From contig NZ_JACIDR010000001.1 in the NCBI RefSeq assembly GCF_014196425.1, positions 1,240,001 through 1,304,000 of the forward strand: DNA of 64,000 nt, given 5' to 3'. Below are positions 1 to 64,000 of this stretch, in pieces; the first letter of the stretch is position 1; each line of letters begins with the position of its first letter. A model generated the notes under the pieces. The model was given only the letters and a program-made list of their open reading frames with translations, had not been told where the DNA came from and ran no database searches. This DNA comes from Hansschlegelia beijingensis. GTDB lineage: Bacteria > Pseudomonadota > Alphaproteobacteria > Rhizobiales > Methylopilaceae. Position numbers and translations under genes: made by a program.

Positions 1-965
1 AGGCGGGGCCGTCCGCTTGACGCCGTAGTATTCGGCCTCGAGCGGGTTCCCGAACAGATCGGCCATCTTGGCGAAGAAGCTCGAATTGCCGAGCGTGTTT
101 AGGAACTTCTCTGCGTTCATGGTCCAGTCGGCGAGCGCACCGGCCACATTCACGATCGCGGACTTGACCCGGTTGTTGATCGTCTCGGCGATCGTCTGGA
201 ATTTGCGGTCGAGCTCCGCGCCCTTCTCGACAAGATCCTTGTCGATGACAACGCCGAGCTTTCGCGCTTCCTCCATATTCAGGCGGATGCCGGCGACGCC
301 CTGGTCGAGGAAGCGGACGAACTGCTCGCCGCCGGTTCCGCCGAAAACCTCGTCAGAGATGCGGATCTGCGCCGCCTTGTCGAAGGCCTGCAGCCTGCCG
401 ATGATCTCGAGGAAGAGATCGGACGGGTTCTTGAGCTTCGTCTTGAGATCGTCGGCGCCGTAGCCGAGGCGAGCGAAGGCCTCCGCAGCCGGCCCCTGCC
501 CCGTCACAATGAACTCGTCGGCGCGAAGCTGCAGCTCCTTGAGCCCGTCCGTCAGAGCATCAACGCCGACGTTCGATTGGCGCGCGGCGTAGCCCAGCGC
601 TTGGAACTGCTCGACGTCGACGCCCGCTTTGGCCGCTTCCGCCTTCAGGTCCGACAGGGAGCGCGTGGCCTCCCGGATCGAGGGGACGATGCTGGCAAGG
701 CCCTGCGAAAGGGCGCCGCCGATAAAGCCGCCGGCAAAGCTCGCGCCAAGGGAGCCAAGACCGGAGTCCAGACGCCCCAGCGCGGTGCGGGCCGAGTCAC
801 CGATCCCGCGCATCTGCTGCTCGACGCGCGCCCGGCTCCGGCCGACGCGCGCCTCGACCGCGGACATGCTGGTGTCCGTAGAGCGGCGCGCACGGTCAAA
901 GCTGCGCTCATACTGGTTTAGCCGCGCCTCGAGGCTGACGACGAGGCGTTCAACTTCAACGGCCA
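1..965 (-). CDS. phage tail tape measure protein, N-terminal part (runs off the window)
   Basis: About 321 codons are visible and the frame stays open to base 1, so the protein is cut by the window edge. It starts at an ATG (963-965) with a GAGG ribosome site about 8 bases upstream; the other ATG at 973 is closed by a stop after five codons. The first 60 residues are strongly helical and charged, then comes a Gly/Ala stretch (SLGASFAGGFIGGALSQG) and a segment of the type 'QALGYAARQSNVGVDAL...LKELQ...AAEAFARLGY', typical of tail length tape measure proteins of siphophage prophages. The family sets tail length and helps DNA ejection. It lies 10 bases after the HK97-gp10-like gene in the same leftward run, which supports a tail role. 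The identification rests on the pattern of the visible third only. Confidence 0.8.
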
Positions 966-975
966 TGCGCCATCC

Positions 976-1392
976 TCACGACTTCGCCGCCTCTCGTGCG
1001 GCCTTTGACACGGCTCGCCGAATGCGAGACTTGGCGCGCTTCTTCGTCAGCCGGTACGCAGGGAAAAAGAACGGCTGCGGGGGCGTGTCCTGCGTCCCGA
1101 ATTCGACGCCGAGCGCGTAGTCGTATGAGACATCAGCGCCGTTCCGGACGGGCTTCGTGGTCGCAGCGCCGCCAGCCACTACCTTGGTCTGCAACTCGTG
1201 CTCGCCCGCCACCTTGCGGATCGTGCTGGCGAGCCTCCCGCTCTTTTTCGGGACTAGGGTGCGCGCCGCAAAGACGACCTGAGAGGCCGCAGCGTCGAGC
1301 TCGGCCGCCATAGCAGCGCGGGCTTTATCCGGTATCGCAGCCAGCCTCCTGTCCAGCCGACGCCGTGCCGCGCGAAGCTGAGCGTCGCTCAC
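976..1392 (-). CDS. HK97 gp10-like head-tail/tail completion protein
   Basis: A 138-aa protein. I start it at GTG 1392 (VSDAQLRAARRR), because this GTG overlaps the stop of the preceding gene by four bases, as elsewhere in this run; a longer reading to 1473 would cover the preceding gene. The segment AARTLVPKKSGRLASTI, followed by a beta-rich middle with YALGVEFGT and a Pro/Phe-rich stretch (TPPQPFFFPAYR) and a basic C-terminal helix, is the usual layout of HK97-gp10 family proteins, which close the tail or join head to tail. Its place just before the tape measure gene fits. Family assignment by pattern, fairly sure. Confidence 0.72.
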   Translation of the reverse strand: MSDAQLRAARRRLDRRLAAIPDKARAAMAAELDAAASQVVFAARTLVPKKSGRLASTIRKVAGEHELQTKVVAGGAATTKPVRNGADVSYDYALGVEFGTQDTPPQPFFFPAYRLTKKRAKSRIRRAVSKAAREAAKS

Positions 1393-1733
1393 GGCTCCAC
1401 CTCGAAAACGTTCTTGTCGGGCTCCAGCCCGAACAGCGCGGCTTCGAGGATCATCGCGGCCATCGGCGCCCATCGCCCAGGCCGATCCTCAAGCACCGCC
1501 GCGACGTCCTGATTGAACATGCGGTTGCCGCTTGGGTGCGCCCAGCTCAGAATTGACTCCACGTCCGAAAGCGACCACTGCCCGCCGACGAAGCCTGTGA
1601 AGGTGTGGTAAACCGTCCTGCCGGTCGTGACAGGTGAATACTGCTCAAACCGCGAGATGTTAGGAATCTGGAACCTAACGTTCTTCCTGCGGCCGAAGGT
1701 CTTTGCGACGACGTAATCGAGCTTCTTGGCCAT
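1389..1733 (-). CDS. phage-type structural or assembly protein, unknown family
   Basis: A 114-aa protein starting at ATG 1733 (MAKKLDYVVAK), where its start overlaps the previous stop by one base (TGATG). I do not recognise the family. The N-terminal half is basic and beta-rich (RRKNVRFQIPNISRF), the middle has GFVGGQWSLSDVESILSW, and the C-terminal half is helical with AAMILEAALFGLE. Its position between small connector-sized genes and the gp10-like gene is where tail terminator or tail assembly chaperone genes usually lie, so a tail assembly role is a guess from position. A further ATG at 1766 in the same frame lies inside the upstream gene and is less likely. Confidence 0.6.
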   Translation of the reverse strand: MAKKLDYVVAKTFGRRKNVRFQIPNISRFEQYSPVTTGRTVYHTFTGFVGGQWSLSDVESILSWAHPSGNRMFNQDVAAVLEDRPGRWAPMAAMILEAALFGLEPDKNVFEVEP

Positions 1734-1975
1734 CAGTGCACCGTTGGGAAGTTTTCGAGCAGCCATTCGCGGAGGCTGCGGAGATACGGGCCGCGCTCCG
1801 CGGCAGCCGCCGCCGACGCTTCATCGGCGAAGGCCTCCGCAAGGCTCGGCGCGTGGCCCTCGCCGATGATCCTTTTCTTGCCCCGCGCGATCTCGGCTGC
1901 GGTGCGGCGGTCGTAATCGGCTGCGGCCTGCGCGATTGCGGCGTCGACCGTCGTGAACTGGTCGGGCTTGCTCAC
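1733..1975 (-). CDS. small phage-module protein, unknown
   Basis: An 80-aa protein. The chosen start is GTG 1975 (VSKPDQFTTVDAA), which overlaps the stop of the preceding gene by four bases; the reading to 2059 would run into that gene. The sequence is Ala/Glu-rich and mostly helical (DAAIAQAAADYDRRTAAEIARG; AEAFADEASAAAAAERGPYLRSLREWL). No known motif is seen. Size and position, between capsid and tail genes, would suit a head-tail connector or assembly factor, but this is positional inference only. Confidence 0.55.
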   Translation of the reverse strand: MSKPDQFTTVDAAIAQAAADYDRRTAAEIARGKKRIIGEGHAPSLAEAFADEASAAAAAERGPYLRSLREWLLENFPTVH

Positions 1976-2268
1976 TTGGCGTCCGCCCCCTTCTTGACGG
2001 CGAGCGTCCAGCAGCCCGACGAGCCCGGCCGCGCCTTGGTTTCGCGATTGCAGAACCACATGCTGCCGCCGTCCGTGACGACGTTGCCCTTGCTGTAGAG
2101 CAAGGCGCCGTCCCAGACGCCGCGATATTCGAGCGCCGGGCGTTCCTCGAGCGCCTTGATCCGAGCTTCTAGGCCAGCGTCATGCGAGGCGATCTCCTGC
2201 GCCACGTACCGCTTGACGCTATCGACGAGCTCCGCGGCGAACTCCTTGCCCCAGGCCTCACCCGCCAT
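1972..2268 (-). CDS. coiled-coil protein with a small Trp-rich beta module, phage module
   Basis: A 98-aa protein started at ATG 2268 (MAGEAWGKEF), 11 bases inside the end of the capsid gene. Residues 1-47 form a helix (LVDSVKRYVAQEIASHDAGLEARIKALEER). Residues 50-92 read YRGVWDGALLYSKGNVVTDGGSMWFCNRE...GCWTLAVKKG, a small Trp/Tyr-rich pattern (GVW..G..Y..G..V...GS.W.....T..PG....W.L..K.G) that resembles the chitin/carbohydrate-binding-like modules appended to portal and tail proteins. Here it stands nearly alone beside the capsid gene, so it could be a head decoration or a fibre-like protein. The function is inferred from the pattern, not demonstrated. Confidence 0.6.
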   Translation of the reverse strand: MAGEAWGKEFAAELVDSVKRYVAQEIASHDAGLEARIKALEERPALEYRGVWDGALLYSKGNVVTDGGSMWFCNRETKARPGSSGCWTLAVKKGADAK

Positions 2269-3334
2269 AGGCCGCACCCGAGATGTAAGCTGCGGCGCCG
2301 GCGCGGCGCTTCTGCCAGCGCATCTGCCGAAGGGCTTTGATGCCGACAAGGTTGGACTGGAAGAACGAAGTCAGGACCGTGCTCGCGGTCGGCGGGTCCG
2401 TGGGCGCCGAGTCCATCTGCACACTGCCGTGCTCCGCCGCGTCGATCACGATCCCGTCGTCGGCCAGGATGATCTCGGTCGCGTCCACGAGCGCGATCAC
2501 GCTGCCGACGCCCGGCGAGGTCAGGACCGGAATGCCCATGATGCTGCCGCCGAGCGGCCCGACGTCGCGGAACATCTCGACGTTCAAGCCAGCTAGGCCC
2601 GTCGCGGCCGTGGGCGACATCAGGAAGTAGGGAGAGGCGAGCGGGATACCGGCGTCAGTCAGCTTCTTGACCAGCGCCTTGAAGTCCGCCGTGGCGGCTG
2701 CGGCGGTCGTGCCGCTCGCGGCGACAGCCGTGGTCCCGTTCGTAATCGAAGCGGGGTTCACGTCATCGACCGCGGCGACGGTCGGATCGACGAACTGCGC
2801 ATCGGTGAAGGTGATGATCGCCGTCTCGAGATCGAGCTTGATCTGAGCCTCGGCTTCCGGGCTCGTGGATCGCAGCAGCTCTTTCGTGGTGACGACGATG
2901 CCGCCGACCTTGGCCGGCTTCAGCGTACCCTCGCCGAACGCCATCGCCGTGACAGGCGTCGGCTTCGCCTCGCCGACCCAGCCCGCCGACGTGCCGCTTG
3001 TGGCGACCGGGAACCGCACGCCGAACGGCGCGGGCCGGATGCCGGCCATTCGGCCGATCAGCGTGCGCGGCCGGACCGCCGCTAGGAAGGCGTCGGCGAC
3101 AGGCGCCAATTCCGCGAGCGGCTTCGCCCAGGTGGCGTCAGTCGTGTCGCCAGCCTCGACCGCAGCCTTCTGGATTACGGCGCCGTATCGTGCCTCAGGC
3201 CACCGCGTCTCGCAGATGGACCGGATCTGAAAGCTGTCGCCGCCGGACATTGCGCACGCGATAGCATAGCGCACGAAGTCCTGAGACTTCGCCTCCATGT
3301 CATAGCGAGCCACGGTCTGGGTTAGAGCGTTCAT
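2258..3334 (-). CDS. phage major capsid protein, HK97 fold
   Basis: A 358-aa protein with an ATG at 3334 and an AAGGA ribosome site about 9 bases upstream. It has the usual parts of the HK97-type shell protein: a short N-terminal region (about residues 1-75), then AVRPRTLIGRMAGIRP...VRFPV (N-arm/E-loop start), WVGEAKPTPVTAM, KVGGIVVTTKELLR (P-domain), a central A-domain with Ala/Thr-rich linker, and SIMGIPVLTSPGVG followed by a C-terminal strand region ending in FFQSNLVGIKALRQMRW. The N-terminal delta/scaffold part is short and no prohead protease gene is next to it. It is followed by four small tail/connector genes. The missing portal and terminase upstream is unusual for a normal head operon. 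Confidence 0.85.
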   Translation of the reverse strand: MNALTQTVARYDMEAKSQDFVRYAIACAMSGGDSFQIRSICETRWPEARYGAVIQKAAVEAGDTTDATWAKPLAELAPVADAFLAAVRPRTLIGRMAGIRPAPFGVRFPVATSGTSAGWVGEAKPTPVTAMAFGEGTLKPAKVGGIVVTTKELLRSTSPEAEAQIKLDLETAIITFTDAQFVDPTVAAVDDVNPASITNGTTAVAASGTTAAAATADFKALVKKLTDAGIPLASPYFLMSPTAATGLAGLNVEMFRDVGPLGGSIMGIPVLTSPGVGSVIALVDATEIILADDGIVIDAAEHGSVQMDSAPTDPPTASTVLTSFFQSNLVGIKALRQMRWQKRRAGAAAYISGAAYGG

Positions 3335-3421
3335 CTAGCGCGGTCCTTTGTCCAATCGTTGCCTGGGGACCGTGAGTCAGACTTGGCGCGAGCTCAATGA
3401 CGTCTGTGGTAAGCGCCGGGC

Positions 3422-3775
3422 TTATCGCACGCTCGGAACCGCCACGACCTGCCAGAGGATGCCGGCCCGGTCGGTCCCGGCGCGCAGCACGGAAAGCCCG
3501 CCAAACTCCTGTCCTTCTAGGGAGGAAAGCAGTTGACCAAGAGCGCGGGCGTTGCGCGCGCCGCACTGGTCGAGCGCCGCGGCGAGGCTCGGAACCGATG
3601 TGGTAAGCGGCGGGCTTACCACATCCGCGGCGACGAAAAGGGAGTCGCCATTGGCCTCTGCCAGAGCCTTGAGCAGCGCCACCTTCGGAGCCGGGCGACT
3701 TGCGACTGCTTCCCGGATCACCTGCAGCTCGCGCATGGCGCGGTCGATCGCCGACAGCAAAGCCGTGTCGTTCAT
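3422..3775 (-). CDS. unknown protein between replication and capsid genes
   Basis: A 117-aa protein started at ATG 3775 (MNDTALLSAIDRAMREL). Residues 1-50 are helical; residues 68-117 (VPSLAAALDQCGARNARALGQLLSSLEGQ, then GLSVLRAGTDRAGILWQVVAV) look like a small helix-turn-helix-like bundle followed by a beta hairpin, but I recognise no family. The reading can be extended to 4048 without a stop, but that part has poor coding character and covers the palindromic repeats at 3860-3953. The start has no strong ribosome site, so the exact N-terminus is uncertain. The gene lies where a terminase or portal would be in a standard phage; nothing in it looks like either. Confidence 0.5.
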   Translation of the reverse strand: MNDTALLSAIDRAMRELQVIREAVASRPAPKVALLKALAEANGDSLFVAADVVSPPLTTSVPSLAAALDQCGARNARALGQLLSSLEGQEFGGLSVLRAGTDRAGILWQVVAVPSVR

Positions 3776-3859
3776 CCGCAGCGCCAGAGTGAGGGGGGGC
3801 GTGTCTGGCTGGACGAGGGGCTTCGGCTGCAGACCGGCGGTGTATTTACGCGCAGATTT

Positions 3860-3953
3860 TTTCTCGTACCGAGAAATCGTACCGGCATAACCCCAAGAGA
3901 ATGAAGGGCTTCGGATTGATTTCGGTACGATATCGTACCGGGCATTCGTACCG
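3860..3953. repeat. cluster of CGGTACGA/TCGTACCG motifs including two palindromes
   Basis: The 8-mer TCGTACCG occurs at 3877-3884, 3933-3940 and 3946-3953, with a near copy (CTCGTACCG) at 3863-3871, and in inverted form (CGGTACGA) at 3923-3930. The 3923-3940 stretch is a perfect 18-base palindrome (CGGTACGATATCGTACCG), and 3860-3876 is a 17-base palindrome (TTTCTCG, TAC, CGAGAAA). Direct copies are spaced 13 bases apart in two pairs. The cluster lies 85-180 bases upstream of the 3422-3775 gene and of the capsid run, so it may be the operator/promoter that switches the structural genes, or protein-binding sites of a replication origin. A run of nine G follows at 3953-3961. Confidence 0.7.
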
Positions 3954-4318
3954 GGGGGGGGACGTCGACGGTTCGGCCCCATCGGGCTCTCGCACCGGCG
4001 CCATCCGAAAACACGCACAAAGCCATATTGACGTTCTGGGAGCGCCAATCTGGCTGCGCCGGGGTGCCGAAATCCGCTGCAGAGAACCTTTTTTCTACCG
4101 GTTTAGCGCAGCCGACCTTGGGCGCCGGTCCGCAGAAAACCGCTTGGCGAGACGCGACGGCCCCCCGCCCTCTTGCGATGCGATGGCGTGTTCGGATTGG
4201 CCTCGTCAGAACATCAATCTGCAAAAATGCGCGCTTTGGACCCCAGCCGGTCCGCGATCGATCGGCGCGCCAGGTGCGGATGCCCCCGCCCCGATGCCTG
4301 CGCCGACCAGGTCGCGCC

Positions 4319-4447
4319 GGAGCATCCGGAGCACTCGGAGCATTCTCCATAGAGGCCCCACAGCGCCACGCTGTCTCGAATCTCAAAACGCGAGCTTGGT
4401 GCTCCGTATGCTCCGGGTGCTCCGGGTGCTCCGGCGCGCGGTGCTCC
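4319..4447. repeat. two facing arrays of 9-base repeats (candidate replication origin)
   Basis: Three tandem 9-mers GGAGCATCC, GGAGCACTC, GGAGCATTC lie at 4319-4345. About 50 bases further, four tandem 9-mers in the opposite sense (TGGTGCTCC, GTATGCTCC, GGGTGCTCC, GGGTGCTCC) lie at 4397-4432, with a fifth TGCTCC at 4442-4447. The two arrays are inverted copies of the same unit (GGAGCAyyC). They begin eight bases past the end of the primase-helicase gene. In P4-type satellites the origin consists of short iterated sites bound by the primase-helicase itself, so an origin is the natural guess; no origin activity can be shown from sequence alone. Confidence 0.65.
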
Positions 4448-4454
4448 ACTGTGG

Positions 4455-6638
4455 TCAGCGCCGGAGCCATTGTACCAACCCTTCCGCCGTCTTTTTCGGT
4501 GCGCGCACCCACCCGAGCCGTTCAAGCGCAGCTGCGATCCGCCGCTGGTCGGCGGTGCCAAGCCTGCCCCGTTCGATGTTGAGGCACTCCTCTGAGGTGC
4601 CGACCTCCTTGACGGTCGTGACCGTCCGGCTCGCCAGGAAGGTCGCTATCACGTCCTCCCAGGCGTCGGCCTCGAAGCGCTCTTCCTGCTGCGGCGCGAT
4701 ATGCTTCCGTTCAAAGTCGCCATCCGGCCACCAGTGCGCGCCGCCGCGGTAGGCTGCGACGGCCTCGGCGAAGAGCTGCTCCCGGTCGCGTTCAAGAGCG
4801 TCCGTCTCGATCCGACCGACCTTCACGGGCCAGAAGCGACGGCCGCCCGTCTCGTCGCGGAGGTAGGCGGATTTGTTGGTCGTCCCGATGAAGACGCATT
4901 GGCGCGGCTGAACCACCTCCTTGCGCCCGTAGCTCGGCCGGTAACGTTCGACAGGCCTAGTGATGAAGGCCTTGAGGCTCGCGCTTTCGGCACGGCTCAT
5001 AGCGCTCATTTCGGCGATCTCGATCAGCCATTTGCCAGACAGATGCTGCGCAACGTCCTTGCCGGCGGTGACGTCGGGAAGGTTGTCCGAGAACCACTCG
5101 CCGCCGATGATCGCGCAGGCCGTCGACTTTCGCGCGCCCTGCGCGCCCTCGAGCACCATCATGTAATCGGCCTTGCAGCCCGGCTGGAAAATCCGGGCCA
5201 CCATCGAGACGAAGAACATGTAGCCGATGCCGGACGCGTAGGCGGACGGCTCAACGCCGAGATAGGCAGCGAGCCAGCCCCGAAGCCGCTCCTGACCGTC
5301 CCAGGTCAGCGCCTCGAGGTACTCACGCACGGGATGGAAAGCGTTCTCCTGCGCCCTCAGGTCAACCGCCTGGTGCACAACGTCCTTGGAGACCTTCCGC
5401 AGCCCTGAGAGCTGCAGGTACTCCTGGATCGCGCTCACATCCGCATCGCTGACCGGACGCGGCGCGAACGGTTCCGTCGGCGGCTTTGCGCCGAATACGG
5501 GAACGGGCCGCATAAGCGTGCCGGCGCAGAGCATCTCGTCATAGGCGACGAGCTGCCGAAGCTGCGGATCGCTCCGCATGCCGATCATGACGTTCGCCAG
5601 CGTGTTCAACGGCGCGCCGCGTTCGTCGCGCAACGCCTCGTCGACCCAGGCGGCGTTGCCGCCGCCCTCTGCCTTCCGACCGCGATAGCCGAGCAGATTT
5701 GGATCGGCGCCCAGCTTCTCGCACAGCCAGAGCGCCGCTCGCCTTGCGTCGGGCGCCCCGCCCCACTCCATCACCAGATCGATTGGCGTACGGCCGCGCT
5801 CTTCGCCGAAGTCCTGCACGCCCTGCGGGTGGATGCTGATGTCTTCCTCGAGGCTGCGTCCGAGATCGGCCGACGAGATCCGCCAGGCTCGCGTGCCTTC
5901 CTGGAAACGAGCCTGCGGAAAGATGTCCGCGACCCAAGCCTCGATGTTTCGAAGCGCCTCCCGGTTGACTTCCTGAAAGAAGCCGCCGCCGATGATGTTG
6001 GCGATCTTCCCTCGCCTGCCGTTGGCGACCGCGACTGGAGTGGCCATCGGATCAGGCTGCGCCTTCACAGCCGGCAGGATGAGCTCGTACAGCCAGGCTG
6101 GCGCGGGCGCGAAGACGAACCAGTCCAGGCTCTCGGCGACCCGGTACTCCTTGCCGTCGAACGTGCGGCTCGGCGGGACGATGATGTATCCGCCCTTCCC
6201 GCGGACATCGATGCCGTCCGGAAGATCCCCCGAGCTGGTCGTGACCGGCCGCTCAGGATCCCAGGCGAAGAGTAGATGGAGACCGCCGCCGGGTGTCTCG
6301 TGAGTATGCGTCGGCGGGACGCCGCCGCGGGCGCGAGACAGGCTCTCCCAGGCCGCGAAGCCGTCGGGGTGGTCGGCAGACTTCGGCTTGTCCGGATCGA
6401 GCGCCCACACTCCTGTCGCCGGACCCGTGGGGACGCCGATCATCGCCGCGGGCCATTTTCCCCACCAGTTGCGGATCACAGACTCGTCCGTCGTCGCGTC
6501 CTTGAACCCGTGCTCGGTCAGGGGGCGCTTGTTCGCCGGGCTGCAGGGGAAAACAGGCCAACCGCGGGCCGCATAGAACAGCGCATGGTCGACGAGGCGC
6601 TCACATACCGGCGGCGCCACCGCGAGATTGGCGCTCAT
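4455..6638 (-). CDS. primase-polymerase fused to VapE/D5-type helicase
   Basis: A 727-aa protein, ATG at 6638 overlapping the previous stop by four bases. Residues 1-190 are a bifunctional primase/polymerase (prim-pol) domain: ARGWPVFPCSPANKRPL, GVPTGPATGVWALDPD with the acidic metal site, and GGGLHLLFAW; GGYIIVPPS follows. Residues about 420-700 match the virulence-associated E family of superfamily 3-like ATPases: VREYLEALTWDGQERL, Walker A-type GAQGARKST, Walker B-like LIEIAEM, and FIGTTN...LRDETGGRRFWPV. Such proteins prime and unwind element DNA at its own origin, like the alpha protein of satellite P4. The repeat arrays directly after the gene fit this. The exact order of polymerase and helicase action is not visible from sequence. 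Confidence 0.9.
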   Translation of the reverse strand: MSANLAVAPPVCERLVDHALFYAARGWPVFPCSPANKRPLTEHGFKDATTDESVIRNWWGKWPAAMIGVPTGPATGVWALDPDKPKSADHPDGFAAWESLSRARGGVPPTHTHETPGGGLHLLFAWDPERPVTTSSGDLPDGIDVRGKGGYIIVPPSRTFDGKEYRVAESLDWFVFAPAPAWLYELILPAVKAQPDPMATPVAVANGRRGKIANIIGGGFFQEVNREALRNIEAWVADIFPQARFQEGTRAWRISSADLGRSLEEDISIHPQGVQDFGEERGRTPIDLVMEWGGAPDARRAALWLCEKLGADPNLLGYRGRKAEGGGNAAWVDEALRDERGAPLNTLANVMIGMRSDPQLRQLVAYDEMLCAGTLMRPVPVFGAKPPTEPFAPRPVSDADVSAIQEYLQLSGLRKVSKDVVHQAVDLRAQENAFHPVREYLEALTWDGQERLRGWLAAYLGVEPSAYASGIGYMFFVSMVARIFQPGCKADYMMVLEGAQGARKSTACAIIGGEWFSDNLPDVTAGKDVAQHLSGKWLIEIAEMSAMSRAESASLKAFITRPVERYRPSYGRKEVVQPRQCVFIGTTNKSAYLRDETGGRRFWPVKVGRIETDALERDREQLFAEAVAAYRGGAHWWPDGDFERKHIAPQQEERFEADAWEDVIATFLASRTVTTVKEVGTSEECLNIERGRLGTADQRRIAAALERLGWVRAPKKTAEGLVQWLRR

Positions 6639-6868
6639 GCGGCGCCTCCAAGATCGGCGTGCTCCGCCATCCAGCGCTCGGCGAAGGCTTCCGCCTCATC
6701 CGGATCGCCGAACGTCGCCAGCACGTCGAAGCCGTTCTGACCGTCGTGACGGAACAGCTCGACGTCATAGACGACAGAGCCGCCCTCCCCGCCGTGGTAG
6801 GCGGTGATGTCGATGCGGGGCAGGCACGGCTTGGTGGAGCGGCGGAAGGGAAGCACGGTCGCGCTCAT
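6635..6868 (-). CDS. small unknown protein upstream of primase
   Basis: A 77-aa protein, ATG 6868, overlapping its neighbours on both sides by four bases (ATGA type). It has a basic Pro-containing start (MSATVLPFRRSTKPCLP), then a beta-rich core with GGSVVYDVELFRHDGQNGFDV, and ends with an acidic helix (DPDEAEAFAERWMAEHA). No family is recognised. The tight overlaps with the primase gene suggest translational coupling and a role in element replication or its control. Confidence 0.6.
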   Translation of the reverse strand: MSATVLPFRRSTKPCLPRIDITAYHGGEGGSVVYDVELFRHDGQNGFDVLATFGDPDEAEAFAERWMAEHADLGGAA

Positions 6869-7071
6869 CGCCGCGCCTCCTGCGGCCCAAGGCCGGCGAG
6901 TTCGACGACAAGCGCAGCCACGGCCGCCGAGACCGCGAAGCGCCGCGAAAGGCGATTGATAATCAGGCTGGGGATGCTATTTTCGGAAGCGTCGATCGTC
7001 CCAACGAAGACAGCTTCCGAAGCCTGCCGGCGTCCCACCGCCGCGCAGGCTTCATCGTATCTGGAGCCCAT
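6865..7071 (-). CDS. small unknown protein downstream of AlpA-like regulator
   Basis: A 68-aa protein with ATG at 7071, three bases after the stop of the AlpA-like gene and overlapping the next gene by four bases. Residues 1-25 are mixed (YDEACAAVGRRQASEAVFVG); residues 30-62 contain IINRLSRRFAVSAAVAALVVELAGLG, a hydrophobic helix that could be a membrane segment or a packing helix. No family assigned. It is kept because of the unbroken overlapping gene chain. Confidence 0.5.
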   Translation of the reverse strand: MGSRYDEACAAVGRRQASEAVFVGTIDASENSIPSLIINRLSRRFAVSAAVAALVVELAGLGPQEARR

Positions 7072-7074
7072 GGA

Positions 7075-7254
7075 TCAAGCGGCCTCCAGACGCGAGGCTT
7101 CCCAGGCCTCGACATCTTCACGCCGCCACCGAGTGCAGCCGGTCGAGAGCTTGATGGGCTTCGGGAAGCGACCATCGGCGACCCAGCGCCAGATGGTCTG
7201 CCGGACCACGCCGAAGCGCGCAGCTAGGTCCGTGTCACTGAGGTATGTCGTCAT
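7075..7254 (-). CDS. AlpA-family helix-turn-helix regulator / excisionase-like
   Basis: A 59-aa protein from ATG 7254 to TGA 7075. It reads MTTYLSDTDLAARFGVVRQT, then IWRWVADGRFPKPIKLSTG, then TRWRREDVEAWEAS. This is the MerR/AlpA-type winged helix-turn-helix of prophage AlpA and excisionase proteins: recognition helix LAARFGVVRQTIWRW, the conserved GRFPKPIKL wing, and the W...DVEAWEASR end. In P4-like elements AlpA activates the integrase and steers excision. It is placed between the integrase pair and the replication genes in the same orientation, as in many satellite elements. The DNA sites it binds are unknown; the palindromes at 3860-3940 are one candidate. Confidence 0.85.
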   Translation of the reverse strand: MTTYLSDTDLAARFGVVRQTIWRWVADGRFPKPIKLSTGCTRWRREDVEAWEASRLEAA

Positions 7255-7344
7255 TTCTCGCCTCGCGTCGTTATCTGACGCAGGCGAAAATGCGGCCCTC
7301 AGAAAGGATCTTCACACATAGGAAGAGGCGCAATCAGGCCGAAG

Positions 7345-8031
7345 CTATGGGTCGGACCGGCGATGCACCTTCCATGCGTGGAGGCAAGACCGTGCGTTCC
7401 AGTCGCGGCCCAACGCTTCGATGAGGTCCTCCAAAAAGTGCAGAAAAGGTCCTTCGCTGGTGTCACCTTTCGGTGCGGCCTTCCCGGTGTTTTCCATCCA
7501 AAATCTCCGAGCATTCTCGACCAGAGAGATGCGCGCCCAGGTCTCTGCACTGCGTTGCTGTTTGCTTTCGTCTGGGTAGTGCGAAAGCAGCTCCTCCGCT
7601 GAAGTCAAAGCATCCTCTTGATCCACACCGACGAGCGGAGGCATGGGTTCCTGCGGAGCTTGCCCGGTGAGCCCGACGTGGAGCTGCCAACAGAGATCAC
7701 GAGCTGAGTGCACGATCTCGCCATAGCTGGCCCATACAGCGGCGGTGTGCGGCGACGACTGTCTCCTAGCGCGAGCGTTCCTCCGAAATGTCTCCTCGAT
7801 GTCCATTCTCAGCTCAGGAGAGAGGGCGTTGAGGGCCTCCCAGGCTTCCGCGATGCCGCGACGCAACTTCGTGAGGTGCTCTCGCTCTTTCTCGCGCCAC
7901 ATTCCCCGCCCGTTCATGTCGACGAGCAGGAAAAACTCGTCGAGTAAGAGGTCGGCGTGATCTCCTAGCTCGATCCCGGGGAAGTGGTCGCGAAGTACGT
8001 CGGCGACGGTTGGCCGGTTTTCCTTCCTCAT
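7345..8031 (-). CDS. unknown 228-aa protein coupled to integrase (possible cargo)
   Basis: Start at ATG 8031 (MRKENRPTVADVLRDHFPG), which overlaps the integrase stop by four bases; upstream codons in the same frame fall inside the integrase gene. The protein is mostly helical, rich in charged residues and Trp, with segments ADLLLDEFFLLVDMNGRG, LRRGIAEAWEALNAL, RMDIEETFRRNAR and DALTSAEELLSHYPDES. No catalytic motif, membrane segment or signal is seen and no family is recognised. The position next to the integrase, at the element edge, is where satellites and prophages often carry host-benefit or defence genes, but there is no direct evidence for such a role. Confidence 0.6.
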   Translation of the reverse strand: MRKENRPTVADVLRDHFPGIELGDHADLLLDEFFLLVDMNGRGMWREKEREHLTKLRRGIAEAWEALNALSPELRMDIEETFRRNARARRQSSPHTAAVWASYGEIVHSARDLCWQLHVGLTGQAPQEPMPPLVGVDQEDALTSAEELLSHYPDESKQQRSAETWARISLVENARRFWMENTGKAAPKGDTSEGPFLHFLEDLIEALGRDWNARSCLHAWKVHRRSDP

Positions 8032-9323
8032 CCGCGCCGCCCTAGCCTGACGACCTTCGCCCCTGCCGCCCCGCTCAGGAACCGGCTCCATGCGTCCATC
8101 ATGGCCCGCCGCTTCTCAACCATGTCGGACCGGCGATAGGCGCGCTCGACCTCTGAGCCGACGCTGTGCGCCAACGCGATCTCGGCCATGTCACGCGGGT
8201 ATTCGGTCCGCTCCGCCGCCCAGTCACGGAAGGTCGATCGTAGGCCGTGCGGGACGGCTGGACGCCCGCTGCGCGGGTCCAGATAGCCGGGCCGCCCGGC
8301 GGCGACCTCAGCCTCTTGCATACGGCGCATGACGGCTGAGAGCGACATGTCGGACAATGGCCCGCCACGTACTGCGGCGAACACGTAATCGGAGCCGTCG
8401 ATCCGCGGCAACGTCTCCAGAAGCTCCGCAGCGGCGTCAGACAGCGGGACGCGGTGCTCGGCTCTCATCTTCATGCGCGCGGCCGGGATGATCCAAAGCC
8501 GTTTCTTCAGATCGATCTCGCTCCACACGGCGCCGCGGACCTCGCCAGAGCGGGAGGCGCAAAGGGCGAGGAACTCAAGCGCGCGCGTCGCCATGCCGTC
8601 CCGGTGCCGGAGCTCGGCGAACCAGGTCGCAGCGTCGTCCAGCGCCAGAGCAGGCTGGTTGTCGACCTTGGCCACCTTCCCAGGTTTCGGAAGGACAGCC
8701 TCAAGGTTCCCCTTCCACCGGGCGGGATTGTCGCCGACGCGATGCCCCGCGACGGTGGCCCAATTCAGGATGGACTCGACGCGCCCCCGCAGGCGGGAGG
8801 CCGTCTCGGTCTTCACGGTCCAGATCGGCTCGAGCACCCTGAGCATGTCCTGCAGCGCGATGTCGGACACGAGCATGCCTCCGATCAGCGGCGTGGCGTA
8901 AACGTCGATCGTCGCCCGCCATTGCTTCCGGTGCTTTTCGTTCCGGAACTCGGCGAGCCGCTTCTCGAGGTACCGCTCGACCGCGTCGGCGAACGTCAGG
9001 CCTCGCGCGTGCGCGGCTGCCAGCGACGCTCTTGCGGCCCTCTTCTCGAGAATCGGATCAACGCCAGCGGCGATCTTGTCGCGGACCTCGCGAGCCTTCT
9101 CGCGCGCCGCGGCCAGGGTGACGTCAGGATAGCCGCCGAGCCCGATCTCACGTCGACGACCGCCCGCCCGGATACGCAGCAGCCAACTCTTCGCGCCGTT
9201 CGGCGTGACCTGCACGGCGAGCCCCGAGACGCCGCCAACGGCATGAACGGTCGGGAGCCGCCCGCCCCCGTGAGCAAGGCGTTTGACGTCCAGAGCAGAG
9301 AGCTCGCGCGCCTTCTTCGGCAT
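8028..9323 (-). CDS. int: tyrosine recombinase, P4-type integrase
   Basis: 431 aa from ATG 9323 (MPKKARELSALDVKRL). The N-terminal 100 residues are the DUF4102 arm-binding domain (GLAVQVTPNGAKSWLLRIRAGGRRREIGLGGYPDVTLAAAR in pieces). A SAM-like core-binding domain follows (about 105-205), then the catalytic domain with the first Arg in SRSGEVR, the HGLRSTF box (His and second Arg), a second His in ALAHSVGS and the nucleophile Tyr in ERAYRRSDM. All residues needed for strand exchange are present, so the enzyme is probably active. The start lies 10 bases from a tRNA-like 3' end at 9333-9356, as expected for this class, which integrates at tRNA 3' ends. An upstream ATG at 9380 would translate that tRNA fragment and is unlikely. 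Confidence 0.93.
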   Translation of the reverse strand: MPKKARELSALDVKRLAHGGGRLPTVHAVGGVSGLAVQVTPNGAKSWLLRIRAGGRRREIGLGGYPDVTLAAAREKAREVRDKIAAGVDPILEKRAARASLAAAHARGLTFADAVERYLEKRLAEFRNEKHRKQWRATIDVYATPLIGGMLVSDIALQDMLRVLEPIWTVKTETASRLRGRVESILNWATVAGHRVGDNPARWKGNLEAVLPKPGKVAKVDNQPALALDDAATWFAELRHRDGMATRALEFLALCASRSGEVRGAVWSEIDLKKRLWIIPAARMKMRAEHRVPLSDAAAELLETLPRIDGSDYVFAAVRGGPLSDMSLSAVMRRMQEAEVAAGRPGYLDPRSGRPAVPHGLRSTFRDWAAERTEYPRDMAEIALAHSVGSEVERAYRRSDMVEKRRAMMDAWSRFLSGAAGAKVVRLGRRG

Positions 9324-9332
9324 AGGCCGCCC

Positions 9333-9356
9333 GTTCGATTCCGGGTCCGTCCGCCA
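9333..9356 (+). other. attR: attachment site core: 3' end of a tRNA gene, probably tRNA-Ser
   Basis: The stretch reads like a tRNA end: TTCGATT loop (9334-9340), the 3' half of the T stem CCGGG (9341-9345), seven acceptor bases TCCGTCC (9346-9352), discriminator G and CCA (9354-9356). The 5' T-stem bases do not pair properly and no 5' acceptor half (GGACGGA expected) occurs about 90 bases before, so this is only a fragment. Discriminator G with this acceptor sequence suits tRNA-Ser. Fragment duplication of a tRNA 3' end is the standard trace of integrase-mediated insertion, so the element should end here, with the intact tRNA at its left end. Confidence 0.72.
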
Positions 9357-9406
9357 TCGACTAAAAAGCCGACCCGCCAACCTACCCGCCCAACGCTTTG
9401 TAATTG

Positions 9407-9487
9407 TATGCGACAGGGAGCGACGGCATGCAACGACGGCGCGGCGCTATACCCTCGATTTTGAACTGTTATGCGACGGGGTGAGAC
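9407..9487. repeat. imperfect 18-base direct repeat near the attachment site
   Basis: TATGCGACAGGGAGCGAC (9407-9424) recurs as TATGCGACGGGGTGAGAC (9470-9487), 15 of 18 bases identical, 63 bases apart. The location just outside the tRNA fragment may mean recombinase arm-type sites or a trace of earlier insertion at the same tRNA. Confidence 0.5.
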
Positions 9488-9488
9488 A

Positions 9489-9524
9489 GGCGGAGACAGG
9501 AAGATGCCTTCCTCCGTCTCCGCC
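9489..9524. repeat. stem-loop with 9-base outer stem
   Basis: GGCGGAGAC (9489-9497) pairs perfectly with GTCTCCGCC (9516-9524). Inside, GGAAG (9499-9503) pairs with CTTCC (9508-9512), leaving a four-base loop. The 3' side ends GTCTCCGCCA like a tRNA acceptor end, but the whole is only 36 bases, so it is not a tRNA. No T-run follows, so factor-independent termination is doubtful. Confidence 0.5.
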
Positions 9525-9926
9525 ACATTCTTCAGCCTAGGCGCTCTAGGGCGAGGCCGCCGTCACAGCCCGGAAGAACCGTCGTTGTTCTCTCCCGACG
9601 TCGAACCGGCGACGCGCTGAAAGGCGGTGCTGATCCGAGTCGGTCGCCCGGACGCGAAATCGGACGTGAGGGGCCCTGTCGGCGGCGCTGCGGATCGGTA
9701 CCTGGTGACCCAATTGGGCGATTGCCCCGGGCTCTCAGCACTGCTCGTCGGGGCCACAGACGACATCGCAAGGCTGGAGCCGCCGCCCAGCGAAGCCGGT
9801 GCGCCGAGGGCCGGTTCACCCGCTGATGGCGAAGATCGCGAGCCGGATGCGGGGCCCTGCCCCCTCGTCTTTCAGCCATCGACGCCGTTCAGAAAACCGC
9901 GCCGCACGTGAACCGATGCAGCTCGC

Positions 9927-11042
9927 CTAGCCACACTTGGCGCGCCTGTTCAAGTAATATTCCCAATTCCCGGCCGTCCAGACGCTGTACAACGGCCGAT
10001 GCCGACACGCGAGGCTCTTGATCCGGGGATCGCTGCGCATCATCGCAGCCAATGGAAGCCAGGCGAGGTTCTGCCTGTAGACTTGCGACACGGCGTTATC
10101 GTAGCCCGCGATCCCCTTGATCTTGTAGAACGTGACGGGATCCTCGGCGGCCGAGACCATCAGGTCGATCAACCTTCCCAGAGCGCCGCCGTTCGTGGCG
10201 CGGAGGGCCAGGTTTCCGTTCGCTTCCGCAATAGCATCGACCAGGACCAGGGCCTGCGTCGCGAAAAGGCTGTACTCCAGAGCTCTCCCACCCCGCTTCA
10301 TCTCCCGCGGCAGCGCTCCGTCGGCGTCGACTTGCTCCAGCATCCCGGCCGCGACTGAAACGGCGTGATCCAGATAGGACCTGTCATTGAGCGCGACAGC
10401 CGCCGACCCTAACGCCGCCGCTCCCCATGCATCGATGTTGTTGTCGTATGGCTTCATGTCCATGAATGACTTGATCCGGTCCGCCAGCTGCCGGATCCAT
10501 CTCTCGATCTCTTCGGACTCGTGGCGCGACCCAGGGTTGCCCTCCGTCGCATTCTGGCTGCTGGACTTGAGGATCGCGTAGGCGAGGATTGGCGGGGTCG
10601 CGTAAAGGCGGACCCCGCCCGTTTCGTTCCATTCGATCGACTTCAGGAACGTTCCCTGCCGCGCGAAGGACAGTATGTGAGCGAACGCGCATGACGCCGC
10701 CGCCCCCGCGACGCCGGTCCTCTCCGCCGCGGCCCGCGTCAGAGAACGTGCGATCGCGTCCTCCGCCGCCCTCAAGTTCGCTGTCCTGGCGTAGTATCCG
10801 CGCACCAGATCGGGATCGGCCCGCGAGTTTGTCGGCGGGTCCACGTAATAGCCGCCGCGCGGCATGACCTCCGGAAGCGGCTTCAGCGGCGGACAGTTTT
10901 GTTCCGCGGAGTCCTGCGGAGGATGACTCCGTTCCGCCGGCAGAACAAATGGCAGCTTGATCGTGTCAGCCAGGAGCGCGCGAGGCTGTAAGGCGACGGC
11001 TACGAAGCCGATCACCAGCGCTATGAGAGCCGATGCGCGCAT
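9927..11042 (-). CDS. secreted alginate-lyase-like protein (PL5/AlgL family), His substituted
   Basis: 371 aa with a signal peptide (MRASALIALVIGFVAVALQP, then ALLA before the cut). The mature part is an all-helical alpha/alpha toroid like AlgL. Family signatures are visible: NNIDAWGAAALGSAAVAL (about residues 200-217) and QVDADGALPREMKRGGRALEYSLFATQAL (about 239-268, here given in parts). In characterised PL5 lyases the catalytic set is Asn-His, Arg and Tyr. Here the Arg and Tyr of KRGGRALEY are kept, but the Asn-His pair (usually NNHxYW) reads NNID, so the His is lost. It may have another substrate or no lyase activity. It ends the leftward glycan gene run, in line with periplasmic polymer trimming during export. 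Confidence 0.75.
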   Translation of the reverse strand: MRASALIALVIGFVAVALQPRALLADTIKLPFVLPAERSHPPQDSAEQNCPPLKPLPEVMPRGGYYVDPPTNSRADPDLVRGYYARTANLRAAEDAIARSLTRAAAERTGVAGAAASCAFAHILSFARQGTFLKSIEWNETGGVRLYATPPILAYAILKSSSQNATEGNPGSRHESEEIERWIRQLADRIKSFMDMKPYDNNIDAWGAAALGSAAVALNDRSYLDHAVSVAAGMLEQVDADGALPREMKRGGRALEYSLFATQALVLVDAIAEANGNLALRATNGGALGRLIDLMVSAAEDPVTFYKIKGIAGYDNAVSQVYRQNLAWLPLAAMMRSDPRIKSLACRHRPLYSVWTAGNWEYYLNRRAKCG

Positions 11043-11140
11043 CGTCCACTCCCACGGAACCTTAGTCGCGCGCGATGGCGCCGAGCGTTTGACCTGACAG
11101 GCTTCAGCGCCCGACCGGGCAGTTCAGTCCCGGCGCGGCG

Positions 11141-11779
11141 TCATTCACCCCTTTTATAACCGCGCTCCAGGCAGAACGAGAAGGAGCCCCCGCCGTCGAG
11201 GGAAATCGTCCGGTAGCGCCATCCGTCTTCGGAACAGAACTGGTGGCAGGCCTGGATTACGCCATAGACGACAGGCTTCACCACGTTGCCGACGCAGAAG
11301 TCGTGGCCCGCTAGAAGACCACTTGGCTTGAGCTTGCGGGCGCCGAGGCGCAACTCGCTGAGCGTGAGATGGTAGGAATGCGTCGTGTCGATATAGATGA
11401 AGTCGAAAAAGCCGTCGTCGAACGCCCCGAGCATCTCCAATGAGCTGCCCACATGACGTTTCACGGAGCCGTTGGCGATCTCCTTCGCGAATTTCTCCTC
11501 AACCTTCGCGCGCCCCGCGCTGTATCGCTCCGCCTCCCACATATCGATCAGGTGAAGCTCATCCGGGCGGACCCGATTTAGGATCTCGGAGCTGAAATCC
11601 CCGAACGCGACGCCAAGCTCCGCAGCACGGCCGCCCTTCGGAACCCCGTCCAGCAACGCCTCCCTGCTCACGACGAGACGACAGCTTTCGACGTGATGCG
11701 GCGCGAGCTTGACGCGCGGCATCGAGTTCCATTGTTCCTGTCGCTTGCTCACCTGAGCAGCACTCTCAACCGCGCCCAT
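11141..11779 (-). CDS. class I SAM-dependent methyltransferase
   Basis: 212 aa, ATG 11779. The AdoMet-binding fold is seen from about residue 48: KGGRAAELGVAFGDFSSEIL (motif I, E.G...G..S), then DELHLIDMW (acidic end of strand 2), then FDFIYIDTTHSYHLTLSEL (motif of the Methyltransf_24 type) and LLAGHDFCVG. The family commonly methylates sugars in surface glycans or acts next to glycosyltransferases. It lies in the leftward glycan gene run, 195 bases after the GT4 gene. A later start (MPRVKLAPHHV, residue 20) is possible. Confidence 0.75.
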   Translation of the reverse strand: MGAVESAAQVSKRQEQWNSMPRVKLAPHHVESCRLVVSREALLDGVPKGGRAAELGVAFGDFSSEILNRVRPDELHLIDMWEAERYSAGRAKVEEKFAKEIANGSVKRHVGSSLEMLGAFDDGFFDFIYIDTTHSYHLTLSELRLGARKLKPSGLLAGHDFCVGNVVKPVVYGVIQACHQFCSEDGWRYRTISLDGGGSFSFCLERGYKRGE

Positions 11780-11974
11780 GTCGACCTTCCATTCCGAAGA
11801 TTATCCAGAGCACGTCCCGGGAGCGCCCCTCGGCGCCCACGCGAACGACGTTAACTCGCTGCCAGGCCCGAGCTTTTTCGATCGCGCAGCATCAACATCA
11901 AGAACAGAACGCTCAGGCGAAGCACCGAAGCGCCCTCGGCCCACGCAGGCTGCCCCCGCCCTCCTCCGACATCG

Positions 11975-13102
11975 CTAGCGCCCCAATGCGAGCGATGAAG
12001 CACGCGCATTTGGAGCGAGCTCATCAGCCGGGTCGCGCGCCAGAACCCGAAGACTGTCGATGTAACGGGAGGCGAGCACGCCGGGCGAATACATCGCCTG
12101 CCTTCGAATCCCGGCCTCCGATGCATCCAGCCAGGCGGCTCTGCTCCGTAGAAGTCTCTCCATCTTCTGGACCGCCGCACACAGGTCGCCAGGGACGAAC
12201 ATGCTGTCGCGCAACCGGCCTTGAAAGAGCTCCGGCAAGGCGCCTGCGCACGCAGCGACGATCGGAAGACCGCATGACATGGCCTCGTGAGCCACCAGGC
12301 AGAACGACTCCGCCTCCGATGTGGACAGCAGGACACCGCCCGCCCGAGCGCACGTCTTGTACAATCCGGCCATCGCATCGAGAGGAAGATTATGAAGCCA
12401 GGCGACCCCCTCTCTCAGCCCATTGGCGGACAGCTCGGTCAGAAACTCCTCGGTCATCGCAGGCGAGCAGTCGCCGCCGGTGACCATGACGACCTCACAT
12501 CCGGTTCTGCGGGCGACATCGCCGGCGATGCGGGCGGCGTCCTTCCAGCGCTTGTAGGACGCGATCTTGCCGACCCATAGAACCGTAGGCGGTCCCGCCG
12601 GCTCCTCCGGGCCCAGCGGCGGCGGATAGAACCTGTCGCGATCGATGATGTTCGGCGCCACCACGATCTTCTCCGGGCGGTAAGCTCCTGGCAGCGCCTC
12701 GATGACCCAGTTCCTGGACCACTCGCTGGGAACCAGAATCTGGTCACACAGCTCCAGCGTCGCGGGGGCGGCCTTCATGAGCGTCTTGAGGGTCGGCGTG
12801 TGGATCTCGAACACGACGGTCACCCCGGCATCCTTCAGGGGCGCGACGACCTCCGGCATGTCGAATACGACGACGACATCGGGAGCCGCCTGGCGCAGAA
12901 GGTCCGGAAGCGCCCGCTCCACGGAGGGCGTCACCCGGACATCCGACAAACCATGCGCCCTCAGATCCGCGATGCCCCCGAAGTCCCTCTCAAAACACGC
13001 GCTGACCTCGATCCCTTCCGCGAACAGCGACGCGAGCCTTGATTTGATGACCGACGTCACTCCGCCGAGATTTGCGTAATAATAACAAAACAGCACCCTC
13101 AT
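11975..13102 (-). CDS. glycosyltransferase family 4 (GT-B fold)
   Basis: 375 aa from ATG 13102 (MRVLFCYYYANLGGVTSV), which overlaps the previous stop by four bases. N-terminal domain: GGVTSVI glycine-rich acceptor loop, FDMPEVVAPLKDAGV and VFEIHTP. C-terminal nucleotide-sugar domain: PTVLWVGKIASYKRWKD, then ESFCLVAHEAMSCGLPIVAA with the EX7E motif of retaining GT4 enzymes. This is a cytoplasmic enzyme adding a sugar from an NDP- or GDP-sugar to a growing glycan. It is translationally coupled to the large glycosyltransferase before it, so the two probably act on the same oligosaccharide. Confidence 0.88.
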   Translation of the reverse strand: MRVLFCYYYANLGGVTSVIKSRLASLFAEGIEVSACFERDFGGIADLRAHGLSDVRVTPSVERALPDLLRQAAPDVVVVFDMPEVVAPLKDAGVTVVFEIHTPTLKTLMKAAPATLELCDQILVPSEWSRNWVIEALPGAYRPEKIVVAPNIIDRDRFYPPPLGPEEPAGPPTVLWVGKIASYKRWKDAARIAGDVARRTGCEVVMVTGGDCSPAMTEEFLTELSANGLREGVAWLHNLPLDAMAGLYKTCARAGGVLLSTSEAESFCLVAHEAMSCGLPIVAACAGALPELFQGRLRDSMFVPGDLCAAVQKMERLLRSRAAWLDASEAGIRRQAMYSPGVLASRYIDSLRVLARDPADELAPNARASSLALGR

Positions 13103-14967
13103 CGCGCGCCACACGTCATCTGGCGTCGATCCATGATGGAGCCGAGCAGCGTCTCTATCCTGTGCTCCCAGACATTCCTGTCGGCGTCAAAAGGAATGGC
13201 GACCGGTCGGCTCGCGATATCATCGTAAGCAGATCTGCAGCATTTCAGAAAACCCGCGAGGTCGTCATAGATATAACAACCCGCCAGCTCGCTAAGCCGG
13301 CCCATCTCCGACGACACGACAGGGAGATTGAGGCTTAGATAGTCATACACCTTGATCGGATCGACCGCGCGGGCCAGCGGAGACTGCCTGAACGGGATCA
13401 TAGCCACGTCCCAATGACTGGTGAGCCCCGGCAGATCCAGCGTCGGCACGGCGCTCAGAACGCGGACGTTCGCGGGAAGCGTCAGATCCGGAGCGCCGAA
13501 GCCGATGAGCTCGAAGCGCCAACTCGGCTCCAACCGGGCCGCCGACGCGATGAGGTTGAAGTCGAACCACGCCTCGGTGAGATGCCCGAAATAGCCGATG
13601 ACCGGCGCGGCGTTCCGACTCCCTGCGCCTGCCCTCGCCGAGCGATACGGGGCCGCCGCTGCGACGAACTCCTTGAACGTGGCGTTGGGAGACAGGAAGC
13701 CGGTTCTGCCGCCGCCGGCGAACATCTCCATCTTCTGCAGAAGAGGAGGGCTGACGCACACGATATCGTCGGAGGCGCCCGTCAGAAATCGCTCGAAGGC
13801 CGGGCGATACCATTTGCCCACGCCCGCAGCGGCGAACTCCTCCCAGTCGTCGCGCACCTCGTAGACGGTGCGCCATCCATAGAACTTGAAGACGCCGATG
13901 GATCGACACGCGACGTCGTCCGGCATGCTGAAGATGGCGATCCGGGCATCCAGGCCGTCGAAAGCAGCGATCCGGCTATACAGCCGGGAGAACACGTCGA
14001 CGGGCAGCTGGAGAACGTCCGGCACCTGCTGCGCGCAGAGCTCTTCTTGTGCGCTGAACCTGTGGTAGACGTAGACGACCCGGTATCCCAGCCGGGCGAG
14101 CGTCTTCGCGGCGATCTGCGGCCGGTTGAGGCGGTTCTCGGCATCGATGGGCTTCGTGGTCGCAGTGATCACGACGAGGCCGAGTGAGCCGGAATGCAGC
14201 GTTCCGTGAAGGAACTCGTCGAGCAGTGACTGAGCCTGTTCGAACTGCGTAGCCGCATCCGGTCGGTGCGTTTTCTTGAGAAGGCGGGCGTCTGGAGGGC
14301 CTGCCGACCGCCAGGATTGAACCCGAACGTCATACCGCACGGCCGACGGGAGCCCGTCGAACGCCAGCCGGACGACGGCGGCCTCATCGCCATCCCTGAG
14401 ATCGACGTAGCGGTACGGTCCCACAGCCTCGCTGTGACTTAGCCCGGGAATGCGGCCGGGCACGAGCGATCCCGCTTTGTCGAACTGCCTGACGGCGACT
14501 ATGTAGGCCTTCTCTGCGTCGCTGGCTCTGCGCGCGATCTCGATCTGCAGATCGACGACAGAGCCTGGCGAGAAACTGCCTTCGTCCACGATCTGGCTCT
14601 TGTTGGCGGTGGTCTTGCCCGCCCGCGACCTGACCATGGCGCCCGAGATATCGGGAAACATCGAGAAGGCCATGCGCCCTTCGAAGTTCCAGGAGGAGAG
14701 CTCAACCACAAGCCGCCTGGCTCCGGCGGGCGCCTTCACGTACAGGCTAAAAGGAGCGGAGCGGCCTTCGACCGATCCCCGGATGTAGCGATAGGCGCCG
14801 CGCTTCGATAAGCCCAACCCCTCATAGGGGGGAGAGATCGGATCGCCCGCCTCGTCGTAAAACACGAAGAAGGCGACGAAGTCCTTGGGGCCGCCCTCGC
14901 CGGAACACACTTCCCCGGTGAGAAGCCCAGCTCCCGGTCGCACGTCGAATTCGAGGACCAAAGGCAC
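13099..14967 (-). CDS. glycosyltransferase with two N-terminal beta-sandwich-like repeats
   Basis: 622 aa, ATG 14967. Residues about 1-110 and 125-240 are two copies of a beta-rich module sharing YDEAG/FDKAG, then GLSKRGAYRYI / GLSHSEAVGPYRYV and a C-terminal strand with R..VEL / YDVRVQS. Residues about 250-615 are a GT-B glycosyltransferase: SGSLGLVVITATTKP, VYVYHRFSAQEEL, IGYFGHLTEAWFDFNLI, and PIKVYDYLSLNLPVVSSEMG with a family-4-like C-terminal end, similar to the TuaH type. The repeats may bind the glycan acceptor. A single copy of the module stands alone in the gene just upstream (14982-15410). Coupled by four-base overlap to the next GT4 gene. Confidence 0.8.
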   Translation of the reverse strand: MPLVLEFDVRPGAGLLTGEVCSGEGGPKDFVAFFVFYDEAGDPISPPYEGLGLSKRGAYRYIRGSVEGRSAPFSLYVKAPAGARRLVVELSSWNFEGRMAFSMFPDISGAMVRSRAGKTTANKSQIVDEGSFSPGSVVDLQIEIARRASDAEKAYIVAVRQFDKAGSLVPGRIPGLSHSEAVGPYRYVDLRDGDEAAVVRLAFDGLPSAVRYDVRVQSWRSAGPPDARLLKKTHRPDAATQFEQAQSLLDEFLHGTLHSGSLGLVVITATTKPIDAENRLNRPQIAAKTLARLGYRVVYVYHRFSAQEELCAQQVPDVLQLPVDVFSRLYSRIAAFDGLDARIAIFSMPDDVACRSIGVFKFYGWRTVYEVRDDWEEFAAAGVGKWYRPAFERFLTGASDDIVCVSPPLLQKMEMFAGGGRTGFLSPNATFKEFVAAAAPYRSARAGAGSRNAAPVIGYFGHLTEAWFDFNLIASAARLEPSWRFELIGFGAPDLTLPANVRVLSAVPTLDLPGLTSHWDVAMIPFRQSPLARAVDPIKVYDYLSLNLPVVSSEMGRLSELAGCYIYDDLAGFLKCCRSAYDDIASRPVAIPFDADRNVWEHRIETLLGSIMDRRQMTCGAR

Positions 14968-14981
14968 GGCTCAGGTCGCGC

Positions 14982-15410
14982 TCAGCGACGGAGGAACAGC
15001 TGAGAGACAGAGACCGTCGAGTTTGCAAACCGGTGGAGCGTCAGCTCGACCGAGATCGCCCGTCGCGGCACAGGCAGATCGAACTCGTGATGGACCACGC
15101 TGCGATCAGCCGGGCAGCCCAGGTACCGGAAGAGCCCGAACTTCTCGGATCTGCTCCACCCTCTCGGGATGTGATCCGTTATCTCGGCGCCGTCGGCGTC
15201 CCGCCAGGAGGCTGACAACAGCGCCCCCTTCTGGTCGGAGTCGCCATCGGCCTTTGGCTCGTAGGACAGCGCGGTCATTAGGGTCAGGGTCTGGCCGGAC
15301 CGAACAGGCACGAACAGACGGCCGATCCCAGCCCGAGACGTCTGACTGCTGCGCGCGACCGACCCCGGTTCAAAGAAACCGGGACGGGTTCGTTGCTTGC
15401 TGATCACCAT
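14982..15410 (-). CDS. stand-alone beta-rich module related to the glycosyltransferase repeats
   Basis: 142 codons with the start at 15410 (MVISKQRTRPGFFEPG); a longer reading to 15497 is possible but its first 29 codons look non-coding. The core reads GALLSASWRDADGAEITD, then RGWSRSEKFGLFRYLG, then FDLPVPRRAISVELTLHRF. The spacing of these elements is the same as in the two N-terminal repeats of the following 622-aa glycosyltransferase, 15 bases downstream. No signal peptide or catalytic motif is seen. Probably an accessory, glycan-binding or scaffold protein; the function is inferred from the shared module only. Confidence 0.65.
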   Translation of the reverse strand: MVISKQRTRPGFFEPGSVARSSQTSRAGIGRLFVPVRSGQTLTLMTALSYEPKADGDSDQKGALLSASWRDADGAEITDHIPRGWSRSEKFGLFRYLGCPADRSVVHHEFDLPVPRRAISVELTLHRFANSTVSVSQLFLRR

Positions 15411-15706
15411 TGAAACCCCTCCACCCTTCTCTTTTCGGACTACCTTATTACCGTCTGGCCCCGACACCCGTCGTCCCGGTCGGCCGAATCTGAACAACTC
15501 CGCTTTCTAAGGTTCGACCGGCTCGGTCACATGGCTGAACCCCATGAAGACCGCTTCGAGCCCATTCGCCACAAGATTGATCGCCAGACGTCTCTTGTAC
15601 TCTGAACGGCCTTTACAGCATTCGATCAATCTTTATACAATTCCGTTTCGATTATTACGATCGGCACGAAGCGTCGCTTCGCCTGCCTCTTCGGGTTTTG
15701 TCATGA

Positions 15707-16474
15707 TCACTCAAGGCGGCGGAACGTAGCGAAGTGCCGTTCAAGGTGCGGCTGCTTCTCGGTGGAGGCGACTTCAAGGCCGCACTCGCCTGCGAGGCCC
15801 AGGATGTCCTCTTCCTCGAAGTGATAGAGGGCGCTGGCGTGCTCGCCGTCGAGAGGATCGGCGGCGGTGTAGCGCCGCGGCTCTCCAACGCGTCCCGGAT
15901 TGTAATAGAAGTCCGCCGAGATAATGCCGCCCGGCGCCAGCACGTCTTTCAACAGACGGAGGATCCAGATGGAATCGGTGTAATTGTGATGAATGAAGAA
16001 GTTTCTTCCGACACAGGTGTCGGCTACGCCCCGAAGAGCGCCGATCTTCTCGGCGTCGCCGAGATGCACATATTCACAGTTCTTCGGTGAGGTGAGGCGA
16101 GCTATGTGCAAGGCGAAAAGGGAGGCGTCGATCCCGATGAACCTTCCCACAAATCGACTGGCCATCCTGCCGAACATGCCGGGCCCGCAGCCCATCTCAA
16201 GAACAGTCTTTCCCACCAGAGCGCTGCCAGGCGCCCACACCTGGGCCGCCTGTGTCTTGAACAGCTTGACGGAGTAAGTCTCCTTGCAGGTGAAGGATGC
16301 GATCCGTGACGCCCCTACGGTCAACGCGTACGAAGGTGTGTCCATATCATAGAAGTAGAAGTTGTAATCTCGGTGGATACTGAGATACCTCATCCACTCC
16401 TTGTCCCACCGCAGGCTCTGGGCCGCGATGTTCGACTGGAAGTCCGAACCTAGTACGTAGTCTAGCCCGCCCAT
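15707..16474 (-). CDS. class I SAM-dependent methyltransferase
   Basis: 255 aa from ATG 16474 (MGGLDYVLGSDFQSN); a longer frame to 16618 has a Cys/Arg-rich start without coding character. Motif I is VLEMGCGPGMFGRMA, followed by GRFIGIDASLFAL, EYVHLGDAEKI and GGIISADFYYNPG. This is a Methyltransf_25/11-type enzyme. The N-terminal 100 residues (DKEWMRYLSIHRDYNFYFYD) are Tyr-rich and may hold the substrate. Codon use is slightly more AT-rich than the core genes, which fits acquisition with the glycan locus. It is separated from the next gene by about 300 AT-richer bases (15411-15706), which probably hold a promoter. Confidence 0.75.
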   Translation of the reverse strand: MGGLDYVLGSDFQSNIAAQSLRWDKEWMRYLSIHRDYNFYFYDMDTPSYALTVGASRIASFTCKETYSVKLFKTQAAQVWAPGSALVGKTVLEMGCGPGMFGRMASRFVGRFIGIDASLFALHIARLTSPKNCEYVHLGDAEKIGALRGVADTCVGRNFFIHHNYTDSIWILRLLKDVLAPGGIISADFYYNPGRVGEPRRYTAADPLDGEHASALYHFEEEDILGLAGECGLEVASTEKQPHLERHFATFRRLE

Positions 16475-16808
16475 GCGCCGGCCCTCCTGCTCTCCTGTAG
16501 AAAAACCGTTCGTACAGCTCCTCCGCCTGCATAAGGGTAGGCCGCGTGAGCACAGCAGCTGACGGGGAGGTATCCCGCCACTTGTGAGCCCATCGAGATA
16601 GAATGCCGCGCCGGCCACCTTGGCAAGAGGCCACAGGCGCCGCGGCGCCTATTTAGGCCTGAGCGATCTCGCGAGCGTTGGCTCCACGTTCATTCAGGGA
16701 CATCCACGCGGGTGGCGGTGTCTGAAGTCGCTCGCGCTGCGCCGGCGTGGCGCTCCCCAACGTCCTCGGCCGTGCTACGCACGAGGGAAACCCCAAACAG
16801 GAGACGCC
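16475..16808. other. divergent intergenic region between methyltransferase and beta-lactamase
   Basis: About 330 bases. A perfect 16-base palindrome AGGCGCCGCGGCGCCT lies at 16635-16650, followed by ATTTAGG; it may be a weak terminator or operator. The beta-lactamase ribosome site AGGAG is at about 16799. No ampR-type regulator gene is beside it, and no further gene is seen. Confidence 0.45.
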
Positions 16809-17987
16809 ATGACGTGGACGCGCCGACGCTGTCTGACCGCCATGCTGTCCTGCCCCGCCATCCGGTTCAGCTCGGCGCACGCAGCCGGGTCTGAACCGAA
16901 GATCGGGAAGATGGTCGCGGACGTCGCCGCCCCGCTCATGAGGGAGCACGGCGTTCCCGGCCTTGCGGTCGGCGTCGTGACCCCGCAGGGCCGCGAGACG
17001 TTCACCTTCGGCGTCTCCTCCAAGCACACCGGGAAGCCGGTCACGACCGACACGCTCTTCGAGATCGGATCGGTCAGCAAGACGTTCACGGCGACCCTCG
17101 CCGCCTACGCCGAAGCGCGAGGCCAGCTCGATCTGAACGACCCCGTGACGACGCTGGTCCCCGAGCTGAAGGGCAGCGCGCTCGATGAGGTGAGCCTTCT
17201 CAACCTCGCGACCCACACCTCCGGCGGCATGCCCTTGCAGTTCCCCGACTGGGTGAAGGGCCCGGCGGAGATGTGGGAGTTCTACCGGACCTGGAAGCCG
17301 AGCGTGGAGCCAGGGTCCTCCCGCGCATACGCGAACCCCAGCATCGGCCTCCTTGGTCTGGCTGCTGCCCGAGCCATGAAGGCGGACTTCGCCGATCTGT
17401 CGGAACGCGTGCTCCACCGGGCGCTCGACCTGCAGAACACCTATCTGGCGGTGCCGGCCGCCAGGCAAGCCAGCTACGCGCAGGGTTACACCAGGCACGA
17501 CCTGCCGGCCCGGCTGACGCCCGGCGTGCTCGCGGAAGAGGCCTACGGGGTGCGGACGACCGTCGCTGACCTGACCCGGTTCATGGAGGCGAATATGGGC
17601 CGCCTTGGGCTCGACTCCGACATCGCCAGGGCGCTCTCGACCACGCATCTCGAGCACTTCCGGCTCGGGCCGATGAGGCAGGCGCTGGTTTGGGAGCAGT
17701 ACGCCCGACCGGTCACGCTGGAGGACCTCCTGGCCGGGAACTCGGCCGAGGTCGCCTACAAGCCGAACAAGGTCGCGAGGATCTCCCCGCCGTCAGCTCC
17801 CCGCCCGGGCGCCTGGGTCAACAAGACCGGGTCCACAAACGGCTTCGGCGCCTATGTCGCCTTCGTGCCCTCTCGGGCGCTTGGGGTCGTTCTGCTGGCG
17901 AACAAGAACTATCCCGTCGAGGCGCGTGTCGCCGCCGCGTTCGAGATCATGACGAGGCTCGCCGAGGCGAGCGTGCCGCACGACTGA
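16809..17987 (+). CDS. ampC: class C beta-lactamase (serine hydrolase)
   Basis: 392 aa, ATG 16809 with AGGAG upstream; the longer frame from 16620 has no such site. A signal peptide is visible (TRRRCLTAMLSCPAIRFSSAHAA). The three active-site elements of class C enzymes are present: SVSK (Ser nucleophile and Lys, about residue 81), YAN (about residue 170) and KTG (about residue 341, in WVNKTGSTNGFG). Length and order are those of AmpC cephalosporinases. The periplasmic enzyme should open cephalosporin and penicillin rings; a D,D-peptidase/esterase function of the same fold cannot be excluded, but the YAN and KTG-STNGFG elements favour a true beta-lactamase. No AmpR divergent regulator is seen, so induction by that route is unlikely here. 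Confidence 0.88.
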   Translation: MTWTRRRCLTAMLSCPAIRFSSAHAAGSEPKIGKMVADVAAPLMREHGVPGLAVGVVTPQGRETFTFGVSSKHTGKPVTTDTLFEIGSVSKTFTATLAAYAEARGQLDLNDPVTTLVPELKGSALDEVSLLNLATHTSGGMPLQFPDWVKGPAEMWEFYRTWKPSVEPGSSRAYANPSIGLLGLAAARAMKADFADLSERVLHRALDLQNTYLAVPAARQASYAQGYTRHDLPARLTPGVLAEEAYGVRTTVADLTRFMEANMGRLGLDSDIARALSTTHLEHFRLGPMRQALVWEQYARPVTLEDLLAGNSAEVAYKPNKVARISPPSAPRPGAWVNKTGSTNGFGAYVAFVPSRALGVVLLANKNYPVEARVAAAFEIMTRLAEASVPHD

Positions 17988-18142
17988 CGCGCGGCGATCC
18001 CGGGAGCGCAAGACCCCTGTGTCGGTCGTGGGCCTCGGCGCCCGCGGCCGCGCTCTGCTACTGTCGCAGCCTCTTCGATCCCGCGACGGGGGCTGCGGGC
18101 GGGGGTAGCCTTTGCCTGGCCAGGATGGTTCGGAGAGAGCAG

Positions 18143-18589
18143 ATGAGCACATTGGAGCGGGCGATCGAGATCGCGAAGGAGGCGCACGCCGGTCAGAAGG
18201 ACAAGGCCGGCGCCGACTACGTCCAGCACCCGATGAGGGTCGCGTTCTCGCTCCCGCTCGGAAGCGAGGCTCGGATCGTCGGCGTCCTGCACGATGTCGT
18301 CGAGGACAGTGACTGGACCCTCGACCGCCTGCGAGCCGAAGGCTTCAGCGAAGCCGTGATCGCTGGCGTCGACGCCCTGACCCGACGCGAAGGCGAGACC
18401 TACATGCAGGTCGTGGCCCGCGCGGCGCGCGACCCGATCGGCCGAGCGGTGAAACGGGCCGATCTGCACGACAATATGGACACGAGCCGGCTCGGCGAGA
18501 TCACCGACGAGGACCGCGAGCGGTTGGCCAGGTACATGACGGCTTTGTCGCTGCTCGACGATATCGAGGCGGGCGCGACCTACCAATGA
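18143..18589 (+). CDS. small HD-domain hydrolase, MESH1/SpoT-like (ppGpp hydrolase type)
   Basis: 148 aa, ATG 18143 with GGAGAGAGC just upstream. The metal-binding HD set is in order: YVQHPMRVA (first His), VGVLHDVVEDSD (HD pair plus the downstream acidic ED), and RAVKRADLHDNMD (late Asp). The EDSDWTLDRLRAEGFSEAV segment is the same as in the hydrolase half of RelA/SpoT proteins. No synthetase or regulatory domain follows, so it is a small alarmone hydrolase type. It may break down (p)ppGpp or pyrophosphorylated nucleotides in the cytoplasm. It follows the beta-lactamase by 155 bases; whether they share a transcript is not clear. Confidence 0.82.
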   Translation: MSTLERAIEIAKEAHAGQKDKAGADYVQHPMRVAFSLPLGSEARIVGVLHDVVEDSDWTLDRLRAEGFSEAVIAGVDALTRREGETYMQVVARAARDPIGRAVKRADLHDNMDTSRLGEITDEDRERLARYMTALSLLDDIEAGATYQ

Positions 18590-18733
18590 CCGCCTCCCGC
18601 TTCGGGCGCGATCATTGCTGCTGCTCAAAGCGCTGAGCGGGCCTCACGGGATGCGGCCTCATTTCGGACAGTTCAACCGGCCCCGCCGTCGTGCGGAATG
18701 GCCTGATCGCGCGCGTCCCGGAGCGGAACTCCA

Positions 18734-18757
18734 GGGAGGCGGCGCGGGCCGCCTCCC
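18734..18757. terminator. bidirectional hairpin between convergent genes
   Basis: GGGAGGCGGC (18734-18743) and GCCGCCTCCC (18748-18757) form a perfect 10-base stem with a four-base loop, followed by TTCGTTC. It lies between the HD hydrolase and terC genes, which converge. Confidence 0.7.
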
Positions 18758-18771
18758 TTCGTTCGCGCCCG

Positions 18772-19779
18772 TCACTCGGCGGCGAGATGCTTCTCCTCGC
18801 CCTTGTCGCCGCGGGTCTTCCAGAGCGACACCGCGACGCCGCCGGCGATGAGCGCGAGCGTCACGCCGAGCGAGATCGCCGGGTCGACCTTGCCGAAGAA
18901 GTGGGACCAGAAGATCTTGGCGCCGATGAACACCAGCACGAGCGCGAGCGCGTACTTCAGGTAGGCGAAGCGCTGCGCCATCGCGGCGAGCGCGAAATAG
19001 AGCGCCCTCAGCCCGAGCACCGCCATGATGTTCGCGGTGAACACGATGTAGGTGTCGGTGGTGATCGCGAAGATCGCCGGCACGGAATCGACCGCGAAGA
19101 CGAGGTCGGCGACGTTGATCACGACGAGCGCGAGGAAGAGCGGCGTCGCCCACAGCACGAGCTTGCCGGTGACGGGATCGGGCTGGCGAACGAAGAAGCT
19201 CTCGCCGTGAAGCGCCGGGGTCACGCGCATGCGCCGCGACAGCCAGCGCAAGGCGGCGTTCTGGGAGATGTCGGTCTCGCCCTCGCCCGCGAACAGCATC
19301 TTCACGCCCGTGAAGGCCAGGAAGGCGCCGAAGATCAGCAGGATCCAGTCATAGTCCTGCACCAGCGCCGCGCCGACGCCGATCATCAGGCCGCGCAGCA
19401 CGAGCACCGCCAGGATGCCCCAGACGAGCGCCCGGTACTGATAGCGCGGCGGGATCGAGAAGTAGCCGAAGATCAGCGCGATGACGAAGACGTTGTCGAT
19501 CGACAGCGCCTTCTCGATCGCGTAGCCGGTGAAGTAGTTCATGCCGGCTTCCGGTCCCATCGAGGACCAGATCCAGCCGCCGAACGCGACCGCGACGGCG
19601 ATGTAGAAGGCGGAAAGCTTCAGGCTGTCGGCGACGCCGAGCTCCTTGGACTTGCGGTTCAGGACGCCCAGGTCGAAGGCGAGCAGCACGCCGACGAGGG
19701 TGAGGAAGGCAAGCCACAGCCATGCGGGCTTGCCGACGATCTCGGTGAAAAAGAAGTCGGGAAGAAATTCAGCGATCAT
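18772..19779 (-). CDS. terC: TerC/Alx-family membrane protein
   Basis: 335 aa from ATG 19779 (MIAEFLPDFFFTEIVG); the longer frame to 19962 is Ser/Arg-rich and unlikely. Eight or nine membrane helices are visible, with the family signatures FTGYAIEKALSIDNVFVIA and NVADLVFAVDSVPAIFAIT, each carrying the acidic residues (E, D) thought to bind metal ions. Family members are Mn2+ exporters or act with secretion-linked metal loading of exoenzymes and were named from tellurite resistance. No other ter genes are present, so manganese homeostasis is the likelier role. I looked for an Mn riboswitch upstream and did not find its conserved core. Confidence 0.88.
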   Translation of the reverse strand: MIAEFLPDFFFTEIVGKPAWLWLAFLTLVGVLLAFDLGVLNRKSKELGVADSLKLSAFYIAVAVAFGGWIWSSMGPEAGMNYFTGYAIEKALSIDNVFVIALIFGYFSIPPRYQYRALVWGILAVLVLRGLMIGVGAALVQDYDWILLIFGAFLAFTGVKMLFAGEGETDISQNAALRWLSRRMRVTPALHGESFFVRQPDPVTGKLVLWATPLFLALVVINVADLVFAVDSVPAIFAITTDTYIVFTANIMAVLGLRALYFALAAMAQRFAYLKYALALVLVFIGAKIFWSHFFGKVDPAISLGVTLALIAGGVAVSLWKTRGDKGEEKHLAAE

Positions 19780-20101
19780 GCGACGTCGTCGTCCTCTGCT
19801 CTCGAGGACGACGGCGAGCGTCGATGCGGACGCTGCGCCACCGCCCCGCGAGGGGTGGGTGGGGCAGTCCGACATCACGTGCTTCGGCAAAGACGAAGAA
19901 CGCCAGAGGGGCCCGGACCGTTCTGACCAGACCGAAATGGCGCACACGCCGCTCGGGCTCAAGGGCGACGGCGGCCACCTGACGCGACTGTGATCGTGGC
20001 CGCGCCGTCTCCGCGCGGGCGAGAGCCGCCCCGCGGAGGATCCGTAACGCGGGCGGACGGCGAGCCTTCCGCTCAGCCGCAGGGCGCGGGCGCGCCGCTC
20101 C
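19780..20101. other. intergenic region upstream of terC
   Basis: About 320 bases between the end of the formamidase gene and terC, both leftward. It is GC-rich with several short inverted repeats (for example around 19845-19865) but no recognisable riboswitch core, tRNA or gene. Confidence 0.4.
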
Positions 20102-21040
20102 TTAGATCAAGGCCTTGGGCAGCATCATGTGGATGCCCTTGTTGCCGTCGACGAGCTGCGTCACCCGCACGTCCCCGGCGAGCGAACACAGCATGTAGGC
20201 CTCGTTGCGCGTGAGGTTGGATCGCAGGCAGACGTGACGCACCATCTCGCGCACCGCCTGCTTCGCCGCATCGTCCAGATCCTCGTCGAGCCCGATCGAG
20301 ATCAGATGGGTCCCGGTCTCCGCGAACGGGAACTCGACGGCCATGTCCTTGCGGACGGTGAGCCGGAACGTGCCCTCGATGCCCATCTCGAGCGCCGTGA
20401 TGCAGACCTCGCCGTCGCCCTGCACCCCGTGGCCGTCGCCTGCGAAGAAAAGCGCGCCTTCGTTGAAGACCGGCAGATAGAGCGTGGTCCCGGGCTTCAG
20501 CTCCTTGTTGTCCATGTTGCCGCCAAAGGCGCGCGGAACAGGCGAGCCGCAGCGGCCCCAGGCTGGAGGAGGCGCGACGCCCATGATGCCGAAGAACGGG
20601 TCGAGCGGCACCTCCACGCCCCACGGAAGCGTGCAGATCCCTTTGGCGGCGTCGATCGTCGGGTGGATCGTCTCGTAGTCGGTGAACTCGTCCGGGAGCG
20701 TCCCGAGCAGCGGAAGGATCGCGACGAACCCCCAGTCCATCGTCGGCCTGGCTTCGAGGATGTCGACCTGCAGCACGTCGCCGGGTTCGGCGCCCTCGAC
20801 GAAGACCGGGCCGGTGATGAAATGCGGGCCGCCGCTTTGCTGCAGGCTGTCGAGCGCGGCCATGTAGTCCGCGGGCACGCGCGAGGCGTCCGGCGGCAGG
20901 CACTCCTTGCCGCCGGCGGGGAACGACGTGAGCGTGACGGTGTCCCCGGAGGCGATGCGCGCGACCGGCTTCAAGGCGCTGTCCAGGTAGCCCCAGACCA
21001 TGTTCTCGGGCGCAGAGGAGATCGTGTGGTGACGAGCCAT
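20102..21040 (-). CDS. fmdA: acetamidase/formamidase
   Basis: 312 aa, ATG 21040. The FmdA/AmdA pattern is clear: VTLTSFPAGGKECLPPD, GPVFVEGAEPGDVLQVDILE (with the beta-barrel turn), ICTLPWGVEVPLDPFFGIMGVAPPPAWG, the GGNMDNKELKPGTTLYLPVFNEGALFFAGDGHGVQGDGE core in consecutive pieces, and NEAYMLCSLAGDVRVTQLVDGNKGIHMMLPK near the end. The cytoplasmic enzyme hydrolyses formamide or acetamide to ammonia and acid. It is the last gene of the leftward operon after urtE (25-base gap), so the transported compound is probably a small amide, or urea plus amides. Confidence 0.9.
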   Translation of the reverse strand: MARHHTISSAPENMVWGYLDSALKPVARIASGDTVTLTSFPAGGKECLPPDASRVPADYMAALDSLQQSGGPHFITGPVFVEGAEPGDVLQVDILEARPTMDWGFVAILPLLGTLPDEFTDYETIHPTIDAAKGICTLPWGVEVPLDPFFGIMGVAPPPAWGRCGSPVPRAFGGNMDNKELKPGTTLYLPVFNEGALFFAGDGHGVQGDGEVCITALEMGIEGTFRLTVRKDMAVEFPFAETGTHLISIGLDEDLDDAAKQAVREMVRHVCLRSNLTRNEAYMLCSLAGDVRVTQLVDGNKGIHMMLPKALI

Positions 21041-21064
21041 GAAGCTTCGCTTTCTGCGTGAGTT

Positions 21065-21757
21065 TCAGACGGACATGAAACGGGAGAGGCGGTCGCGGCT
21101 CATCTCGTCGCGCAGGCCCTGATCGACGACCTGGCCGCGCGAAAGCACCACGAACCGGTCGGCGATCGCCGCGGCGAAATCGAGATACTGCTCGACGAGC
21201 AGGATCGAGATCCGGCCCTTGAGACCGCTCAGCACGGTCTCGATGAGCTGGACGATCGAGGGCTGGACGCCCTCGGTGGGCTCATCGAGGATGATCAGCT
21301 TCGGCCGCGTTACGAGCGCCCTGGCGATCGCGAGTTGCTGTTGCTGGCCGCCGGAGAGGGCGCCGCCGCGGCGGTCGGCCATCTCGCCCAGCACCGGAAA
21401 AAGCCGGATGGCCTCCGAGATCCCCTCCCCGGCCGCGTCGCCATGCGCGCGCGCCGCCACGACGAGATTCTCCCTGACGGTGAGCTCCGCGAAGATCTCC
21501 CGGCCCTGGGGCACATAGGCCACGCCCGCGCGCGAGCGGCGGTAGTTCGGGCTCTGCGTGACCTCCGCGCCGTCGAACAGGATCGACCCGCGCGTGACGG
21601 GCAGCAGCCCCACGAGGCACTTCAGCAGGGTGGACTTGCCGGCCCCGTTGCGGCCGAGGACCGCGACGCACTGGCCGGGCTCGACCTCGAGCGAAACGCT
21701 CCTCAGGACCTGCGAGCCGCCATAATGCTGGTCGAGATCGCGAACCGTGAGCTTCAT
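21065..21757 (-). CDS. urtE: urea/short-chain amide ABC transporter ATPase UrtE
   Basis: 230 aa from ATG 21757 (MKLTVRDLDQHYGGSQ). ABC ATPase motifs: Walker A GRNGAGKSTLL, Q-loop YVPQGREIFAELTVREN, signature LSGGQQQQLAIARAL, Walker B LIILDEP, and a late His-switch-like region. The EGVQPSIV segment after Walker B is typical of the UrtE/LivF branch. It powers uptake together with UrtD. It starts four bases after the end of urtD and is followed by the formamidase gene. Confidence 0.9.
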   Translation of the reverse strand: MKLTVRDLDQHYGGSQVLRSVSLEVEPGQCVAVLGRNGAGKSTLLKCLVGLLPVTRGSILFDGAEVTQSPNYRRSRAGVAYVPQGREIFAELTVRENLVVAARAHGDAAGEGISEAIRLFPVLGEMADRRGGALSGGQQQQLAIARALVTRPKLIILDEPTEGVQPSIVQLIETVLSGLKGRISILLVEQYLDFAAAIADRFVVLSRGQVVDQGLRDEMSRDRLSRFMSV

Positions 21758-21761
21758 CGTC

Positions 21762-22472
21762 TCACCGGCCCAGATAAACGTCGACGACCCGCGCGTCGGC
21801 GCGGGCCCGGGCCATGGAGCCCTCGAACAGCGTGCGGCCCTCATGCAGCACAGTCACCCGGTCCGCGATGGCCTCGACGAAGTCCATGTCGTGTTCGACC
21901 ACCACGATGGCGCGATCGGGGGTCCGCAGGCGCCGAATGAGGGCCGCGGTGCGTTCGGTCTCCTCGTCGGTCAGGCCGGCGACGGGCTCGTCCAGCATCA
22001 GCACCCTGGGCTCGGACACGACAACCATGGCGATCTCGAGCCACTGCTTCTGGCCATGGGCGAGTTCGCTCGCGAGCCGGTCCGCATGCTCCGAAAGCCC
22101 GACCGTCTCCAGGATCGCCGCGACCTTCTCATGCGATGCCGGGTCGCCGGCGCCGCCCAGTCCGATCTCGACGTTGTCGCGGACGGACAGCGCCTCGAAC
22201 ACGCTCGGCTTCTGGAACTTGCGCCTGACGCCCGACCGGGCGATCGCGCTCTCGCTGCGGCCCGTGAGCTCAAGCCGCTCGTCGAACAGGACGCGTCCGG
22301 CCCTGGCGCGGCTGACGCCGGAGATGACGTCGAGCAGCGTGGTCTTGCCGGCGCCGTTCGGGCCGATGACCGCGCGCACCTCGCCATAGTCGATGGCGAG
22401 CGACAGATCGTCGATCGCACGGAAGCGGCCGAACTCGACGGTCAGGCCTTCGACCAGCACCGCGACGGTCAT
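21762..22472 (-). CDS. urtD: urea/short-chain amide ABC transporter ATPase UrtD
   Basis: 236 aa from ATG 22472, which overlaps the urtC stop by four bases; the longer frame to 22928 is a shadow of urtC. Walker A GPNGAGKTTLLDVI, RKFQKPSVFEALSVRDN, and Walker B VLMLDEPVAGLTDEE are present. The signature reads LAHGQKQWLEIAMVV rather than LSGGQ, which is normal for UrtD and LivG-like subunits. Pairs with UrtE at the cytoplasmic side of the UrtBC channel. Confidence 0.9.
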   Translation of the reverse strand: MTVAVLVEGLTVEFGRFRAIDDLSLAIDYGEVRAVIGPNGAGKTTLLDVISGVSRARAGRVLFDERLELTGRSESAIARSGVRRKFQKPSVFEALSVRDNVEIGLGGAGDPASHEKVAAILETVGLSEHADRLASELAHGQKQWLEIAMVVVSEPRVLMLDEPVAGLTDEETERTAALIRRLRTPDRAIVVVEHDMDFVEAIADRVTVLHEGRTLFEGSMARARADARVVDVYLGR

Positions 22473-23572
22473 GACGCTGCATCCTGCGGCCGCAGCGCGC
22501 CGGGGCGCGACAGCAGCGCGGGGCGCCAACGGCCGATGTCGAGCAGCCCGTTCGGGAAGATCAGCGCGACGAGGATGACGAGGCCCGACAGCACGAAGGG
22601 CCAGAGTTCGGGAAGCGTCGCCGACAGCGAGAACTTGATGGCGTTGACCAGCACGGCGCCGATCACCGCGCCGGCGAGCCGGCCGCGGCCGCCGATGGCG
22701 CACCAGACGGCGATCTCGAGCGAAAGCTCGGGCGAAAGCACGCGGGGATTGATGATGCCGACCTGCGGCACGTAGAGCAGCCCGGCGATCGCAGCGATCA
22801 CCGCCGACAGGCACCAGACCGCGAGCTTGAGCCGCAGCGTATCGTAGCCGAGCGAGCGCAGCCGGATTTCGTCGTCGCGGGTCGCGACGAGAAGGCGGCC
22901 GAACCGGCCGACCATCAGCAGCCGGCATCCGACAAGCGTGACGCCGAGCACCCCCAGGGAAGCGAGCGCGAGCCCGGTCGCCACGCTCGGCGACTGGAAC
23001 GGCACGCCGAAGATCATCTGAAAACCGGTCATGCCGTTATTGCCGCCGAAGCCGGTGTCGTTCCGGAACATCAGCAGCATCGCCACATAGACCAGCGCCT
23101 GGGTGATGATCGCGAAATAGACCCCGCCGACCCGCGAGCGGAACGACACCCAGCCGAACGCGAACGCCGCCCCGAACGAAACCGCGATTGCCGCCAGCAG
23201 CGCGACCGGAAAGCTGCCGAGCGGCGCCCACCAGGCCGGAAGCGCCGTCCAGCCCATGAACTGCACGATGTCGGGCGTGACCCCAGTGGTCGCGACGGAA
23301 TGCTCGAGCAGGTGCATGCCCGCGACGTAGCCGCCGATGGCGAAGAACAGGCCGTGTCCGAGGCTGAGGATGCCCGCATAGCCCCAGATCAGGTCGAGCG
23401 CGACGGCGAGCAGGGCGAAGCAGGCGAGTTGCCCGATGATGTTGACGCGATAACCCGACAGGCCGGGCCACAGGGCGACGGCGGCGAAAGCCAGAAGCGT
23501 TGCGGCCGCCACGCCCGCGAACACCCGGTCGTCCAGCGCCCGAGCCGGAAGGGGAGGCTTCGGCGCGATCAT
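22469..23572 (-). CDS. urtC: urea/short-chain amide ABC transporter permease UrtC
   Basis: 367 aa, ATG 23572. About ten hydrophobic segments and the branched-chain-type permease signatures are visible: WGYAGILSLGHGLFFAIGGY, GWVSFRSRVGGVYFAIITQAL, and GLLYVPQVGIINPRVLSP with AVWCAIGGRGRLAGAVIGA near the C-terminus (coupling region). Inner membrane permease, forms the channel with UrtB. Overlaps urtD by four bases and starts 19 bases after urtB ends. Confidence 0.9.
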   Translation of the reverse strand: MIAPKPPLPARALDDRVFAGVAAATLLAFAAVALWPGLSGYRVNIIGQLACFALLAVALDLIWGYAGILSLGHGLFFAIGGYVAGMHLLEHSVATTGVTPDIVQFMGWTALPAWWAPLGSFPVALLAAIAVSFGAAFAFGWVSFRSRVGGVYFAIITQALVYVAMLLMFRNDTGFGGNNGMTGFQMIFGVPFQSPSVATGLALASLGVLGVTLVGCRLLMVGRFGRLLVATRDDEIRLRSLGYDTLRLKLAVWCLSAVIAAIAGLLYVPQVGIINPRVLSPELSLEIAVWCAIGGRGRLAGAVIGAVLVNAIKFSLSATLPELWPFVLSGLVILVALIFPNGLLDIGRWRPALLSRPGALRPQDAAS

Positions 23573-23591
23573 GCCTGTGCCCTCCCCGCCC

Positions 23592-25199
23592 TCACTTGCG
23601 GCGCCCCTTCACGGCGTAGAGACCCTCGGGCCGCCACTGCAGGAAGGCAATGATCATCAGCAGCACGATCACCTTGGCGGCGACCGCGCCGTAAAGCGGC
23701 TCGATCAGAACGTTGATCTGGCCGACGCCGAGCGCGGCGAAGGCCGTGCCCGCGAGCGTCCCCACGCCGCCCAGCACCACGACCATGAAGCTGTCGACGA
23801 TGAAGTTCGAACCCATCTGCGGGTTCACGTTGTAGATCGGGCAGAGCGCGAGTCCCGCGAGACCGGCAAGGCCCGAGCCCAGGCCGAACGCCATCATGTC
23901 GACGCGACGGGTCGCGACGCCCACGCAACCCGCCATCGCGCGGTTCTGGGTGACCGCGCGGATGTTGAGGCCGAGCGGGGTTCGCTTCAGAACGAACCAG
24001 GTGAGACCAAGCGTCAGGCCCGCGAACACGATCGCGAACAGGCGGTTCCAGGTGACGATGAAGTCGCCCATCAGGAGACGGCCGCCCGAGATGTACCAGG
24101 GCGTCACGAACTGGAGGTTCTGCGTGCCGACCGTGACCCGCATCAGGTTCACCAGCAGCAGGCTGACGGCCCAGGTGGCGAGCAGCGTCATCAGCGGACG
24201 GGTGTAGAGGCGCCGCACGATCGTCGCCTCGAGCGCGACCCCGATCCCCGCCGTGGCTAGGAAGACCACCGGGATCGCGGCGATCAGGTACCAGTCGATA
24301 AGGCCGGGGGCGACGGCGCGCAGGGCCTCCTGCACCGCATAGGCCACATAGGCGCCGATCATGATGAACTCGCCCTGGGCGAGATTGATCACGCCCATCA
24401 GCCCAAAGATGATCGCAAGTCCGGCCGACGCCATGAACAGGATCGAGGCGATAGACAGGCCGTTGTAGAACACGTTGAGCGCGTTCGAGACCGAGAGCCA
24501 GCGCCCGATCGAGGCGACGCCGCCGTCGACCGCCATGCGGAAGCCGGGGTCGGTCTGATAGGCTGGATCGCTCTTTAGCGCCTCGATCCGGGTCAGCGAC
24601 CGGCGGTCCGGGGTCGCGGCGATCCGCTCGATCGCCGCGATGCGCTTGGACATATCCGGCGAATTGAGCAGCGCGGCCTGGCCGACGGCGAGGATGCGGC
24701 TCCTCAGCCCCGCGTCAGTTTCGGCCTCTGCCGCCTTCTCGAAGAATTCCGGCCGCAGCGACCCCGCGCGCCGCTCGAGCGCGGTCAGCGCCGCGCCGCG
24801 ATCGTTCACGGCCGCGCCGCTGCGAAGCGTGGCGGCCGCGCGTACCGTCTCGAACAGCGGCCGGTTCTTCAGGCTGAGCAGCGGAGACGTACCGACCGAT
24901 CCCTCGACCGGCGAAAGGGTCGCAGCGTTCACGGCGCCCTCGGGGGCCACGATGGCCGGGTCCTGCGGACCGCATTTCAGGCTGCGGTCGATCGCGGCGC
25001 CGGACAGCGCGGCGGCCCATCTCGCGTCGTCGGTCGTCGCGTCGACGAGCCCCGCCAACATGGCGTTCGCGGCGTCCGTCATGCCGGCCGCGCCACCGCA
25101 GATCTGGCTCGCGATCGCCGCCCGATCAAACGCCGCCGCAGCCGCTCCGCACGTCAGGATCGCGCCGAACAGACCCGCGAACAGGGCACGCCACCACAC
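23592..25199 (-). CDS. urtB: urea/short-chain amide ABC transporter permease UrtB
   Basis: 535 aa, ATG 25199, with a cleavable or anchoring hydrophobic start (ALFAGLFGAILTCGAAAAA). Residues 25-235 are a soluble, Ala-rich, repeat-like extension (LRSRILAVGQAALLNSPDMSKRIAAIERI) as found in long UrtB proteins. The permease part follows: IIFGLMGVINLAQGEFIMIGAY, TRPLMTLLATWAVSL, and VVLGGVGTLAGTAFAALGVG. The length matches the urea-type UrtB rather than the shorter LivH. It starts 22 bases after urtA ends. Confidence 0.9.
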   Translation of the reverse strand: MWWRALFAGLFGAILTCGAAAAAFDRAAIASQICGGAAGMTDAANAMLAGLVDATTDDARWAAALSGAAIDRSLKCGPQDPAIVAPEGAVNAATLSPVEGSVGTSPLLSLKNRPLFETVRAAATLRSGAAVNDRGAALTALERRAGSLRPEFFEKAAEAETDAGLRSRILAVGQAALLNSPDMSKRIAAIERIAATPDRRSLTRIEALKSDPAYQTDPGFRMAVDGGVASIGRWLSVSNALNVFYNGLSIASILFMASAGLAIIFGLMGVINLAQGEFIMIGAYVAYAVQEALRAVAPGLIDWYLIAAIPVVFLATAGIGVALEATIVRRLYTRPLMTLLATWAVSLLLVNLMRVTVGTQNLQFVTPWYISGGRLLMGDFIVTWNRLFAIVFAGLTLGLTWFVLKRTPLGLNIRAVTQNRAMAGCVGVATRRVDMMAFGLGSGLAGLAGLALCPIYNVNPQMGSNFIVDSFMVVVLGGVGTLAGTAFAALGVGQINVLIEPLYGAVAAKVIVLLMIIAFLQWRPEGLYAVKGRRK

Positions 25200-25221
25200 C
25201 GCTATCGGCCCTGCGTCAGGA

Positions 25222-26472
25222 TCAGCCGTACGGGCTCATCGGCACGGGCTTCGGCGTGTCCTCGGACTGCCAGAGCACGTCGAAGCCCTGGGAGTCGTTG
25301 ACCGAGCCGATGAAGACGCCGCGCGAGACGTAGTTGTTCTCGGCCGTCATGCCGATCTTGTAGCCGGAGGGGCAGTCGAAGCTCAGGCCGGCGAACGCCT
25401 TCTGCACTTCCGGCACGTCAAAGGAGCCGGCCTTCTTGGCCGCCAGCGCCCAGAGGTGAACCGCGTCATAGGTCGACACCATGGGGTCGATCGCGACATC
25501 CGGGCGGAACGGGGCCTTGGTCCGGCCGACGTAATCGGACCAGGACTTGAGGAACTTCTGGTTCGCTTCGCCCTTGGCCTGCTGGAGATAGGCCCAACAG
25601 TTGAGGTGGCCGACGAGCTTCTGCGTGTCGAGGCCCTCGAGGTCCGCCTCCACCATGTCGAGGCCGAGGACCGGCACGTCGGAGGACGAGATTCCCTGGT
25701 TCGCGAACTCCCGCATGAAATCCGGGATCGAGGAGCCGACGACGGTCAGCACCACCACGAGCTTCCCGCCCGGCGCGTCCGCGAAGGCGCGGATCTGGTT
25801 CACGATGGTCTGGAAGTTCGAGAAGGAGAACGGCACGTACTCCTCCTTCCAGGCGCTCTCCTCGATGCCCTTCGTCTTCCAGTAGCCCTTGAGCTGCTTG
25901 TTGATCGTGCGCGGCCAGACATAGTCCGAGCCGACCATGAAGAAGCGTTTCGCCTCCACCCCGTCCGGGCTCATCAGGTAGTCGACCGCCGGCAGCACCG
26001 AGCTCGCAGGCGGCGAGTTCACATACACGACGTTCTTCGAGTTCTCGTCGCCCTCGAAATGGAGGGGGTAGAACAGGAGCCCGTTGTTCTGCTCCACCAC
26101 CGGCAGCACAGATTTGCGGGACACGGACGTCCAGCACCCGAACAGCGCGGCGACCTTGGTCTCCGACAGCATCTGCCGACCAATCTGCGCGTAGAGCGGC
26201 CAGTCGGAGGCGGGATCCGACGTGACGACTTCGATCGTGGAGCCGTTGACGCCGCCCGCCGCGTTGATCTCTTCGGCCGCCATCTTGGCGACGAAGTTCA
26301 TGCGGCCCTCGAGGTTCGCCATGGTGCCCGAGGAGGAGAACAGGCAACCGAGCTTCACCGTCCCCGCCGCACGGGCGGACCGGATCAGCGGCGGCGCCGA
26401 CAGCGGCAGGAGCGCGCCAGCCGCAGCCGCGCCCGTGGTCCTGAGGAAGGTTCTGCGGTCGAACTTGCTCAT
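25222..26472 (-). CDS. urtA: urea/short-chain amide ABC transporter binding protein UrtA
   Basis: 416 aa, ATG 26472. A Tat-type leader is visible: DRRTFLRTTG with a hydrophobic run and ARA before the mature start. The periplasmic binding domain has VKLGCLFSSSGTMANLEG, AAEEINAAGGVNG, AALFGCWTSVSRK (ligand site) and NNGLLFYPLHFEGDE, all matching the UrtA/FmdD group rather than Leu/Ile/Val binders. It is the first gene of urtABCDE-fmdA. The upstream region has a 20-base palindrome (26592-26611), and a ribosome site AAGGCG. Confidence 0.92.
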   Translation of the reverse strand: MSKFDRRTFLRTTGAAAAGALLPLSAPPLIRSARAAGTVKLGCLFSSSGTMANLEGRMNFVAKMAAEEINAAGGVNGSTIEVVTSDPASDWPLYAQIGRQMLSETKVAALFGCWTSVSRKSVLPVVEQNNGLLFYPLHFEGDENSKNVVYVNSPPASSVLPAVDYLMSPDGVEAKRFFMVGSDYVWPRTINKQLKGYWKTKGIEESAWKEEYVPFSFSNFQTIVNQIRAFADAPGGKLVVVLTVVGSSIPDFMREFANQGISSSDVPVLGLDMVEADLEGLDTQKLVGHLNCWAYLQQAKGEANQKFLKSWSDYVGRTKAPFRPDVAIDPMVSTYDAVHLWALAAKKAGSFDVPEVQKAFAGLSFDCPSGYKIGMTAENNYVSRGVFIGSVNDSQGFDVLWQSEDTPKPVPMSPYG

Positions 26473-26573
26473 CGCCTTGGGCCTTCGGAGGATTTCGTCA
26501 CCCGACGCTGACGTCGCCGGGTCCCTCCGAGCAAGGTCAAATTTCAGCTTGTGGCGCGCTCCAAATGGGCAGT

Positions 26574-26611
26574 CGGACAGCCGTCCGGCGGCGATGTCAA
26601 AATTGACATCG
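26574..26611. promoter_or_regulatory. operator-like palindrome upstream of urtA
   Basis: CGATGTCAA AA TTGACATCG (26592-26611) is a 20-base inverted repeat with 9-base perfect arms, 120 bases before the urtA start and 149 bases before the HTH gene on the other strand. A second, smaller inverted repeat CGGAC-AGCC-GTCCG lies at 26574-26587. The dyad is the size bound by dimeric HTH regulators such as GntR, TetR or FNR/CRP types. It is probably the control site of the amide/urea operon. Confidence 0.65.
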
Positions 26612-26759
26612 GGCGATTGGACGCCGGCTCAGCGTCGCCGCCATCGTTGCGGCTCGCGTCGGCCATGCGGTTTCAGAGCTTGCGGGAAGCGGCCTGCGGG
26701 ATCACCCTGCTCTAAGTATAGGCATGTCCACATCGTGGGCTAAGGCGCGAGGTTCGGAG

Positions 26760-27107
26760 ATGGCCGCGTCGCGTTTGACGGATGAAGAGATCGCGATCCT
26801 CCTGGGGGAGGTGGCGGCCGGCGCTTCGCTCGAGGCGGTCTGCGCGAGCGCGCATGTGTCCGTCCGCACCTTCTATCGCTGGAAGCGGAAGTTCGAGGGG
26901 CTGACGCCGTCGGGCGTGCGGCAGCTCAAGGCGCTGCGGCGCGAGAACAGCGAGCTGAAGCGCCTTCTTGCCGCACAATCCGGGGGCCGCCTTGAAGCAA
27001 CGGTCTTGCACCCGGACGCAAGCCGGCCGGCTCCCGACTCCGCCGCCTTGAGAGAAAACCGGGGCGTCAGCCTCGGCCGATTTGCGACGGTCCGATCGGT
27101 CGCGTGA
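26760..27107 (+). CDS. IS3 OrfA-like helix-turn-helix protein, stand-alone
   Basis: 115 aa from ATG 26760 (an ATG at 26724 would add 12 residues). Residues 1-70 match the transposase OrfA of IS3-type elements: SRLTDEEIAILLGEVAAG, then VCASAHVSVRTFYRWKRKFEGL, then the leucine-zipper-like LKALRRENSELKRLL. The last 45 residues (Pro/Ala-rich, then REN) do not resemble OrfA ends, and no OrfB with the DDE domain or terminal inverted repeats follow. It is either a decayed IS remnant or a recruited regulator. It is divergent from urtA with the palindrome between them, which makes a regulator role worth testing. Confidence 0.6.
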   Translation: MAASRLTDEEIAILLGEVAAGASLEAVCASAHVSVRTFYRWKRKFEGLTPSGVRQLKALRRENSELKRLLAAQSGGRLEATVLHPDASRPAPDSAALRENRGVSLGRFATVRSVA

Positions 27108-27131
27108 TGGGACCGGCAACCGCGTCGTGAG

Positions 27132-28031
27132 CTACCGCGCATCCCGATAGCGCGACGGCGCGACGCCCGTGGCTCGCTGAAACGTCTGCGCGAAGTGGCT
27201 TGGGCTCGAATAGCCGACGGCCAGGCCAATCTCCAAGACGGAGCGGTCGGTCTCCCGCAGGAGGCGCTGCGCTTCGGCGATCCTAAGGCCCGTGAAATAT
27301 CGCTGGGGCGAACAGCCCATGGAGCGGCTGAACACCCGGCTGAAATGGAAGGGGCTCATCTCCGCGACCGAAGCGAGTTCGGCCAGCGAGAACGGCTCGG
27401 CGAGGTTGTCACGCATGTGCTGGACGATGGCCCGCGCGCGGAAGGCGGGCAGGCCGCTCCGCCGGCGGATGCGGCGCTCCGGGTCGGCGAACGCGCGCAG
27501 GACGCAGACCGCCAGCGCCTGGCCGACGCCCTGCAGAAGCGTCGGCGCGGGCGATGCTCCGCCTGCGATCTCGCGATGGATGAGCTCGAGCAGCGCCGAG
27601 ACGGCGTGGTCGCGCGCGCCGGACGCCTCACGCAGCGCGGGGCGCTGCGGCTGACCGAACAGATCGGCGGCCGCGGCCTCGATCAGGTGAACGCCGAGAT
27701 GGACGTGAAGCGCCTCGAAGGAGGCGCCCTCGGCCCGCCATCGCAGCTCATAGGGCTCGTCGGAGTCCACGACGAACAGGTCTCCGCGGCGGACATCGAC
27801 GGCGCTCCAGCCCCCGCCGAGGTCGCGCTCCTCGACCCGCGCCCCGCCGTCTGCGATCCAGACCAGCAGAGGGTCCGCCACCGCCGGCGCGACGAACGGC
27901 TCCGCGATGGTGCGGTGGACGAAGCGCTCGACCAGCAGACCGCCCGGTCCGGTGTCGGCCTGCCCCAGGATCTCGCCCGGGACGTGGCGCAGCAGCGAGC
28001 GGGCCCTCGGCGGGGGATCTTCCGCGGTCAT
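27132..28031 (-). CDS. AraC-family transcriptional regulator with cupin-type sensor
   Basis: 299 aa, ATG 28031, overlapping the SDR stop by four bases. Residues 1-170 form a cupin-like ligand domain (DPLLVWIADGGARVEERDL, VRRGDLFVVDSDEPYELRW). Residues 200-299 hold the two HTH motifs: FSLAELASVAEMSPFHFSRVF and SVLEIGLAVGYSSPSHFAQTF, followed by FQRATGVAPSRYR, the standard AraC end. Coupled with the SDR gene before it, it is probably the regulator of that oxidoreductase pair. Confidence 0.88.
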   Translation of the reverse strand: MTAEDPPPRARSLLRHVPGEILGQADTGPGGLLVERFVHRTIAEPFVAPAVADPLLVWIADGGARVEERDLGGGWSAVDVRRGDLFVVDSDEPYELRWRAEGASFEALHVHLGVHLIEAAAADLFGQPQRPALREASGARDHAVSALLELIHREIAGGASPAPTLLQGVGQALAVCVLRAFADPERRIRRRSGLPAFRARAIVQHMRDNLAEPFSLAELASVAEMSPFHFSRVFSRSMGCSPQRYFTGLRIAEAQRLLRETDRSVLEIGLAVGYSSPSHFAQTFQRATGVAPSRYRDAR

Positions 28032-28786
28032 CCGATCGGGACGCTCATCCCGCCGTCCGCCATCACGACCGACCCGACGATGAAGCTGGCGCGGTCGGAG
28101 GCCAGGAACGCCACGATCTCGGCGATCTCCCGCGGCTGCGCCGCCCGGCCGATCGGCGCCTTGGCGCCGTGCTCGGCGAGGAATTCGCGGCCATCCTCGC
28201 GAAAATGATCGAGGATGTTGGTGACGACGTCGCCGACCCCGATCGCGTTGACGCGGACGCCGTGCGGGATCGCCTCCAGAGCCTGGGTCCGGGTCAGCTG
28301 CGCCAAGGCGCCCTTCGAGGCGGCGTAGGCGGAGATCCCCGGGAAGGCGAAGAAGGACGCATAGGACGCGATGTTGACGATCGCTCCGGAGCGGCGCGCC
28401 ATCATGACCTTTTGCGCCTCGCGCGAATGCAGGAACGCGCCGGTGACGTTGGTCTGCATCTGCCAGTCCCACTCTTCGCGGCTGAGCTCGACGAGTTCCT
28501 TGTAGATGATCCGCCCGGCGTTGTTGACGAGGATGTCCAGGCCGCCGAACCGCTCGACGGCGAGCTTCACCGCGGCCTCGGCGGAACCGTCGGCCGCGAC
28601 GTCGGCCACCAGAGGCGCGACGCCGTCGCGCGCGAGTTCCTCGACCGCCGGATTGACGTCCTCCGCCACGACCTTCGCGCCGCGCTCGTGCAGAAGCTCG
28701 GCGACGGCGCGGCCGATGCCGCTCGCCGCGCCGGTGACGATCGCGACCTTGCCCGCGACTTCGTTGACGACCGTGTCCTGTGTCAT
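28028..28786 (-). CDS. short-chain dehydrogenase/reductase (SDR)
   Basis: 252 aa from ATG 28786 (MTQDTVVNEVAGKVAIV); the longer frame to 29050 lacks coding character. Classical SDR features: TGAASGIGRA cofactor site, DVAAD, NNAG, Ser in IASYASF, and YAASK catalytic Tyr-Lys, then VRVNAIGVGDV. The acidic residue after strand 2 (AEDVN) suggests NAD(H). Cytoplasmic oxidoreductase of unknown substrate, coupled to an AraC regulator. Confidence 0.88.
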   Translation of the reverse strand: MTQDTVVNEVAGKVAIVTGAASGIGRAVAELLHERGAKVVAEDVNPAVEELARDGVAPLVADVAADGSAEAAVKLAVERFGGLDILVNNAGRIIYKELVELSREEWDWQMQTNVTGAFLHSREAQKVMMARRSGAIVNIASYASFFAFPGISAYAASKGALAQLTRTQALEAIPHGVRVNAIGVGDVVTNILDHFREDGREFLAEHGAKAPIGRAAQPREIAEIVAFLASDRASFIVGSVVMADGGMSVPIG

Positions 28787-29006
28787 GCCGTATGGCTCCG
28801 CATCCTGAGAGATGGCGGCCGCTTCCGGTCTTGGAGGGGGAGCGACCATGAGGCGCCAGACTAGGAGCCGCAGGCGCGCCGCTCGCTCGGGGGTTTGCGC
28901 AAGCTGTCGGGATCTTGTGCAAACCCGCGCGGCCTCGGCTTTTCGAGAAGAACAGCGGCTCGCATGGCTTCGCGGGGAGGACGTGACGGCAGGCTCGCCC
29001 CCGCCC

Positions 29007-29555
29007 TCAGGCGGCGCGCGGGCCGCGCCAGCGCTCGATCCGTTCGACATAGGACCGGGCGGCCTCGGCCCTTTCCTCGTCGCTCAGCTTGTTCGCACGA
29101 TAGACCAGAAACGGCTCGGTCCAGCGCCAGGCGCAGCGGCTCGCGATGGACTGAAGCGGGCGCAGCAACTCGGCCAAGGGAAACAGGTTGACCCCGTCAG
29201 GACTGTACGCCTCCGGCGTGTTTCCGGCCGTCGCCGCCACCATCACGGGGAGATCCCGCAGCCTCTCGCCCTCCTGCTCGGGCCGGAGATAGTACATGCG
29301 GGTCAGCACGACGTCCTGCCACGCCTTCAGGAGCGGCGGCGGCGCATACCATTGCACGGGAAACTGCAGGATCAGCCGCTCCGCCGAGAAAAGCCGCTCC
29401 ACCTCCGCGTCCACGTCAATGGAGCGAGGATCGGGATAGAGCGAACCCATGTCGTGGACGACCACGCCCGCCACCTGCGCGGCCGCCTCCGCCAGGGCCC
29501 GGTTCGCATGGGACCGGGCATAGTCGGGATGGAACACGAGAAGCTGGGTGGTCAT
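29007..29555 (-). CDS. NAD(P)H dehydrogenase (quinone), flavodoxin-like fold
   Basis: 182 aa, ATG 29555. QLLVFHPDYARSHANRALAEAA has the HP...S..N flavin loop of the Flavodoxin_2/KefF family; LILQFPVQWYAPPPLLKAWQDVVLTRMY is the conserved P-W-Y-P-LK.W segment, and VMVAATAGNTPEAY the glycine loop near the ring. Two-electron reduction of quinones protects against redox stress. It is the last of three genes running leftward here; the SDR gene lies 220 bases further on. Confidence 0.85.
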   Translation of the reverse strand: MTTQLLVFHPDYARSHANRALAEAAAQVAGVVVHDMGSLYPDPRSIDVDAEVERLFSAERLILQFPVQWYAPPPLLKAWQDVVLTRMYYLRPEQEGERLRDLPVMVAATAGNTPEAYSPDGVNLFPLAELLRPLQSIASRCAWRWTEPFLVYRANKLSDEERAEAARSYVERIERWRGPRAA

Positions 29556-29610
29556 GGCGCCTCCTCGATAACCGTCAATTCAGGCGCCCTTCGGCGGTTG
29601 AACGTCATCC

Positions 29611-30432
29611 TCAGCTTGGCCGCCGAAGCTTGTAGTTGGGACGTACATAGGCGGCCGAGAAACCGGCCTTGTCGTAGTTGCGGAACGACGCGTAGGAGGC
29701 CTCTTCGCCCGCAGGCGGACTGGCGGTCTCCGCGGTGAAGCCAAGCACGCCGACCGCTGCGCCGTCGGCCAGGCGCGCCGCGATGAGGCTGGCCTGGGCG
29801 CCGCGGCCGCGGGCTTCCGTAAGCGTCGTATCCACGCCGAGCCAGGCGCACTGGCCGTTGATGAACATCGCGCCGGCCGCGACTGGCTCTGGGCCGTCAA
29901 AGGCGAGGTAAGTGCGCCAGCCGTCCCGACCGGGAAGACCCGCAAACCACGGCCTTGTCGTCTCTGGCAGGCCGAAGCCCTGCTGGACGACGCGCGCGAA
30001 CGCGGCGCCGTGGTCACGGCCGACCGAGCGAACTTCGAGGTCGCTCGCGCTGGGGCGGATGGGCATCGAGGCAGGCCGACGCCATTTCGCCCAGCCGGCG
30101 CCGGCCGGCTCGAGACCGCGCGCGGCGGCCCATTCCGCGATCGCGGCGGGCTGCGCCGCCGGTGAGATCTGGATCGCCCAACCGTCGGCGGCGTGCCGCT
30201 GAAGCCAGGCGAGCGCCTCTTCAAACTGTTCCTTGCTCCACGGGACGCCGACCCCCGGAGCCATCACACGGTTGAACTCCGTAATCGGAACGGCCCGATA
30301 GGCCAGGGCGCCCGCGCCGGCCATTCGCCTGCAGGCGAGGCCGGCCTCCGCTGCATGATCGGGTGGTGCGGCTGCGAATAGATCGAGCCACGCGAGGCAC
30401 TCGGTTTCTTCGATGTCCTGCGCTGCGATCAT
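29611..30432 (-). CDS. GNAT-family N-acetyltransferase
   Basis: 273 aa, ATG 30432. The C-terminal GNAT half shows WLGVDTTLTEARGRGAQASLIAARL: the RGRGAQ motif A with the acetyl-CoA phosphate loop, and later YASFRNYDKAGFSAAYVRPNY (motif B, YxxF/N). The N-terminal 130 residues are a degenerate GNAT-like half (double-domain protein). Acetyl acceptor unknown. Confidence 0.8.
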   Translation of the reverse strand: MIAAQDIEETECLAWLDLFAAAPPDHAAEAGLACRRMAGAGALAYRAVPITEFNRVMAPGVGVPWSKEQFEEALAWLQRHAADGWAIQISPAAQPAAIAEWAAARGLEPAGAGWAKWRRPASMPIRPSASDLEVRSVGRDHGAAFARVVQQGFGLPETTRPWFAGLPGRDGWRTYLAFDGPEPVAAGAMFINGQCAWLGVDTTLTEARGRGAQASLIAARLADGAAVGVLGFTAETASPPAGEEASYASFRNYDKAGFSAAYVRPNYKLRRPS

Positions 30433-30529
30433 CCCCGCCTCCTCTCACGGAGCTCTTCAACGGCTCTGCGTTTCACCGACGGCCCGCGCCGCGCAGTCTC
30501 GGAGGCGGCTCGCTCATGCCGGTCGACCG

Positions 30530-31342
30530 TCAGTTCGGAACGCGCGACCAGCCGCAGAACTGCAGCGGTCCCAGGATCTGCCCCCGGGCGGCTGTGGCGG
30601 CCTCAGCGAGACTCTCCTCGAGCCGATCGACATCCGGCCGCGGCCAACCGATACGCTCGAGCTGCGGCACGACGTTTCGGAGCGTCGCCGCGTACCAGGC
30701 GTAGATCGGAGACTCCGGACCGCCGCCGGCCGGCGCCTCGCAGAACACGGTCGGCAAGCTCATCCCCGCCTGCTGGAAGTGCTCGACGAGACGACTGCCG
30801 GAGTCCGGATGCTGCAGGACCGAGCCGAAGGCGGCCACCAGCGCCTCCCACATAACTGTCAACGGCGGCAAGGCGGGCCATGTGGGGTTCTCTCCCCGCA
30901 GGGTCGGCTCGTGGAAGGCGACTGTTCCGCCGGGACGCACGCATTCCGCCATAGCCTGGATGAGCCGAGCGGGAGACGCCTGATGGAGGAGGACATAACG
31001 GCCGACGGCCATGTCAAACGCGGCCGGCTCCCGGAACGTCTCGTCACCCTGGACGAAGGTGACGTTGTGAACAGCCAGCGCCGCCGCCCGCTCGCGCGCG
31101 GCCGCCACGGCTTCGGCGCTGCGATCGACGCCGAGCACGGCCCCGGAGGGCCCGACCAACTCTGCAGCCAGCAGCGAGACCTCCCCATTGCCGCATCCGA
31201 AATCGAGCACCCGCATGCCGGGCGCGACGCCCGCCTCCACGAGCATGCGCCGTGTGATCGGCCGCAGGCAGACCGACTGCAGCTCCAGGCGGCGCAGCTC
31301 CTCGTCCGCATGGCCGAGGATGTAGGGAATGCTGTCGGGCAC
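30530..31342 (-). CDS. class I SAM-dependent methyltransferase
   Basis: 270 aa started at GTG 31342 (VPDSIPYILGHADEELRRL), because this is the first codon after which the family pattern appears; a much longer open frame runs to 33190 only as a shadow of other genes. AdoMet motif I is MRVLDFGCGNGEVSLLAAEL, then VLGVDRSAEAVAAARERA, VTFVQGDE and FDMAVGRYVLLHQAS. This Methyltransf_25-type family includes enzymes for ubiquinone, lipids and small natural products; the substrate is unknown. It stands between the GNAT gene and the DUF808 gene. Confidence 0.8.
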   Translation of the reverse strand: MPDSIPYILGHADEELRRLELQSVCLRPITRRMLVEAGVAPGMRVLDFGCGNGEVSLLAAELVGPSGAVLGVDRSAEAVAAARERAAALAVHNVTFVQGDETFREPAAFDMAVGRYVLLHQASPARLIQAMAECVRPGGTVAFHEPTLRGENPTWPALPPLTVMWEALVAAFGSVLQHPDSGSRLVEHFQQAGMSLPTVFCEAPAGGGPESPIYAWYAATLRNVVPQLERIGWPRPDVDRLEESLAEAATAARGQILGPLQFCGWSRVPN

Positions 31343-31543
31343 ATCGCCCTCCTGCCTCTGGTGAAGCCGCCGCACAGCAGAGCAGCGTCGCGTCAGCCAA
31401 CCTATCAGAAGGTAGGTTTGTGGCTCGATTGAGGTGATCGGGCTCCCCGAACCTTCGGCGCGCGCCATATCGCGAGCGCGTCGCCTTGCTGCGTGGCACG
31501 CGATAGCGTCAGGTCGCCCTGAGGGGCTCGTGGAGTACGATTG

Positions 31544-32569
31544 ATGGCCGTCGGACTGATCGCACTGCTCGACGATGTGGCGGCCATCGCCAAGGTGGCC
31601 GCCGCGTCCCTCGACGACGTCGCGGGTCAGGCCGCGAAGGCGGGCGTCAAGGCGGCGGGGGTCGTCATCGACGACGCTGCGGTGACGCCGCGCTATGTCG
31701 TCGGCTTCGCGGCCGAGCGCGAACTGCCGATCGTGTTCCGGATCGCGCTGGGCTCTCTGAAGAACAAGCTGCTGTATCTGCTGCCGGCGGCGCTTGCCCT
31801 CAGCTGGTTCGCGCCCTGGGTGATCACGCCGTTGCTCATGATCGGCGGCGCCTATCTTTGCTACGAGGGAGCGGAGAAGGTCTACGAGGCGCTGTTTCCC
31901 CACAAGGCGCACGAGCACGAGAAAGCGGTCGGCGGCGCGGGCGGCGCCGCGGCGCTGGAGCAGCAGAAGATCTCGGGCGCGATCAAGACGGACTTCATCC
32001 TCTCGGCTGAGATCATGGCGATCACGCTGGCGGCCGTGCCGGCGGACGCCTCGTTCTGGAACAAGGCGATGGTGCTGGCGGTCGTCGGCCTCCTGATCAC
32101 GATCGCCGTCTACGGCGTCGTCGCGCTCATCGTGAAGGCGGACGACGCCGGCGTCGCCATGGCGAAGAGCCCGTCCCAGTCGGCCTTCGGGTCCTTCGTG
32201 CGGAAGCTCGGCCGCGCGCTCGTCGTCGGAATGCCGTTCCTCCTGAAGGGCCTCGCGATCGTCGGCACGGCGGCGATGATCTGGGTGGGCGGCGGCATCA
32301 TCGTGCATGGCCTGGCGCATTACGGCTTCACGCACATCGAAGAGGCGCTCCACCACGCCGCCGAGGCCACGTCGCACGCCCTGCCCGCCCTGGCGGGCGC
32401 CGCCGGTTGGCTGACGACCGCCGCCGGCTCCGGCGTCGTCGGCCTCGCGATCGGCGCGGCGATCATCCCGCTGGCGAGCTACGTCATCGGGCCGGCGTGG
32501 CGCGCCGTCGGGGGGATGTTCGGCAAGAAGAGCGCGCCGGTGGCGACGCCGCATGGCGGCGGCCACTAG
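31544..32569 (+). CDS. DUF808/YedI-family membrane protein
   Basis: 341 aa, ATG 31544. The N-terminus has the family segment LIALLDDVAAIAKVAAASLDDVAGQAAKAG, then DDAAVTPRYVVGFAAERELPI. Several membrane helices follow (LLYLLPAALALSWFAPWVI; MVLAVVGLLITIAVYGVVALIV; LLKGLAIVGTAAMIWVGGGII). The protein is a multi-pass inner membrane protein of unknown role; YedI is its E. coli relative. It is convergent with the LysR gene downstream. Confidence 0.85.
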   Translation: MAVGLIALLDDVAAIAKVAAASLDDVAGQAAKAGVKAAGVVIDDAAVTPRYVVGFAAERELPIVFRIALGSLKNKLLYLLPAALALSWFAPWVITPLLMIGGAYLCYEGAEKVYEALFPHKAHEHEKAVGGAGGAAALEQQKISGAIKTDFILSAEIMAITLAAVPADASFWNKAMVLAVVGLLITIAVYGVVALIVKADDAGVAMAKSPSQSAFGSFVRKLGRALVVGMPFLLKGLAIVGTAAMIWVGGGIIVHGLAHYGFTHIEEALHHAAEATSHALPALAGAAGWLTTAAGSGVVGLAIGAAIIPLASYVIGPAWRAVGGMFGKKSAPVATPHGGGH

Positions 32570-32601
32570 AGGGAGGCAGGAGCGCGGCCGAGCCCGGCCT
32601 C

Positions 32602-33474
32602 TCAGCCTTGGCCGGACGCCTGCCGGAACAGCGCCAGGATGGCCTCCAGCAGCGGGACGTTGGCGTTGGTCTCGGCGAAGATCAGCGACACGTTGCGTTG
32701 CGCGTCCGAGCCCTCCAGCGGCCGGATCGCCACGCGCTGGCGATACGACTCGAGCGGGCGTTCGGGCACGATCGCGATCCCGATGCCGCGCTCGACCATC
32801 TCGATGATGGCCTCGATCGAATCGAGCTCCATGAACTCGTCCGGCTCGATCCGTCGGCTTGCGAGGAACCGGCCGATGATGCGGCCGACGCCCGCATGGC
32901 GGTTGAAGCGGATGAAGTTGGCGTCGAGGATCGCCTCGATCGTCGGCGGCGTTCCGGCGTCGAACGCCGAGATCAACGCGAGCCTTTCGCGCATGATGAT
33001 CTCGCTGCGCAGGCCGGCCGGGAGCTTCGCCGGTTCGGTCACGATCGCGGCGTCCAGCGTTCCGTGCTGCACGCCCTCCACCAGCGGCTCCGACAGAGCG
33101 CTCTGAACACGCATATGAATGCCCGGATAGCGCCGGTTGATCGCCTGCAGGACGTTCGGCAGGAACCCGATCGTCGCTGTCGGAATACATCCCAGCATCA
33201 GGCTGCCGGTCAGCGCTTCCGTGTTCTCCGCGGTCTCCCGGATGCCTTCGAGCAGCTCCAGGATCTCGCGCGCCGACCGCGCGATCGCGATGCCGGTCGG
33301 CGTCATGACGGGAGGACGGACGCTCCGGTCGAACAGGGCGACCTGAAGTTCCTCCTCCAGCGCCTTGATCTGCATGCTGATCGCGGACTGGTTGATCTTC
33401 AGTCTCTGCGCCGCCTCGACGAACGACTTCGAGTCCTGGATCGCCACGAGACTTCGCAGAGCCCTCAGGTTCAC
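32602..33474 (-). CDS. LysR-family transcriptional regulator of the CoA cluster
   Basis: 290 aa started at GTG 33474 (VNLRALRSLVAIQDSKSF), the position of the usual LysR N-terminus; an ATG further up (33552) adds a non-family extension. Residues 5-65 form the winged HTH (SFVEAAQRLKINQSAISMQIKALEEEL). The rest is the periplasmic-binding-like effector domain (LMLGCIPTATIGFLP, DLDAAIVTE-type loops, IVPERPLE). It lies just after the acyl-CoA dehydrogenase gene (34 bases), so the two may be cotranscribed; the paired T-N11-A boxes at 34786-34831 are its likely binding sites. Confidence 0.88.
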   Translation of the reverse strand: MNLRALRSLVAIQDSKSFVEAAQRLKINQSAISMQIKALEEELQVALFDRSVRPPVMTPTGIAIARSAREILELLEGIRETAENTEALTGSLMLGCIPTATIGFLPNVLQAINRRYPGIHMRVQSALSEPLVEGVQHGTLDAAIVTEPAKLPAGLRSEIIMRERLALISAFDAGTPPTIEAILDANFIRFNRHAGVGRIIGRFLASRRIEPDEFMELDSIEAIIEMVERGIGIAIVPERPLESYRQRVAIRPLEGSDAQRNVSLIFAETNANVPLLEAILALFRQASGQG

Positions 33475-33508
33475 GCTGGTTCCTCGGTCTCTGGCAAGCC
33501 CGGCGCGT

Positions 33509-34741
33509 TCACTCCGCCGCGGCCGGCGCCGATCGGCTCGCTCGCTGGTCATCCCACGTGCCGTCGCGGGTCTGGGGCAGCCGCCAGCCGAGAACCTTGG
33601 AGGCGACCAGCGTGCGCAGCACCTGAGCGGTGCCGCCCCCGATCGTGAACATCCTGACGTCGCGCAGCATGCGCTCGATCGGCAGATCCTGCGAGTAGCC
33701 GCGGGCGCCGTAAAGCTGGAGCGCGTCGTTGACGACCTTGAAGGCCGCTTCGGAGGCGAAGATCTTGGCCTGCGCGGCCAGCACCGGGTCGGGGAACGGG
33801 CTGCCGTTCGGGCCGCGCGAGCGGGCCGCGGCGTACAGCATGAGCCGGGACGCCGTCAGCTGCATGCTCATGTCCGCCAGCATCCACTGCAGGCCCTGGA
33901 ACTCGCCGATCGGCCGTCCGAACTGCCGCCGCGTCTTGACCCATTCGGTCGCGAGCTCGAACGCGCCGGACGCGATCCCCATCGCCACCGTCCCGGCGCC
34001 TACGCGCTGGCTGTTGTAGGCGTTCATCAGGTCCGCGAATCCGCGCCGGAACCCCGAGGGCGGAACCAGCGCCATGTCCGCAGGGATCTCCAGGTCCTCG
34101 AAGGCGAGGCCCCCTTCCGGCATGCCGCGCAGGCCCATGGTGGTCTCGCGGTTCGAGACCCGCAGACCCTTGGCGCCCAGAACGGTCAGAAAGCCGCCGA
34201 TGCCCTGGTCGACGCCGTCTTCATCGAACACCCGCGCGAAGATCAGGTGGAGCTTCGAGACCCCGGCGCCCGTGATCCAATGTTTCGCGCCGTTGATCAC
34301 ATAGCCGTCGCCGCGCTTGTCGGCGCGCGTCGAGAGGCTCGTGGCGTCGCTGCCGGCGTCAGGCTCCGTGATGCAGATCGCAGGCTTGTCGCCTGAGAGG
34401 ACGAGTTCGGCGGCCAGACGCTTCTGCTTCTCCGTGCCGTAGGCCATGACGGTCGAGAGCGCGCCCATATTGGTCTCGACGACGATCCGGGCGGCGACCG
34501 TGCAGTGCTTCGCGATCTCTTCCACGACGAGGACCGTGTCGAGGAAGGATCTGCCCTGCCCGCCATACTCGGTCGGGATCGTCATTCCCAGGAACCCCTG
34601 GCCCCGCATGGCCTCCACCACGTCCCACGGGTACTCGCGGGTCTGGTCGATCTCCACGCCACGCTTGGAAACCACGGAGCGGCCGAACGCGTCAGCCTCA
34701 GCCTTTAGTGCAAGCTCCTCGGGCGACAGGCCGTAGGTCAT
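33509..34741 (-). CDS. acyl-CoA dehydrogenase, unusual catalytic site
   Basis: 410 aa, ATG 34741. The FAD-binding pattern is clear: PAICITEPDAGSDATSL, GAKHWITGAG, GRPIGEFQGLQWMLADM, and YGARGYSQDLPIERMLRDVR. In standard members the catalytic Glu lies in an IYEGT motif; here the position reads FTIGGGTAQVLR, so the usual base is replaced. Such GGGT variants occur in the family and may use another residue or catalyse a different oxidation. It probably takes part in oxidising the CoA ester made by the ligase on the other strand. Confidence 0.85.
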   Translation of the reverse strand: MTYGLSPEELALKAEADAFGRSVVSKRGVEIDQTREYPWDVVEAMRGQGFLGMTIPTEYGGQGRSFLDTVLVVEEIAKHCTVAARIVVETNMGALSTVMAYGTEKQKRLAAELVLSGDKPAICITEPDAGSDATSLSTRADKRGDGYVINGAKHWITGAGVSKLHLIFARVFDEDGVDQGIGGFLTVLGAKGLRVSNRETTMGLRGMPEGGLAFEDLEIPADMALVPPSGFRRGFADLMNAYNSQRVGAGTVAMGIASGAFELATEWVKTRRQFGRPIGEFQGLQWMLADMSMQLTASRLMLYAAARSRGPNGSPFPDPVLAAQAKIFASEAAFKVVNDALQLYGARGYSQDLPIERMLRDVRMFTIGGGTAQVLRTLVASKVLGWRLPQTRDGTWDDQRASRSAPAAAE

Positions 34742-34785
34742 CGGAAACGCCTCCTGTTTCAGCGGATAGGAGCACAGGCATAAAT

Positions 34786-34831
34786 ATCAAGCAATCTGAT
34801 CCCGTGCTGTATCAAAACCAAAAAATATGAT
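34786..34831. promoter_or_regulatory. LysR-type binding boxes in divergent promoter region
   Basis: ATCAAGCAATCTGAT (34786-34800) is a T-N11-A dyad with ATCA/TGAT arms, and ATCAAAACC...TATGAT (34811-34831) is a second looser copy 25 bases on. The region 34780-34831 is distinctly AT-rich in a GC-rich genome and lies between the divergent acyl-CoA dehydrogenase and Bug-protein genes. Confidence 0.6.
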
Positions 34832-34927
34832 TTCGTGGACGCCAGAGACAGGAGGCCGCGGAAGGCGGCGCGCCCCTCCTGTCATCAAACGACGGGGGAA
34901 AACCCCCGCGCTGTTGGGAGGACAGGC

Positions 34928-35887
34928 ATGAACTTCAGGACGATCGCAGCGACCGTGATGCTGGCCGCGCTCGGAGCGGCGCCCGCTGTCGCCGGCCCCT
35001 ATCCGGAGCGCATGGTGCAGATCCTGGTCCCCTATCCGCCCGGCGGGATCACGGACATCGTCGGCCGGATCGTGGCCGATCGGTTCACCACCGAGTTCGG
35101 CAAGCCGTTCACGGTCGAGAACCGGCCTGGCGCCGGAGGCATGACCGGCTCCGACGCGGTCGCCCGGTCGAACGACAAGGGCTACACGCTCCTGATGGGA
35201 TCGGTCGCCAACACGACCTTCCCGGCCGTCAACAAGAAGGTGCCCTACGACCTCGTCACCGATCTGATCCCGCTCTGCCGGGTGATGTCGGTGCCGAACT
35301 ACCTCGTGGTCAGCGCGGACAGCCCGTACAAGTCCCTGAAGGACCTGCTCGCTGACGCCAAGGCCCGCCCCGGCCAGCTGACGTTCGCTTCGACGGGCCC
35401 CGGAGCGACCCCGCATCTGTCCGGCGAGCTCCTCGCGACCATGGCCGGCGTCGACCTCACCCACGTGCCCTACAAAGGCAGCGGGCCCGCCTTCGTAGAC
35501 CTCATTCCCGGCCGCATCTCGATGATGTTCGACAACGCGGCGTACTCCCAGGTGAAGGCGGGCAAGCTCCGCGCGCTGGCGGTCAGCTCGCCGGAACGCA
35601 CCCCCGCCGCCCCCGAGATCCCGACGGTCGCGGAATCCGGCGTGCCGGGCTTCTCGGTGACCTCCTGGTACGGCCTCTGGGCGCCCAAGGACACGCCGCC
35701 GGAAGCGGTCGAGCTGCTGCGCGGCAAGCTCCAGGCGCTGTTCTCGGAGCCCGGCACGCAGGAGAAGATGGTCACCCTCGGGGGCAAGGCGGATCTCGCC
35801 TGCGGCGCGGATTTCGCGACCTTCATCGACGCTGAGCTCGCGAAGTGGCGCAAGGTCGTGGCGGACGCGGACATCAAGATCGAGTAG
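34928..35887 (+). CDS. Bug-family (TctC-like) periplasmic binding protein
   Basis: 319 aa, ATG 34928 with GGAGGACAG upstream. Signal peptide NFRTIAATVMLAALGAAP with AVAG cut. The Bug pattern is present: PERMVQILVPYPPGGITDIVGR, ENRPGAGGMTGSDAVARS, PGATPHLSGELL and VPYKGSGPAFVDLIPGRISMMFDN, each binding carboxylates. Bug proteins scavenge organic acids for tripartite TctAB transporters; no tctA or tctB is seen nearby, so it must use a transporter elsewhere or act in sensing. First gene of the rightward CoA cluster. Confidence 0.9.
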   Translation: MNFRTIAATVMLAALGAAPAVAGPYPERMVQILVPYPPGGITDIVGRIVADRFTTEFGKPFTVENRPGAGGMTGSDAVARSNDKGYTLLMGSVANTTFPAVNKKVPYDLVTDLIPLCRVMSVPNYLVVSADSPYKSLKDLLADAKARPGQLTFASTGPGATPHLSGELLATMAGVDLTHVPYKGSGPAFVDLIPGRISMMFDNAAYSQVKAGKLRALAVSSPERTPAAPEIPTVAESGVPGFSVTSWYGLWAPKDTPPEAVELLRGKLQALFSEPGTQEKMVTLGGKADLACGADFATFIDAELAKWRKVVADADIKIE

Positions 35888-35922
35888 CAGGCTCCGGAAG
35901 GGGTCCCGCGGGAAAGGCCGGC

Positions 35923-37422
35923 ATGACGTTCGCCGACATCATCCTACCGCATGCTGAGCGGCGGCCCGACGCGCCGGCGCTCAGCGACCTCGCGGGAACC
36001 GTCAGCTATGGCGAGCTGGCGAACCGGGTGGACGACGCCGCGCGCCGGCTCGCCGCGCTCGGCGTCGAGCCGGGCGACCGCGTGATGATCGTGGGCGAGA
36101 ACTCCATTCCCCTCGCGGTCGCGATCCTGGCCTGCGCCCGCGCGGGCGGGGTCGCGGTGCTGGAGAACGCCCGTCGCGCGCCCATGGAGGTGGACGCCAT
36201 TCTGGAGCACAGCCGCCCAAGGCGGGCGCTGTTCGTGTTCGAGCAATCGCGCGACGCCGAGGAGCATGCGGCGCGCGCGGGGGCGCAGATGGTCGATCAG
36301 CCCGCGATCGGCAGGCTTGCCGTGACGGGCGAACACCCTTGCGGCTCCTACGCCGCGTCCGGCCCGGACGCCGATCCGGAGCTCGCGGCCTTCATCTACA
36401 CCACAGGCACCACGGGAGCGCCCAAGGGCGTCATGCTCACGCATGACAATCTCGGCTTCATCGCCGGCATGATGGGGACGCTCCGCGGCGTCGGGCCCAC
36501 CGACCGGATCTATTGCGTGCTGCCGATCTCCCACATCATGGGGCTCGCCTCGGTGCTGCTCGGCGGCCTGAACGGCGGCGCGCACATCCATCTGAGGTCG
36601 CGGTTCTCGGCCGACGCCTGCCTTGCGGACGTCGCCGCGCTCGGCGTCACCGCCCTGCAGGGCGCGACCGCGATGTTCGCCAAGCTCAACGAGGCGGCCG
36701 CCCGGGCCGGCTGGCGCGCGCCCCACGCCATGCGGTTCGTGGCCGCCGGCGGCGCTCCGATCGACCTGACCGTGAAGGCGCGCGCCGAGGCCGTGTTCGG
36801 CTGCACGCTGCACAACGGCTACGGCCTGACGGAAGCCGCCTCGCTGTGCTGGACGCGCTTCGAGGACGACGTCTCCGACGACTCGGTCGGCCGTCCCCTG
36901 CCCGGCGTCGAGCTCCGGCTCGAGAGCCCGGACGGCGGCGCCGTGCCGCCCGGCGAGGCCGGCGAACTGTGGGCGCGCGGCCCGAACGTCATGCGCGGCT
37001 ATTTCCGAAATCCCGAGCTCACCGCGCGGGCGCTGACGCCGGACGGCTGGTTCAACACCCAGGACCTCGCCCGCATCGACGACGACGGCCGGGTCTACGT
37101 CGTCGGCCGCACCAAGGACGTCATCATCCGCTCCGGCTTCAAGGTGAACCCGATCGAGGTCGAGGCCGCGCTGAACCGGCACCCCGCGATCGCGCATTCC
37201 GCCGTGGTCGGGCGCCCGGCCGAAGGCAATGAGGACGTGGTGGCCTTCATCGAGCGCCATGACCGCGGGTCGGAGCCGCCGGGCGACCTCGGCGCTCATC
37301 TCCAGAGGTGGCTTTCGCCCTACAAGCATCCCAGCAAGGTCGTCGTGGTCGACGCCTTGCCGCTCGCCCAGAACGGCAAGGTGCTGAAGCGCCTGCTCGT
37401 CGACATCGCGAAAGGCGCCTGA
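35923..37422 (+). CDS. acyl-CoA synthetase (AMP-forming ligase)
   Basis: 499 aa, ATG 35923. ANL superfamily motifs: YTTGTTGAPKGVMLTHDN (P-loop), the middle GYGLTEAA (A5-type), GWFNTQDLARIDDDG, and the hinge VVGRTKDVIIRSGFKVNPIEVE, plus the C-terminal Lys in ALPLAQNGKVLKR. It activates an acid to its CoA ester. The substrate is unknown; context with a Bug protein, acyl-CoA dehydrogenase and hydratase suggests a carboxylic acid used for carbon. The enoyl-CoA hydratase gene starts right after its stop. Confidence 0.9.
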   Translation: MTFADIILPHAERRPDAPALSDLAGTVSYGELANRVDDAARRLAALGVEPGDRVMIVGENSIPLAVAILACARAGGVAVLENARRAPMEVDAILEHSRPRRALFVFEQSRDAEEHAARAGAQMVDQPAIGRLAVTGEHPCGSYAASGPDADPELAAFIYTTGTTGAPKGVMLTHDNLGFIAGMMGTLRGVGPTDRIYCVLPISHIMGLASVLLGGLNGGAHIHLRSRFSADACLADVAALGVTALQGATAMFAKLNEAAARAGWRAPHAMRFVAAGGAPIDLTVKARAEAVFGCTLHNGYGLTEAASLCWTRFEDDVSDDSVGRPLPGVELRLESPDGGAVPPGEAGELWARGPNVMRGYFRNPELTARALTPDGWFNTQDLARIDDDGRVYVVGRTKDVIIRSGFKVNPIEVEAALNRHPAIAHSAVVGRPAEGNEDVVAFIERHDRGSEPPGDLGAHLQRWLSPYKHPSKVVVVDALPLAQNGKVLKRLLVDIAKGA

Positions 37423-38166
37423 ATGGCCGACGTTGTGACCTATGACTCCGCCGACGGGATCGCGACGATCACGATCAACCGGCCCGAGAAGATGAACGCG
37501 ATCGACGCCGCGGTGGAGACCGGCCTCGCGGACGCCTGGCGACGGTTCAACGCCAGCCAGGACCGGGTCGCGATCCTCGCCGGCGCGGGCGAGCGCGCCT
37601 TCTCGGTCGGCAAGGACCTGAGCTCCGATTCCACGCCGGATTACCGCCGCTTCGTGCCCGGCTACGACATCGCGGTGAAGAAGCCGATCATCGCGGCCGT
37701 CAACGGCTGGTGCATCGGCGGGGCGCTCACGCTCGTGATGGCGGCGGACCTTTGCGTCGCCGCCGACAATGCGCGGTTCATGTATCCGGAAGCCAAGATC
37801 GGCTTCGCGGGCGGCCTCATCGCGGGCCTCGCGGGACGCATGCCCCACAAGGTCGCCATGGAGGTCATGCTGCTGGGCGAGGAACTCAGCGCCGAGCGCG
37901 CCTACCAGGTCGGCTTCGTCAACAAGCTAACGCCTCCCGGCGAGACGCTGGAGGCCGCCCGCGCCTATGCCCGCCGGCTCGCAGACAACGCGCCGCTGGT
38001 GCTCGAGATGCTGAAGGGGTTCGCGGGACAGGTGGTCCCGGCGGGCCCGATGGAGCGTGCGAGCCACGCGCTCCGCGAGGTCGAGGCGGTGATGTCCAGC
38101 GACGATTTCCGCGAGGGCTTCGCGAGCCGCCGGGAGAACCGCAAGCCGAACTTCACCGGGTCATGA
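37423..38166 (+). CDS. enoyl-CoA hydratase/isomerase
   Basis: 247 aa, ATG 37423, directly after the ligase stop. Crotonase pattern: ITINRPEKMNAIDAAVE, RAFSVGKDLSSD (oxyanion loop), AVNGWCIGGALTLVMAADLCVAADNARFMYPE and ARAYARRLADNAPLVLE. Family catalytic Glu positions are not fully resolved from sequence alone. It acts on a CoA thioester produced by the cluster. Confidence 0.88.
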   Translation: MADVVTYDSADGIATITINRPEKMNAIDAAVETGLADAWRRFNASQDRVAILAGAGERAFSVGKDLSSDSTPDYRRFVPGYDIAVKKPIIAAVNGWCIGGALTLVMAADLCVAADNARFMYPEAKIGFAGGLIAGLAGRMPHKVAMEVMLLGEELSAERAYQVGFVNKLTPPGETLEAARAYARRLADNAPLVLEMLKGFAGQVVPAGPMERASHALREVEAVMSSDDFREGFASRRENRKPNFTGS

Positions 38167-38195
38167 GCCTCCGGCCGCACTCCGAAGGATCCAGC

Positions 38196-39116
38196 ATGCG
38201 CATTCTCGTGGTGGGCGCCGGGGCGACCGGCGGCTATTTCGGCGGCCGTCTCGCCGAGGCCGGCCGCAACGTCCAGTTTCTCGTCCGGCCGGCCCGCGCC
38301 GATCGGCTGAGAGCCGACGGGCTGCGGATCGTCAGCCCCTATGGCGACCTGACGATCGTCCCGGACGTCGTGACCGCGGGCGAGATCGCCCAGCCGTTCG
38401 ACGTCATCCTGCTCACCGTGAAGGCGTTCGGCCTTGTGGCTGCGCTCGATGACATCGCGCCGGCGGTCGGCCCTGAGACGATGATCCTGGCCTTCCTGAA
38501 CGGAATGCGGCATCTCGACCTCATCGCCGAGCGCTTCGACAGGCGGAACCTCGTCGGCTGCGTCTGCAAGGTGGCGACCACCCTCGATCCCGACGGCCGC
38601 ATCCTGCAGCTCTCGCCGGTGCAGGAGATCGCCTACGGAGAGCTCGACGGAACCGCGTCGGACCGCATGGCCCGGCTCGACGCGACGATGCGGGACGCAG
38701 GTTTCTCGGCGCGGCTGTCGACCGACATCGAACGCGAGATGTGGGAGAAGTGGACGCTGCTCGCGACGCTCGCCGCCTCGACCTGCCTGCTCCGCGGCAG
38801 CGTGGGCCAGATACTGGCCGCGCCCGGCGGCAGGCAGACCGCCTTCGCGCTGCTGGACGAGGTGACGGCCACCGTCAGCCGCGTCGGGCGTCAGCCGGGC
38901 GAGCGCGCGATGGCGGCGATCCGTGCGATGCTGAGCGATGAGGGCTCGTCCCAGACGTCCTCGCTCTATCGCGACGTCATGATCGGCGCGCCGATCGAGG
39001 CCGACCAAATTCTCGGCGATCTCCTCGCCCGCGCCCGAACGGCAGGCGTCCCGACGCCGCTGCTCACCGCCGCCTACGCCCAGCTGTCGATCTACGAAGC
39101 CGCCCGCCGCGGCTGA
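38196..39116 (+). CDS. ketopantoate reductase-like protein (ApbA/PanE family)
   Basis: 306 aa from ATG 38196 (MRILVVGAGATGGYFGGRL) with GAAGGAT upstream; an in-frame ATG at 38163 overlaps the hydratase gene. Rossmann GAGATGGYFGG, the NADP arginine region, the KAF loop (LTVKAFGLVAALDD), and EMWEKWTLLATLAASTCLLRGSVG with the catalytic Lys (about residue 188) are present. True PanE reduces ketopantoate in CoA synthesis; many homologues act on other 2-oxo acids, and this one belongs to a catabolic cluster, so the latter is likelier. Confidence 0.85.
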   Translation: MRILVVGAGATGGYFGGRLAEAGRNVQFLVRPARADRLRADGLRIVSPYGDLTIVPDVVTAGEIAQPFDVILLTVKAFGLVAALDDIAPAVGPETMILAFLNGMRHLDLIAERFDRRNLVGCVCKVATTLDPDGRILQLSPVQEIAYGELDGTASDRMARLDATMRDAGFSARLSTDIEREMWEKWTLLATLAASTCLLRGSVGQILAAPGGRQTAFALLDEVTATVSRVGRQPGERAMAAIRAMLSDEGSSQTSSLYRDVMIGAPIEADQILGDLLARARTAGVPTPLLTAAYAQLSIYEAARRG

Positions 39117-39156
39117 AGAGCCCCCCGGACGGGGCCGGACCTACGCTGGCGCCGTC

Positions 39157-39190
39157 TCCCATGGAGGCGTCTCGGGACGCCTCCGTGGGA
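39157..39190. terminator. strong hairpin between convergent panE-like and dnaJ-like genes
   Basis: GGAGGCGTC (39163-39171) pairs with GACGCCTCC (39176-39184) around a TCGG loop, extended by TCCCA (39157-39161) with TGGGA (39186-39190) across one mismatch. It lies between two converging genes and can serve both. Confidence 0.75.
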
Positions 39191-39204
39191 ATGCGGTCGG
39201 CCGT

Positions 39205-40182
39205 TCAACTCCGCGGGTCGTAAGGGGCCTCTTCCTTCAGCGTCTCGGCGAGCGCGGTGAGGCGCGGGTCGCCGTTCTTCGGCAGGGCGATCCGGAGCTC
39301 CACGAGCAGGTCGCCGGCCGCGCCCTTCTTGCCGATGCCCTTGCCGCGCAGCCGCAGGATGCGGCCGCCGTCGGAGCCGGCCGGCACGGTCATCTCGACG
39401 GCGCCGTCAAGGGTCGGCACGCGCACTTTGCCGCCGAGCACGGCCTCGTAGATCGTGATCGGAACCTCGACACGCACGTCGCGGCCTTCGGCGCGGAACT
39501 CGGGATCCGGCGCGACCCGGATGACGATCAGCGCGTCGCCCGGCTCGCCGCCGAGGCCGCTGGGCGAGCCCTGTCCCTTCAGGCGAATGGTCTTGCCTTC
39601 CTCGATGCCCGCGGGCACCGAGACGTCGAGCTCCTTGCCGGTGGGCAGGCGCACGCGCTGCTTGCCGCCGCGCGCCCAGTCGCGGAACGGCACCGTCAGC
39701 TCGGCGCGCAGGTCCTCGCCTTTGGGCGGCTCGCCGCCGAAGCCCGCGCCGGAGCGCGGCCGACGGCCGCCGAACGCGCCCAGAAGCTCGTCCAGGATGT
39801 CGTCGCCCCCGACGCCGGAGCGGGTGCGGGTTCCGCCGAACGGTCCGCCGGGGCTGAACTCGTAGTCGAAGCGCTGGCCGCGCTGTCCCCACGGCCCGCC
39901 CGCGCCGGCGCCCCCGCCCCAGGGCCCGCCCTGCCCGCCTCCGAAACCCTGGAAGCGCGGCTTGCCCTCGGCGTCGATCTCGCCGCGGTCGAACTGGGCG
40001 CGCTTCCCGGCGTCCGACAGCAGGTCATAGGCGGAGCCGATCTCGGCGAATTTCTCCTGCGCCGTCGGGTCATCCGGCTTGTGGTCCGGGTGCCAGGCCT
40101 TGGCGAGCTTGCGGTAGGCCTTTTTGATCTCGGCGGCGCTCGCCGAACGCGGCACGCCGAGCACGTCGTAAGGATCGCGCAT
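39205..40182 (-). CDS. DnaJ-type cochaperone (CbpA-like, no zinc finger)
   Basis: 325 aa, ATG 40182. N-terminal J domain with PYDVLGVPRSASAAEIKKAYRKLA, HPD (WHPDHKPDD) and FAEIGSAYDLLSD. A Gly/Phe-rich linker (GFGGGQGGPWGGG) follows, then two C-terminal beta domains (TVPFRDWARGGKQRVRLPTGKELDVSVPAGIEEG; VEVPITIYEAVLGGKVRVPTLDG), given here in pieces. The CxxCxGxG zinc repeats of DnaJ are absent, so it is of the CbpA class II type. Partner of DnaK in the cytoplasm. Confidence 0.9.
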   Translation of the reverse strand: MRDPYDVLGVPRSASAAEIKKAYRKLAKAWHPDHKPDDPTAQEKFAEIGSAYDLLSDAGKRAQFDRGEIDAEGKPRFQGFGGGQGGPWGGGAGAGGPWGQRGQRFDYEFSPGGPFGGTRTRSGVGGDDILDELLGAFGGRRPRSGAGFGGEPPKGEDLRAELTVPFRDWARGGKQRVRLPTGKELDVSVPAGIEEGKTIRLKGQGSPSGLGGEPGDALIVIRVAPDPEFRAEGRDVRVEVPITIYEAVLGGKVRVPTLDGAVEMTVPAGSDGGRILRLRGKGIGKKGAAGDLLVELRIALPKNGDPRLTALAETLKEEAPYDPRS

Positions 40183-40314
40183 CGCGTCGAGGAATCCGTG
40201 TGTTCGAGAAAGCCGCGCACAGTCTAGCGCGCGGCTCGGTTCGTGCTCAATGTGGGCGCCTGTAACATGAATGCAACAGGCCTGGCCGGGGCGTCCAGGC
40301 CCTGGTTCGTCGCC

Positions 40315-40929
40315 TCAGAGCGTGCGGCTCGCGGCCGTGCGGATGGCCACCGCCTCCCAGTAGCCGGCTGCGGTGCGGCAGGCCGTGCCCTCGAGACGCT
40401 GCTCGTGCCCGGCGGCGCTGTGGCTCGCCGAGAACGCGCGGCAGGTCGCGCCGTTCTCGGTCGTCGCGCCGGCGGCGGCGCTGAACGCCCCGTAGGCGCC
40501 CGAATCGGGATTGGCCCAGGGCACGGACGCATTGGTGGCGTCGGCGGACATGGCGATGCTGAGCGCGCCGCGCGCATAGGCCCAGTCGGACGGCGTGAGC
40601 GCGGGAGGCTCCTGGGGCGCCGTCGGCGCATAGGCGGCCGGCGTCGCGACGGGCGCGGCGGCGCCGCTCGCGCCCGGGGGCGGCCCCAGGGGCGCGGAGG
40701 TCACTGCGTCGGCCGCTTGGGGCGCCGGCGCGGTCGTGCGGGCGTCGATGCTGCCTGTCTTGATGTCATCGGCGTCGCCGGACAGCGGATAAGTCATGCT
40801 GCATGCGGCGGCGAAAAGCGCGACCGTCGAGATCGCAACGACCCGCAGCAGCAGTCGCGCTCGCGGCGCAGCCGACGCTCGTGTAGAGGAGACGCGTGTC
40901 GCCAAAGGCGGATCGAGGCTACGCAACAA
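40315..40929 (-). CDS. RT0821/Lpp0805-type surface lipoprotein
   Basis: 204 aa, ATG 40929, Arg-rich start then hydrophobic helix [21 protein letters not shown] with a lipobox (AAC). The middle is a Pro/Ala linker (PQAADAV to [10 protein letters not shown]). The C-terminal 90 residues carry the surface-antigen pattern: [40 protein letters not shown] and [16 protein letters not shown] with two conserved Cys. It is probably an outer membrane lipoprotein. The gene is divergent from pdxH, with 48 bases between. Confidence 0.72.
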
Positions 40930-40977
40930 ACTCAGGAACTCCTTGATCGCCGCTGGATTGAACGGCAGGAGCAGTTA

Positions 40978-41580
40978 ATGCCGGGTGACTTCCACGCAGT
41001 CGACGACCCCTTCCCTGTGATCGAGGCATGGCTCGAAGAGGCGCGCGCCACCGAGATCAATGACCCGAACGCGATGGCGCTGGCCACCGTGGACGAACAC
41101 GGGATGCCGGACGTCCGTATCGTCCTGATGAACGGCTTCGACCGCCGCGGGCTGGTCTTCTACACCAATGTCGGCAGCGCCAAAGGCGCCCAGCTCGATC
41201 AGCAGCCGAAGGCCGCCGCGGTGTTCCACTGGAAGTCGCTGCGGCGCCAGATCCGCGTGCGGGGCCCTGTCGAGCGCGTCACGGACGCCGAGGCGGACGC
41301 CTATTACGCGACCCGTCCGCGGCTCAGCCGCATCGGCGCCTGGGCCTCGCGGCAATCCCAGCCGCTCGCCTCGCGCGCAGCGCTCGAAGAGGCGGTCGCG
41401 ACGCGCGAAGCCGAGTTCGCCGGCGGCGAGCCGCCGCGGCCAGACTGGTGGACCGGCTTCCGCATCATCCCCATCTCGATCGAGTTCTGGCTGGACCAGC
41501 CGTTCCGCCTGCACGACCGCGCGGTTTTCCGGCGCGAAACCCCGGCGGACGCCTGGGTCCGCACCCGCCTCTATCCATGA
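40978..41580 (+). CDS. pdxH: pyridoxamine 5'-phosphate oxidase
   Basis: 200 aa from ATG 40978 with AGGAGCAG upstream. The FMN split-barrel pattern is complete: [53 protein letters not shown], the C-terminal [14 protein letters not shown] and the conserved [11 protein letters not shown] near the end. It forms pyridoxal 5'-phosphate with oxygen. Length is close to the family norm (about 200-220). Confidence 0.93.
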
Positions 41581-41595
41581 AGGCTCAAAGCCGCG

Positions 41596-42501
41596 ATGAC
41601 GACGCCTGACCGACCGGCGGGCACGCCGCCCGCGACCTGCCCGATGTCCGGAATCCGCACGGGCGACGCCGTCCCGAGCATGAGCGCGGCGCCGACGGCC
41701 ACGACGCAGGGCCCGGGGCCGGGCGCTGCCCCGGCGCCGACGCCGCGCGCGCGACAGAACGGCTCGAACGAGCCGCGGAAGACCCTGCTGCTGACCGGAG
41801 CAAGCCGCGGCATCGGGCACGCCACCGTCAAGCGGTTCTCGGCCGCGGGCTGGCGCGTCATCACCTGCTCGCGCCACGCTTTCCCGGAGGAGTGCCCCTG
41901 GGGCGCCGGCCCGGAGGACCACATCCAGGTCGACCTCGCCGACGTCGACAGCACGGTGGCGGCGATCGCCGAGGTGCGGGAGCGGCTGGAGGGCGGCGCC
42001 CTGCATGCGCTCGTCAACAACGCCGGCATTTCGCCGAAGGGCGCCGGCGGTTCGCGGCTGAACGCGATCGACACCGCGCTCGACGACTGGAAGACAGTGT
42101 TCCAGGTGAATTTCTTCGCGCCGATCATGCTGGCGCGCGGCCTGGCCGACGAGCTCACCGCCGCCCGGGGCTCGATCGTCAACGTGACCTCCATCGCCGG
42201 CGGGCGGGTGCATCCCTTCGCGGGCGCGGCCTATGCGACCTCGAAGGCGGCGCTGAACGCCCTGACCCGCGAGATGGCCGCGGATTTCGGTCCGCTCGGA
42301 GTGCGCGTCAACGCGATCGCGCCCGGCGAGATCGACACGGCGATCCTCTCGCCGGGCACCGACAAGATGGTCAACCAGATCCCGCTGCGGCGCCTCGGCA
42401 CGCCCGACGAGGTCGCGAAGACGATCTACTTCCTCTGCACGGACATGTCGTCCTACGTCACCGGCGCCGAGATCCACATCAATGGCGGCCAGCACGTCTA
42501 G
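41596..42501 (+). CDS. SDR oxidoreductase with Pro/Ala-rich N-terminal extension
   Basis: 301 aa, ATG 41596. Residues 1-60 are a low-complexity Pro/Ala/Thr extension (GPGPGAAPAPTPRAR), after which a standard SDR domain follows: LLTGASRGIGHATVKRF, NNAGISPKG, SIAGGRVHPFAGAAYATSKAAL (Ser and YxxxK), VRVNAIAPGEIDT, and SYVTGAEIHINGGQHV. A later start (for example near residue 58) would give the usual 240-aa form. Substrate unknown. It follows pdxH by 15 bases. Confidence 0.85.
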   Translation: MTTPDRPAGTPPATCPMSGIRTGDAVPSMSAAPTATTQGPGPGAAPAPTPRARQNGSNEPRKTLLLTGASRGIGHATVKRFSAAGWRVITCSRHAFPEECPWGAGPEDHIQVDLADVDSTVAAIAEVRERLEGGALHALVNNAGISPKGAGGSRLNAIDTALDDWKTVFQVNFFAPIMLARGLADELTAARGSIVNVTSIAGGRVHPFAGAAYATSKAALNALTREMAADFGPLGVRVNAIAPGEIDTAILSPGTDKMVNQIPLRRLGTPDEVAKTIYFLCTDMSSYVTGAEIHINGGQHV

Positions 42502-42513
42502 GGACGGGCGACC

Positions 42514-44880
42514 TCAGCCGGCGGCGCGCATGCGCTGCTTGGCGAAGGGCGACTCGAACGACACGACCGGGCTGGGCCGGCCGATCAGGTAGCCCTGGAT
42601 CTCCTCGCAGTTGAGCTCCGCCAGGAAGGCGCGCTGTTCCGCGGTCTCCACGCCCTCGGCGGTGATCGGCATGTCGAGGCTCGCGCCGAGCGCCACGACG
42701 GCGCGCACGATCGCCTTGGCCTGCGGGCTCGTCGACAGGGTGCGGATGAACGAGGCGTCGATCTTGATGCGATCGAACGGGAACGCCTGCAGATAGGACA
42801 GCGAGGAGTAGCCGGTCCCGAAATCGTCCATGGCGATCTGCACGCCGAGCGCCTTCAGCCGCCGGAGCGTCTGCAGCGCGCCGGTCAAGTTGTCGAGCAG
42901 CACGCCCTCGGTGATCTCGAGCTCCAGTCGGGTCGCCGGCAGGCCGGTTTCGACCAGGATGGAATGAACCAGCGCGACGATGTCGCCGTGCTGGAACTGG
43001 ACCGGCGACAGGTTGACCGCGACCTTGCCCGGCCGCACCCAGCGCGCGGCCTCCCGGCAGGCGGTCCTCAGCACCCATTCGCCGATCGGCACGATCGCCG
43101 CGGTCTCTTCGGCCACGGGGATGAACTCGACCGGGGGCACCACGCCGCGGGTCGGATGCTTCCAGCGGATGAGCGCCTCGAAGCCCACGATCTCGCCGGT
43201 CTTGGTGTTCGCCTGCGGCATCCAGTGCAGGAACATCTCGTTGCGGGTGATGGCCGTCGCGAGGTCCTGCTGGAGGGCCCGGCGCTCCCGCAGGGCCAGG
43301 TCCATCTCCGGCTCGAACCCGCGCGAGAGCCCGCGCCCGTCGGCCTTCGCCCGGTAAAGTGCGGCGTCCGCGTTGGCGAACAGCGCGTCGGCGGTCGCGC
43401 CATGATGCGGGTAGATCGCGAAGCCGACGCTCGCGCCGCAGCGCAGGGTGCGCCCCGCAACCACGGTTTCGGTGTTCAGCCGCTCGGTCAGGCGGGCCGC
43501 GAGCTTGTCGGCGTCGCCGGCGTCGGGACCGGTGCCAATGACGACGAACTCGTCGCCGCCCAGCCGGAACACCATGGCGTCGGGCGCGCCGGCGACGATC
43601 CGCCGGGCGGCCGTGCGCAACACCTCGTCGCCCGCCGAATGCCCGAACACGTCGTTCACTTCCTTGAACTTGTCGAGGTCGACGCAGAACAGCGCCACCT
43701 CTCCGCCCCGCTTCAGGCTGGCGGTCAGGGCCTCGTTGAAGGCGGCGCGGTTGGCGAGACCGGTCAGCGGGTCGTGGTAGGCGAGATGCCGGATCTGGTG
43801 CTCCTTGCGGCGCTGATCGCTCAGGTCGCGGAGCGTGAAGACCCGCCTCTGCCGGCCGTCGATCATGAGATCTCGGCTCGAGATCTCGACCCAGGCGGAC
43901 TCGCCGCCCGTCGCCTTGAGACCGGCCTCCTGGGGCTTCGCGAGGGACGCCGACAGCACCCGGTCGGGATCGGGAACCTCCAGGAAATCGCGGAACGCCC
44001 GGCCGCGCATGACCGTCGGATCTAGCCCCGCGAGACGCGCCGCGGCGGCGTTGATGTCGACGATCTTCAGGTCTTCGCAGATCACGATGCCCTCGCGCGT
44101 AAGGTCTGCGAAGGCGCGGTCCCGGGAACTCTGAGGGTGGTCGCCGGAGCGGCCGGCGAGCATCGCTGCGCCGATCACCCCCGCGATCGTCAGTCCAGCC
44201 ACGAGCGCCAGGAGCAACAGCAACTCGTCGGCGCCGACCGCGGAAGCGGGAACGCGGACGCGCGCATTGGGCGCGAAGCGGACCGCGCCGGAGGCGAGCG
44301 CGTGAAACAGAAGTATGGATCCGCCGAACAGCGTCGCGCCGGCCACGCGGCCGACAAGGGTGCGCAGCCGCGCAGCCACGCCGAACCCTGCCGCGGCGAC
44401 CGCGGCCGCGCCGACGGCGGCGAAGACGATCTCGCCCTGATCGAGGTAGATCCGGCCGGGGAGGCGAAGCCCCGCGACGCCCACATAGTGCGTCGCCGCC
44501 GCGCTCGCTCCGAGGATCGCGCCGGCCGCCGCCGCCAAAAGGGCGACCCCGCGCTCGACCTGAGGGGCGAGCAGGAACACGCCCAGTCCGCCCATCACGG
44601 CCGCGATGACGAACCCGGCCGCGATCATCCGCACGTCGTAGCCGGCGCCCAGCGCGGGATCGATCAGCGCGACCGTCGCGACATGGGCCCCCCAGACCGT
44701 CACGGCGGCGACCGCCGCCCCAAGGGCGACCCACACGGTCTTGAGCTCGGCGCGCTCCGTGGCCTCGGCGCGAGCGAGCGCGAGGCTGAGCAGGAACGGG
44801 CCGATCAGGCAGCCGGCCGCGAGCAAAAGATAGGACGTCGGGCCGTGGCCGGTCGCGATGACGTTCTGCATGCTGGGCAT
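42514..44880 (-). CDS. MHYT-PAS-GGDEF-EAL cyclic-di-GMP enzyme
   Basis: 788 aa, ATG 44880. Residues 15-240 hold seven hydrophobic helices with MHYT-like positions (WGAHVATV, ATHYVGV, LFHALAS), thought to bind copper and sense gases or redox. A PAS-like domain (about 255-370) follows. GGDEF: RLGGDEFVVIG with a metal-binding loop (about 440-452). EAL: EALIRW, LELEITEGVLLDN, DDFGTGYSSL and AEGVETAEQ, all key residues for cleavage present (about 540-780). Inner membrane enzyme, likely able to make and break c-di-GMP. Convergent with the SDR gene. Confidence 0.9.
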   Translation of the reverse strand: MPSMQNVIATGHGPTSYLLLAAGCLIGPFLLSLALARAEATERAELKTVWVALGAAVAAVTVWGAHVATVALIDPALGAGYDVRMIAAGFVIAAVMGGLGVFLLAPQVERGVALLAAAAGAILGASAAATHYVGVAGLRLPGRIYLDQGEIVFAAVGAAAVAAAGFGVAARLRTLVGRVAGATLFGGSILLFHALASGAVRFAPNARVRVPASAVGADELLLLLALVAGLTIAGVIGAAMLAGRSGDHPQSSRDRAFADLTREGIVICEDLKIVDINAAAARLAGLDPTVMRGRAFRDFLEVPDPDRVLSASLAKPQEAGLKATGGESAWVEISSRDLMIDGRQRRVFTLRDLSDQRRKEHQIRHLAYHDPLTGLANRAAFNEALTASLKRGGEVALFCVDLDKFKEVNDVFGHSAGDEVLRTAARRIVAGAPDAMVFRLGGDEFVVIGTGPDAGDADKLAARLTERLNTETVVAGRTLRCGASVGFAIYPHHGATADALFANADAALYRAKADGRGLSRGFEPEMDLALRERRALQQDLATAITRNEMFLHWMPQANTKTGEIVGFEALIRWKHPTRGVVPPVEFIPVAEETAAIVPIGEWVLRTACREAARWVRPGKVAVNLSPVQFQHGDIVALVHSILVETGLPATRLELEITEGVLLDNLTGALQTLRRLKALGVQIAMDDFGTGYSSLSYLQAFPFDRIKIDASFIRTLSTSPQAKAIVRAVVALGASLDMPITAEGVETAEQRAFLAELNCEEIQGYLIGRPSPVVSFESPFAKQRMRAAG

Positions 44881-44947
44881 CGGGCACCGCGAAGCGGAGT
44901 TACGCCTGGCGATGCTAGTCCAGCGGCCGATAATAAAGGGTAAGCGG

Positions 44948-45919
44948 CTAGAGCCAGCGCCGCCACTTGAAGATCAGGTACGGGACGACCGCGCTCAGGA
45001 TCATGAGGCCCAGCGCGTAAGGGTAGCCGAAGGTCCATTTGAGCTCGGGCATGTGCTCGAAGTTCATGCCGTAGATCGACGCCACCAGCGTGGGCGGCAG
45101 GAAGACGACGGCCATGACCGAGAACAGCTTGACGATGTCGTTCTGGGCGAGGCCCACCATGCCGAGCATGGCGTCGAGCACGAAGGTGATCTTGTCGTTC
45201 AGGAAGCTCGCATGCTCGGTCAGCGAGGCGGCGTCACGCTGCATCGCGCGCAGCTGCGCCTTGACCTCCTTGGCCGGCTTCACGCCGTCGATCTCGGCGG
45301 CAAGGTAGAGGAAGGCCCGCTGCAGCGTGACGAGGCTCTCGCGGGCCTTCGAGGTCACGTCGCCCTTTCGGCCAATGGCCTTCAGAAGCTCCTGATAGGG
45401 CTTGCGATAGGCCTGCGAGCCGGCGCGCTGAAAGATGATCTGCGAGAGCTCCTCAACATCGGCGCCGACATGTTCGAGGATGTCCGCGAGCCGGTCGACG
45501 ACGGCGTCGAACAGCCCCATCAGCACCGCGTCGGGCGTCCGCATGGACGGAGCATTCTTGCAGGCGCGGGCGGCGAACACCGCGAACGCCGTGGGGTCCT
45601 CGTAGCGCACCGTGACAAGCGCGCGCTTGGTCAGGATGAAGGTGACCGCGCTCAGCCTCGGCATTGGGCCGTCGACCTGGCAAAGCAGCGAGGCCGTCAT
45701 GTAGCGGCCGCCGCCTTCGACATAGAGCCGGCTCGACGGCTCGATCTCGACCATCTCGTCACGGGTGGGGACGCTGGCGCCGATCTGCGCCTCGACCATC
45801 CGCTCCTCGTCCGGCGTGGGCGCGACCATGTCGATCCACACGAGGTCGTGGGGCAGCCTGCCGTCCTTCGCCTCGACCCGTTCGAGCGATCCTTCGCGCG
45901 CGGCATAGACGATCATCAT
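44948..45919 (-). CDS. corA: CorA-family magnesium/divalent cation channel
   Basis: 323 aa, ATG 45919. Long helical N-terminal domain (SYRLYVEGGGRYMT-like strands, then YLAAEIDGVKPAKEVKAQL) and two C-terminal membrane helices with the selectivity motif SIYGMNFEHMPEL (GMN) followed by PYALGLMILSAVVPYLIF. It lies at the inner membrane and lets Mg2+ (or Co2+/Ni2+) in. It is 85 bases from xseB in the same direction. Confidence 0.93.
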   Translation of the reverse strand: MMIVYAAREGSLERVEAKDGRLPHDLVWIDMVAPTPDEERMVEAQIGASVPTRDEMVEIEPSSRLYVEGGGRYMTASLLCQVDGPMPRLSAVTFILTKRALVTVRYEDPTAFAVFAARACKNAPSMRTPDAVLMGLFDAVVDRLADILEHVGADVEELSQIIFQRAGSQAYRKPYQELLKAIGRKGDVTSKARESLVTLQRAFLYLAAEIDGVKPAKEVKAQLRAMQRDAASLTEHASFLNDKITFVLDAMLGMVGLAQNDIVKLFSVMAVVFLPPTLVASIYGMNFEHMPELKWTFGYPYALGLMILSAVVPYLIFKWRRWL

Positions 45920-46004
45920 GGCCGGCCATCCCGGATCAAGAATGGGCAGAACGGGTCCAGCAGCACTCGCGCGGGACGATATCAGGAGGCGGATGACGCT
46001 CGCG

Positions 46005-46262
46005 TCACTCGGGGTCCAGAGGCCGCAGGCCCGTGGGGGCGCCGTCGGCCCCGACCGTGATCGTCTCGACGCGCGCCTCGGCCCGCCTCAGCAACTCGTC
46101 GCAGCGCGCCTTCAAGGCCTCGCCGCGGCGGTAGATCTCGATCGATTCCTCGAGCGGCACCTGCCCCTGTTCGAGCCTGCCGACGATCTTCTCGAGCTCG
46201 GCAAGCGCCGCCTCGAAAGACAGCGAGGCGACGTCGTCTGGGATTTCCGGCACGGGCGACAC
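46005..46262 (-). CDS. xseB: exodeoxyribonuclease VII small subunit
   Basis: 85 aa, ATG 46262. The protein is a two-helix bundle with [40 protein letters not shown] (read in two parts), the XseB signature. It binds several-fold to XseA and helps degrade single-stranded DNA in both directions. It follows the histone-deacetylase-like gene by 34 bases, a common pairing in this bacterial order. Confidence 0.93.
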
Positions 46263-46296
46263 CCTCTTTCGAACGAGGTCGCCTTGTAGGCCCGGC

Positions 46297-47223
46297 TCAG
46301 CCGCCCATCAAGGCGCGCACATGCGCGGCGGTGGAGTCGCCGAGGCCGCGCAGGTCGTAGCCGCCCTCCAGCACCGAGACCACGCGGTCGTCGGCGGTCT
46401 CGTTCGCGACGTCCAGCAGCATGCGCGTCATCCAGTGGAAGTCCGACGCCTGCAGCGTCAGGCTGCCGAGCGGATCGCGGGCGTGAGCGTCGAAGCCGGC
46501 CGAGATCACCAGCAGGTCCGGCGAGAAGGTCCTGAGCGCGGGGATGATGGCGTCTTCGAACGCCTCGCGGAACCTGGCCTCACCGTCGCCGGCGCGCATC
46601 GGAGCGTTGACGACGTTGCCGCAGCCCGTCTCGGAGCGCGCCCCAGTGCCGGGAAACAGCGGCATCTGGTGCGTCGAGGCGTAAAACAGCGAGGGGTCGT
46701 CCCAGACGAGCGCCTGCGTGCCGTTGCCGTGGTGGACGTCGAAGTCGACGATCGCCACGCGCTCGGCCCCATATTTGCGCTGCGCATGGCGGGCGGCGAC
46801 GACGGCGTTGTTGAAGAAGCAGAACCCCATCGCCCGCACCGCTTCGGCGTGGTGGCCGGGCGGCCTCACGCCGCAGAAGGCGTTGCGCGCGCGGCCCGCC
46901 ATGATCTCGTCGGTGGCGTGCACGACCGCGCCGAGCGAACGCAGCAGCGCCTCCCAGGTGCCGCCGCTCATGACGGTGTCGCCGTCGACCATCACCATGC
47001 CCTCGCGCGGGCGCATCTCATCGAGCTCGGCCACGAAGTGCTCGGGATGGGCGAGCGCCGCCACGGAAGCTTCCGCAAGGGGCGCCGTGATGCGCACCAG
47101 CGACTGGAACGGCTCTGCCTCCAGGGCCTGCTCCACCGCGCGCATGCGCTCCGGCCGTTCCGGATGCCCCTGAGGGACGAGGTGGCCCGCGAAGGCCTCA
47201 TGGCTGACGTAAAGCGTGCTCAC
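46297..47223 (-). CDS. histone-deacetylase-family amidohydrolase
   Basis: 308 aa, ATG 47223. Zn-dependent motifs: [22 protein letters not shown] (catalytic His pair), [11 protein letters not shown] (Asp/His ligands), and [13 protein letters not shown] (Asp ligand), and the late GGYDLRGLG loop. Removes acetyl or similar groups from polyamines or other small compounds; true protein deacetylation is not implied. Confidence 0.9.
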
Positions 47224-47297
47224 GAACGTCCCCTCCGGTCTGGTGTGCCAGACTTTTCTGCAGAGGTGGGGCGCCGGCTCGCCGCTGTCGAGCGTTT

Positions 47298-49070
47298 TTA
47301 GAAGGCAAGCGCCGCGTCTGCGCCGTCTCCCGCCAGCGAAGCTCCGCCTTCCATGACGGCGCGCGCCAGCCCGTCCGCCTCGACCGCCACGTTCTCGGCG
47401 AAGAACCGCGCGACGGCGGCGCGCCTCGGCGCATCCGGATCGTTATGGCCGGCGCCCGCGAGCGCCTCGGCGGCGAGCGCCGCGCCGCCCGCCGCAAGCC
47501 CGAACAGGCGCAGGAAAGGCGTCGCGCCCGCAAGCGCCTCCGCCGGATCGCGGCCGGGCGCGGCGAGCCACGTCGTCGCCCTCGACAGCGCCTCGATCGC
47601 CTCCGCGAGCCGCGCGCCGGTCCCGCCTAGTGCGGGGGAGCGCGCCTCGTTCAGCCGCGACGCCAGAGCGGCGAACTCGCCGATCAGGTCCCGCGCTGTC
47701 CCCCCTTCGGACTGCGGCAGCTTGCGGGTGACGAGATCGATCGCCTGAATGCCGTTGGTTCCCTCGTAGATCGGTGCGATGCGCGCGTCGCGAAGATGCT
47801 GGGCGGCGCCTGTCTCCTCCACATAGCCCATGCCGCCATGGACCTGGACGCCGAGCGAGGCGACCGTGCAGCCGATCTCCGTGCCGAACGCCTTGGCGAC
47901 CGGGATCAGCAGGCTCGCGCGCTCATGCGCGGCCCGCCGCGCCGCTTCGTCCGCGGCGAACCGAGACCTGTCGATCTCGACCGCCGCCCGGTAGCAGATC
48001 CCTCGGGCGGCCGCCGTGAGCGCCTTCATGGTCAGCAGCATGCGGCGCACGTCGGGATGCGCCACGATGGCGCTCGGCGCGACGCCGTCGGCCCTGCCCT
48101 GCCGGCGCTCATGCGCATAGGCGACGGCGGCCTGCGTCGCCCGCTCCGCGACCGCGACGCCCTGCAGGCCGACGGCGAGGCGGGCGTTGTTCATCATCGT
48201 GAACATGCAGGCGAGGCCGCGATTCTCCTCGCCGACCAGATAGCCGACCGCCCCGCCCCGTTCGCCGAAAGCCATCGTGCAGGTCGGGCTGCCGTGGATG
48301 CCGAGCTTCTCCTCGATCCCTGCGCAGACCAAATCGTTGTGGTCCCCCAGCGAGCCGTCCGTGGCGACGTGACGCTTCGGCACGAGGAACAGCGAGATGC
48401 CGCGCGTGCCCTCGGGGGCGTCCGGCAGCCGCGCCAGCACGAGGTGGAGGATGTTCTCCGCCATGTCGTGCTCGCCATAAGTGATGAAGATCTTCTGGCC
48501 GCTGATCCGGTAGGAGCCGTCGCCGGCCCGCTCCGCCCGCGTGCGCAGAAGCGCCAGGTCGGAGCCGGCCTGCGGCTCCGTCAGGTTCATGGTCGCAGTC
48601 CATTCGCCGCTGACGAGCCGCGGCAGATACCGCTCCCTGATCTCGGGCGAGGCGTGCCGCTCGAGGCATTCGATCGCGCCATGCGTGAGCAGCGGGCACA
48701 GGCCGAACGCCATGGAGCCCTGCGCCCAGAGCTCGCTCGTCAGCGCCCACAGCGCCGTCGGGAGCCCCTGCCCGCCATATTGCTCCTCAGCCGAGATCCC
48801 GTTCCAGCCGGCCGCCGCCCAGCGCCGGTAGACATCCGGCCAGCCCGCAGGCGTGGTCACCCGTCCATCCGAGAGCCGGCAACCTTCCCGGTCGCCCACG
48901 CGGTTCAGGGGGGCGATCATCTCGGTCGCGAAGTCGCCCGCCTCACCGATGATGGCCGCGACCATCTCCTGATCCAGGTCGGCGTCGAGGCCTTCCTCCC
49001 GCGCGGCGGCGAGGCCGCCGGCGTGCTCAAGCGTGAACAGCATGTCGGCGATCGGGGCGCGATAGCTCAT
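47298..49070 (-). CDS. long acyl-CoA dehydrogenase (DmdC-like)
   Basis: 590 aa, ATG 49070, about 190 residues longer than standard acyl-CoA dehydrogenases. N-terminal MSYRAPIADMLFTLEHAGGL is the hallmark of the DmdC/AcdA long group. FAD site: MNLTEPQAGSDLALLRT, GQKIFITYGEHD. The catalytic Glu lies in IAPIYEGTNGIQAIDL, and a C-terminal helical extension (about 450-590) follows. Probably acts on methylmercaptopropionyl-CoA or related acyl-CoA. It has no strong operon partner. Confidence 0.85.
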   Translation of the reverse strand: MSYRAPIADMLFTLEHAGGLAAAREEGLDADLDQEMVAAIIGEAGDFATEMIAPLNRVGDREGCRLSDGRVTTPAGWPDVYRRWAAAGWNGISAEEQYGGQGLPTALWALTSELWAQGSMAFGLCPLLTHGAIECLERHASPEIRERYLPRLVSGEWTATMNLTEPQAGSDLALLRTRAERAGDGSYRISGQKIFITYGEHDMAENILHLVLARLPDAPEGTRGISLFLVPKRHVATDGSLGDHNDLVCAGIEEKLGIHGSPTCTMAFGERGGAVGYLVGEENRGLACMFTMMNNARLAVGLQGVAVAERATQAAVAYAHERRQGRADGVAPSAIVAHPDVRRMLLTMKALTAAARGICYRAAVEIDRSRFAADEAARRAAHERASLLIPVAKAFGTEIGCTVASLGVQVHGGMGYVEETGAAQHLRDARIAPIYEGTNGIQAIDLVTRKLPQSEGGTARDLIGEFAALASRLNEARSPALGGTGARLAEAIEALSRATTWLAAPGRDPAEALAGATPFLRLFGLAAGGAALAAEALAGAGHNDPDAPRRAAVARFFAENVAVEADGLARAVMEGGASLAGDGADAALAF

Positions 49071-49148
49071 CGACGGACCTCAGGCGCTTGACGGCGGCGG
49101 CCGGGCCCGGTCAATGCCCGGGCGCAGCCGCAAGGTTAGGACTTGCCC

Positions 49149-50153
49149 GTGTCGGATAAAGCAAAAGCCGCCGTCGTGGAGACCGGCTTTCGGCCTACGC
49201 GCCGCCTGCGGGCGGACCAGGCCGACGAAGCCGGACGGCTGATCGCCGAGGGCGGGCTCGTCGCTTTCCCGACCGAGACGGTCTACGGCCTCGGCGCCGA
49301 CGCCACCGACGCCGCGGCGGTCGCCGCGCTCTACGCCGCCAAGGGCCGGCCGTCCTTCAACCCGCTGATCGCGCATGTCCGGTCGATCGAGGACGCGCGC
49401 CGGCTGGGCGCCTTCGACGCCACGGCCGAGTCTCTTGCCGCGGCGTTCTGGCCCGGCCCTCTGACCCTCGTCGTTCCGGTGGTGGAGAATTGCGCGGTCT
49501 GCGATCTGGCGCGCGCCGGACTGCCCACCGTCGCGTTGCGGGCGCCGGACCATCCGGTCGCGCAGGCGTTGCTCGCCTCCGCAGGTCGCCCGGTGGTGGC
49601 TCCCTCCGCCAACCGCTCGGGCCGCGTCAGCCCGACGGCGGCGGAGCACGTGCTGGCCGACCTCGACGGCCGGATCGACGCGGTCGTGGACGGAGGCGCG
49701 ACGCTGGTCGGGGTGGAATCCACCATCGTCGCCTGCTTGGACGGGGAAGCGCGGCTGCTGCGGCCGGGCGGCGTCTCGCGGGCCGAGATCGAGGCGGCGC
49801 TCGGGCGACCGCTGGCGCAGGCGCGGGATGACGCGAACGCGCCGATCGCGCCAGGGCGGCTGCTGTCGCATTACGCTCCGGCCGCCGCCGTGCGGCTCGA
49901 CGCGAGCGACGTCGCGCAGGACGAGGGGTATCTCGGCTTCGGCCCGGACGTGCCCGGGGCCGATCGCGCCGCCGCCTACGAGACGTTGAGCGCTTCGGGC
50001 GACCTCAGGGAAGCGGCGGCGCGGCTGTTCGCGGCGCTGAGACGGCTGGACGCGTCGGGCGTGCCCCGGATCGCCGTCGCGCCCATTCCCGAAGGCGGCC
50101 TCGGAGACGCGATCCGCGACCGGCTTGCGCGGGCGGCGGCGCCGCGCAGCTGA
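49149..50153 (+). CDS. sua5: L-threonylcarbamoyladenylate synthase, two-domain type
   Basis: 334 aa from GTG 49149 (VSDKAKAAVVETGFRP); a TTG at 49143 is the only alternative, and no ATG precedes the domain. The YrdC domain shows GGLVAFPTETVYGLGADAT, KGRPSFNPLIAHV, FWPGPLTLVV, and APSANRSGRVSPTAA. After residue 210 comes APGRLLSHYAPAAAV, the linker to the C-terminal Sua5 domain. It makes the threonylcarbamoyl-AMP needed for t6A in tRNAs reading ANN codons. Confidence 0.92.
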   Translation: MSDKAKAAVVETGFRPTRRLRADQADEAGRLIAEGGLVAFPTETVYGLGADATDAAAVAALYAAKGRPSFNPLIAHVRSIEDARRLGAFDATAESLAAAFWPGPLTLVVPVVENCAVCDLARAGLPTVALRAPDHPVAQALLASAGRPVVAPSANRSGRVSPTAAEHVLADLDGRIDAVVDGGATLVGVESTIVACLDGEARLLRPGGVSRAEIEAALGRPLAQARDDANAPIAPGRLLSHYAPAAAVRLDASDVAQDEGYLGFGPDVPGADRAAAYETLSASGDLREAAARLFAALRRLDASGVPRIAVAPIPEGGLGDAIRDRLARAAAPRS

Positions 50154-50156
50154 CGC

Positions 50157-50891
50157 TCAGCCCGGCTTCAGGACCAGCGCCTGGACGGTCGGCAGCTCGA
50201 TCAGCCGGCCGCGGCCATCGGCGAAGAATTCGTCGAAGGCGCGCTTCGCCCCCGGACATTTGCGCGAGCCGTAATCGTCGCACACCACTATCCCGCCGGG
50301 CGCCAGTCGCGGCCAGAAGAACTCCAGCGCGTCCCGCGTGGGCTGGTAGAGGTCGACGTCGACATGGAGCAGCGCGAACGTGCGATCCGCGACCTCCGGA
50401 AAGCGCTCCGGAATCCAGCCCTTGAAGAACAGCAGGGTCTTGTCCGGGAAGCCCGCGAGGTTCGCCCGCACGCGATCCTCCGGGACGCTGAGATCAGCCT
50501 GATCCCAATAGGCCTTGCCGGTGTCGCTGAGCGCGTCCTCCGGCTGCGGGGCGGACAGCCCTTCGAAGCTGTCGAACAGGCAGTAGGTCCGCTTCGCCTC
50601 GTCCGCCGCCAGCATGAAGGCGGTGCTTTTGCCGAAGCGCAGTCCGCATTCCGCGACGTCGCCGGGCACGTGCCGAAGACCGCGCACGACGTTCTGCAGC
50701 ACGAAACAGCGTTCGTCCGGAATGCCTTCGATGCCCCTGCTGAGGGCGAGGTTGAAGTAGTCGCGCTTGCGCCATTCGGGCGTGCGCTTCTTCTTACGCT
50801 GCAGGCCAAGCGCGTCGAGCGCCCGGTCCTTCAAGCCGCGCTTCTTCGCGGCGCGCGCCTTCGGGCCCGCTCCCATCAGCTCTTCCGCCAT
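50157..50891 (-). CDS. TylF/MycF-type O-methyltransferase
   Basis: 244 aa, ATG 50891. Lys/Arg-rich first 40 residues. The family pattern follows: GDVAECGLRFGKSTAFMLA (AdoMet site), YCLFDSFEGLSAPQPEDA, and LLHVDVDLYQPTRDALEFFWPRLAPGGIVVCDDYG with the metal-binding D..VDLY and DDYG residues. Macrocin-type enzymes methylate sugar hydroxyls. The link to surface glycans is only suggestive. Convergent with Sua5, three bases between. Confidence 0.85.
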   Translation of the reverse strand: MAEELMGAGPKARAAKKRGLKDRALDALGLQRKKKRTPEWRKRDYFNLALSRGIEGIPDERCFVLQNVVRGLRHVPGDVAECGLRFGKSTAFMLAADEAKRTYCLFDSFEGLSAPQPEDALSDTGKAYWDQADLSVPEDRVRANLAGFPDKTLLFFKGWIPERFPEVADRTFALLHVDVDLYQPTRDALEFFWPRLAPGGIVVCDDYGSRKCPGAKRAFDEFFADGRGRLIELPTVQALVLKPG

Positions 50892-51006
50892 GAGGCCGGA
50901 CCTCCTCGTTCAACCCTCGACGCAGCTAGAGTGGATCGGCTTCCTTCCTGTCAAGGCGACAAGACGGGCTGCCCCGGCGCGCGAGCTGGCGTAGGATCGC
51001 GCCGCC

Positions 51007-52422
51007 ATGACCCTCTCCCTTCCCCCTGAACTGCTGTCGCGCTTCGCTGCGCTCGTGTCGCCGCAGGACGTGCTGGATGAAGACGCGGCCGCTCCTCGAC
51101 TCGTCGAGCCGCGCGGTCTGTTTCGCGGCCGAGGGCTCGTGATTCAGCCGAGGACCGTCGAGCAGGTCGCCGCCGTCGTGCGCCTGGCGGCAGAGACCGG
51201 CGTCCGGATCGTGCCGCAGGGCGGCAACACCGGACTCGTCGGAGGCCAGACGCCGGATCAGAGCGGCGCCCAGATCGTGCTTTCGACCGCCCGGCTGAAC
51301 CGCATCCGCGAGGTCGACGCCGACGAGAACGTCATGGTGGTCGAGGCGGGCGTCACGCTCGCGGCGGCCCAGGAAGCGGCCCGGGAGGCGGATCGATTCT
51401 TCCCGCTCAGCCTGGGGTCGGAAGGCAGTTGCACGATCGGCGGCAATATCGCCACCAACGCCGGCGGCGTCGGGGTCGTGGCCTATGGCAACACGCGCGA
51501 TCTCGTGCTCGGGCTGGAGGCCGTGCTTCCGGACGGGCGGATCTGGAACGGCCTGCGCCGGCTCCGGAAGGACAACACCGGCTACGACCTGAAGCAGCTT
51601 TTCATCGGCTCGGAAGGCACGCTCGGCGTGGTGACGGCGGCCGTGCTGAAGCTGTTTCCGGCGCCTCGCGATCTCGCCACCGCGTTCGTGGGCCTGCCCT
51701 CGGCGGAAGCGGCGCTGGAGCTGTTCCGGCTGGTCAGGCAGCGCGCCGGTTCAGCGCTCACCGGCTGCGAGCTGATGCCGCGCATCGGCATCGACTTCAC
51801 GCTGCGGCACATGCTCGGCGCCCGTGATCCGCTCGACGCGCCGCACCCGTGGTACCTGCTGATCGAGCTGTCGTCCCCGGTCGAGGGCGGACTGACGGGC
51901 CGGCTCGAGGACATCCTGGCCGAGGCCATGGAGGCTGACCTCCTGAGCGACGCCGTGATCGCCGCGTCGGTCGAGCAGACGGCGGCGTTCTGGCGCATCC
52001 GGATGGGAATGTCCGAGGTGCAATCCCGTGAAGGCGGCTCGATCAAGCACGACGTCTCCGTGCCGCTCGCCCGCGTCGCCGACTTCATCTCGGAGGCGAG
52101 CAGCGCCGTCGAGGCGTTTCTGCCCGGCGCGCGCGTCGTCGCCTTCGGCCATCTCGGCGACGGCAACATCCACTTCAACGTCAGTCAGCCGCTGGGGGCC
52201 GACAAGGCCGAATACCTCAAGGCGTGGGCGGCGATGAACGAGGTGGTTCACGCCGTGGTTCACGCGTACGGCGGCTCGATCGCGGCCGAGCACGGGGTCG
52301 GGCGCCTGAAACGGGACCTTCTCCCGAGCGTGAAGTCCGACGTCGAGCTCGACGTGATGCGGACGATCAAGCAGGCGCTCGATCCGCAGGGCCTGTTCAA
52401 TCCCGGCGTGATTCTCGACTAA
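51007..52422 (+). CDS. FAD-linked oxidase (glycolate / D-2-hydroxyglutarate dehydrogenase type)
   Basis: 471 aa, ATG 51007. N-terminal FAD domain (VAO/PCMH type): RTVEQVAAVVRLAAETGVRIVPQGGNTGLVGGQTPD, SLGSEGSCTIGGNIATNAGGV and RKDNTGYDLKQLFIGSEGTLGVVTAA, read in parts. C-terminal FAD-oxidase domain with FGHLGDGNIHFNV (metal-binding His pair) and AEHGVGRLKRD, ending QGLFNPGVILD. Closest to D-2-hydroxyglutarate or D-lactate dehydrogenases; feeds electrons to the chain. Substrate not certain. Confidence 0.88.
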   Translation: MTLSLPPELLSRFAALVSPQDVLDEDAAAPRLVEPRGLFRGRGLVIQPRTVEQVAAVVRLAAETGVRIVPQGGNTGLVGGQTPDQSGAQIVLSTARLNRIREVDADENVMVVEAGVTLAAAQEAAREADRFFPLSLGSEGSCTIGGNIATNAGGVGVVAYGNTRDLVLGLEAVLPDGRIWNGLRRLRKDNTGYDLKQLFIGSEGTLGVVTAAVLKLFPAPRDLATAFVGLPSAEAALELFRLVRQRAGSALTGCELMPRIGIDFTLRHMLGARDPLDAPHPWYLLIELSSPVEGGLTGRLEDILAEAMEADLLSDAVIAASVEQTAAFWRIRMGMSEVQSREGGSIKHDVSVPLARVADFISEASSAVEAFLPGARVVAFGHLGDGNIHFNVSQPLGADKAEYLKAWAAMNEVVHAVVHAYGGSIAAEHGVGRLKRDLLPSVKSDVELDVMRTIKQALDPQGLFNPGVILD

Positions 52423-52482
52423 ACCCGGCCTTAACGCAGTTCTGGCTTCATCTGGGCGAACCTCCTCGTCCGGAGCCGCCCG

Positions 52483-52791
52483 ATGATCCGATGCGCCGGC
52501 GCTGCAGCGCTCCTGACCGCCGCTCTGCTTGCGGCCCCGCAGGCTTCCGCCCAGGAGCTCGCCTGCGCGCCGCCCGAGGTCGTGAGCGCGCGCTATTCCG
52601 AGCAGATCTGCAACCGGGGCGCCACCGGCTTCGTGGTGTGCCGCTGGATCGACCGCCGCCACGACGTCATCGCGCCAGGCGAATGCGTGCCGCGCGTCAC
52701 GATCGAGGCGGCCGCGCCGAGCGGCCGTAGCATCGTCCTGCCGGCGGCGCCGCTCCGCGGTGCCGCTCGGGGCTTCGTCCGCAAGGAATGA
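52483..52791 (+). CDS. small secreted protein, unknown
   Basis: 102 aa, ATG 52483. Signal peptide MIRCAGAAALLTAALLAAP with ASA cut. Mature part contains four Cys (ACAPP, QICNRG, VCRWI, GECVPR), so two disulfides are likely. Family not recognised. It ends four bases from the convergent YedK gene. Confidence 0.7.
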   Translation: MIRCAGAAALLTAALLAAPQASAQELACAPPEVVSARYSEQICNRGATGFVVCRWIDRRHDVIAPGECVPRVTIEAAAPSGRSIVLPAAPLRGAARGFVRKE

Positions 52792-52794
52792 ACC

Positions 52795-53505
52795 TCAGAT
52801 AAGCCGCGGCTGAAGCGGCTCCGCCTCCTGACGGTCGAACCGCGGCGCCGGCTCCTGCACCTCGGGACCGTCATTGCTCGCCTGGTTCACCCGCGCGCTC
52901 ACGGCGACCGCGTCGAACCGTCCCGCCGGGGCGGGCTTCAGGCAGCGCATCGCCAGGCTCCCGCCATCGACCCGATTGTCCAGCCAGGCGCCCCAGTGTT
53001 CCGGCTCTAGCACGGCCGGCATGCGTTCGTGGATCTCGTCGAGATCGCGGCTCGCCGGCACGGTGGCGATCGCGAAGGAGCGCAGCGGAGCGCCGTCCGG
53101 GCGGCGCCAGGTCTCCCATACGCCTGCGAACATCATGGGCCGACGGTCCGCGCGACGGATCAGATAGGGCTGTTTGAACCGGCCGTTCGCGCGCCACTCA
53201 TACCAGCCGTCGGCCGGCGCGAGGCAGCGCCGCTTCTGCAGCGCCGTGCGAAAAGCCGGCTTCTGCGCAATGGTCTCCGCCCGCGCGTTGAAGATGAGCG
53301 GCGCCGCCTTCTCATCGGACGTGAAGGGCGGAATGAGCCCCCAGCGGTGAAGCGCGAGGCGTCGCTCGCCATCCTCCATCAGGGCGACGGGGCAAAGCTG
53401 GGTGGGTGAAATGTTGTAGCGCGGGCTGAACTCGGCCGCCGGGATGGCGTCGAGCAGAACCGCAAGGGCCTCCCGTGACGTCGTCTGCGCGTAGCGTCCG
53501 CACAT
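52795..53505 (-). CDS. yedK: YedK/HMCES-type abasic-site shielding protein
   Basis: 236 aa, ATG 53505. The catalytic Cys2 follows the initiator Met (MCGRYAQTT). Family residues: FSPRYNISPTQ, NARAETIAQKP (Asn), CLAPADGWYEW (Glu), and HERMP (His), in a fold binding single-stranded DNA. It forms a stable bond with abasic sites in ssDNA. The first gene of a run in which a divergent NUDIX gene follows. Confidence 0.93.
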   Translation of the reverse strand: MCGRYAQTTSREALAVLLDAIPAAEFSPRYNISPTQLCPVALMEDGERRLALHRWGLIPPFTSDEKAAPLIFNARAETIAQKPAFRTALQKRRCLAPADGWYEWRANGRFKQPYLIRRADRRPMMFAGVWETWRRPDGAPLRSFAIATVPASRDLDEIHERMPAVLEPEHWGAWLDNRVDGGSLAMRCLKPAPAGRFDAVAVSARVNQASNDGPEVQEPAPRFDRQEAEPLQPRLI

Positions 53506-53640
53506 GCACGGCTTCCCCGATCATCCCGCCTGCGGCTTAATCGCCGCGAAAGCGCGGTCCGCGATCCTTCGACCCGTTGGTGGTTGCACGCGGCGGCGTT
53601 CGCGATCAAGAGCGTATCGCCCGGCAGCAGGAACGGATGG

Positions 53641-54084
53641 ATGAGCGAAGCGACAGACGACCGGCTGCGGCCTGCCCGCCCCCTGCTCGCGGCGAGCCTC
53701 GCCTGCTTCCGCGACGGCGCGGTGCTGCTGGCGCGCAGGGGCCGCGCGCCCTCGCAAGGCCTGTGGTCGCTCCCGGGCGGTTTGGTCGAGCTCGGAGAAA
53801 CCGCCCGCGAAGCCGCTGCGCGCGAGCTTCTGGAGGAGACCGGGGTCCGGGCCGAGGTGGTTGGCCTCGCCGATCTCGTCGAGGTCGTTCGGCGTGACGA
53901 AACGGGCGCGGTCGAGCGGCACATGGCCGTGCTCGCCTATGCGGGACGGTGGGTGTCCGGTGAGCCGGTCGCGGGAGAGGAAGCGACTGAGGTCGCGTGG
54001 CTCGCGCCGGAGCAGGTCGCCGGACTGGAGGCGACCGCCGGGCTTGCGGAGGTCGTGCGCCGGGCCGCGGAGATCGCGGCGTGA
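53641..54084 (+). CDS. NUDIX hydrolase
   Basis: 147 aa from ATG 53641 (MSEATDDRLRPARPLL); an upstream in-frame ATG at 53584 lacks support. The NUDIX box is complete: GGLVELGETAREAAARELLEETGV (GX5EX7REUXEEXGU, in parts). ARRGRAPSQGLWSLPGG before it is typical of ADP-ribose-type or nucleoside diphosphate hydrolases. Overlaps the next start by three bases. Confidence 0.9.
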   Translation: MSEATDDRLRPARPLLAASLACFRDGAVLLARRGRAPSQGLWSLPGGLVELGETAREAAARELLEETGVRAEVVGLADLVEVVRRDETGAVERHMAVLAYAGRWVSGEPVAGEEATEVAWLAPEQVAGLEATAGLAEVVRRAAEIAA

Positions 54085-54536
54085 TCCTGTCACCGGCTCT
54101 GCGCGCCGCCCTCGCGGCCTCGCTTTGTCTCGCCAGCCTCGCGGCCGTCGCGCAGCCCGCCGAGCGCCGCGGCCCCAAGCATGCTCCTGCGCCCCCTCCG
54201 GCGGAGGCGCCTCCGCCGCCGGAGCTCTCGGCCCCGCCGCCCTATGAGCCTCAGCTGCTCAGACTGGCCGAGGTTCTCGGCGCCCTGCACCATCTGCGGA
54301 CCGTCTGCGCGGCGGGCGACGCCGATGTCTGGCGCGATCGCATGGCGGCGCTGATCGAGGCCGATGCGCCCACCCCTGAACGGCGGGACCGCCTCGCCGG
54401 CGCCTTCAACGCCAGCTTCCGCACCTGGGCGCGCAGCTACCGGAGTTGCACGCCCGCGGCGGAGGTCGCGGTGAAGCGCTTCCTGCAGGAGGCGGGCAAG
54501 CTCGCCTCCGAGGTTCGGCAACGCTACGGCCCGTAG
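54081..54536 (+). CDS. TIGR02301-family secreted protein
   Basis: 151 aa started at GTG 54081, overlapping the NUDIX stop. Signal peptide LSPALRAALAASLCLASLAAV with AQP after. A Pro/Ala-rich linker leads to a helical domain: PYEPQLLRLAEVLGALHHLRTVC, FNASFRTWARSYRSCTPAAEVAVKRFL. The family is restricted to alphaproteobacteria and is of unknown role; the neighbour NUDIX gene is conserved. Confidence 0.82.
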   Translation: MILSPALRAALAASLCLASLAAVAQPAERRGPKHAPAPPPAEAPPPPELSAPPPYEPQLLRLAEVLGALHHLRTVCAAGDADVWRDRMAALIEADAPTPERRDRLAGAFNASFRTWARSYRSCTPAAEVAVKRFLQEAGKLASEVRQRYGP

Positions 54537-54640
54537 CATTCGATTCAGCTTTTCCCCCGGGGGTTAACCTTTTCTTCGAGAATCGCTCCACCTCGGCCGC
54601 GAAGCCGTTACCCTCGCGATGGGTACGAGTAGGGCGACTC

Positions 54641-54895
54641 ATGGCACACGATGATTCGACGTCGGGCGACGCGTCCACGGACGGGCGGCGCGCGGCGCTG
54701 GCCTATCTGGACGAGGCTTGGGAAGAGGCGCTGCTCGATGGCATCGCGCCCGATTGCGTTGCGCACGCCGCCCTGTTCGCGGCGCTCAAGGAGCTGGTGA
54801 TGGCGTTTGGCGAGGAGGCCACGGCCCGCTTCGCCGAGAAGCTGCCGGCGAGCATCCGGGCCGGCGGCTACACGCTGCCGAGCATGCCGCACTGA
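54641..54895 (+). CDS. small conserved-looking protein, unknown
   Basis: 84 aa, ATG 54641. Acidic, helical (AALAYLDEAWEEALLDGIAPDC; AALFAALKELVMAFGEEATARFAEK), no signal or membrane segment. It resembles the short hypothetical proteins often next to TIGR02301 genes. A longer frame to 54446 covers the previous gene and is unlikely. Convergent with lysE, four bases between. Confidence 0.65.
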   Translation: MAHDDSTSGDASTDGRRAALAYLDEAWEEALLDGIAPDCVAHAALFAALKELVMAFGEEATARFAEKLPASIRAGGYTLPSMPH

Positions 54896-54899
54896 CCGC

Positions 54900-55532
54900 T
54901 CAGTAGCCGAGCGCGACGCCCAGCAGCAGCACGAAGCCGAAGATCGCCAGTCCGCCTCCGGACAGCATGTTGATCCGCGCCAGCCACTTCTCGGCGATGC
55001 GTTCCGCCAGGTGACTGGCGCCCATCGACAGCGCCAGCCACCAGGCGGCGCTGCCGATCGCGACGCCCAGCGTCAGCAGGGCCGCGGCGCCGAAATCGCC
55101 CGGATTGTCGCCGATGCCGGCGAGTCCGCCGAAGATCGCGAAGAACCCCAGCAGCACCGCCGGATTGGTGACGGTGAGCGCGAACGACGTGCCGGCCGCG
55201 CGCAAGAGCGAGGCCCTCGTGTCGTTCGCGGTGTCGCGCGTGACCGAGCTCGGCGCGTAGAGCAGCTTCACGCCGAAGGCGAGAAGCACGGCGGCCCCGA
55301 CGACCTTGATGACCGGCAGATGGCCTTCCACGAAGGCGGCCGCGGCGCTCACCCCGAAGGCGGCCATGCCGGCGAACAGCACGTCGGCCACGAACGCGCC
55401 CGCCCCGGCCGCCAGCGCGGACGTCACGCCGCTGCGGATCGCGCGATGGATGCACATGACGTTGGTGGGGCCCACGGGCGCGTTGACGCCGATACCGATC
55501 AGGATGCCGGTCGCGACGAGCGTCAAGTCCAT
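54900..55532 (-). CDS. LysE-family amino-acid exporter
   Basis: 210 aa from ATG 55532 (MDLTLVATGILIGIGVNAPVGP); the frame up to 55673 adds non-family residues. Six membrane helices; the family signature NAPVGPTNVMCIHRAI near the N-terminus, and VTNPAVLLGFFAIFGG. Exports lysine, arginine or threonine-like compounds. It sits between the unknown 84-aa gene and the dihydroorotase homologue, 121 bases from the latter. Confidence 0.85.
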   Translation of the reverse strand: MDLTLVATGILIGIGVNAPVGPTNVMCIHRAIRSGVTSALAAGAGAFVADVLFAGMAAFGVSAAAAFVEGHLPVIKVVGAAVLLAFGVKLLYAPSSVTRDTANDTRASLLRAAGTSFALTVTNPAVLLGFFAIFGGLAGIGDNPGDFGAAALLTLGVAIGSAAWWLALSMGASHLAERIAEKWLARINMLSGGGLAIFGFVLLLGVALGY

Positions 55533-55653
55533 CAAGCGCGCGTTCTCCCGGCTTATGTTCCGCAGATCGCTTCGGGGCTGGGGCGCCGACGAGCGGCGCA
55601 CCAGAGAGGCAAGCAACCGTGCGGAACGCAACCCCGGACGGATAAACCCCGCG

Positions 55654-56985
55654 TCAGGACGGCAGTGCGTCAATGAATTCGACGGGCCGTCCGAGACCCG
55701 GCGAAACGATCTCGCCTTCCCGCATGACCTGACGGCCCCTGATCACCGTGGCGATCGGCCAGCCGGTGACCTCGACGCCGTCATAGGGCGTCCACTGGCT
55801 GCGGGATCCGATCCACGCATTCGTGATGGTCTCGCGGCGCTTCAGGTCGACGATCGTGAGGTCGGCGTCGTAGCCGACCGCGATTCGTCCCTTGCGGGAG
55901 ATGCCGAAGATCCGCGCCGGCCCGGCGCTCGTCAGGTCGACGAAGCGCGCGAGGCTGAGCCTGCCGGCGGCGACATGGTCAAGCATGACCGGCACGAGCG
56001 TCTGGACCCCCGTCATGCCCGAGGGACTCTCCGGATAGGGCTTGGCCTTTTCCTCGAGCGTGTGCGGCGCGTGGTCGGAGCCGAGCACGTCCACGACGCC
56101 CTGGTTGAGGCCCCACCAGATGCCGGCGCGGTGCGCGTCGTCACGCACCGGCGGGTTCATCTGCGCGCGCGTTCCGAGCCGCGCATAGGCGTCGGAGCCC
56201 AGCGTCAGATGGTGCGGCGTGGTCTCGACGGTCGCGACGTCCTTGAAGTCGGCGAGGTAGCGCATCTCCTCGGCGGTCGAGACGTGCAGCACGTGCACCT
56301 TGGCGCCGTGCCGTCTGGCGATCGTCGTCAGCCGCCGGGTGCACTTCATCGCCGCCTCGGCGTCGCGCCAGACCGGATGGCTCGACGGATCGCCCGGCGT
56401 CCGCAGATCCTTGCGCTCGGAGAGCCGCGGCTCGTCCTCGGAATGCACGGAGACCCGGCGGCGCGTGCGCTTCAGGATCTCCGACACGCCGGCGTCGTCG
56501 GAGACGAGCAGCGAGCCGGTCGACGATCCCATGAAGATCTTGATGCCGGCGGCGCCGGGGAGCCGCTCCAGCTCGGCGACGTCGCGGGCGTTGTCATGCG
56601 TGCCTCCGACGAAGAACGCGTGGTCGCAGTGCATGCGGCCCTTCGCGCGGGCCAGCTTGTCCGCGAGCGCCTCCGCCGTGACGGTCAGGGGATTGGTGTT
56701 CGGCATCTCGAACACCGCCGTGACGCCGCCCAGCACGGCGGCGCGCGAACCGGTCTCGAGATCCTCCTTGTGGGTCGCGCCCGGCTCCCGGAAATGGACC
56801 TGCGTGTCGATGACCCCGGGCAGGACGTGCAGCCCCGAGCAGTCGACGATCTCGCCCGCGTCGGCGCGCCCGAGGTCGCCTATCAGCGCGATGCGGCCGC
56901 CGCGCACGCCGATGTCGGCGCGGTGCTCGCCGTCCTGGTTCACGACGACGCCGCCCCGCAGAATGAGGTCGAAAGTCTCGGCCAT
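55654..56985 (-). CDS. dihydroorotase homologue (amidohydrolase), first metal ligand changed
   Basis: 443 aa, ATG 56985. Amidohydrolase pattern: VIDTQVHFREPGATHKEDLETG, GIKIFMGSSTGSLL (Lys likely carboxylated), VHVLHVSTAEE, and VLGSDHAPHTLEEK. The usual HxH metal site reads QVH here: the first His is Gln. The rest of the site (Lys, His residues in LHVS and the last Asp) is kept. It may be the 'multifunctional complex type' PyrC seen in alphaproteobacteria, or a related hydrolase for cyclic amides. Whether it has full activity is open. Confidence 0.78.
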   Translation of the reverse strand: MAETFDLILRGGVVVNQDGEHRADIGVRGGRIALIGDLGRADAGEIVDCSGLHVLPGVIDTQVHFREPGATHKEDLETGSRAAVLGGVTAVFEMPNTNPLTVTAEALADKLARAKGRMHCDHAFFVGGTHDNARDVAELERLPGAAGIKIFMGSSTGSLLVSDDAGVSEILKRTRRRVSVHSEDEPRLSERKDLRTPGDPSSHPVWRDAEAAMKCTRRLTTIARRHGAKVHVLHVSTAEEMRYLADFKDVATVETTPHHLTLGSDAYARLGTRAQMNPPVRDDAHRAGIWWGLNQGVVDVLGSDHAPHTLEEKAKPYPESPSGMTGVQTLVPVMLDHVAAGRLSLARFVDLTSAGPARIFGISRKGRIAVGYDADLTIVDLKRRETITNAWIGSRSQWTPYDGVEVTGWPIATVIRGRQVMREGEIVSPGLGRPVEFIDALPS

Positions 56986-57077
56986 TGTGGAACCTCCTGC
57001 GCAGGATCGGCTTGAGGCCGGTCAGCGGGGTGGCTACCTTCGCCGGAGGCGGATGGCAACACGGACGGAGAAGCCGG

Positions 57078-57944
57078 ATGCGCGGCGCTTTGCTGGACTC
57101 ACGCGGACTGCTCCATGTCACCGGACCTACGGCCGGAGCGTTCCTGGACAACCTGCTGACCAACAACGTCTCGGGACTCCAGCCCGGCCACGCCGCCTAT
57201 GCGGCGCTGCTGACGCCACAAGGCAAGATCATAGTCGACATGCTGGCGTCGCCGATCGCCGGCGGTTTCCGGCTCGACGCGCCGGCTCACCTGATCTCCG
57301 ATCTGACGCGCAGGCTGACGCTTTACCGGCTCCGCTCGAAGATCGAGATCGAGGATGTGAGCGACCGGTGGCAGGTCGCCGTGCTTTGGGGCGATGGCCT
57401 CCTGCCGGAGGTCGACGCCGATATCGTCTCCGACCCCCGCCTCCCCGCTCTCGGCCGCCGCGCGTACCTTCCGGCCGGCGCGGCGCTTCCCGACGGCGTC
57501 ACTCCGTTGAGCGCAGAACACTGGCACGCGCACCGCATCGCGCTTGGCGCGCCCCAGGGCGGACTTGATTTCGTCTATGGCGACGCCTTCCCGCACGAGG
57601 CCTGCCTGGACCAGCTCAACGGCGTGAACTTCAAGAAGGGCTGCTATGTCGGACAGGAGGTCGTCAGCCGCATGGAGCACCGCGGCACCGCGCGCACGCG
57701 CGTGGCCCCGGTGCTGCTGGATGGCCTGCCTCCGGAAGTCGGGGCCGCCGTGACGGCAGGGGACAAGACGGTCGGCCGGATGGGTTCGTCGGCCGACGGA
57801 CGCGGGCTCGCCCTGCTGCGCCTCGACCGGGCCGAGGAGGCGCGCGCAGCGGGCGTGCCGCTGATCGCGGGCAACGCCATGCTGACCATCGAGAAGCCCG
57901 CCTGGGCGCGGTTCGCCTTCCCCGGGGAAACGACCGCCGCTTGA
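57078..57944 (+). CDS. ygfZ: folate-binding Fe-S cluster assembly protein YgfZ
   Basis: 288 aa from ATG 57078 (MRGALLDSRGLLHVTGP). GCV_T-like fold with AYAALLTPQGKIIVDMLA, EHWHAHRIALGAPQGG, and the key motif KKGCYVGQEVVSRMEHRG around residue 188 (KGCYxGQE with the active Cys). Helps repair or load 4Fe-4S proteins with folate. The next gene, tag, overlaps it by four bases. Confidence 0.92.
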   Translation: MRGALLDSRGLLHVTGPTAGAFLDNLLTNNVSGLQPGHAAYAALLTPQGKIIVDMLASPIAGGFRLDAPAHLISDLTRRLTLYRLRSKIEIEDVSDRWQVAVLWGDGLLPEVDADIVSDPRLPALGRRAYLPAGAALPDGVTPLSAEHWHAHRIALGAPQGGLDFVYGDAFPHEACLDQLNGVNFKKGCYVGQEVVSRMEHRGTARTRVAPVLLDGLPPEVGAAVTAGDKTVGRMGSSADGRGLALLRLDRAEEARAAGVPLIAGNAMLTIEKPAWARFAFPGETTAA

Positions 57945-58540
57945 GCGACGTCGCGCCGCCTTACCCGGACGGGAAGCGCCGGTGCCGCTGGTGCGGGACC
58001 GATCCGCTCTATGTCGCCTATCACGACCAGGACTGGGGCGTGCCCGAGCGCGACAGCCGAGCGCTCTACGAGAAGCTCGTCCTCGACGGCTTCCAGGCGG
58101 GCTTGGCCTGGATCACGATCCTCAGGAAGCGGGAAGCCTTTCGCGCGGCGTTCGAGGGCTTCCGTCCCGAGAGGATCGCCAACTACGGCGAAGCCGACAT
58201 CGCGCGATTGATGGCCGACGCCGGCATCGTCCGCTCCCGCGCGAAGATCGAGGGGGCGGTGAAATCCGCCCGCTCCTATCTCGCCATGCAGGAGCGCGGA
58301 GAGGACTTTTCTGACTATCTCTGGGGCTTCGTGGGTGGCGAGCCGCTCGTGAACCGCTGGACGTCCCCGGCGGAGGTCCCGGCGTCCACGCCGCTCTCGG
58401 AGACGCTTTCGAAGGACCTGAAGAAGCGCGGCTTCGCCTTCTGCGGTCCCGTCATCGTCTACGCCTTCATGCAGGCCGTCGGCATGGTCAACGACCACGT
58501 GGTCGATTGCCATCGGCACGCGGAGCTGACGTCGGCCTGA
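57941..58540 (+). CDS. tag: 3-methyladenine DNA glycosylase I
   Basis: 199 aa started at TTG 57941 (TTGAGCGACGTC...), overlapping ygfZ by four bases. Zinc site: CRWCGTDPLYVAYHDQDWG (Cys, His) and MVNDHVVDCHRH near the end, and the pocket LYEKLVLDGFQAGLAWITILRKRE. Removes 3-methyladenine from DNA. Confidence 0.92.
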   Translation: MSDVAPPYPDGKRRCRWCGTDPLYVAYHDQDWGVPERDSRALYEKLVLDGFQAGLAWITILRKREAFRAAFEGFRPERIANYGEADIARLMADAGIVRSRAKIEGAVKSARSYLAMQERGEDFSDYLWGFVGGEPLVNRWTSPAEVPASTPLSETLSKDLKKRGFAFCGPVIVYAFMQAVGMVNDHVVDCHRHAELTSA

Positions 58541-58553
58541 ATCCGGCGCCGGC

Positions 58554-59894
58554 TCAGGCCGCCGCCGGTCGTCCGGCGGACTCGTCGGCGCTTCGCCCGT
58601 CCAACTCGGCGTGGAGCTTGCGCTCGTCGAGGACGCCCTCCCACTTCGCCACCACCAGCGTGGCGACCCCGTTGCCGACCAGGTTGGTGAGCGCGCGGGC
58701 CTCCGACATGAAGCGATCGATCCCGAGGATCAGCGCGATCGCCACGGTCGGGATGTGCTCGACCGACTGCAACGTCGCCGCGAGCACGATGAAGCCGGAG
58801 CCGGTCACGCCGGCCGCGCCCTTCGAGGTGAGCAGCAGAATCGCCAGGATGACGATCTGCTGCCACAGGGTCTGCTCGGTGTTGGTGGCCTGCGCGAGAA
58901 AGATCGCGGCCATCGTCAGATAGATGCAGGTGCCGTCGAGGTTGAACGAGTAGCCGGCGGGGATCACCAGGCCGACGACGGATTCCTCCGCCCCCGCGCG
59001 CTTCATCTTGTCCAGCATGCGCGGCAGCACGGACTCAGAGGAGGAGGTGCCGAGCACGATCAGCAGTTCCTCGCTGATGTAGCGGACGAACTTGAAGATC
59101 GAGAATCCGGTGGCCCAGGCGACGATCCCCAGCACGCCGAAGATGAAGATCAGGCAGGTCAGGTAGAAGGCGCCCATCAGGTAAGCCAGCGGGGCGAGCG
59201 CCTGCAGTCCCTGTGAGCCGATGGTGAACGCCATCGCCCCGAAGGCGCCGACCGGCGCCGCGCGCATGACGATCGCCACGATCCGGAAGAAGACCTCCAT
59301 CGTGCTGTCGATCAGCGCCATCACGGGCCGCCCGCGTTCGCCCAGCGAATGCAGCGCGAAGGCGAACAGGATGGCGATCAGCAGGACCTGAATGATCTCG
59401 CCCTGCGCGAAGGCGCCCACCACCTGGTCCGGGATGATGTGGAGGAAGAAGTCGGTGACCGTCTGGCCCTGGGCCGCCTGCTGGTACTTGGCGACCGAGG
59501 AGGGGTCGAGCGACGCGGGATCGACGTTCATCCCCGCGCCGGGCTTCAGCACGTTGACCACGACGAGGCCGATGATCAGCGCGACCGTGGTCAGCGCCTC
59601 GAAATAGATGATCGCCTTGAGGCCGACCCGGCCGACCTTCCGCATGTCGCTCATGCTGGCGATGCCGTGCACGACCGTCAGGAAGATGATCGGCGCGATC
59701 AGCATCTTCACGAGCTTGATGAAGGCGTCGCCGAACGGCTTCATCTGCTTGCCGATGTCCGGCGCGAAGTAGCCAAGCGCGATGCCGAACGCGACCGCGA
59801 TCAGCACCTGGACATAGAGGATCGTGTACCAAGGGCGCGCGCGCGCCGGCGCCGCCCCTTCGCGTGTCATCGTCATCGTCGGGTCTCCGCTCAC
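58554..59894 (-). CDS. dctA: dicarboxylate/cation symporter, DAACS family
   Basis: 446 aa, ATG 59894. Eight helices plus two re-entrant loops: [22 protein letters not shown] (serine-rich hairpin), [27 protein letters not shown], and [20 protein letters not shown]. Takes up C4-dicarboxylates such as succinate with Na+ or H+. No DctBD two-component genes are nearby. Confidence 0.88.
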
Positions 59895-59932
59895 TGACCG
59901 ACGGCGCCGAATAGGTCAGCAGTGCTGGCCGA

Positions 59933-60586
59933 TCAGGTGTCGCAGGCGGCGGTCTTGGCGCCGTACTCCTCCATCGTCAACTCGCCTGCCGCGGCGGCAG
60001 GGTCCCGGTCGCGCGAGGGAAGATGGGGTTGCACCCAGTCGATCCGCTTCCATTCCGCCAGGGGCTGCTCGCCGCTCGCCTGCGGCACGTGGCGCGAGGT
60101 CTCGACCCTGCGGTAGCGGTGGATGTAGCGGGCGCAGTTGACGAAGGCGTCCGTCACACGCACCCGCAGCGCATAGGCCGCGCCCGGGAAGCTCGCCACC
60201 AGTTCGCCGTCCCGGACGACCTCGGCCTCGCCCTGCACGCGCAGTCGATGCGGCGTCTCGAAATCGATGAACAGCATGCCGACCGAATGGGTCGTCGCGA
60301 TATTGCCCGCCGAAAGGAACATGCCGTTGCCGTCATAGCCGGGGAAGGCGAGCGTCACGGCGTCTAGCACGCGCACGAAGCCGACCGGGCCGCCCTTGTA
60401 GGAGACCGTCGGCTTGCCCTCGCCGTCCACGGTCGCGAGAAAGAACATGTCGCGGCTGGCGATGAACGCCTGCTCCTCGGGCGTCAGTTCGCCATGTATG
60501 AGCTTCTGCTGCCACAGCTCTGCGAGTCCGCGCGAATCGTGCTCCTGCTGCAGCGCGAGATGCTCGGGTCCGTAGGTGACGGTCAT
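59933..60586 (-). CDS. pyridoxamine-phosphate-oxidase-like FMN split-barrel protein
   Basis: 217 aa, ATG 60586. Split-barrel flavin pattern: MFFLATVDGEGKPTVSYKGG, VTLAFPGYDGNGMFLSAGNI, GMLFIDFETPHRLRVQGEA and FVNCARYIHRYRRVE. This group is often annotated as PNPOx-like; it may be an F420- or FMN-dependent reductase. No partner gene visible. Confidence 0.8.
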   Translation of the reverse strand: MTVTYGPEHLALQQEHDSRGLAELWQQKLIHGELTPEEQAFIASRDMFFLATVDGEGKPTVSYKGGPVGFVRVLDAVTLAFPGYDGNGMFLSAGNIATTHSVGMLFIDFETPHRLRVQGEAEVVRDGELVASFPGAAYALRVRVTDAFVNCARYIHRYRRVETSRHVPQASGEQPLAEWKRIDWVQPHLPSRDRDPAAAAGELTMEEYGAKTAACDT

Positions 60587-60652
60587 GGGTGTTCTCCCTC
60601 AGTCGTTCGTTTTGTTGGGCCGCCCCGGGGCGGCCGGATGTCGTAGAGCGCA

Positions 60653-61279
60653 ATGGCCGAAAAGCTGTCGCCTTCCCTGCCCGTCCAGCGCAAGTCCCCT
60701 GCGCCCCCGCGCGCCTGGCAACGCATGTTGTCGGGACGGAGACTGGACCTGCTCGACCCCTCGCCGCTTGACGTCGAGATCGCGGACATCGCGCACGGCC
60801 TGGCGCGGGTGGCGCGCTGGAACGGCCAGACATCCGGGGAGCACATCTTCTCCGTCGCCCAGCATTCGCTTCTGGTGGAGGATATCGCCCGGAGGCTCGC
60901 GCCCGAGGCGGATGCGCGGGTTCTTGTGGCGGCCCTGCTGCACGACGCCGCCGAATACGTCATCGGCGACATGATCAGCCCGTTCAAGGCCGTCCTGGGG
61001 GGCGAGTACAGGGCGGTCGAGAAGCGGCTGATGGCGGCCATTCACCTTCGCTTCGGGTTGCCGCCGGAGCCTGCGGCCGCCACGCTGAAGCTCATCAAGC
61101 GCGCCGATGCGACCGCCGCCTTTCTCGAGGCGACGCGGCTCGCGGGTTTTTCCGTCGAGGAGGCGCGGAAGTTCTTCGGGCGGCCCGACGGCGCTCCCGC
61201 CAACGCCGACCTCACCCCGTGGCCCGCGTCCGAGGCGGAGGCCCGTTTCCTGGAACGTTTCTCCGCCCTGGCGTCGTGA
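60653..61279 (+). CDS. HD-domain nucleotidase (YfbR-like)
   Basis: 208 aa, ATG 60653. RAWQRMLSGRRLDLLDPSPLDVEIADIAHGLARV is a segment typical of alphaproteobacterial YfbR-like proteins (given in pieces). HD residues: SVAQHSLLVEDIA (His), LLHDAAEYVIGD (HD), and KRADATAAFLEA (Asp). Dephosphorylates nucleoside monophosphates. Followed by the phosphatase gene 67 bases later. Confidence 0.88.
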   Translation: MAEKLSPSLPVQRKSPAPPRAWQRMLSGRRLDLLDPSPLDVEIADIAHGLARVARWNGQTSGEHIFSVAQHSLLVEDIARRLAPEADARVLVAALLHDAAEYVIGDMISPFKAVLGGEYRAVEKRLMAAIHLRFGLPPEPAAATLKLIKRADATAAFLEATRLAGFSVEEARKFFGRPDGAPANADLTPWPASEAEARFLERFSALAS

Positions 61280-61346
61280 ACGCCGGTCCCGCCCGCGCCG
61301 ATGGTCGCCATGTCCTCCAGCCCGGCCGCGAGCTAGGCTCGCCGTC

Positions 61347-61853
61347 GTGATCATCGTGTGTCCGCTCTCCCGCCTGGCCGAGACCCTCGCCGCGACGCGG
61401 GCCCGGCGCGTGCTGTCGCTTCTCTCGGAGGGCGCGGCCGCGCCGCGCCTGGACGGGACGGCCGTCGCCGATCACCTCACCTTGCGCTTCCATGACATCG
61501 TCGAGCCGCGCCACGGGCATGTCCCGCCGGGCGAAGCGCATGTGCGGCAAGCGCTGGACTTCGCGAGCCGCCCGGAGCCGCTCGTGGTGCATTGCTACGC
61601 CGGGGTCAGCCGCTCGACGGCGATGGCCTACGCGATCGCCTGCGCCCGCGAGCCCGCCCGCGACGAGCGGGAGCTTGCGGCCGAGCTCCGGCGCGCCAGC
61701 CCGATGGCGACGCCGAACCGGCTGATCGTAAGCCTCGCGGACGACGCCCTCGGCCGGGGCGGACGGATGGCGGAGGCGATCGCCGCCATCGGCCGGGGAG
61801 AAGACGCTTTCGAGGGCGCGCCCTTCGCGCTCCATCCGGCGGGCGCGTCGTGA
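61347..61853 (+). CDS. tyrosine phosphatase-like protein
   Basis: 168 aa from GTG 61347 (VIIVCPLSRLAETLAATRA). CX5R motif: VHCYAGVSRSTAMAYAIA (Cys, Arg about residues 75-81), with a general-acid HDIVEP loop (Asp) upstream. Similar small proteins sit before the NrtR-type regulator in related genomes. Substrate unknown. Overlaps the next start by four bases. Confidence 0.8.
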   Translation: MIIVCPLSRLAETLAATRARRVLSLLSEGAAAPRLDGTAVADHLTLRFHDIVEPRHGHVPPGEAHVRQALDFASRPEPLVVHCYAGVSRSTAMAYAIACAREPARDERELAAELRRASPMATPNRLIVSLADDALGRGGRMAEAIAAIGRGEDAFEGAPFALHPAGAS

Positions 61854-62818
61854 GCGATCGGCCGAACATCGAGATCGGCCTGTCGGCCGCGGTGGTCGCG
61901 GTCGAGCGCGACGCCCCGGAAATCCTGGTCGCCCGTTCGCAGGATGATCTGGCGGCGCTGCCGGCCGGTCCGTTCGACCCGCGCCGCCGCCGCACCCTGG
62001 AGATCGCGCTCCGCGCCTCGGTCGCGGAGCAGACCGCGCTGGAGCTCGGCTATGTCGAGCAGCTCTACACGTTCGGGGACCGTGGACGCGTGAAGAGTCC
62101 GGACGAGGTCGGGCCGCACACGGTTTCGATCGGCTATCTCGCGCTGACGCGCAGGCCGCGCGACGGCGCGGCGCTGGCGGCCGCCGGCGCGGCCTTTCGC
62201 CCGTGGTACGGCTTCTTCCCCTGGGAGGACTGGCGGCGACGCAGACCCGAGGTGCTCGACGCCGCGATCCTGCCGGCGCTCAGCCGCTGGACGGCGGAGG
62301 CCCCCGAGGCCGGGACCGGCCGCGACCTCCCCCGCCTCGTCAGGGCGCGACTCTGCTTCGGCTTCGACGGCTCGCCCTGGGACGAAGAGAAGGTGCTCGA
62401 CCGCTACGAGCTCCTCTATGAAGCCGGGCTGGTGGAGGAGGCCAAGCGGGACGGCCGCCCGGCGGCGCTCGCGCGCGGCGAACTGCCCCGGCTGGGCGAG
62501 CCCATGCAGGCCGACCACCGCCGGATCCTGGCGACCGCGATGGGGCGCCTGCGGGGCAAGCTGAAATACCGGCCGGTGGTGTTCGAGCTCATGCCGCCTC
62601 GCTTCACCCTGACGGCGCTCCAGCAGACCGTCGAGGCGATAGCCGGCAGAAAGCTGCACAAGCAGAACTTTCGCCGGCTGGTCGAGAGCGCGGCGCTGGT
62701 GGAGCCGACCGGCGGCGCCGAGACCGCGACCGGCGGCCGGCCCGCGAAGCTCTACCGCTTCCGCCGCGAGGTGGTGGAGGAGCGGCCCGCGCCGGGGCTG
62801 CGGTTTGGCCGGGCCTGA
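61850..62818 (+). CDS. nrtR: NrtR-like NAD-metabolism regulator with degenerate NUDIX domain
   Basis: 322 aa from GTG 61850, overlapping the phosphatase stop by four bases. Residues 1-150: NUDIX-fold sensor with VEQLYTFGDRGRVKSPDE, whose catalytic box is lost (LEIALRASVAEQTALELGY instead of REUXEE), as expected of an ADP-ribose-binding sensor. Residues 215-315: winged HTH with KYRPVVFELMPPRFTLTALQQTVEAIAGR and KLHKQNFRRLVESAALVEPTG, read in parts. Represses NAD-synthesis genes in relatives. No NAD genes are in this window. Confidence 0.85.
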   Translation: MSDRPNIEIGLSAAVVAVERDAPEILVARSQDDLAALPAGPFDPRRRRTLEIALRASVAEQTALELGYVEQLYTFGDRGRVKSPDEVGPHTVSIGYLALTRRPRDGAALAAAGAAFRPWYGFFPWEDWRRRRPEVLDAAILPALSRWTAEAPEAGTGRDLPRLVRARLCFGFDGSPWDEEKVLDRYELLYEAGLVEEAKRDGRPAALARGELPRLGEPMQADHRRILATAMGRLRGKLKYRPVVFELMPPRFTLTALQQTVEAIAGRKLHKQNFRRLVESAALVEPTGGAETATGGRPAKLYRFRREVVEERPAPGLRFGRA

Positions 62819-62910
62819 GGGCCGGACCGTCACGCCAATGACTTTTGTCTCGTATTCGGCTAAATCCCTTGCGCGGGCGCAATCGCGCAATCTTCGGGAC
62901 CACCCCATTC

Positions 62911-63810
62911 ATGCTTGCCTGGGATGATTTTCGCCTCGTGAAGGCGATCTCGGAGCGGCGCTCCCTCGCCGGCGCCGCGGAGTTCCTCGGCGTCAACGCC
63001 TCAACCGTGTTTCGGCGGCTGGGGGCGTTGGAGGACCGGCTCGGGGCGCGCCTGTTCGAGCGCGGCCGCGCGGGCTACGGGCTGACGCCGGCCGGCGAAG
63101 AGATGGCCGGCATCGCCGACCGGATGGCAGACGACATCATCGCCTTCGAACGCCGGGTGTCCGGCCAGGACCTCGCACCTACGGGCGAGCTCCGGGTCAC
63201 CACCAACGACACGCTGCTGATCCACGCCCTGACCGACGTGCTCGCCGGCTTCCGCAAGGCCTATCCGGAGATCACGCTCGACATCGTGGTCGGGAACGCG
63301 GTGCTCAATCTGTCGAAGCGCGACGCCGACATCGCGCTGCGGGTGACGTCCTCGCCGCCGGAGACGTTGGTCGGGCGCCGGCTCGCCGGGATCTTCTGGG
63401 CCGTCTACGGCCCTGCCCCGCTCAAGCCGGTCTCGACCATCGAAGAGCTCGACGATATGCCCTGGATCGGGCCCGGCGACATCCTCGCGCCGCTGCAGCG
63501 CTGGCTGCGCGACGTCGTGGGCGAGCACAGGGTGGTCTATCGCCTCTCGACGGTGCTCGGCATGGCGGAGGCGATCGGCGCGGGCGTCGGCGTGGGCCCG
63601 CTGCCCTGCTTCATCGGCAACCGCTTCCCGAACCTGGTCCGGCTCTACGATCCGCCCGGCCAGCAGCCGCCGGGACTCTGGATCCTGACGCATCCGGATC
63701 TGCGGTCGAGCGCGCGGGTGCGCGCCTTCATGGACTATGTCGCGGTCGAACTCGCCAAGCGCCGCCCCTGCTTCGAGGGCGTCAAGGAACGCGAAACCGT
63801 CTCCGCCTGA
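62911..63810 (+). CDS. LysR-family transcriptional regulator
   Basis: 299 aa, ATG 62911. HTH: RRSLAGAAEFLGVNASTVFRRLGALEDRLGARLF (in parts). Effector domain: LIHALTDVLAGFRKAYPEITLDIVVG and GVGVGPLPCFIGNRFP. No divergently placed target is beside it; the leftward gene at the edge converges. Effector unknown. Confidence 0.88.
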   Translation: MLAWDDFRLVKAISERRSLAGAAEFLGVNASTVFRRLGALEDRLGARLFERGRAGYGLTPAGEEMAGIADRMADDIIAFERRVSGQDLAPTGELRVTTNDTLLIHALTDVLAGFRKAYPEITLDIVVGNAVLNLSKRDADIALRVTSSPPETLVGRRLAGIFWAVYGPAPLKPVSTIEELDDMPWIGPGDILAPLQRWLRDVVGEHRVVYRLSTVLGMAEAIGAGVGVGPLPCFIGNRFPNLVRLYDPPGQQPPGLWILTHPDLRSSARVRAFMDYVAVELAKRRPCFEGVKERETVSA

Positions 63811-63826
63811 GCCCGGCGCCCGGGGC

Positions 63827-64000
63827 TTACGCGGCCACCTTGCGCACGTCCTTGACGTCCAGGAACGCCACCTTCTCCCAGCGCTCCTTGGCGCGGGTCA
63901 TCTGGAAGGCGCTTCCGGCCAGCAGCACCGGGTCGCCGTCGAGATCCTCGGCGACGTTGCCGCGGTTGGCGTTGAGGAACTCCTGAAGATCTTTCTCGGG
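63827..64000 (-). CDS. C-terminal end of an unknown protein (cut by window edge)
   Basis: Fifty-seven residues are readable from the window edge to TAA at 63827, in frame throughout: EKDLQEFLNANRGNVAEDLD, then GDPVLLAGSAFQMTRAKERW and EKVAFLDVKDVRKVAA. Good coding character. The family cannot be told from this end. Confidence 0.55.
   Translation of the reverse strand, partial: PEKDLQEFLNANRGNVAEDLDGDPVLLAGSAFQMTRAKERWEKVAFLDVKDVRKVAA

Follow-up and report, generated by a model that had tools for sequence, protein, structure and literature searches.

A capsid homologue of their own is carried by the phage satellites SaPIbov5, PmCI172 and EcCICFT073 (PMC8569155, PMC6893505, PMC6092414). In SaPIbov5, a cos-type SaPI/PICI of Staphylococcus aureus, this homologue is Ccm, a 355-aa HK97-fold protein which is N-terminally shorter than the capsid protein of the helper and unable to replace it (PMC5052747, PMC8569155). 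Ccm occupies the pentamers and yields T=4 shells (PMC8569155). PmCI172 particles show small heads, and phage growth did not return to normal when the EcCICFT073 capsid gene was deleted (PMC6092414). The annotated region of EcCICFT073 contains the capsid gene, while terminase, portal and tape measure are not annotated. The cf-PICIs are described with capsid, protease, portal, connectors and terminases (TerL and TerS) and borrow tails only (PMC10690885); their capsids fall into three clades inside the phage capsid tree (PMC11389934). Gram-negative PICIs are defined by an integrase, a replication module and a regulator in conserved, unidirectional order, whereby structural genes are excluded and a size of 12-15 kb is typical; the definition further includes an att site that prophages do not use, and induction and packaging that depend on a helper (PMC6092414). 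Going by the cited excerpts, the premise of the original prediction, that a satellite either takes its capsid from a helper or carries terminase and portal in front of it, is too narrow, as the three satellites named above carry a capsid homologue.

The locus described here lies at the left end of the window, i.e. the whole 64-kb stretch of Hansschlegelia beijingensis DNA that was analysed. Once the sequence left of base 1 is read, as the original prediction had proposed, an intact tRNA-Ser(gct) gene is reached and the island is complete at 16.07 kb (about 16.1 kb). Its right end is a 16-bp copy of the tRNA 3' end. None of 1000 shuffles produced so long a match to the tRNA end in the 1 kb past int. 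Among the 12 other genomes of the genus, the gene flanking attR on its right is matched once, and weakly. The following features were assigned (window coordinates unless stated otherwise).

G000:C1:1233362-1233453 (L004:8362-8453), about 6.55-6.56 kb left of base 1: attL, the intact tRNA-Ser(gct) gene
1-966, minus strand: tape measure protein, 771 aa in full (phrog_10574, 1e-144)
976-1392, minus strand: HK97-gp10-like neck/tail-completion protein, 138 aa (Pfam HK97-gp10, 2.4e-4)
1389-1733, minus strand: 114-aa protein, no family match (PHROGs)
1733-1975, minus strand: 80-aa protein, no family match (PHROGs)
1972-2268, minus strand: 98-aa protein with a C-terminal domain common to phage portal-module and tail-fibre proteins
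2258-3334, minus strand: HK97-fold major capsid protein, 358 aa (Pfam Phage_capsid, 1.3e-12; phrog_617)
3422-3775, minus strand: 117-aa protein, immediately preceding the capsid gene
3864-3953, no strand: five copies of the TCGTACCG site in front of the structural operon
4313-4438, no strand: putative origin, two 9-bp iteron sets, adjoining the primase 3' end
4455-6638, minus strand: prim-pol/VapE-type primase-helicase, 727 aa (Pfam, PHROGs)
6635-7071, minus strand: two small overlapping genes, 68 and 77 aa (ORFs)
7075-7254, minus strand: AlpA-like HTH regulator, 59 aa (Pfam HTH_17/AlpA)
7345-8091, minus strand: 248-aa protein, function not assigned
8028-9323, minus strand: tyrosine integrase (Pfam Arm-DNA-bind_3, Phage_int_M, Phage_integrase)
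9511-9526, no strand: attR, 16 bp that repeat the 3' end of tRNA-Ser(gct) and one further base

ORFs, Pfam and PHROGs bear out the predicted gene order and sizes from int to the tape measure, with the correction that position 9356 is no start codon. The int ORF opens at 9380, and a start at its first ATG (9323) is more likely; the protein used in the scans spans 8028-9356. The 248-aa protein partially matches the gene following int in the related island L050 (E 2e-8). The primase scores 1.2e-40 for Prim-Pol and 2.5e-77 for VapE in Pfam. Integrase, AlpA-like regulator, prim-pol/VapE and structural operon are all encoded on the minus strand. The plus strand carries one XRE-type gene (L004:9870-10298). 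The island also contains a TIGR04255 gene.

The two iteron sets (4317-4343 and 4398-4434) are inverted relative to each other. The 54 bp between them have 57% GC compared to 67% in the primase gene and are thus AT-rich only in relative terms. Based on these repeats, the region 4313-4438 is the probable origin. TCGTACCG is found nowhere else in the 64-kb window, and two of its copies together form an 18-bp palindrome, such that the cluster probably represents an operator for the structural operon.

Apart from the XRE-type gene, integrase, replication module and regulator thus stand in the unidirectional order of PICIs. The structural genes (capsid, gp10-like, tape measure) differ from the PICI definition. 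In size the island (16.07 kb) lies above the typical PICI range and nine relatives (9.3-11.6 kb) lie below it. With EcCICFT073 it shares int, AlpA/HTH, primase, paired iterons 3' of the primase, a capsid homologue and a small head gene (PMC6092414, section 6 for the origin). In contrast to EcCICFT073 and PmCI172, which belong to Gammaproteobacteria, the island resides in Alphaproteobacteria and its capsid is of another family: the EcCICFT073 capsid does not match the capsid profiles A1 and A2 (E 0.68 and 0.78). A match to P4-like satellites, which have P4-type int, AlpA/Vis and alpha-type primase together with sid/psu/delta, exists at the domain level only (Pfam).

The structural operon consists of eight genes that overlap or almost touch each other (spacings -11, -4, -1, -4, +9, -1, -28), with GC by codon position of the coding type. 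The window begins inside the tape-measure gene, which continues about 1.35 kb to the left of base 1 and contains an internal VanY-type peptidase domain. Upstream of the capsid, where the 117-aa protein is located, several other islands show a small HTH or basic protein. The AlphaFold models of the 117-aa protein and the capsid (mean pLDDT 48 and 37) are too poor for use. The 80-, 98-, 114- and 117-aa genes show no significant similarity to the local models of adaptor, head closure, terminator and tube. Relatives of the 98-aa protein follow the capsid in L039, L050, L126 and L142. It matches a 'portal' PHROG over no more than the 57 C-terminal residues of the latter; in phage RHph_X2_26 this domain ends a gene located after the portal. 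The 98-aa gene was hence rejected as a working portal.

The capsid itself corresponds to the C-terminal half of phrog_617 (2e-48, positions 331-626) and lacks the protease domain which related phages have fused to it. The complete phages RHph_X2_26, PAJU2 and JLK-2012 have a capsid of the same superfamily, 37-40% identical to the window protein over 73-91% of its length, and keep capsid, neck and tail genes in the same relative order. Unlike in the window island, this phage capsid carries a fused protease and lies within a terminase-portal-tail block.

Models for TerL, portal and protease yield no match in the 20-kb L004 and the 12-kb L005, so that the predicted absence of terminase and portal next to the capsid stands. 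In particular, none of these genes is found just left of the window, where they would have argued against the prediction. Unassigned ORFs of at least 330 aa are absent from the island, except for those overlapping assigned genes. The lack of a tail tube between capsid and tape measure likewise agrees with the prediction, as only 9 bp separate the gp10-like and tape-measure genes and the 80- and 114-aa genes have no family match, whereby the tube model is weak (one control locus found with it). TerS is not recognised in the window island by a model that missed the TerS of L142 and L127. The terminase, portal and tail tube of a complete temperate siphophage are not recognisable in the island. 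Nor do L004 and L005 show the cf-PICI set of TerL, TerS, portal, protease and connectors next to the capsid, although the gp10-like gene is present and the TerS and connector models are weak.

An intact HK97 capsid without protease, belonging to the superfamily of the window capsid, occurs in twelve further islands, 11 of them in genomes and one on an IMG/VR contig; the prediction had suggested looking for the same gene order in other genomes. Including the window island, the 12 genome islands come from 11 genomes with ten family codes and belong to several clades. According to the local models, TerL and protease are found in 0 of the 13 islands and the portal in one: L037 combines capsid and portal with no terminase or protease match, and the remaining 11 of the 12 other islands match none of the three. 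In control loci the TerL model recovers 6 of 8 TerL genes, missing an annotated, lambda-type one (L066) and one assigned by PHROGs (L131; phrog_2, 4e-33). In the large unassigned island ORFs that were scanned, neither Pfam nor PHROGs identifies a terminase or portal family. The flanks of L097 and L099 are undelimited and their outer ORFs were scanned in part. Relatives of int (E ≤ 1e-5) occur in nine of the 12 other islands; the L099 integrase was missed by the local model and detected by Pfam. Repeats of tRNA ends delimit ten islands, nine of 9.3-11.6 kb and the window island as the largest; in L126 a second repeat of 15 bp, derived from the tRNA 5' end, is as good as the one of the 3' end. 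The recurrence of islands of the same plan with tRNA att repeats supports the capsid-bearing satellite proposed originally.

Capsid and tape measure occur together in three islands (the window island, L051 and L142), which were identified through the capsid only. Their tape measures have best matches to three different PHROG families, and two of the three islands encode TerS. In L050 and L051 TerS is located after the capsid, contrary to phage order. The surroundings were read for stronger and shorter-frame capsid matches, with short-frame ones such as G095, G194, G013 and G646 left out, L132-L134 outside the survey and L060 covered in part. Neither genome nor viral contigs scanned with the window capsid yield a relative, and viral contigs do not match the L050 capsid. 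The L051 capsid retrieves six viral loci, all six with fused capsid and portal, the L126 capsid the same island again and nothing more, and the L127 capsid L142.

The protease-less capsids are ~20-42% identical to the window capsid, and each of the 14 aligns to 341 or more of the 362 profile positions. They form multi-member clades in two capsid trees, the first computed without L078 and L083, the second without six short or weak rows and L086. L052 is a contig of 4.7 kb; it carries the solo label in both trees and does not enter the absence counts. The solo-capsid label requires 5 changes on the second tree compared to a shuffled mean of 11.5-11.6 (0 of 500 shuffles as low). The sister of the window capsid differs between the trees and is therefore unsure, L039 in the first (83/93) and L126 in the second (83/77). 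Four of 13 genomes of the genus show some capsid match, whereby an intact solo gene exists only in the window's own genome. A complete prophage on contig C2 of this genome was rejected as obvious helper: its capsid sits outside the clade of the window capsid, hence no matching resident helper is evident.

Taken together, we regard the element as probably an integrated phage satellite which works like a Gram-negative PICI and whose structural operon alters a helper-built particle. The order int, AlpA, primase, two iteron sets and capsid on a single strand, as in the EcCICFT073 region, argues for this reading. So do the att ends, the lack of TerL and protease matches in all 13 islands and of portal matches in 12, the recurrence of the islands, the near-complete capsids and their clades, the tight structural operon, the tape measures of L051 and L142, and Ccm as precedent. 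The structural genes speak against it by keeping the order of the complete phages with pieces missing, as after deletions. Further points against it are the PICI definition without structural genes, the EcCICFT073 capsid with its missing profile match and the outcome of its deletion, the unrecognised TerS, the lack of an evident resident helper, the single genome of the genus with an intact solo capsid, and the two TerL genes missed in control loci. Loss of terminase, protease, portal, tail terminator and tube from a complete siphophage would also account for the 98-aa gene, which matches just the end of a longer phage gene, and a fragmented capsid relative exists in G312, a genome of the same genus. 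We nevertheless consider such decay, the original alternative, quite improbable. Att ends, integrase and primase are all intact, and the structural operon is tight with full-length ORFs and coding-type GC. Moreover a lone decayed prophage is disfavoured because 12 further islands carry the intact protease-less capsid, 11 of them without a TerL, protease or portal match, because these capsids cluster in multi-member clades, and because TerS follows the capsid in L050 and L051.

It is somewhat less improbable, but still unlikely, that the operon serves interference only, with capsid, neck and tape-measure proteins as dominant-negative decoys that poison infecting phages outside any island-carrying particle. 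Expression of Ccm alone lowers phage titre 10^3-10^4-fold (PMC5052747), tail assembly and tape measure are known defence targets (PMC10884400, PMC11364771), and defence-like cargo is seen as a SIR2-like protein in L128, an OLD/Gabija-like ATPase near the capsid in L099 and the TIGR04255 gene of the window island. However, TerS and HNH genes in some related islands point to packaging, the integrase, primase and iterons that the island itself carries suggest a mobile life cycle, and gp10-like and full-length tape-measure genes would be of little use to a decoy. A reduced cf-PICI, building its capsid from its own protein alone and borrowing motor, portal and tail tube, would agree with the capsid and portal of L037. 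Integration and a capsid gene of their own are features that the islands share with the cf-PICIs. We hold it for very improbable, as the packaging genes that define cf-PICIs are absent from the window island and the capsid lacks the protease that its phage relatives have fused.

For the satellite reading we infer the following cycle, including the helper, from sequence. A helper phage would induce the satellite via the AlpA-like regulator, the satellite's integrase would excise it and its prim-pol/VapE would replicate it from the iteron origin. The structural operon alone would build no particle. Instead the protease-less capsid would join the protease-fused capsid of the helper in the shell and redirect shell size, like Ccm for SaPIbov5. 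The 98-aa and gp10-like proteins may adapt head and neck, and the satellite tape measure may set length or injection properties of a tail made from the helper's tube. The helper's large terminase would package satellite DNA through the helper's portal, with TerS presumably giving DNA specificity in some relatives.

The likeness to SaPIbov5 is at the level of a satellite with its own HK97-fold capsid homologue. In contrast to SaPIbov5, the islands reside in other bacteria, and their capsid lacks a whole fused protease where Ccm lacks part of the delta domain. Furthermore, the cited excerpts on SaPIbov5 do not name a tape measure, gp10-like or fibre-like satellite gene. No precedent for a satellite tape-measure gene or a satellite-set tail length was found in the satellite literature searched, as far as its excerpts go and with the VEIME, tycheposon and SatelliteFinder primary papers outside that search.

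Capsid-assembly genes are also present in some marine satellites, so that capsid-bearing islands may be less novel. For one staphylococcal satellite it is proven that a capsid homologue redirects the capsid, and for gammaproteobacterial ones this is suggested. In the islands described here, protease-less capsids occur without a motor. The three islands with a tape measure, two of them with TerS, suggest a kit of geometry and specificity parts. Tentatively, and with some doubt, they could represent a new satellite branch which arose by several recruitments from protease-fused phage capsids and carries shell protein, TerS and tape measure while the helper gives motor, portal, protease and tube. 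In such a branch the parasite would determine head size and could, through its tape measure, also fix how long the tail of the stolen particle becomes.

All genes named in the original prediction were found at their expected positions on the - strand of the window (G000:C1:1240001-1304000), the sole difference being the integrase start, as position 9356 is not a start codon. Reading left of base 1, as had been proposed, the contiguous chromosome (stretch L004) leads to an intact tRNA-Ser(gct). A second copy of the last 15 bases of this tRNA plus one further base lies at window 9511-9526, immediately beyond the integrase; counted from one copy to the other, the island spans 16,072 bp. The primase gene has two sets of 9-bp iterons at its 3' end. 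Beyond the window the island reads as follows:

Tape measure, - strand, full length 771 aa, crossing window base 1 into L004
ORFs of 79, 212, 282, 243 and 173 aa in that order after the tape measure, same strand
XRE-type gene beyond the 173-aa ORF, opposite strand
Small ORFs, followed by the intact tRNA-Ser(gct)

The 282-aa ORF belongs to the TIGR04255 family (30.7 bits, cut-off 30). A 19-bp direct repeat (window 9374-9392 and L004:8510-8528) is found near both island ends inside the att repeats and possibly represents integrase arm sites.

Left of base 1 the TIGR04255 protein forms a three-gene cargo with the 243-aa and 173-aa proteins (L004:10606-12682, - strand). Relatives of all three are present in locus L053, while L055, L056 and L039 have a TIGR04255 relative, beside the capsid in L039, and weaker or weak matches to the other two. 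The 243-aa protein weakly matches the PADLOC candidate PDC-M32A (5e-6). SIR2-like (L128:6134-7201) and OLD/Gabija-like (L099:11829-13880) proteins, encoded in or near capsid islands, are probable anti-phage cargo. The same genome harbours a second, complete-type prophage (G000:C2:152902-160366, equal to L062:7902-15366) with TerL, portal, protease, adaptor, head closure and gp10; its gp10 (31%) and both ends of its tape measure resemble those of the window island.

The window capsid matched 32 of 397 genomes of the order. A seven-sequence capsid profile found 37 genomes order-wide, and a ten-sequence profile 15 of 385 genomes of the class at E <= 1e-6. The surroundings were inspected for a portion of these matches, chiefly the strongest and those with short frames. 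The search for the same plan in other genomes was successful, as 12 further islands carry a capsid without fused protease domain (solo capsid), giving 13 with the window:

L037 (G391); L039 and L048 (both G023); L050 (G211); L051 (G004)
L097 (G340); L098 (G238); L099 (G352); L126 (G597)
L127 (G687); L128 (G657); L142 (16.1-kb IMG/VR contig)

The 12 genome islands, including that of the window, derive from 11 genomes (family codes f1, f5, f24, f29, f42, f35 twice, f6, f144, f89 and f142). The two islands of G023 differ, and since they have proteins 82-83% identical in common (e.g. L048:4584-5135 and L039:18425-18925), their sequences suggest a recent exchange.

An integrase is present in 13/13 islands; mutual similarity or a family match identifies 12 of them, and Pfam that of L099. 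In 10/13 the integrase comes first and in the direction of the capsid; it is last in L051 and on the opposite strand in L037 and L099. The type of the replication genes varies: prim-pol/VapE in the window, Prim-Pol in L127, DUF5906/RepB primase in L098, an AAA_25 ATPase in L097 and L099, and helicase-like proteins in L039 and L051, to the latter of which that of L142 is related. A 729-aa protein of L037 resembles the replication proteins of L097 and L099, and no replication gene could be clearly made out in L048, L050, L126 and L128. In nine islands (L039, L048, L126, L127, L128, L142, L050, L051, L099) the capsid comes after a small HTH or basic protein, and in L039, L050, L126 and L142 it is followed by a relative of the window 98-aa protein. 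TerS was detected in L051 and L050 (phrog_12559, 1e-41 and 1e-28) and in L142 (phrog_83, 4e-5), that of L127 being 45% identical to the latter over 73 aa; L126 shows a weak match (phrog_83, 0.0076) and has an HNH gene in common with L051. In a simple scan with no shuffled control, L051, L097, L126 and L142 showed arrays of short repeats at their replication gene and L098 upstream of its own; L039, L048, L050, L127 and L128 showed none.

To search for packaging genes, models built on eight annotated phages (TerL, portal, protease, TerS, neck and tail proteins) were run against all six-frame ORFs of >=60 aa. On L004 and L005, the stretches covering the window island, the capsid and the gp10-like gene were the sole matches, in line with the original prediction. 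These phage-derived models detected TerL and protease in 0/13 islands and portal in one (L037); L052, a 4.7-kb contig of G224, was left out of the counts. Among ten complete-type control loci TerL was detected in six (L041, L043, L045, L047, L061, L062), portal in seven and protease in eight. The lambda-type head genes annotated in L066 (TerL, portal, protease) were not picked up, TerL of L131 was found by PHROGs only, L130 gave no TerL match and L063, the continuation of L062, no match at all. Hence, as regards TerL, portal and protease, the models suit this kind of phage and not every kind. We further examined all ORFs of >=250 aa in the ten delimited islands, L142, L097 and L099. In the ten and L142, seven ORFs of >=330 aa were unassigned and did not overlap assigned genes. 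L048 has one (MauJ domain), L050 has four, of which one is tail-fibre-like (phrog_863, 1.5e-14) and three have no family, and L126 and L142 have one each (no phage family). None of the seven matched a terminase or portal in Pfam or PHROGs.

In L037 capsid and portal (12548-15165) lie between tRNA-Gln repeats 11.6 kb apart with no terminase or protease match; this island is possibly a transitional form between the solo-capsid islands and cf-PICIs. Of the large proteins encoded after the capsid, those at L050:6309-7706 (1.5e-14) and L052:525-2177 (8e-19) match PHROGs of tail-fibre or minor-tail type, and those at L126:6900-8672 and L050:7400-8620 gave no PHROG match. Receptor-binding parts may be among the genes of some satellites.

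A decayed prophage had been considered as the alternative origin. Apart from the window there are 11 genome islands; nine have a tRNA within the fetched stretch (absent for L097 and L099), and in all nine as well as in the window the tRNA 3' end is directly repeated beyond the integrase. These ten sit in Ser, Lys, Phe, Pro and Gln tRNA genes; the nine relatives measure 9,288 to 11,605 bp. Six att repeats are 46-51 bp long and four 15-16 bp, the latter reached in 0/1000 shuffles each. L142 has a 17-bp repeat with copies 15.4 kb apart. Ten clean-ended tRNA islands are not the outcome of random decay, and the solo capsids are full length against the profile (14/14). Decay of such capsids also occurs, because a genome of the window's genus holds a fragmented one (G312:C11:7323-7946, L046; 38-54% identity to the window capsid in pieces), with no other island gene matched within the 20 kb searched.

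In a tree of 30 capsid domains (10 solo) the solo label needs 4 changes, and in one of 38 (14 solo) it needs 5 (bootstrap range 4-5), compared to a mean of 11.5-11.6 after label shuffling, with 0/500 shuffles as low as observed. L051, L098, L097 and L099 (100/97) and L048, L050 and L052 (100/100) form stable solo clades; the L037 capsid falls among phages, and the place of the window capsid differs between the trees. Based on these label changes and clades, solo capsids have several origins, and at least two of the lineages later diversified as such.

Besides the window, L051 and L142 combine capsid and tape measure with no recognised TerL, portal or tube. Their best PHROGs differ (window phrog_10574, L051 phrog_17300, L142 phrog_2854), and at E <= 1e-5 the window protein matches that of L051 over only 56 residues and that of L142 not at all. 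This suggests from sequence that the tape measures were acquired separately, which speaks for a use. None was recognised in the other ten islands by their gene matches, which include no tape-measure model; the gene is an option and not a core part. In the accessible literature, which leaves aside most subscription papers, we found no satellite that carries a tape measure gene of its own.

Unidirectional order, AlpA-like regulator, own primase and paired iterons liken the window island to Gram-negative PICIs. With respect to the PICI criteria of PMC6092414 it agrees with two and departs from 'no structural genes', as do the authors' own examples there; its 16.07 kb compare with a typical PICI size of 12-15 kb. 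We thus claim no formal membership, and by analogy the island would work like a PICI. Nor is it a cf-PICI. The capsid of EcCICFT073 does not match the islands' capsid profiles; the integrase of EcCICFT073 matches theirs (1e-63).

Every functional step that follows is inferred. Ccm of SaPIbov5 is reported to sit in the pentamers of the helper shell, leading to a T=4 shell (PMC8569155), and its delta domain is 44 residues shorter than that of the helper protein, which Ccm cannot replace (PMC5052747). Ccm may be a functional parallel to the islands' capsid. In analogy, island capsids without fused protease would co-assemble with a helper capsid protein carrying the protease. The tape measure could determine how long the tail becomes or disturb the tail of the helper.
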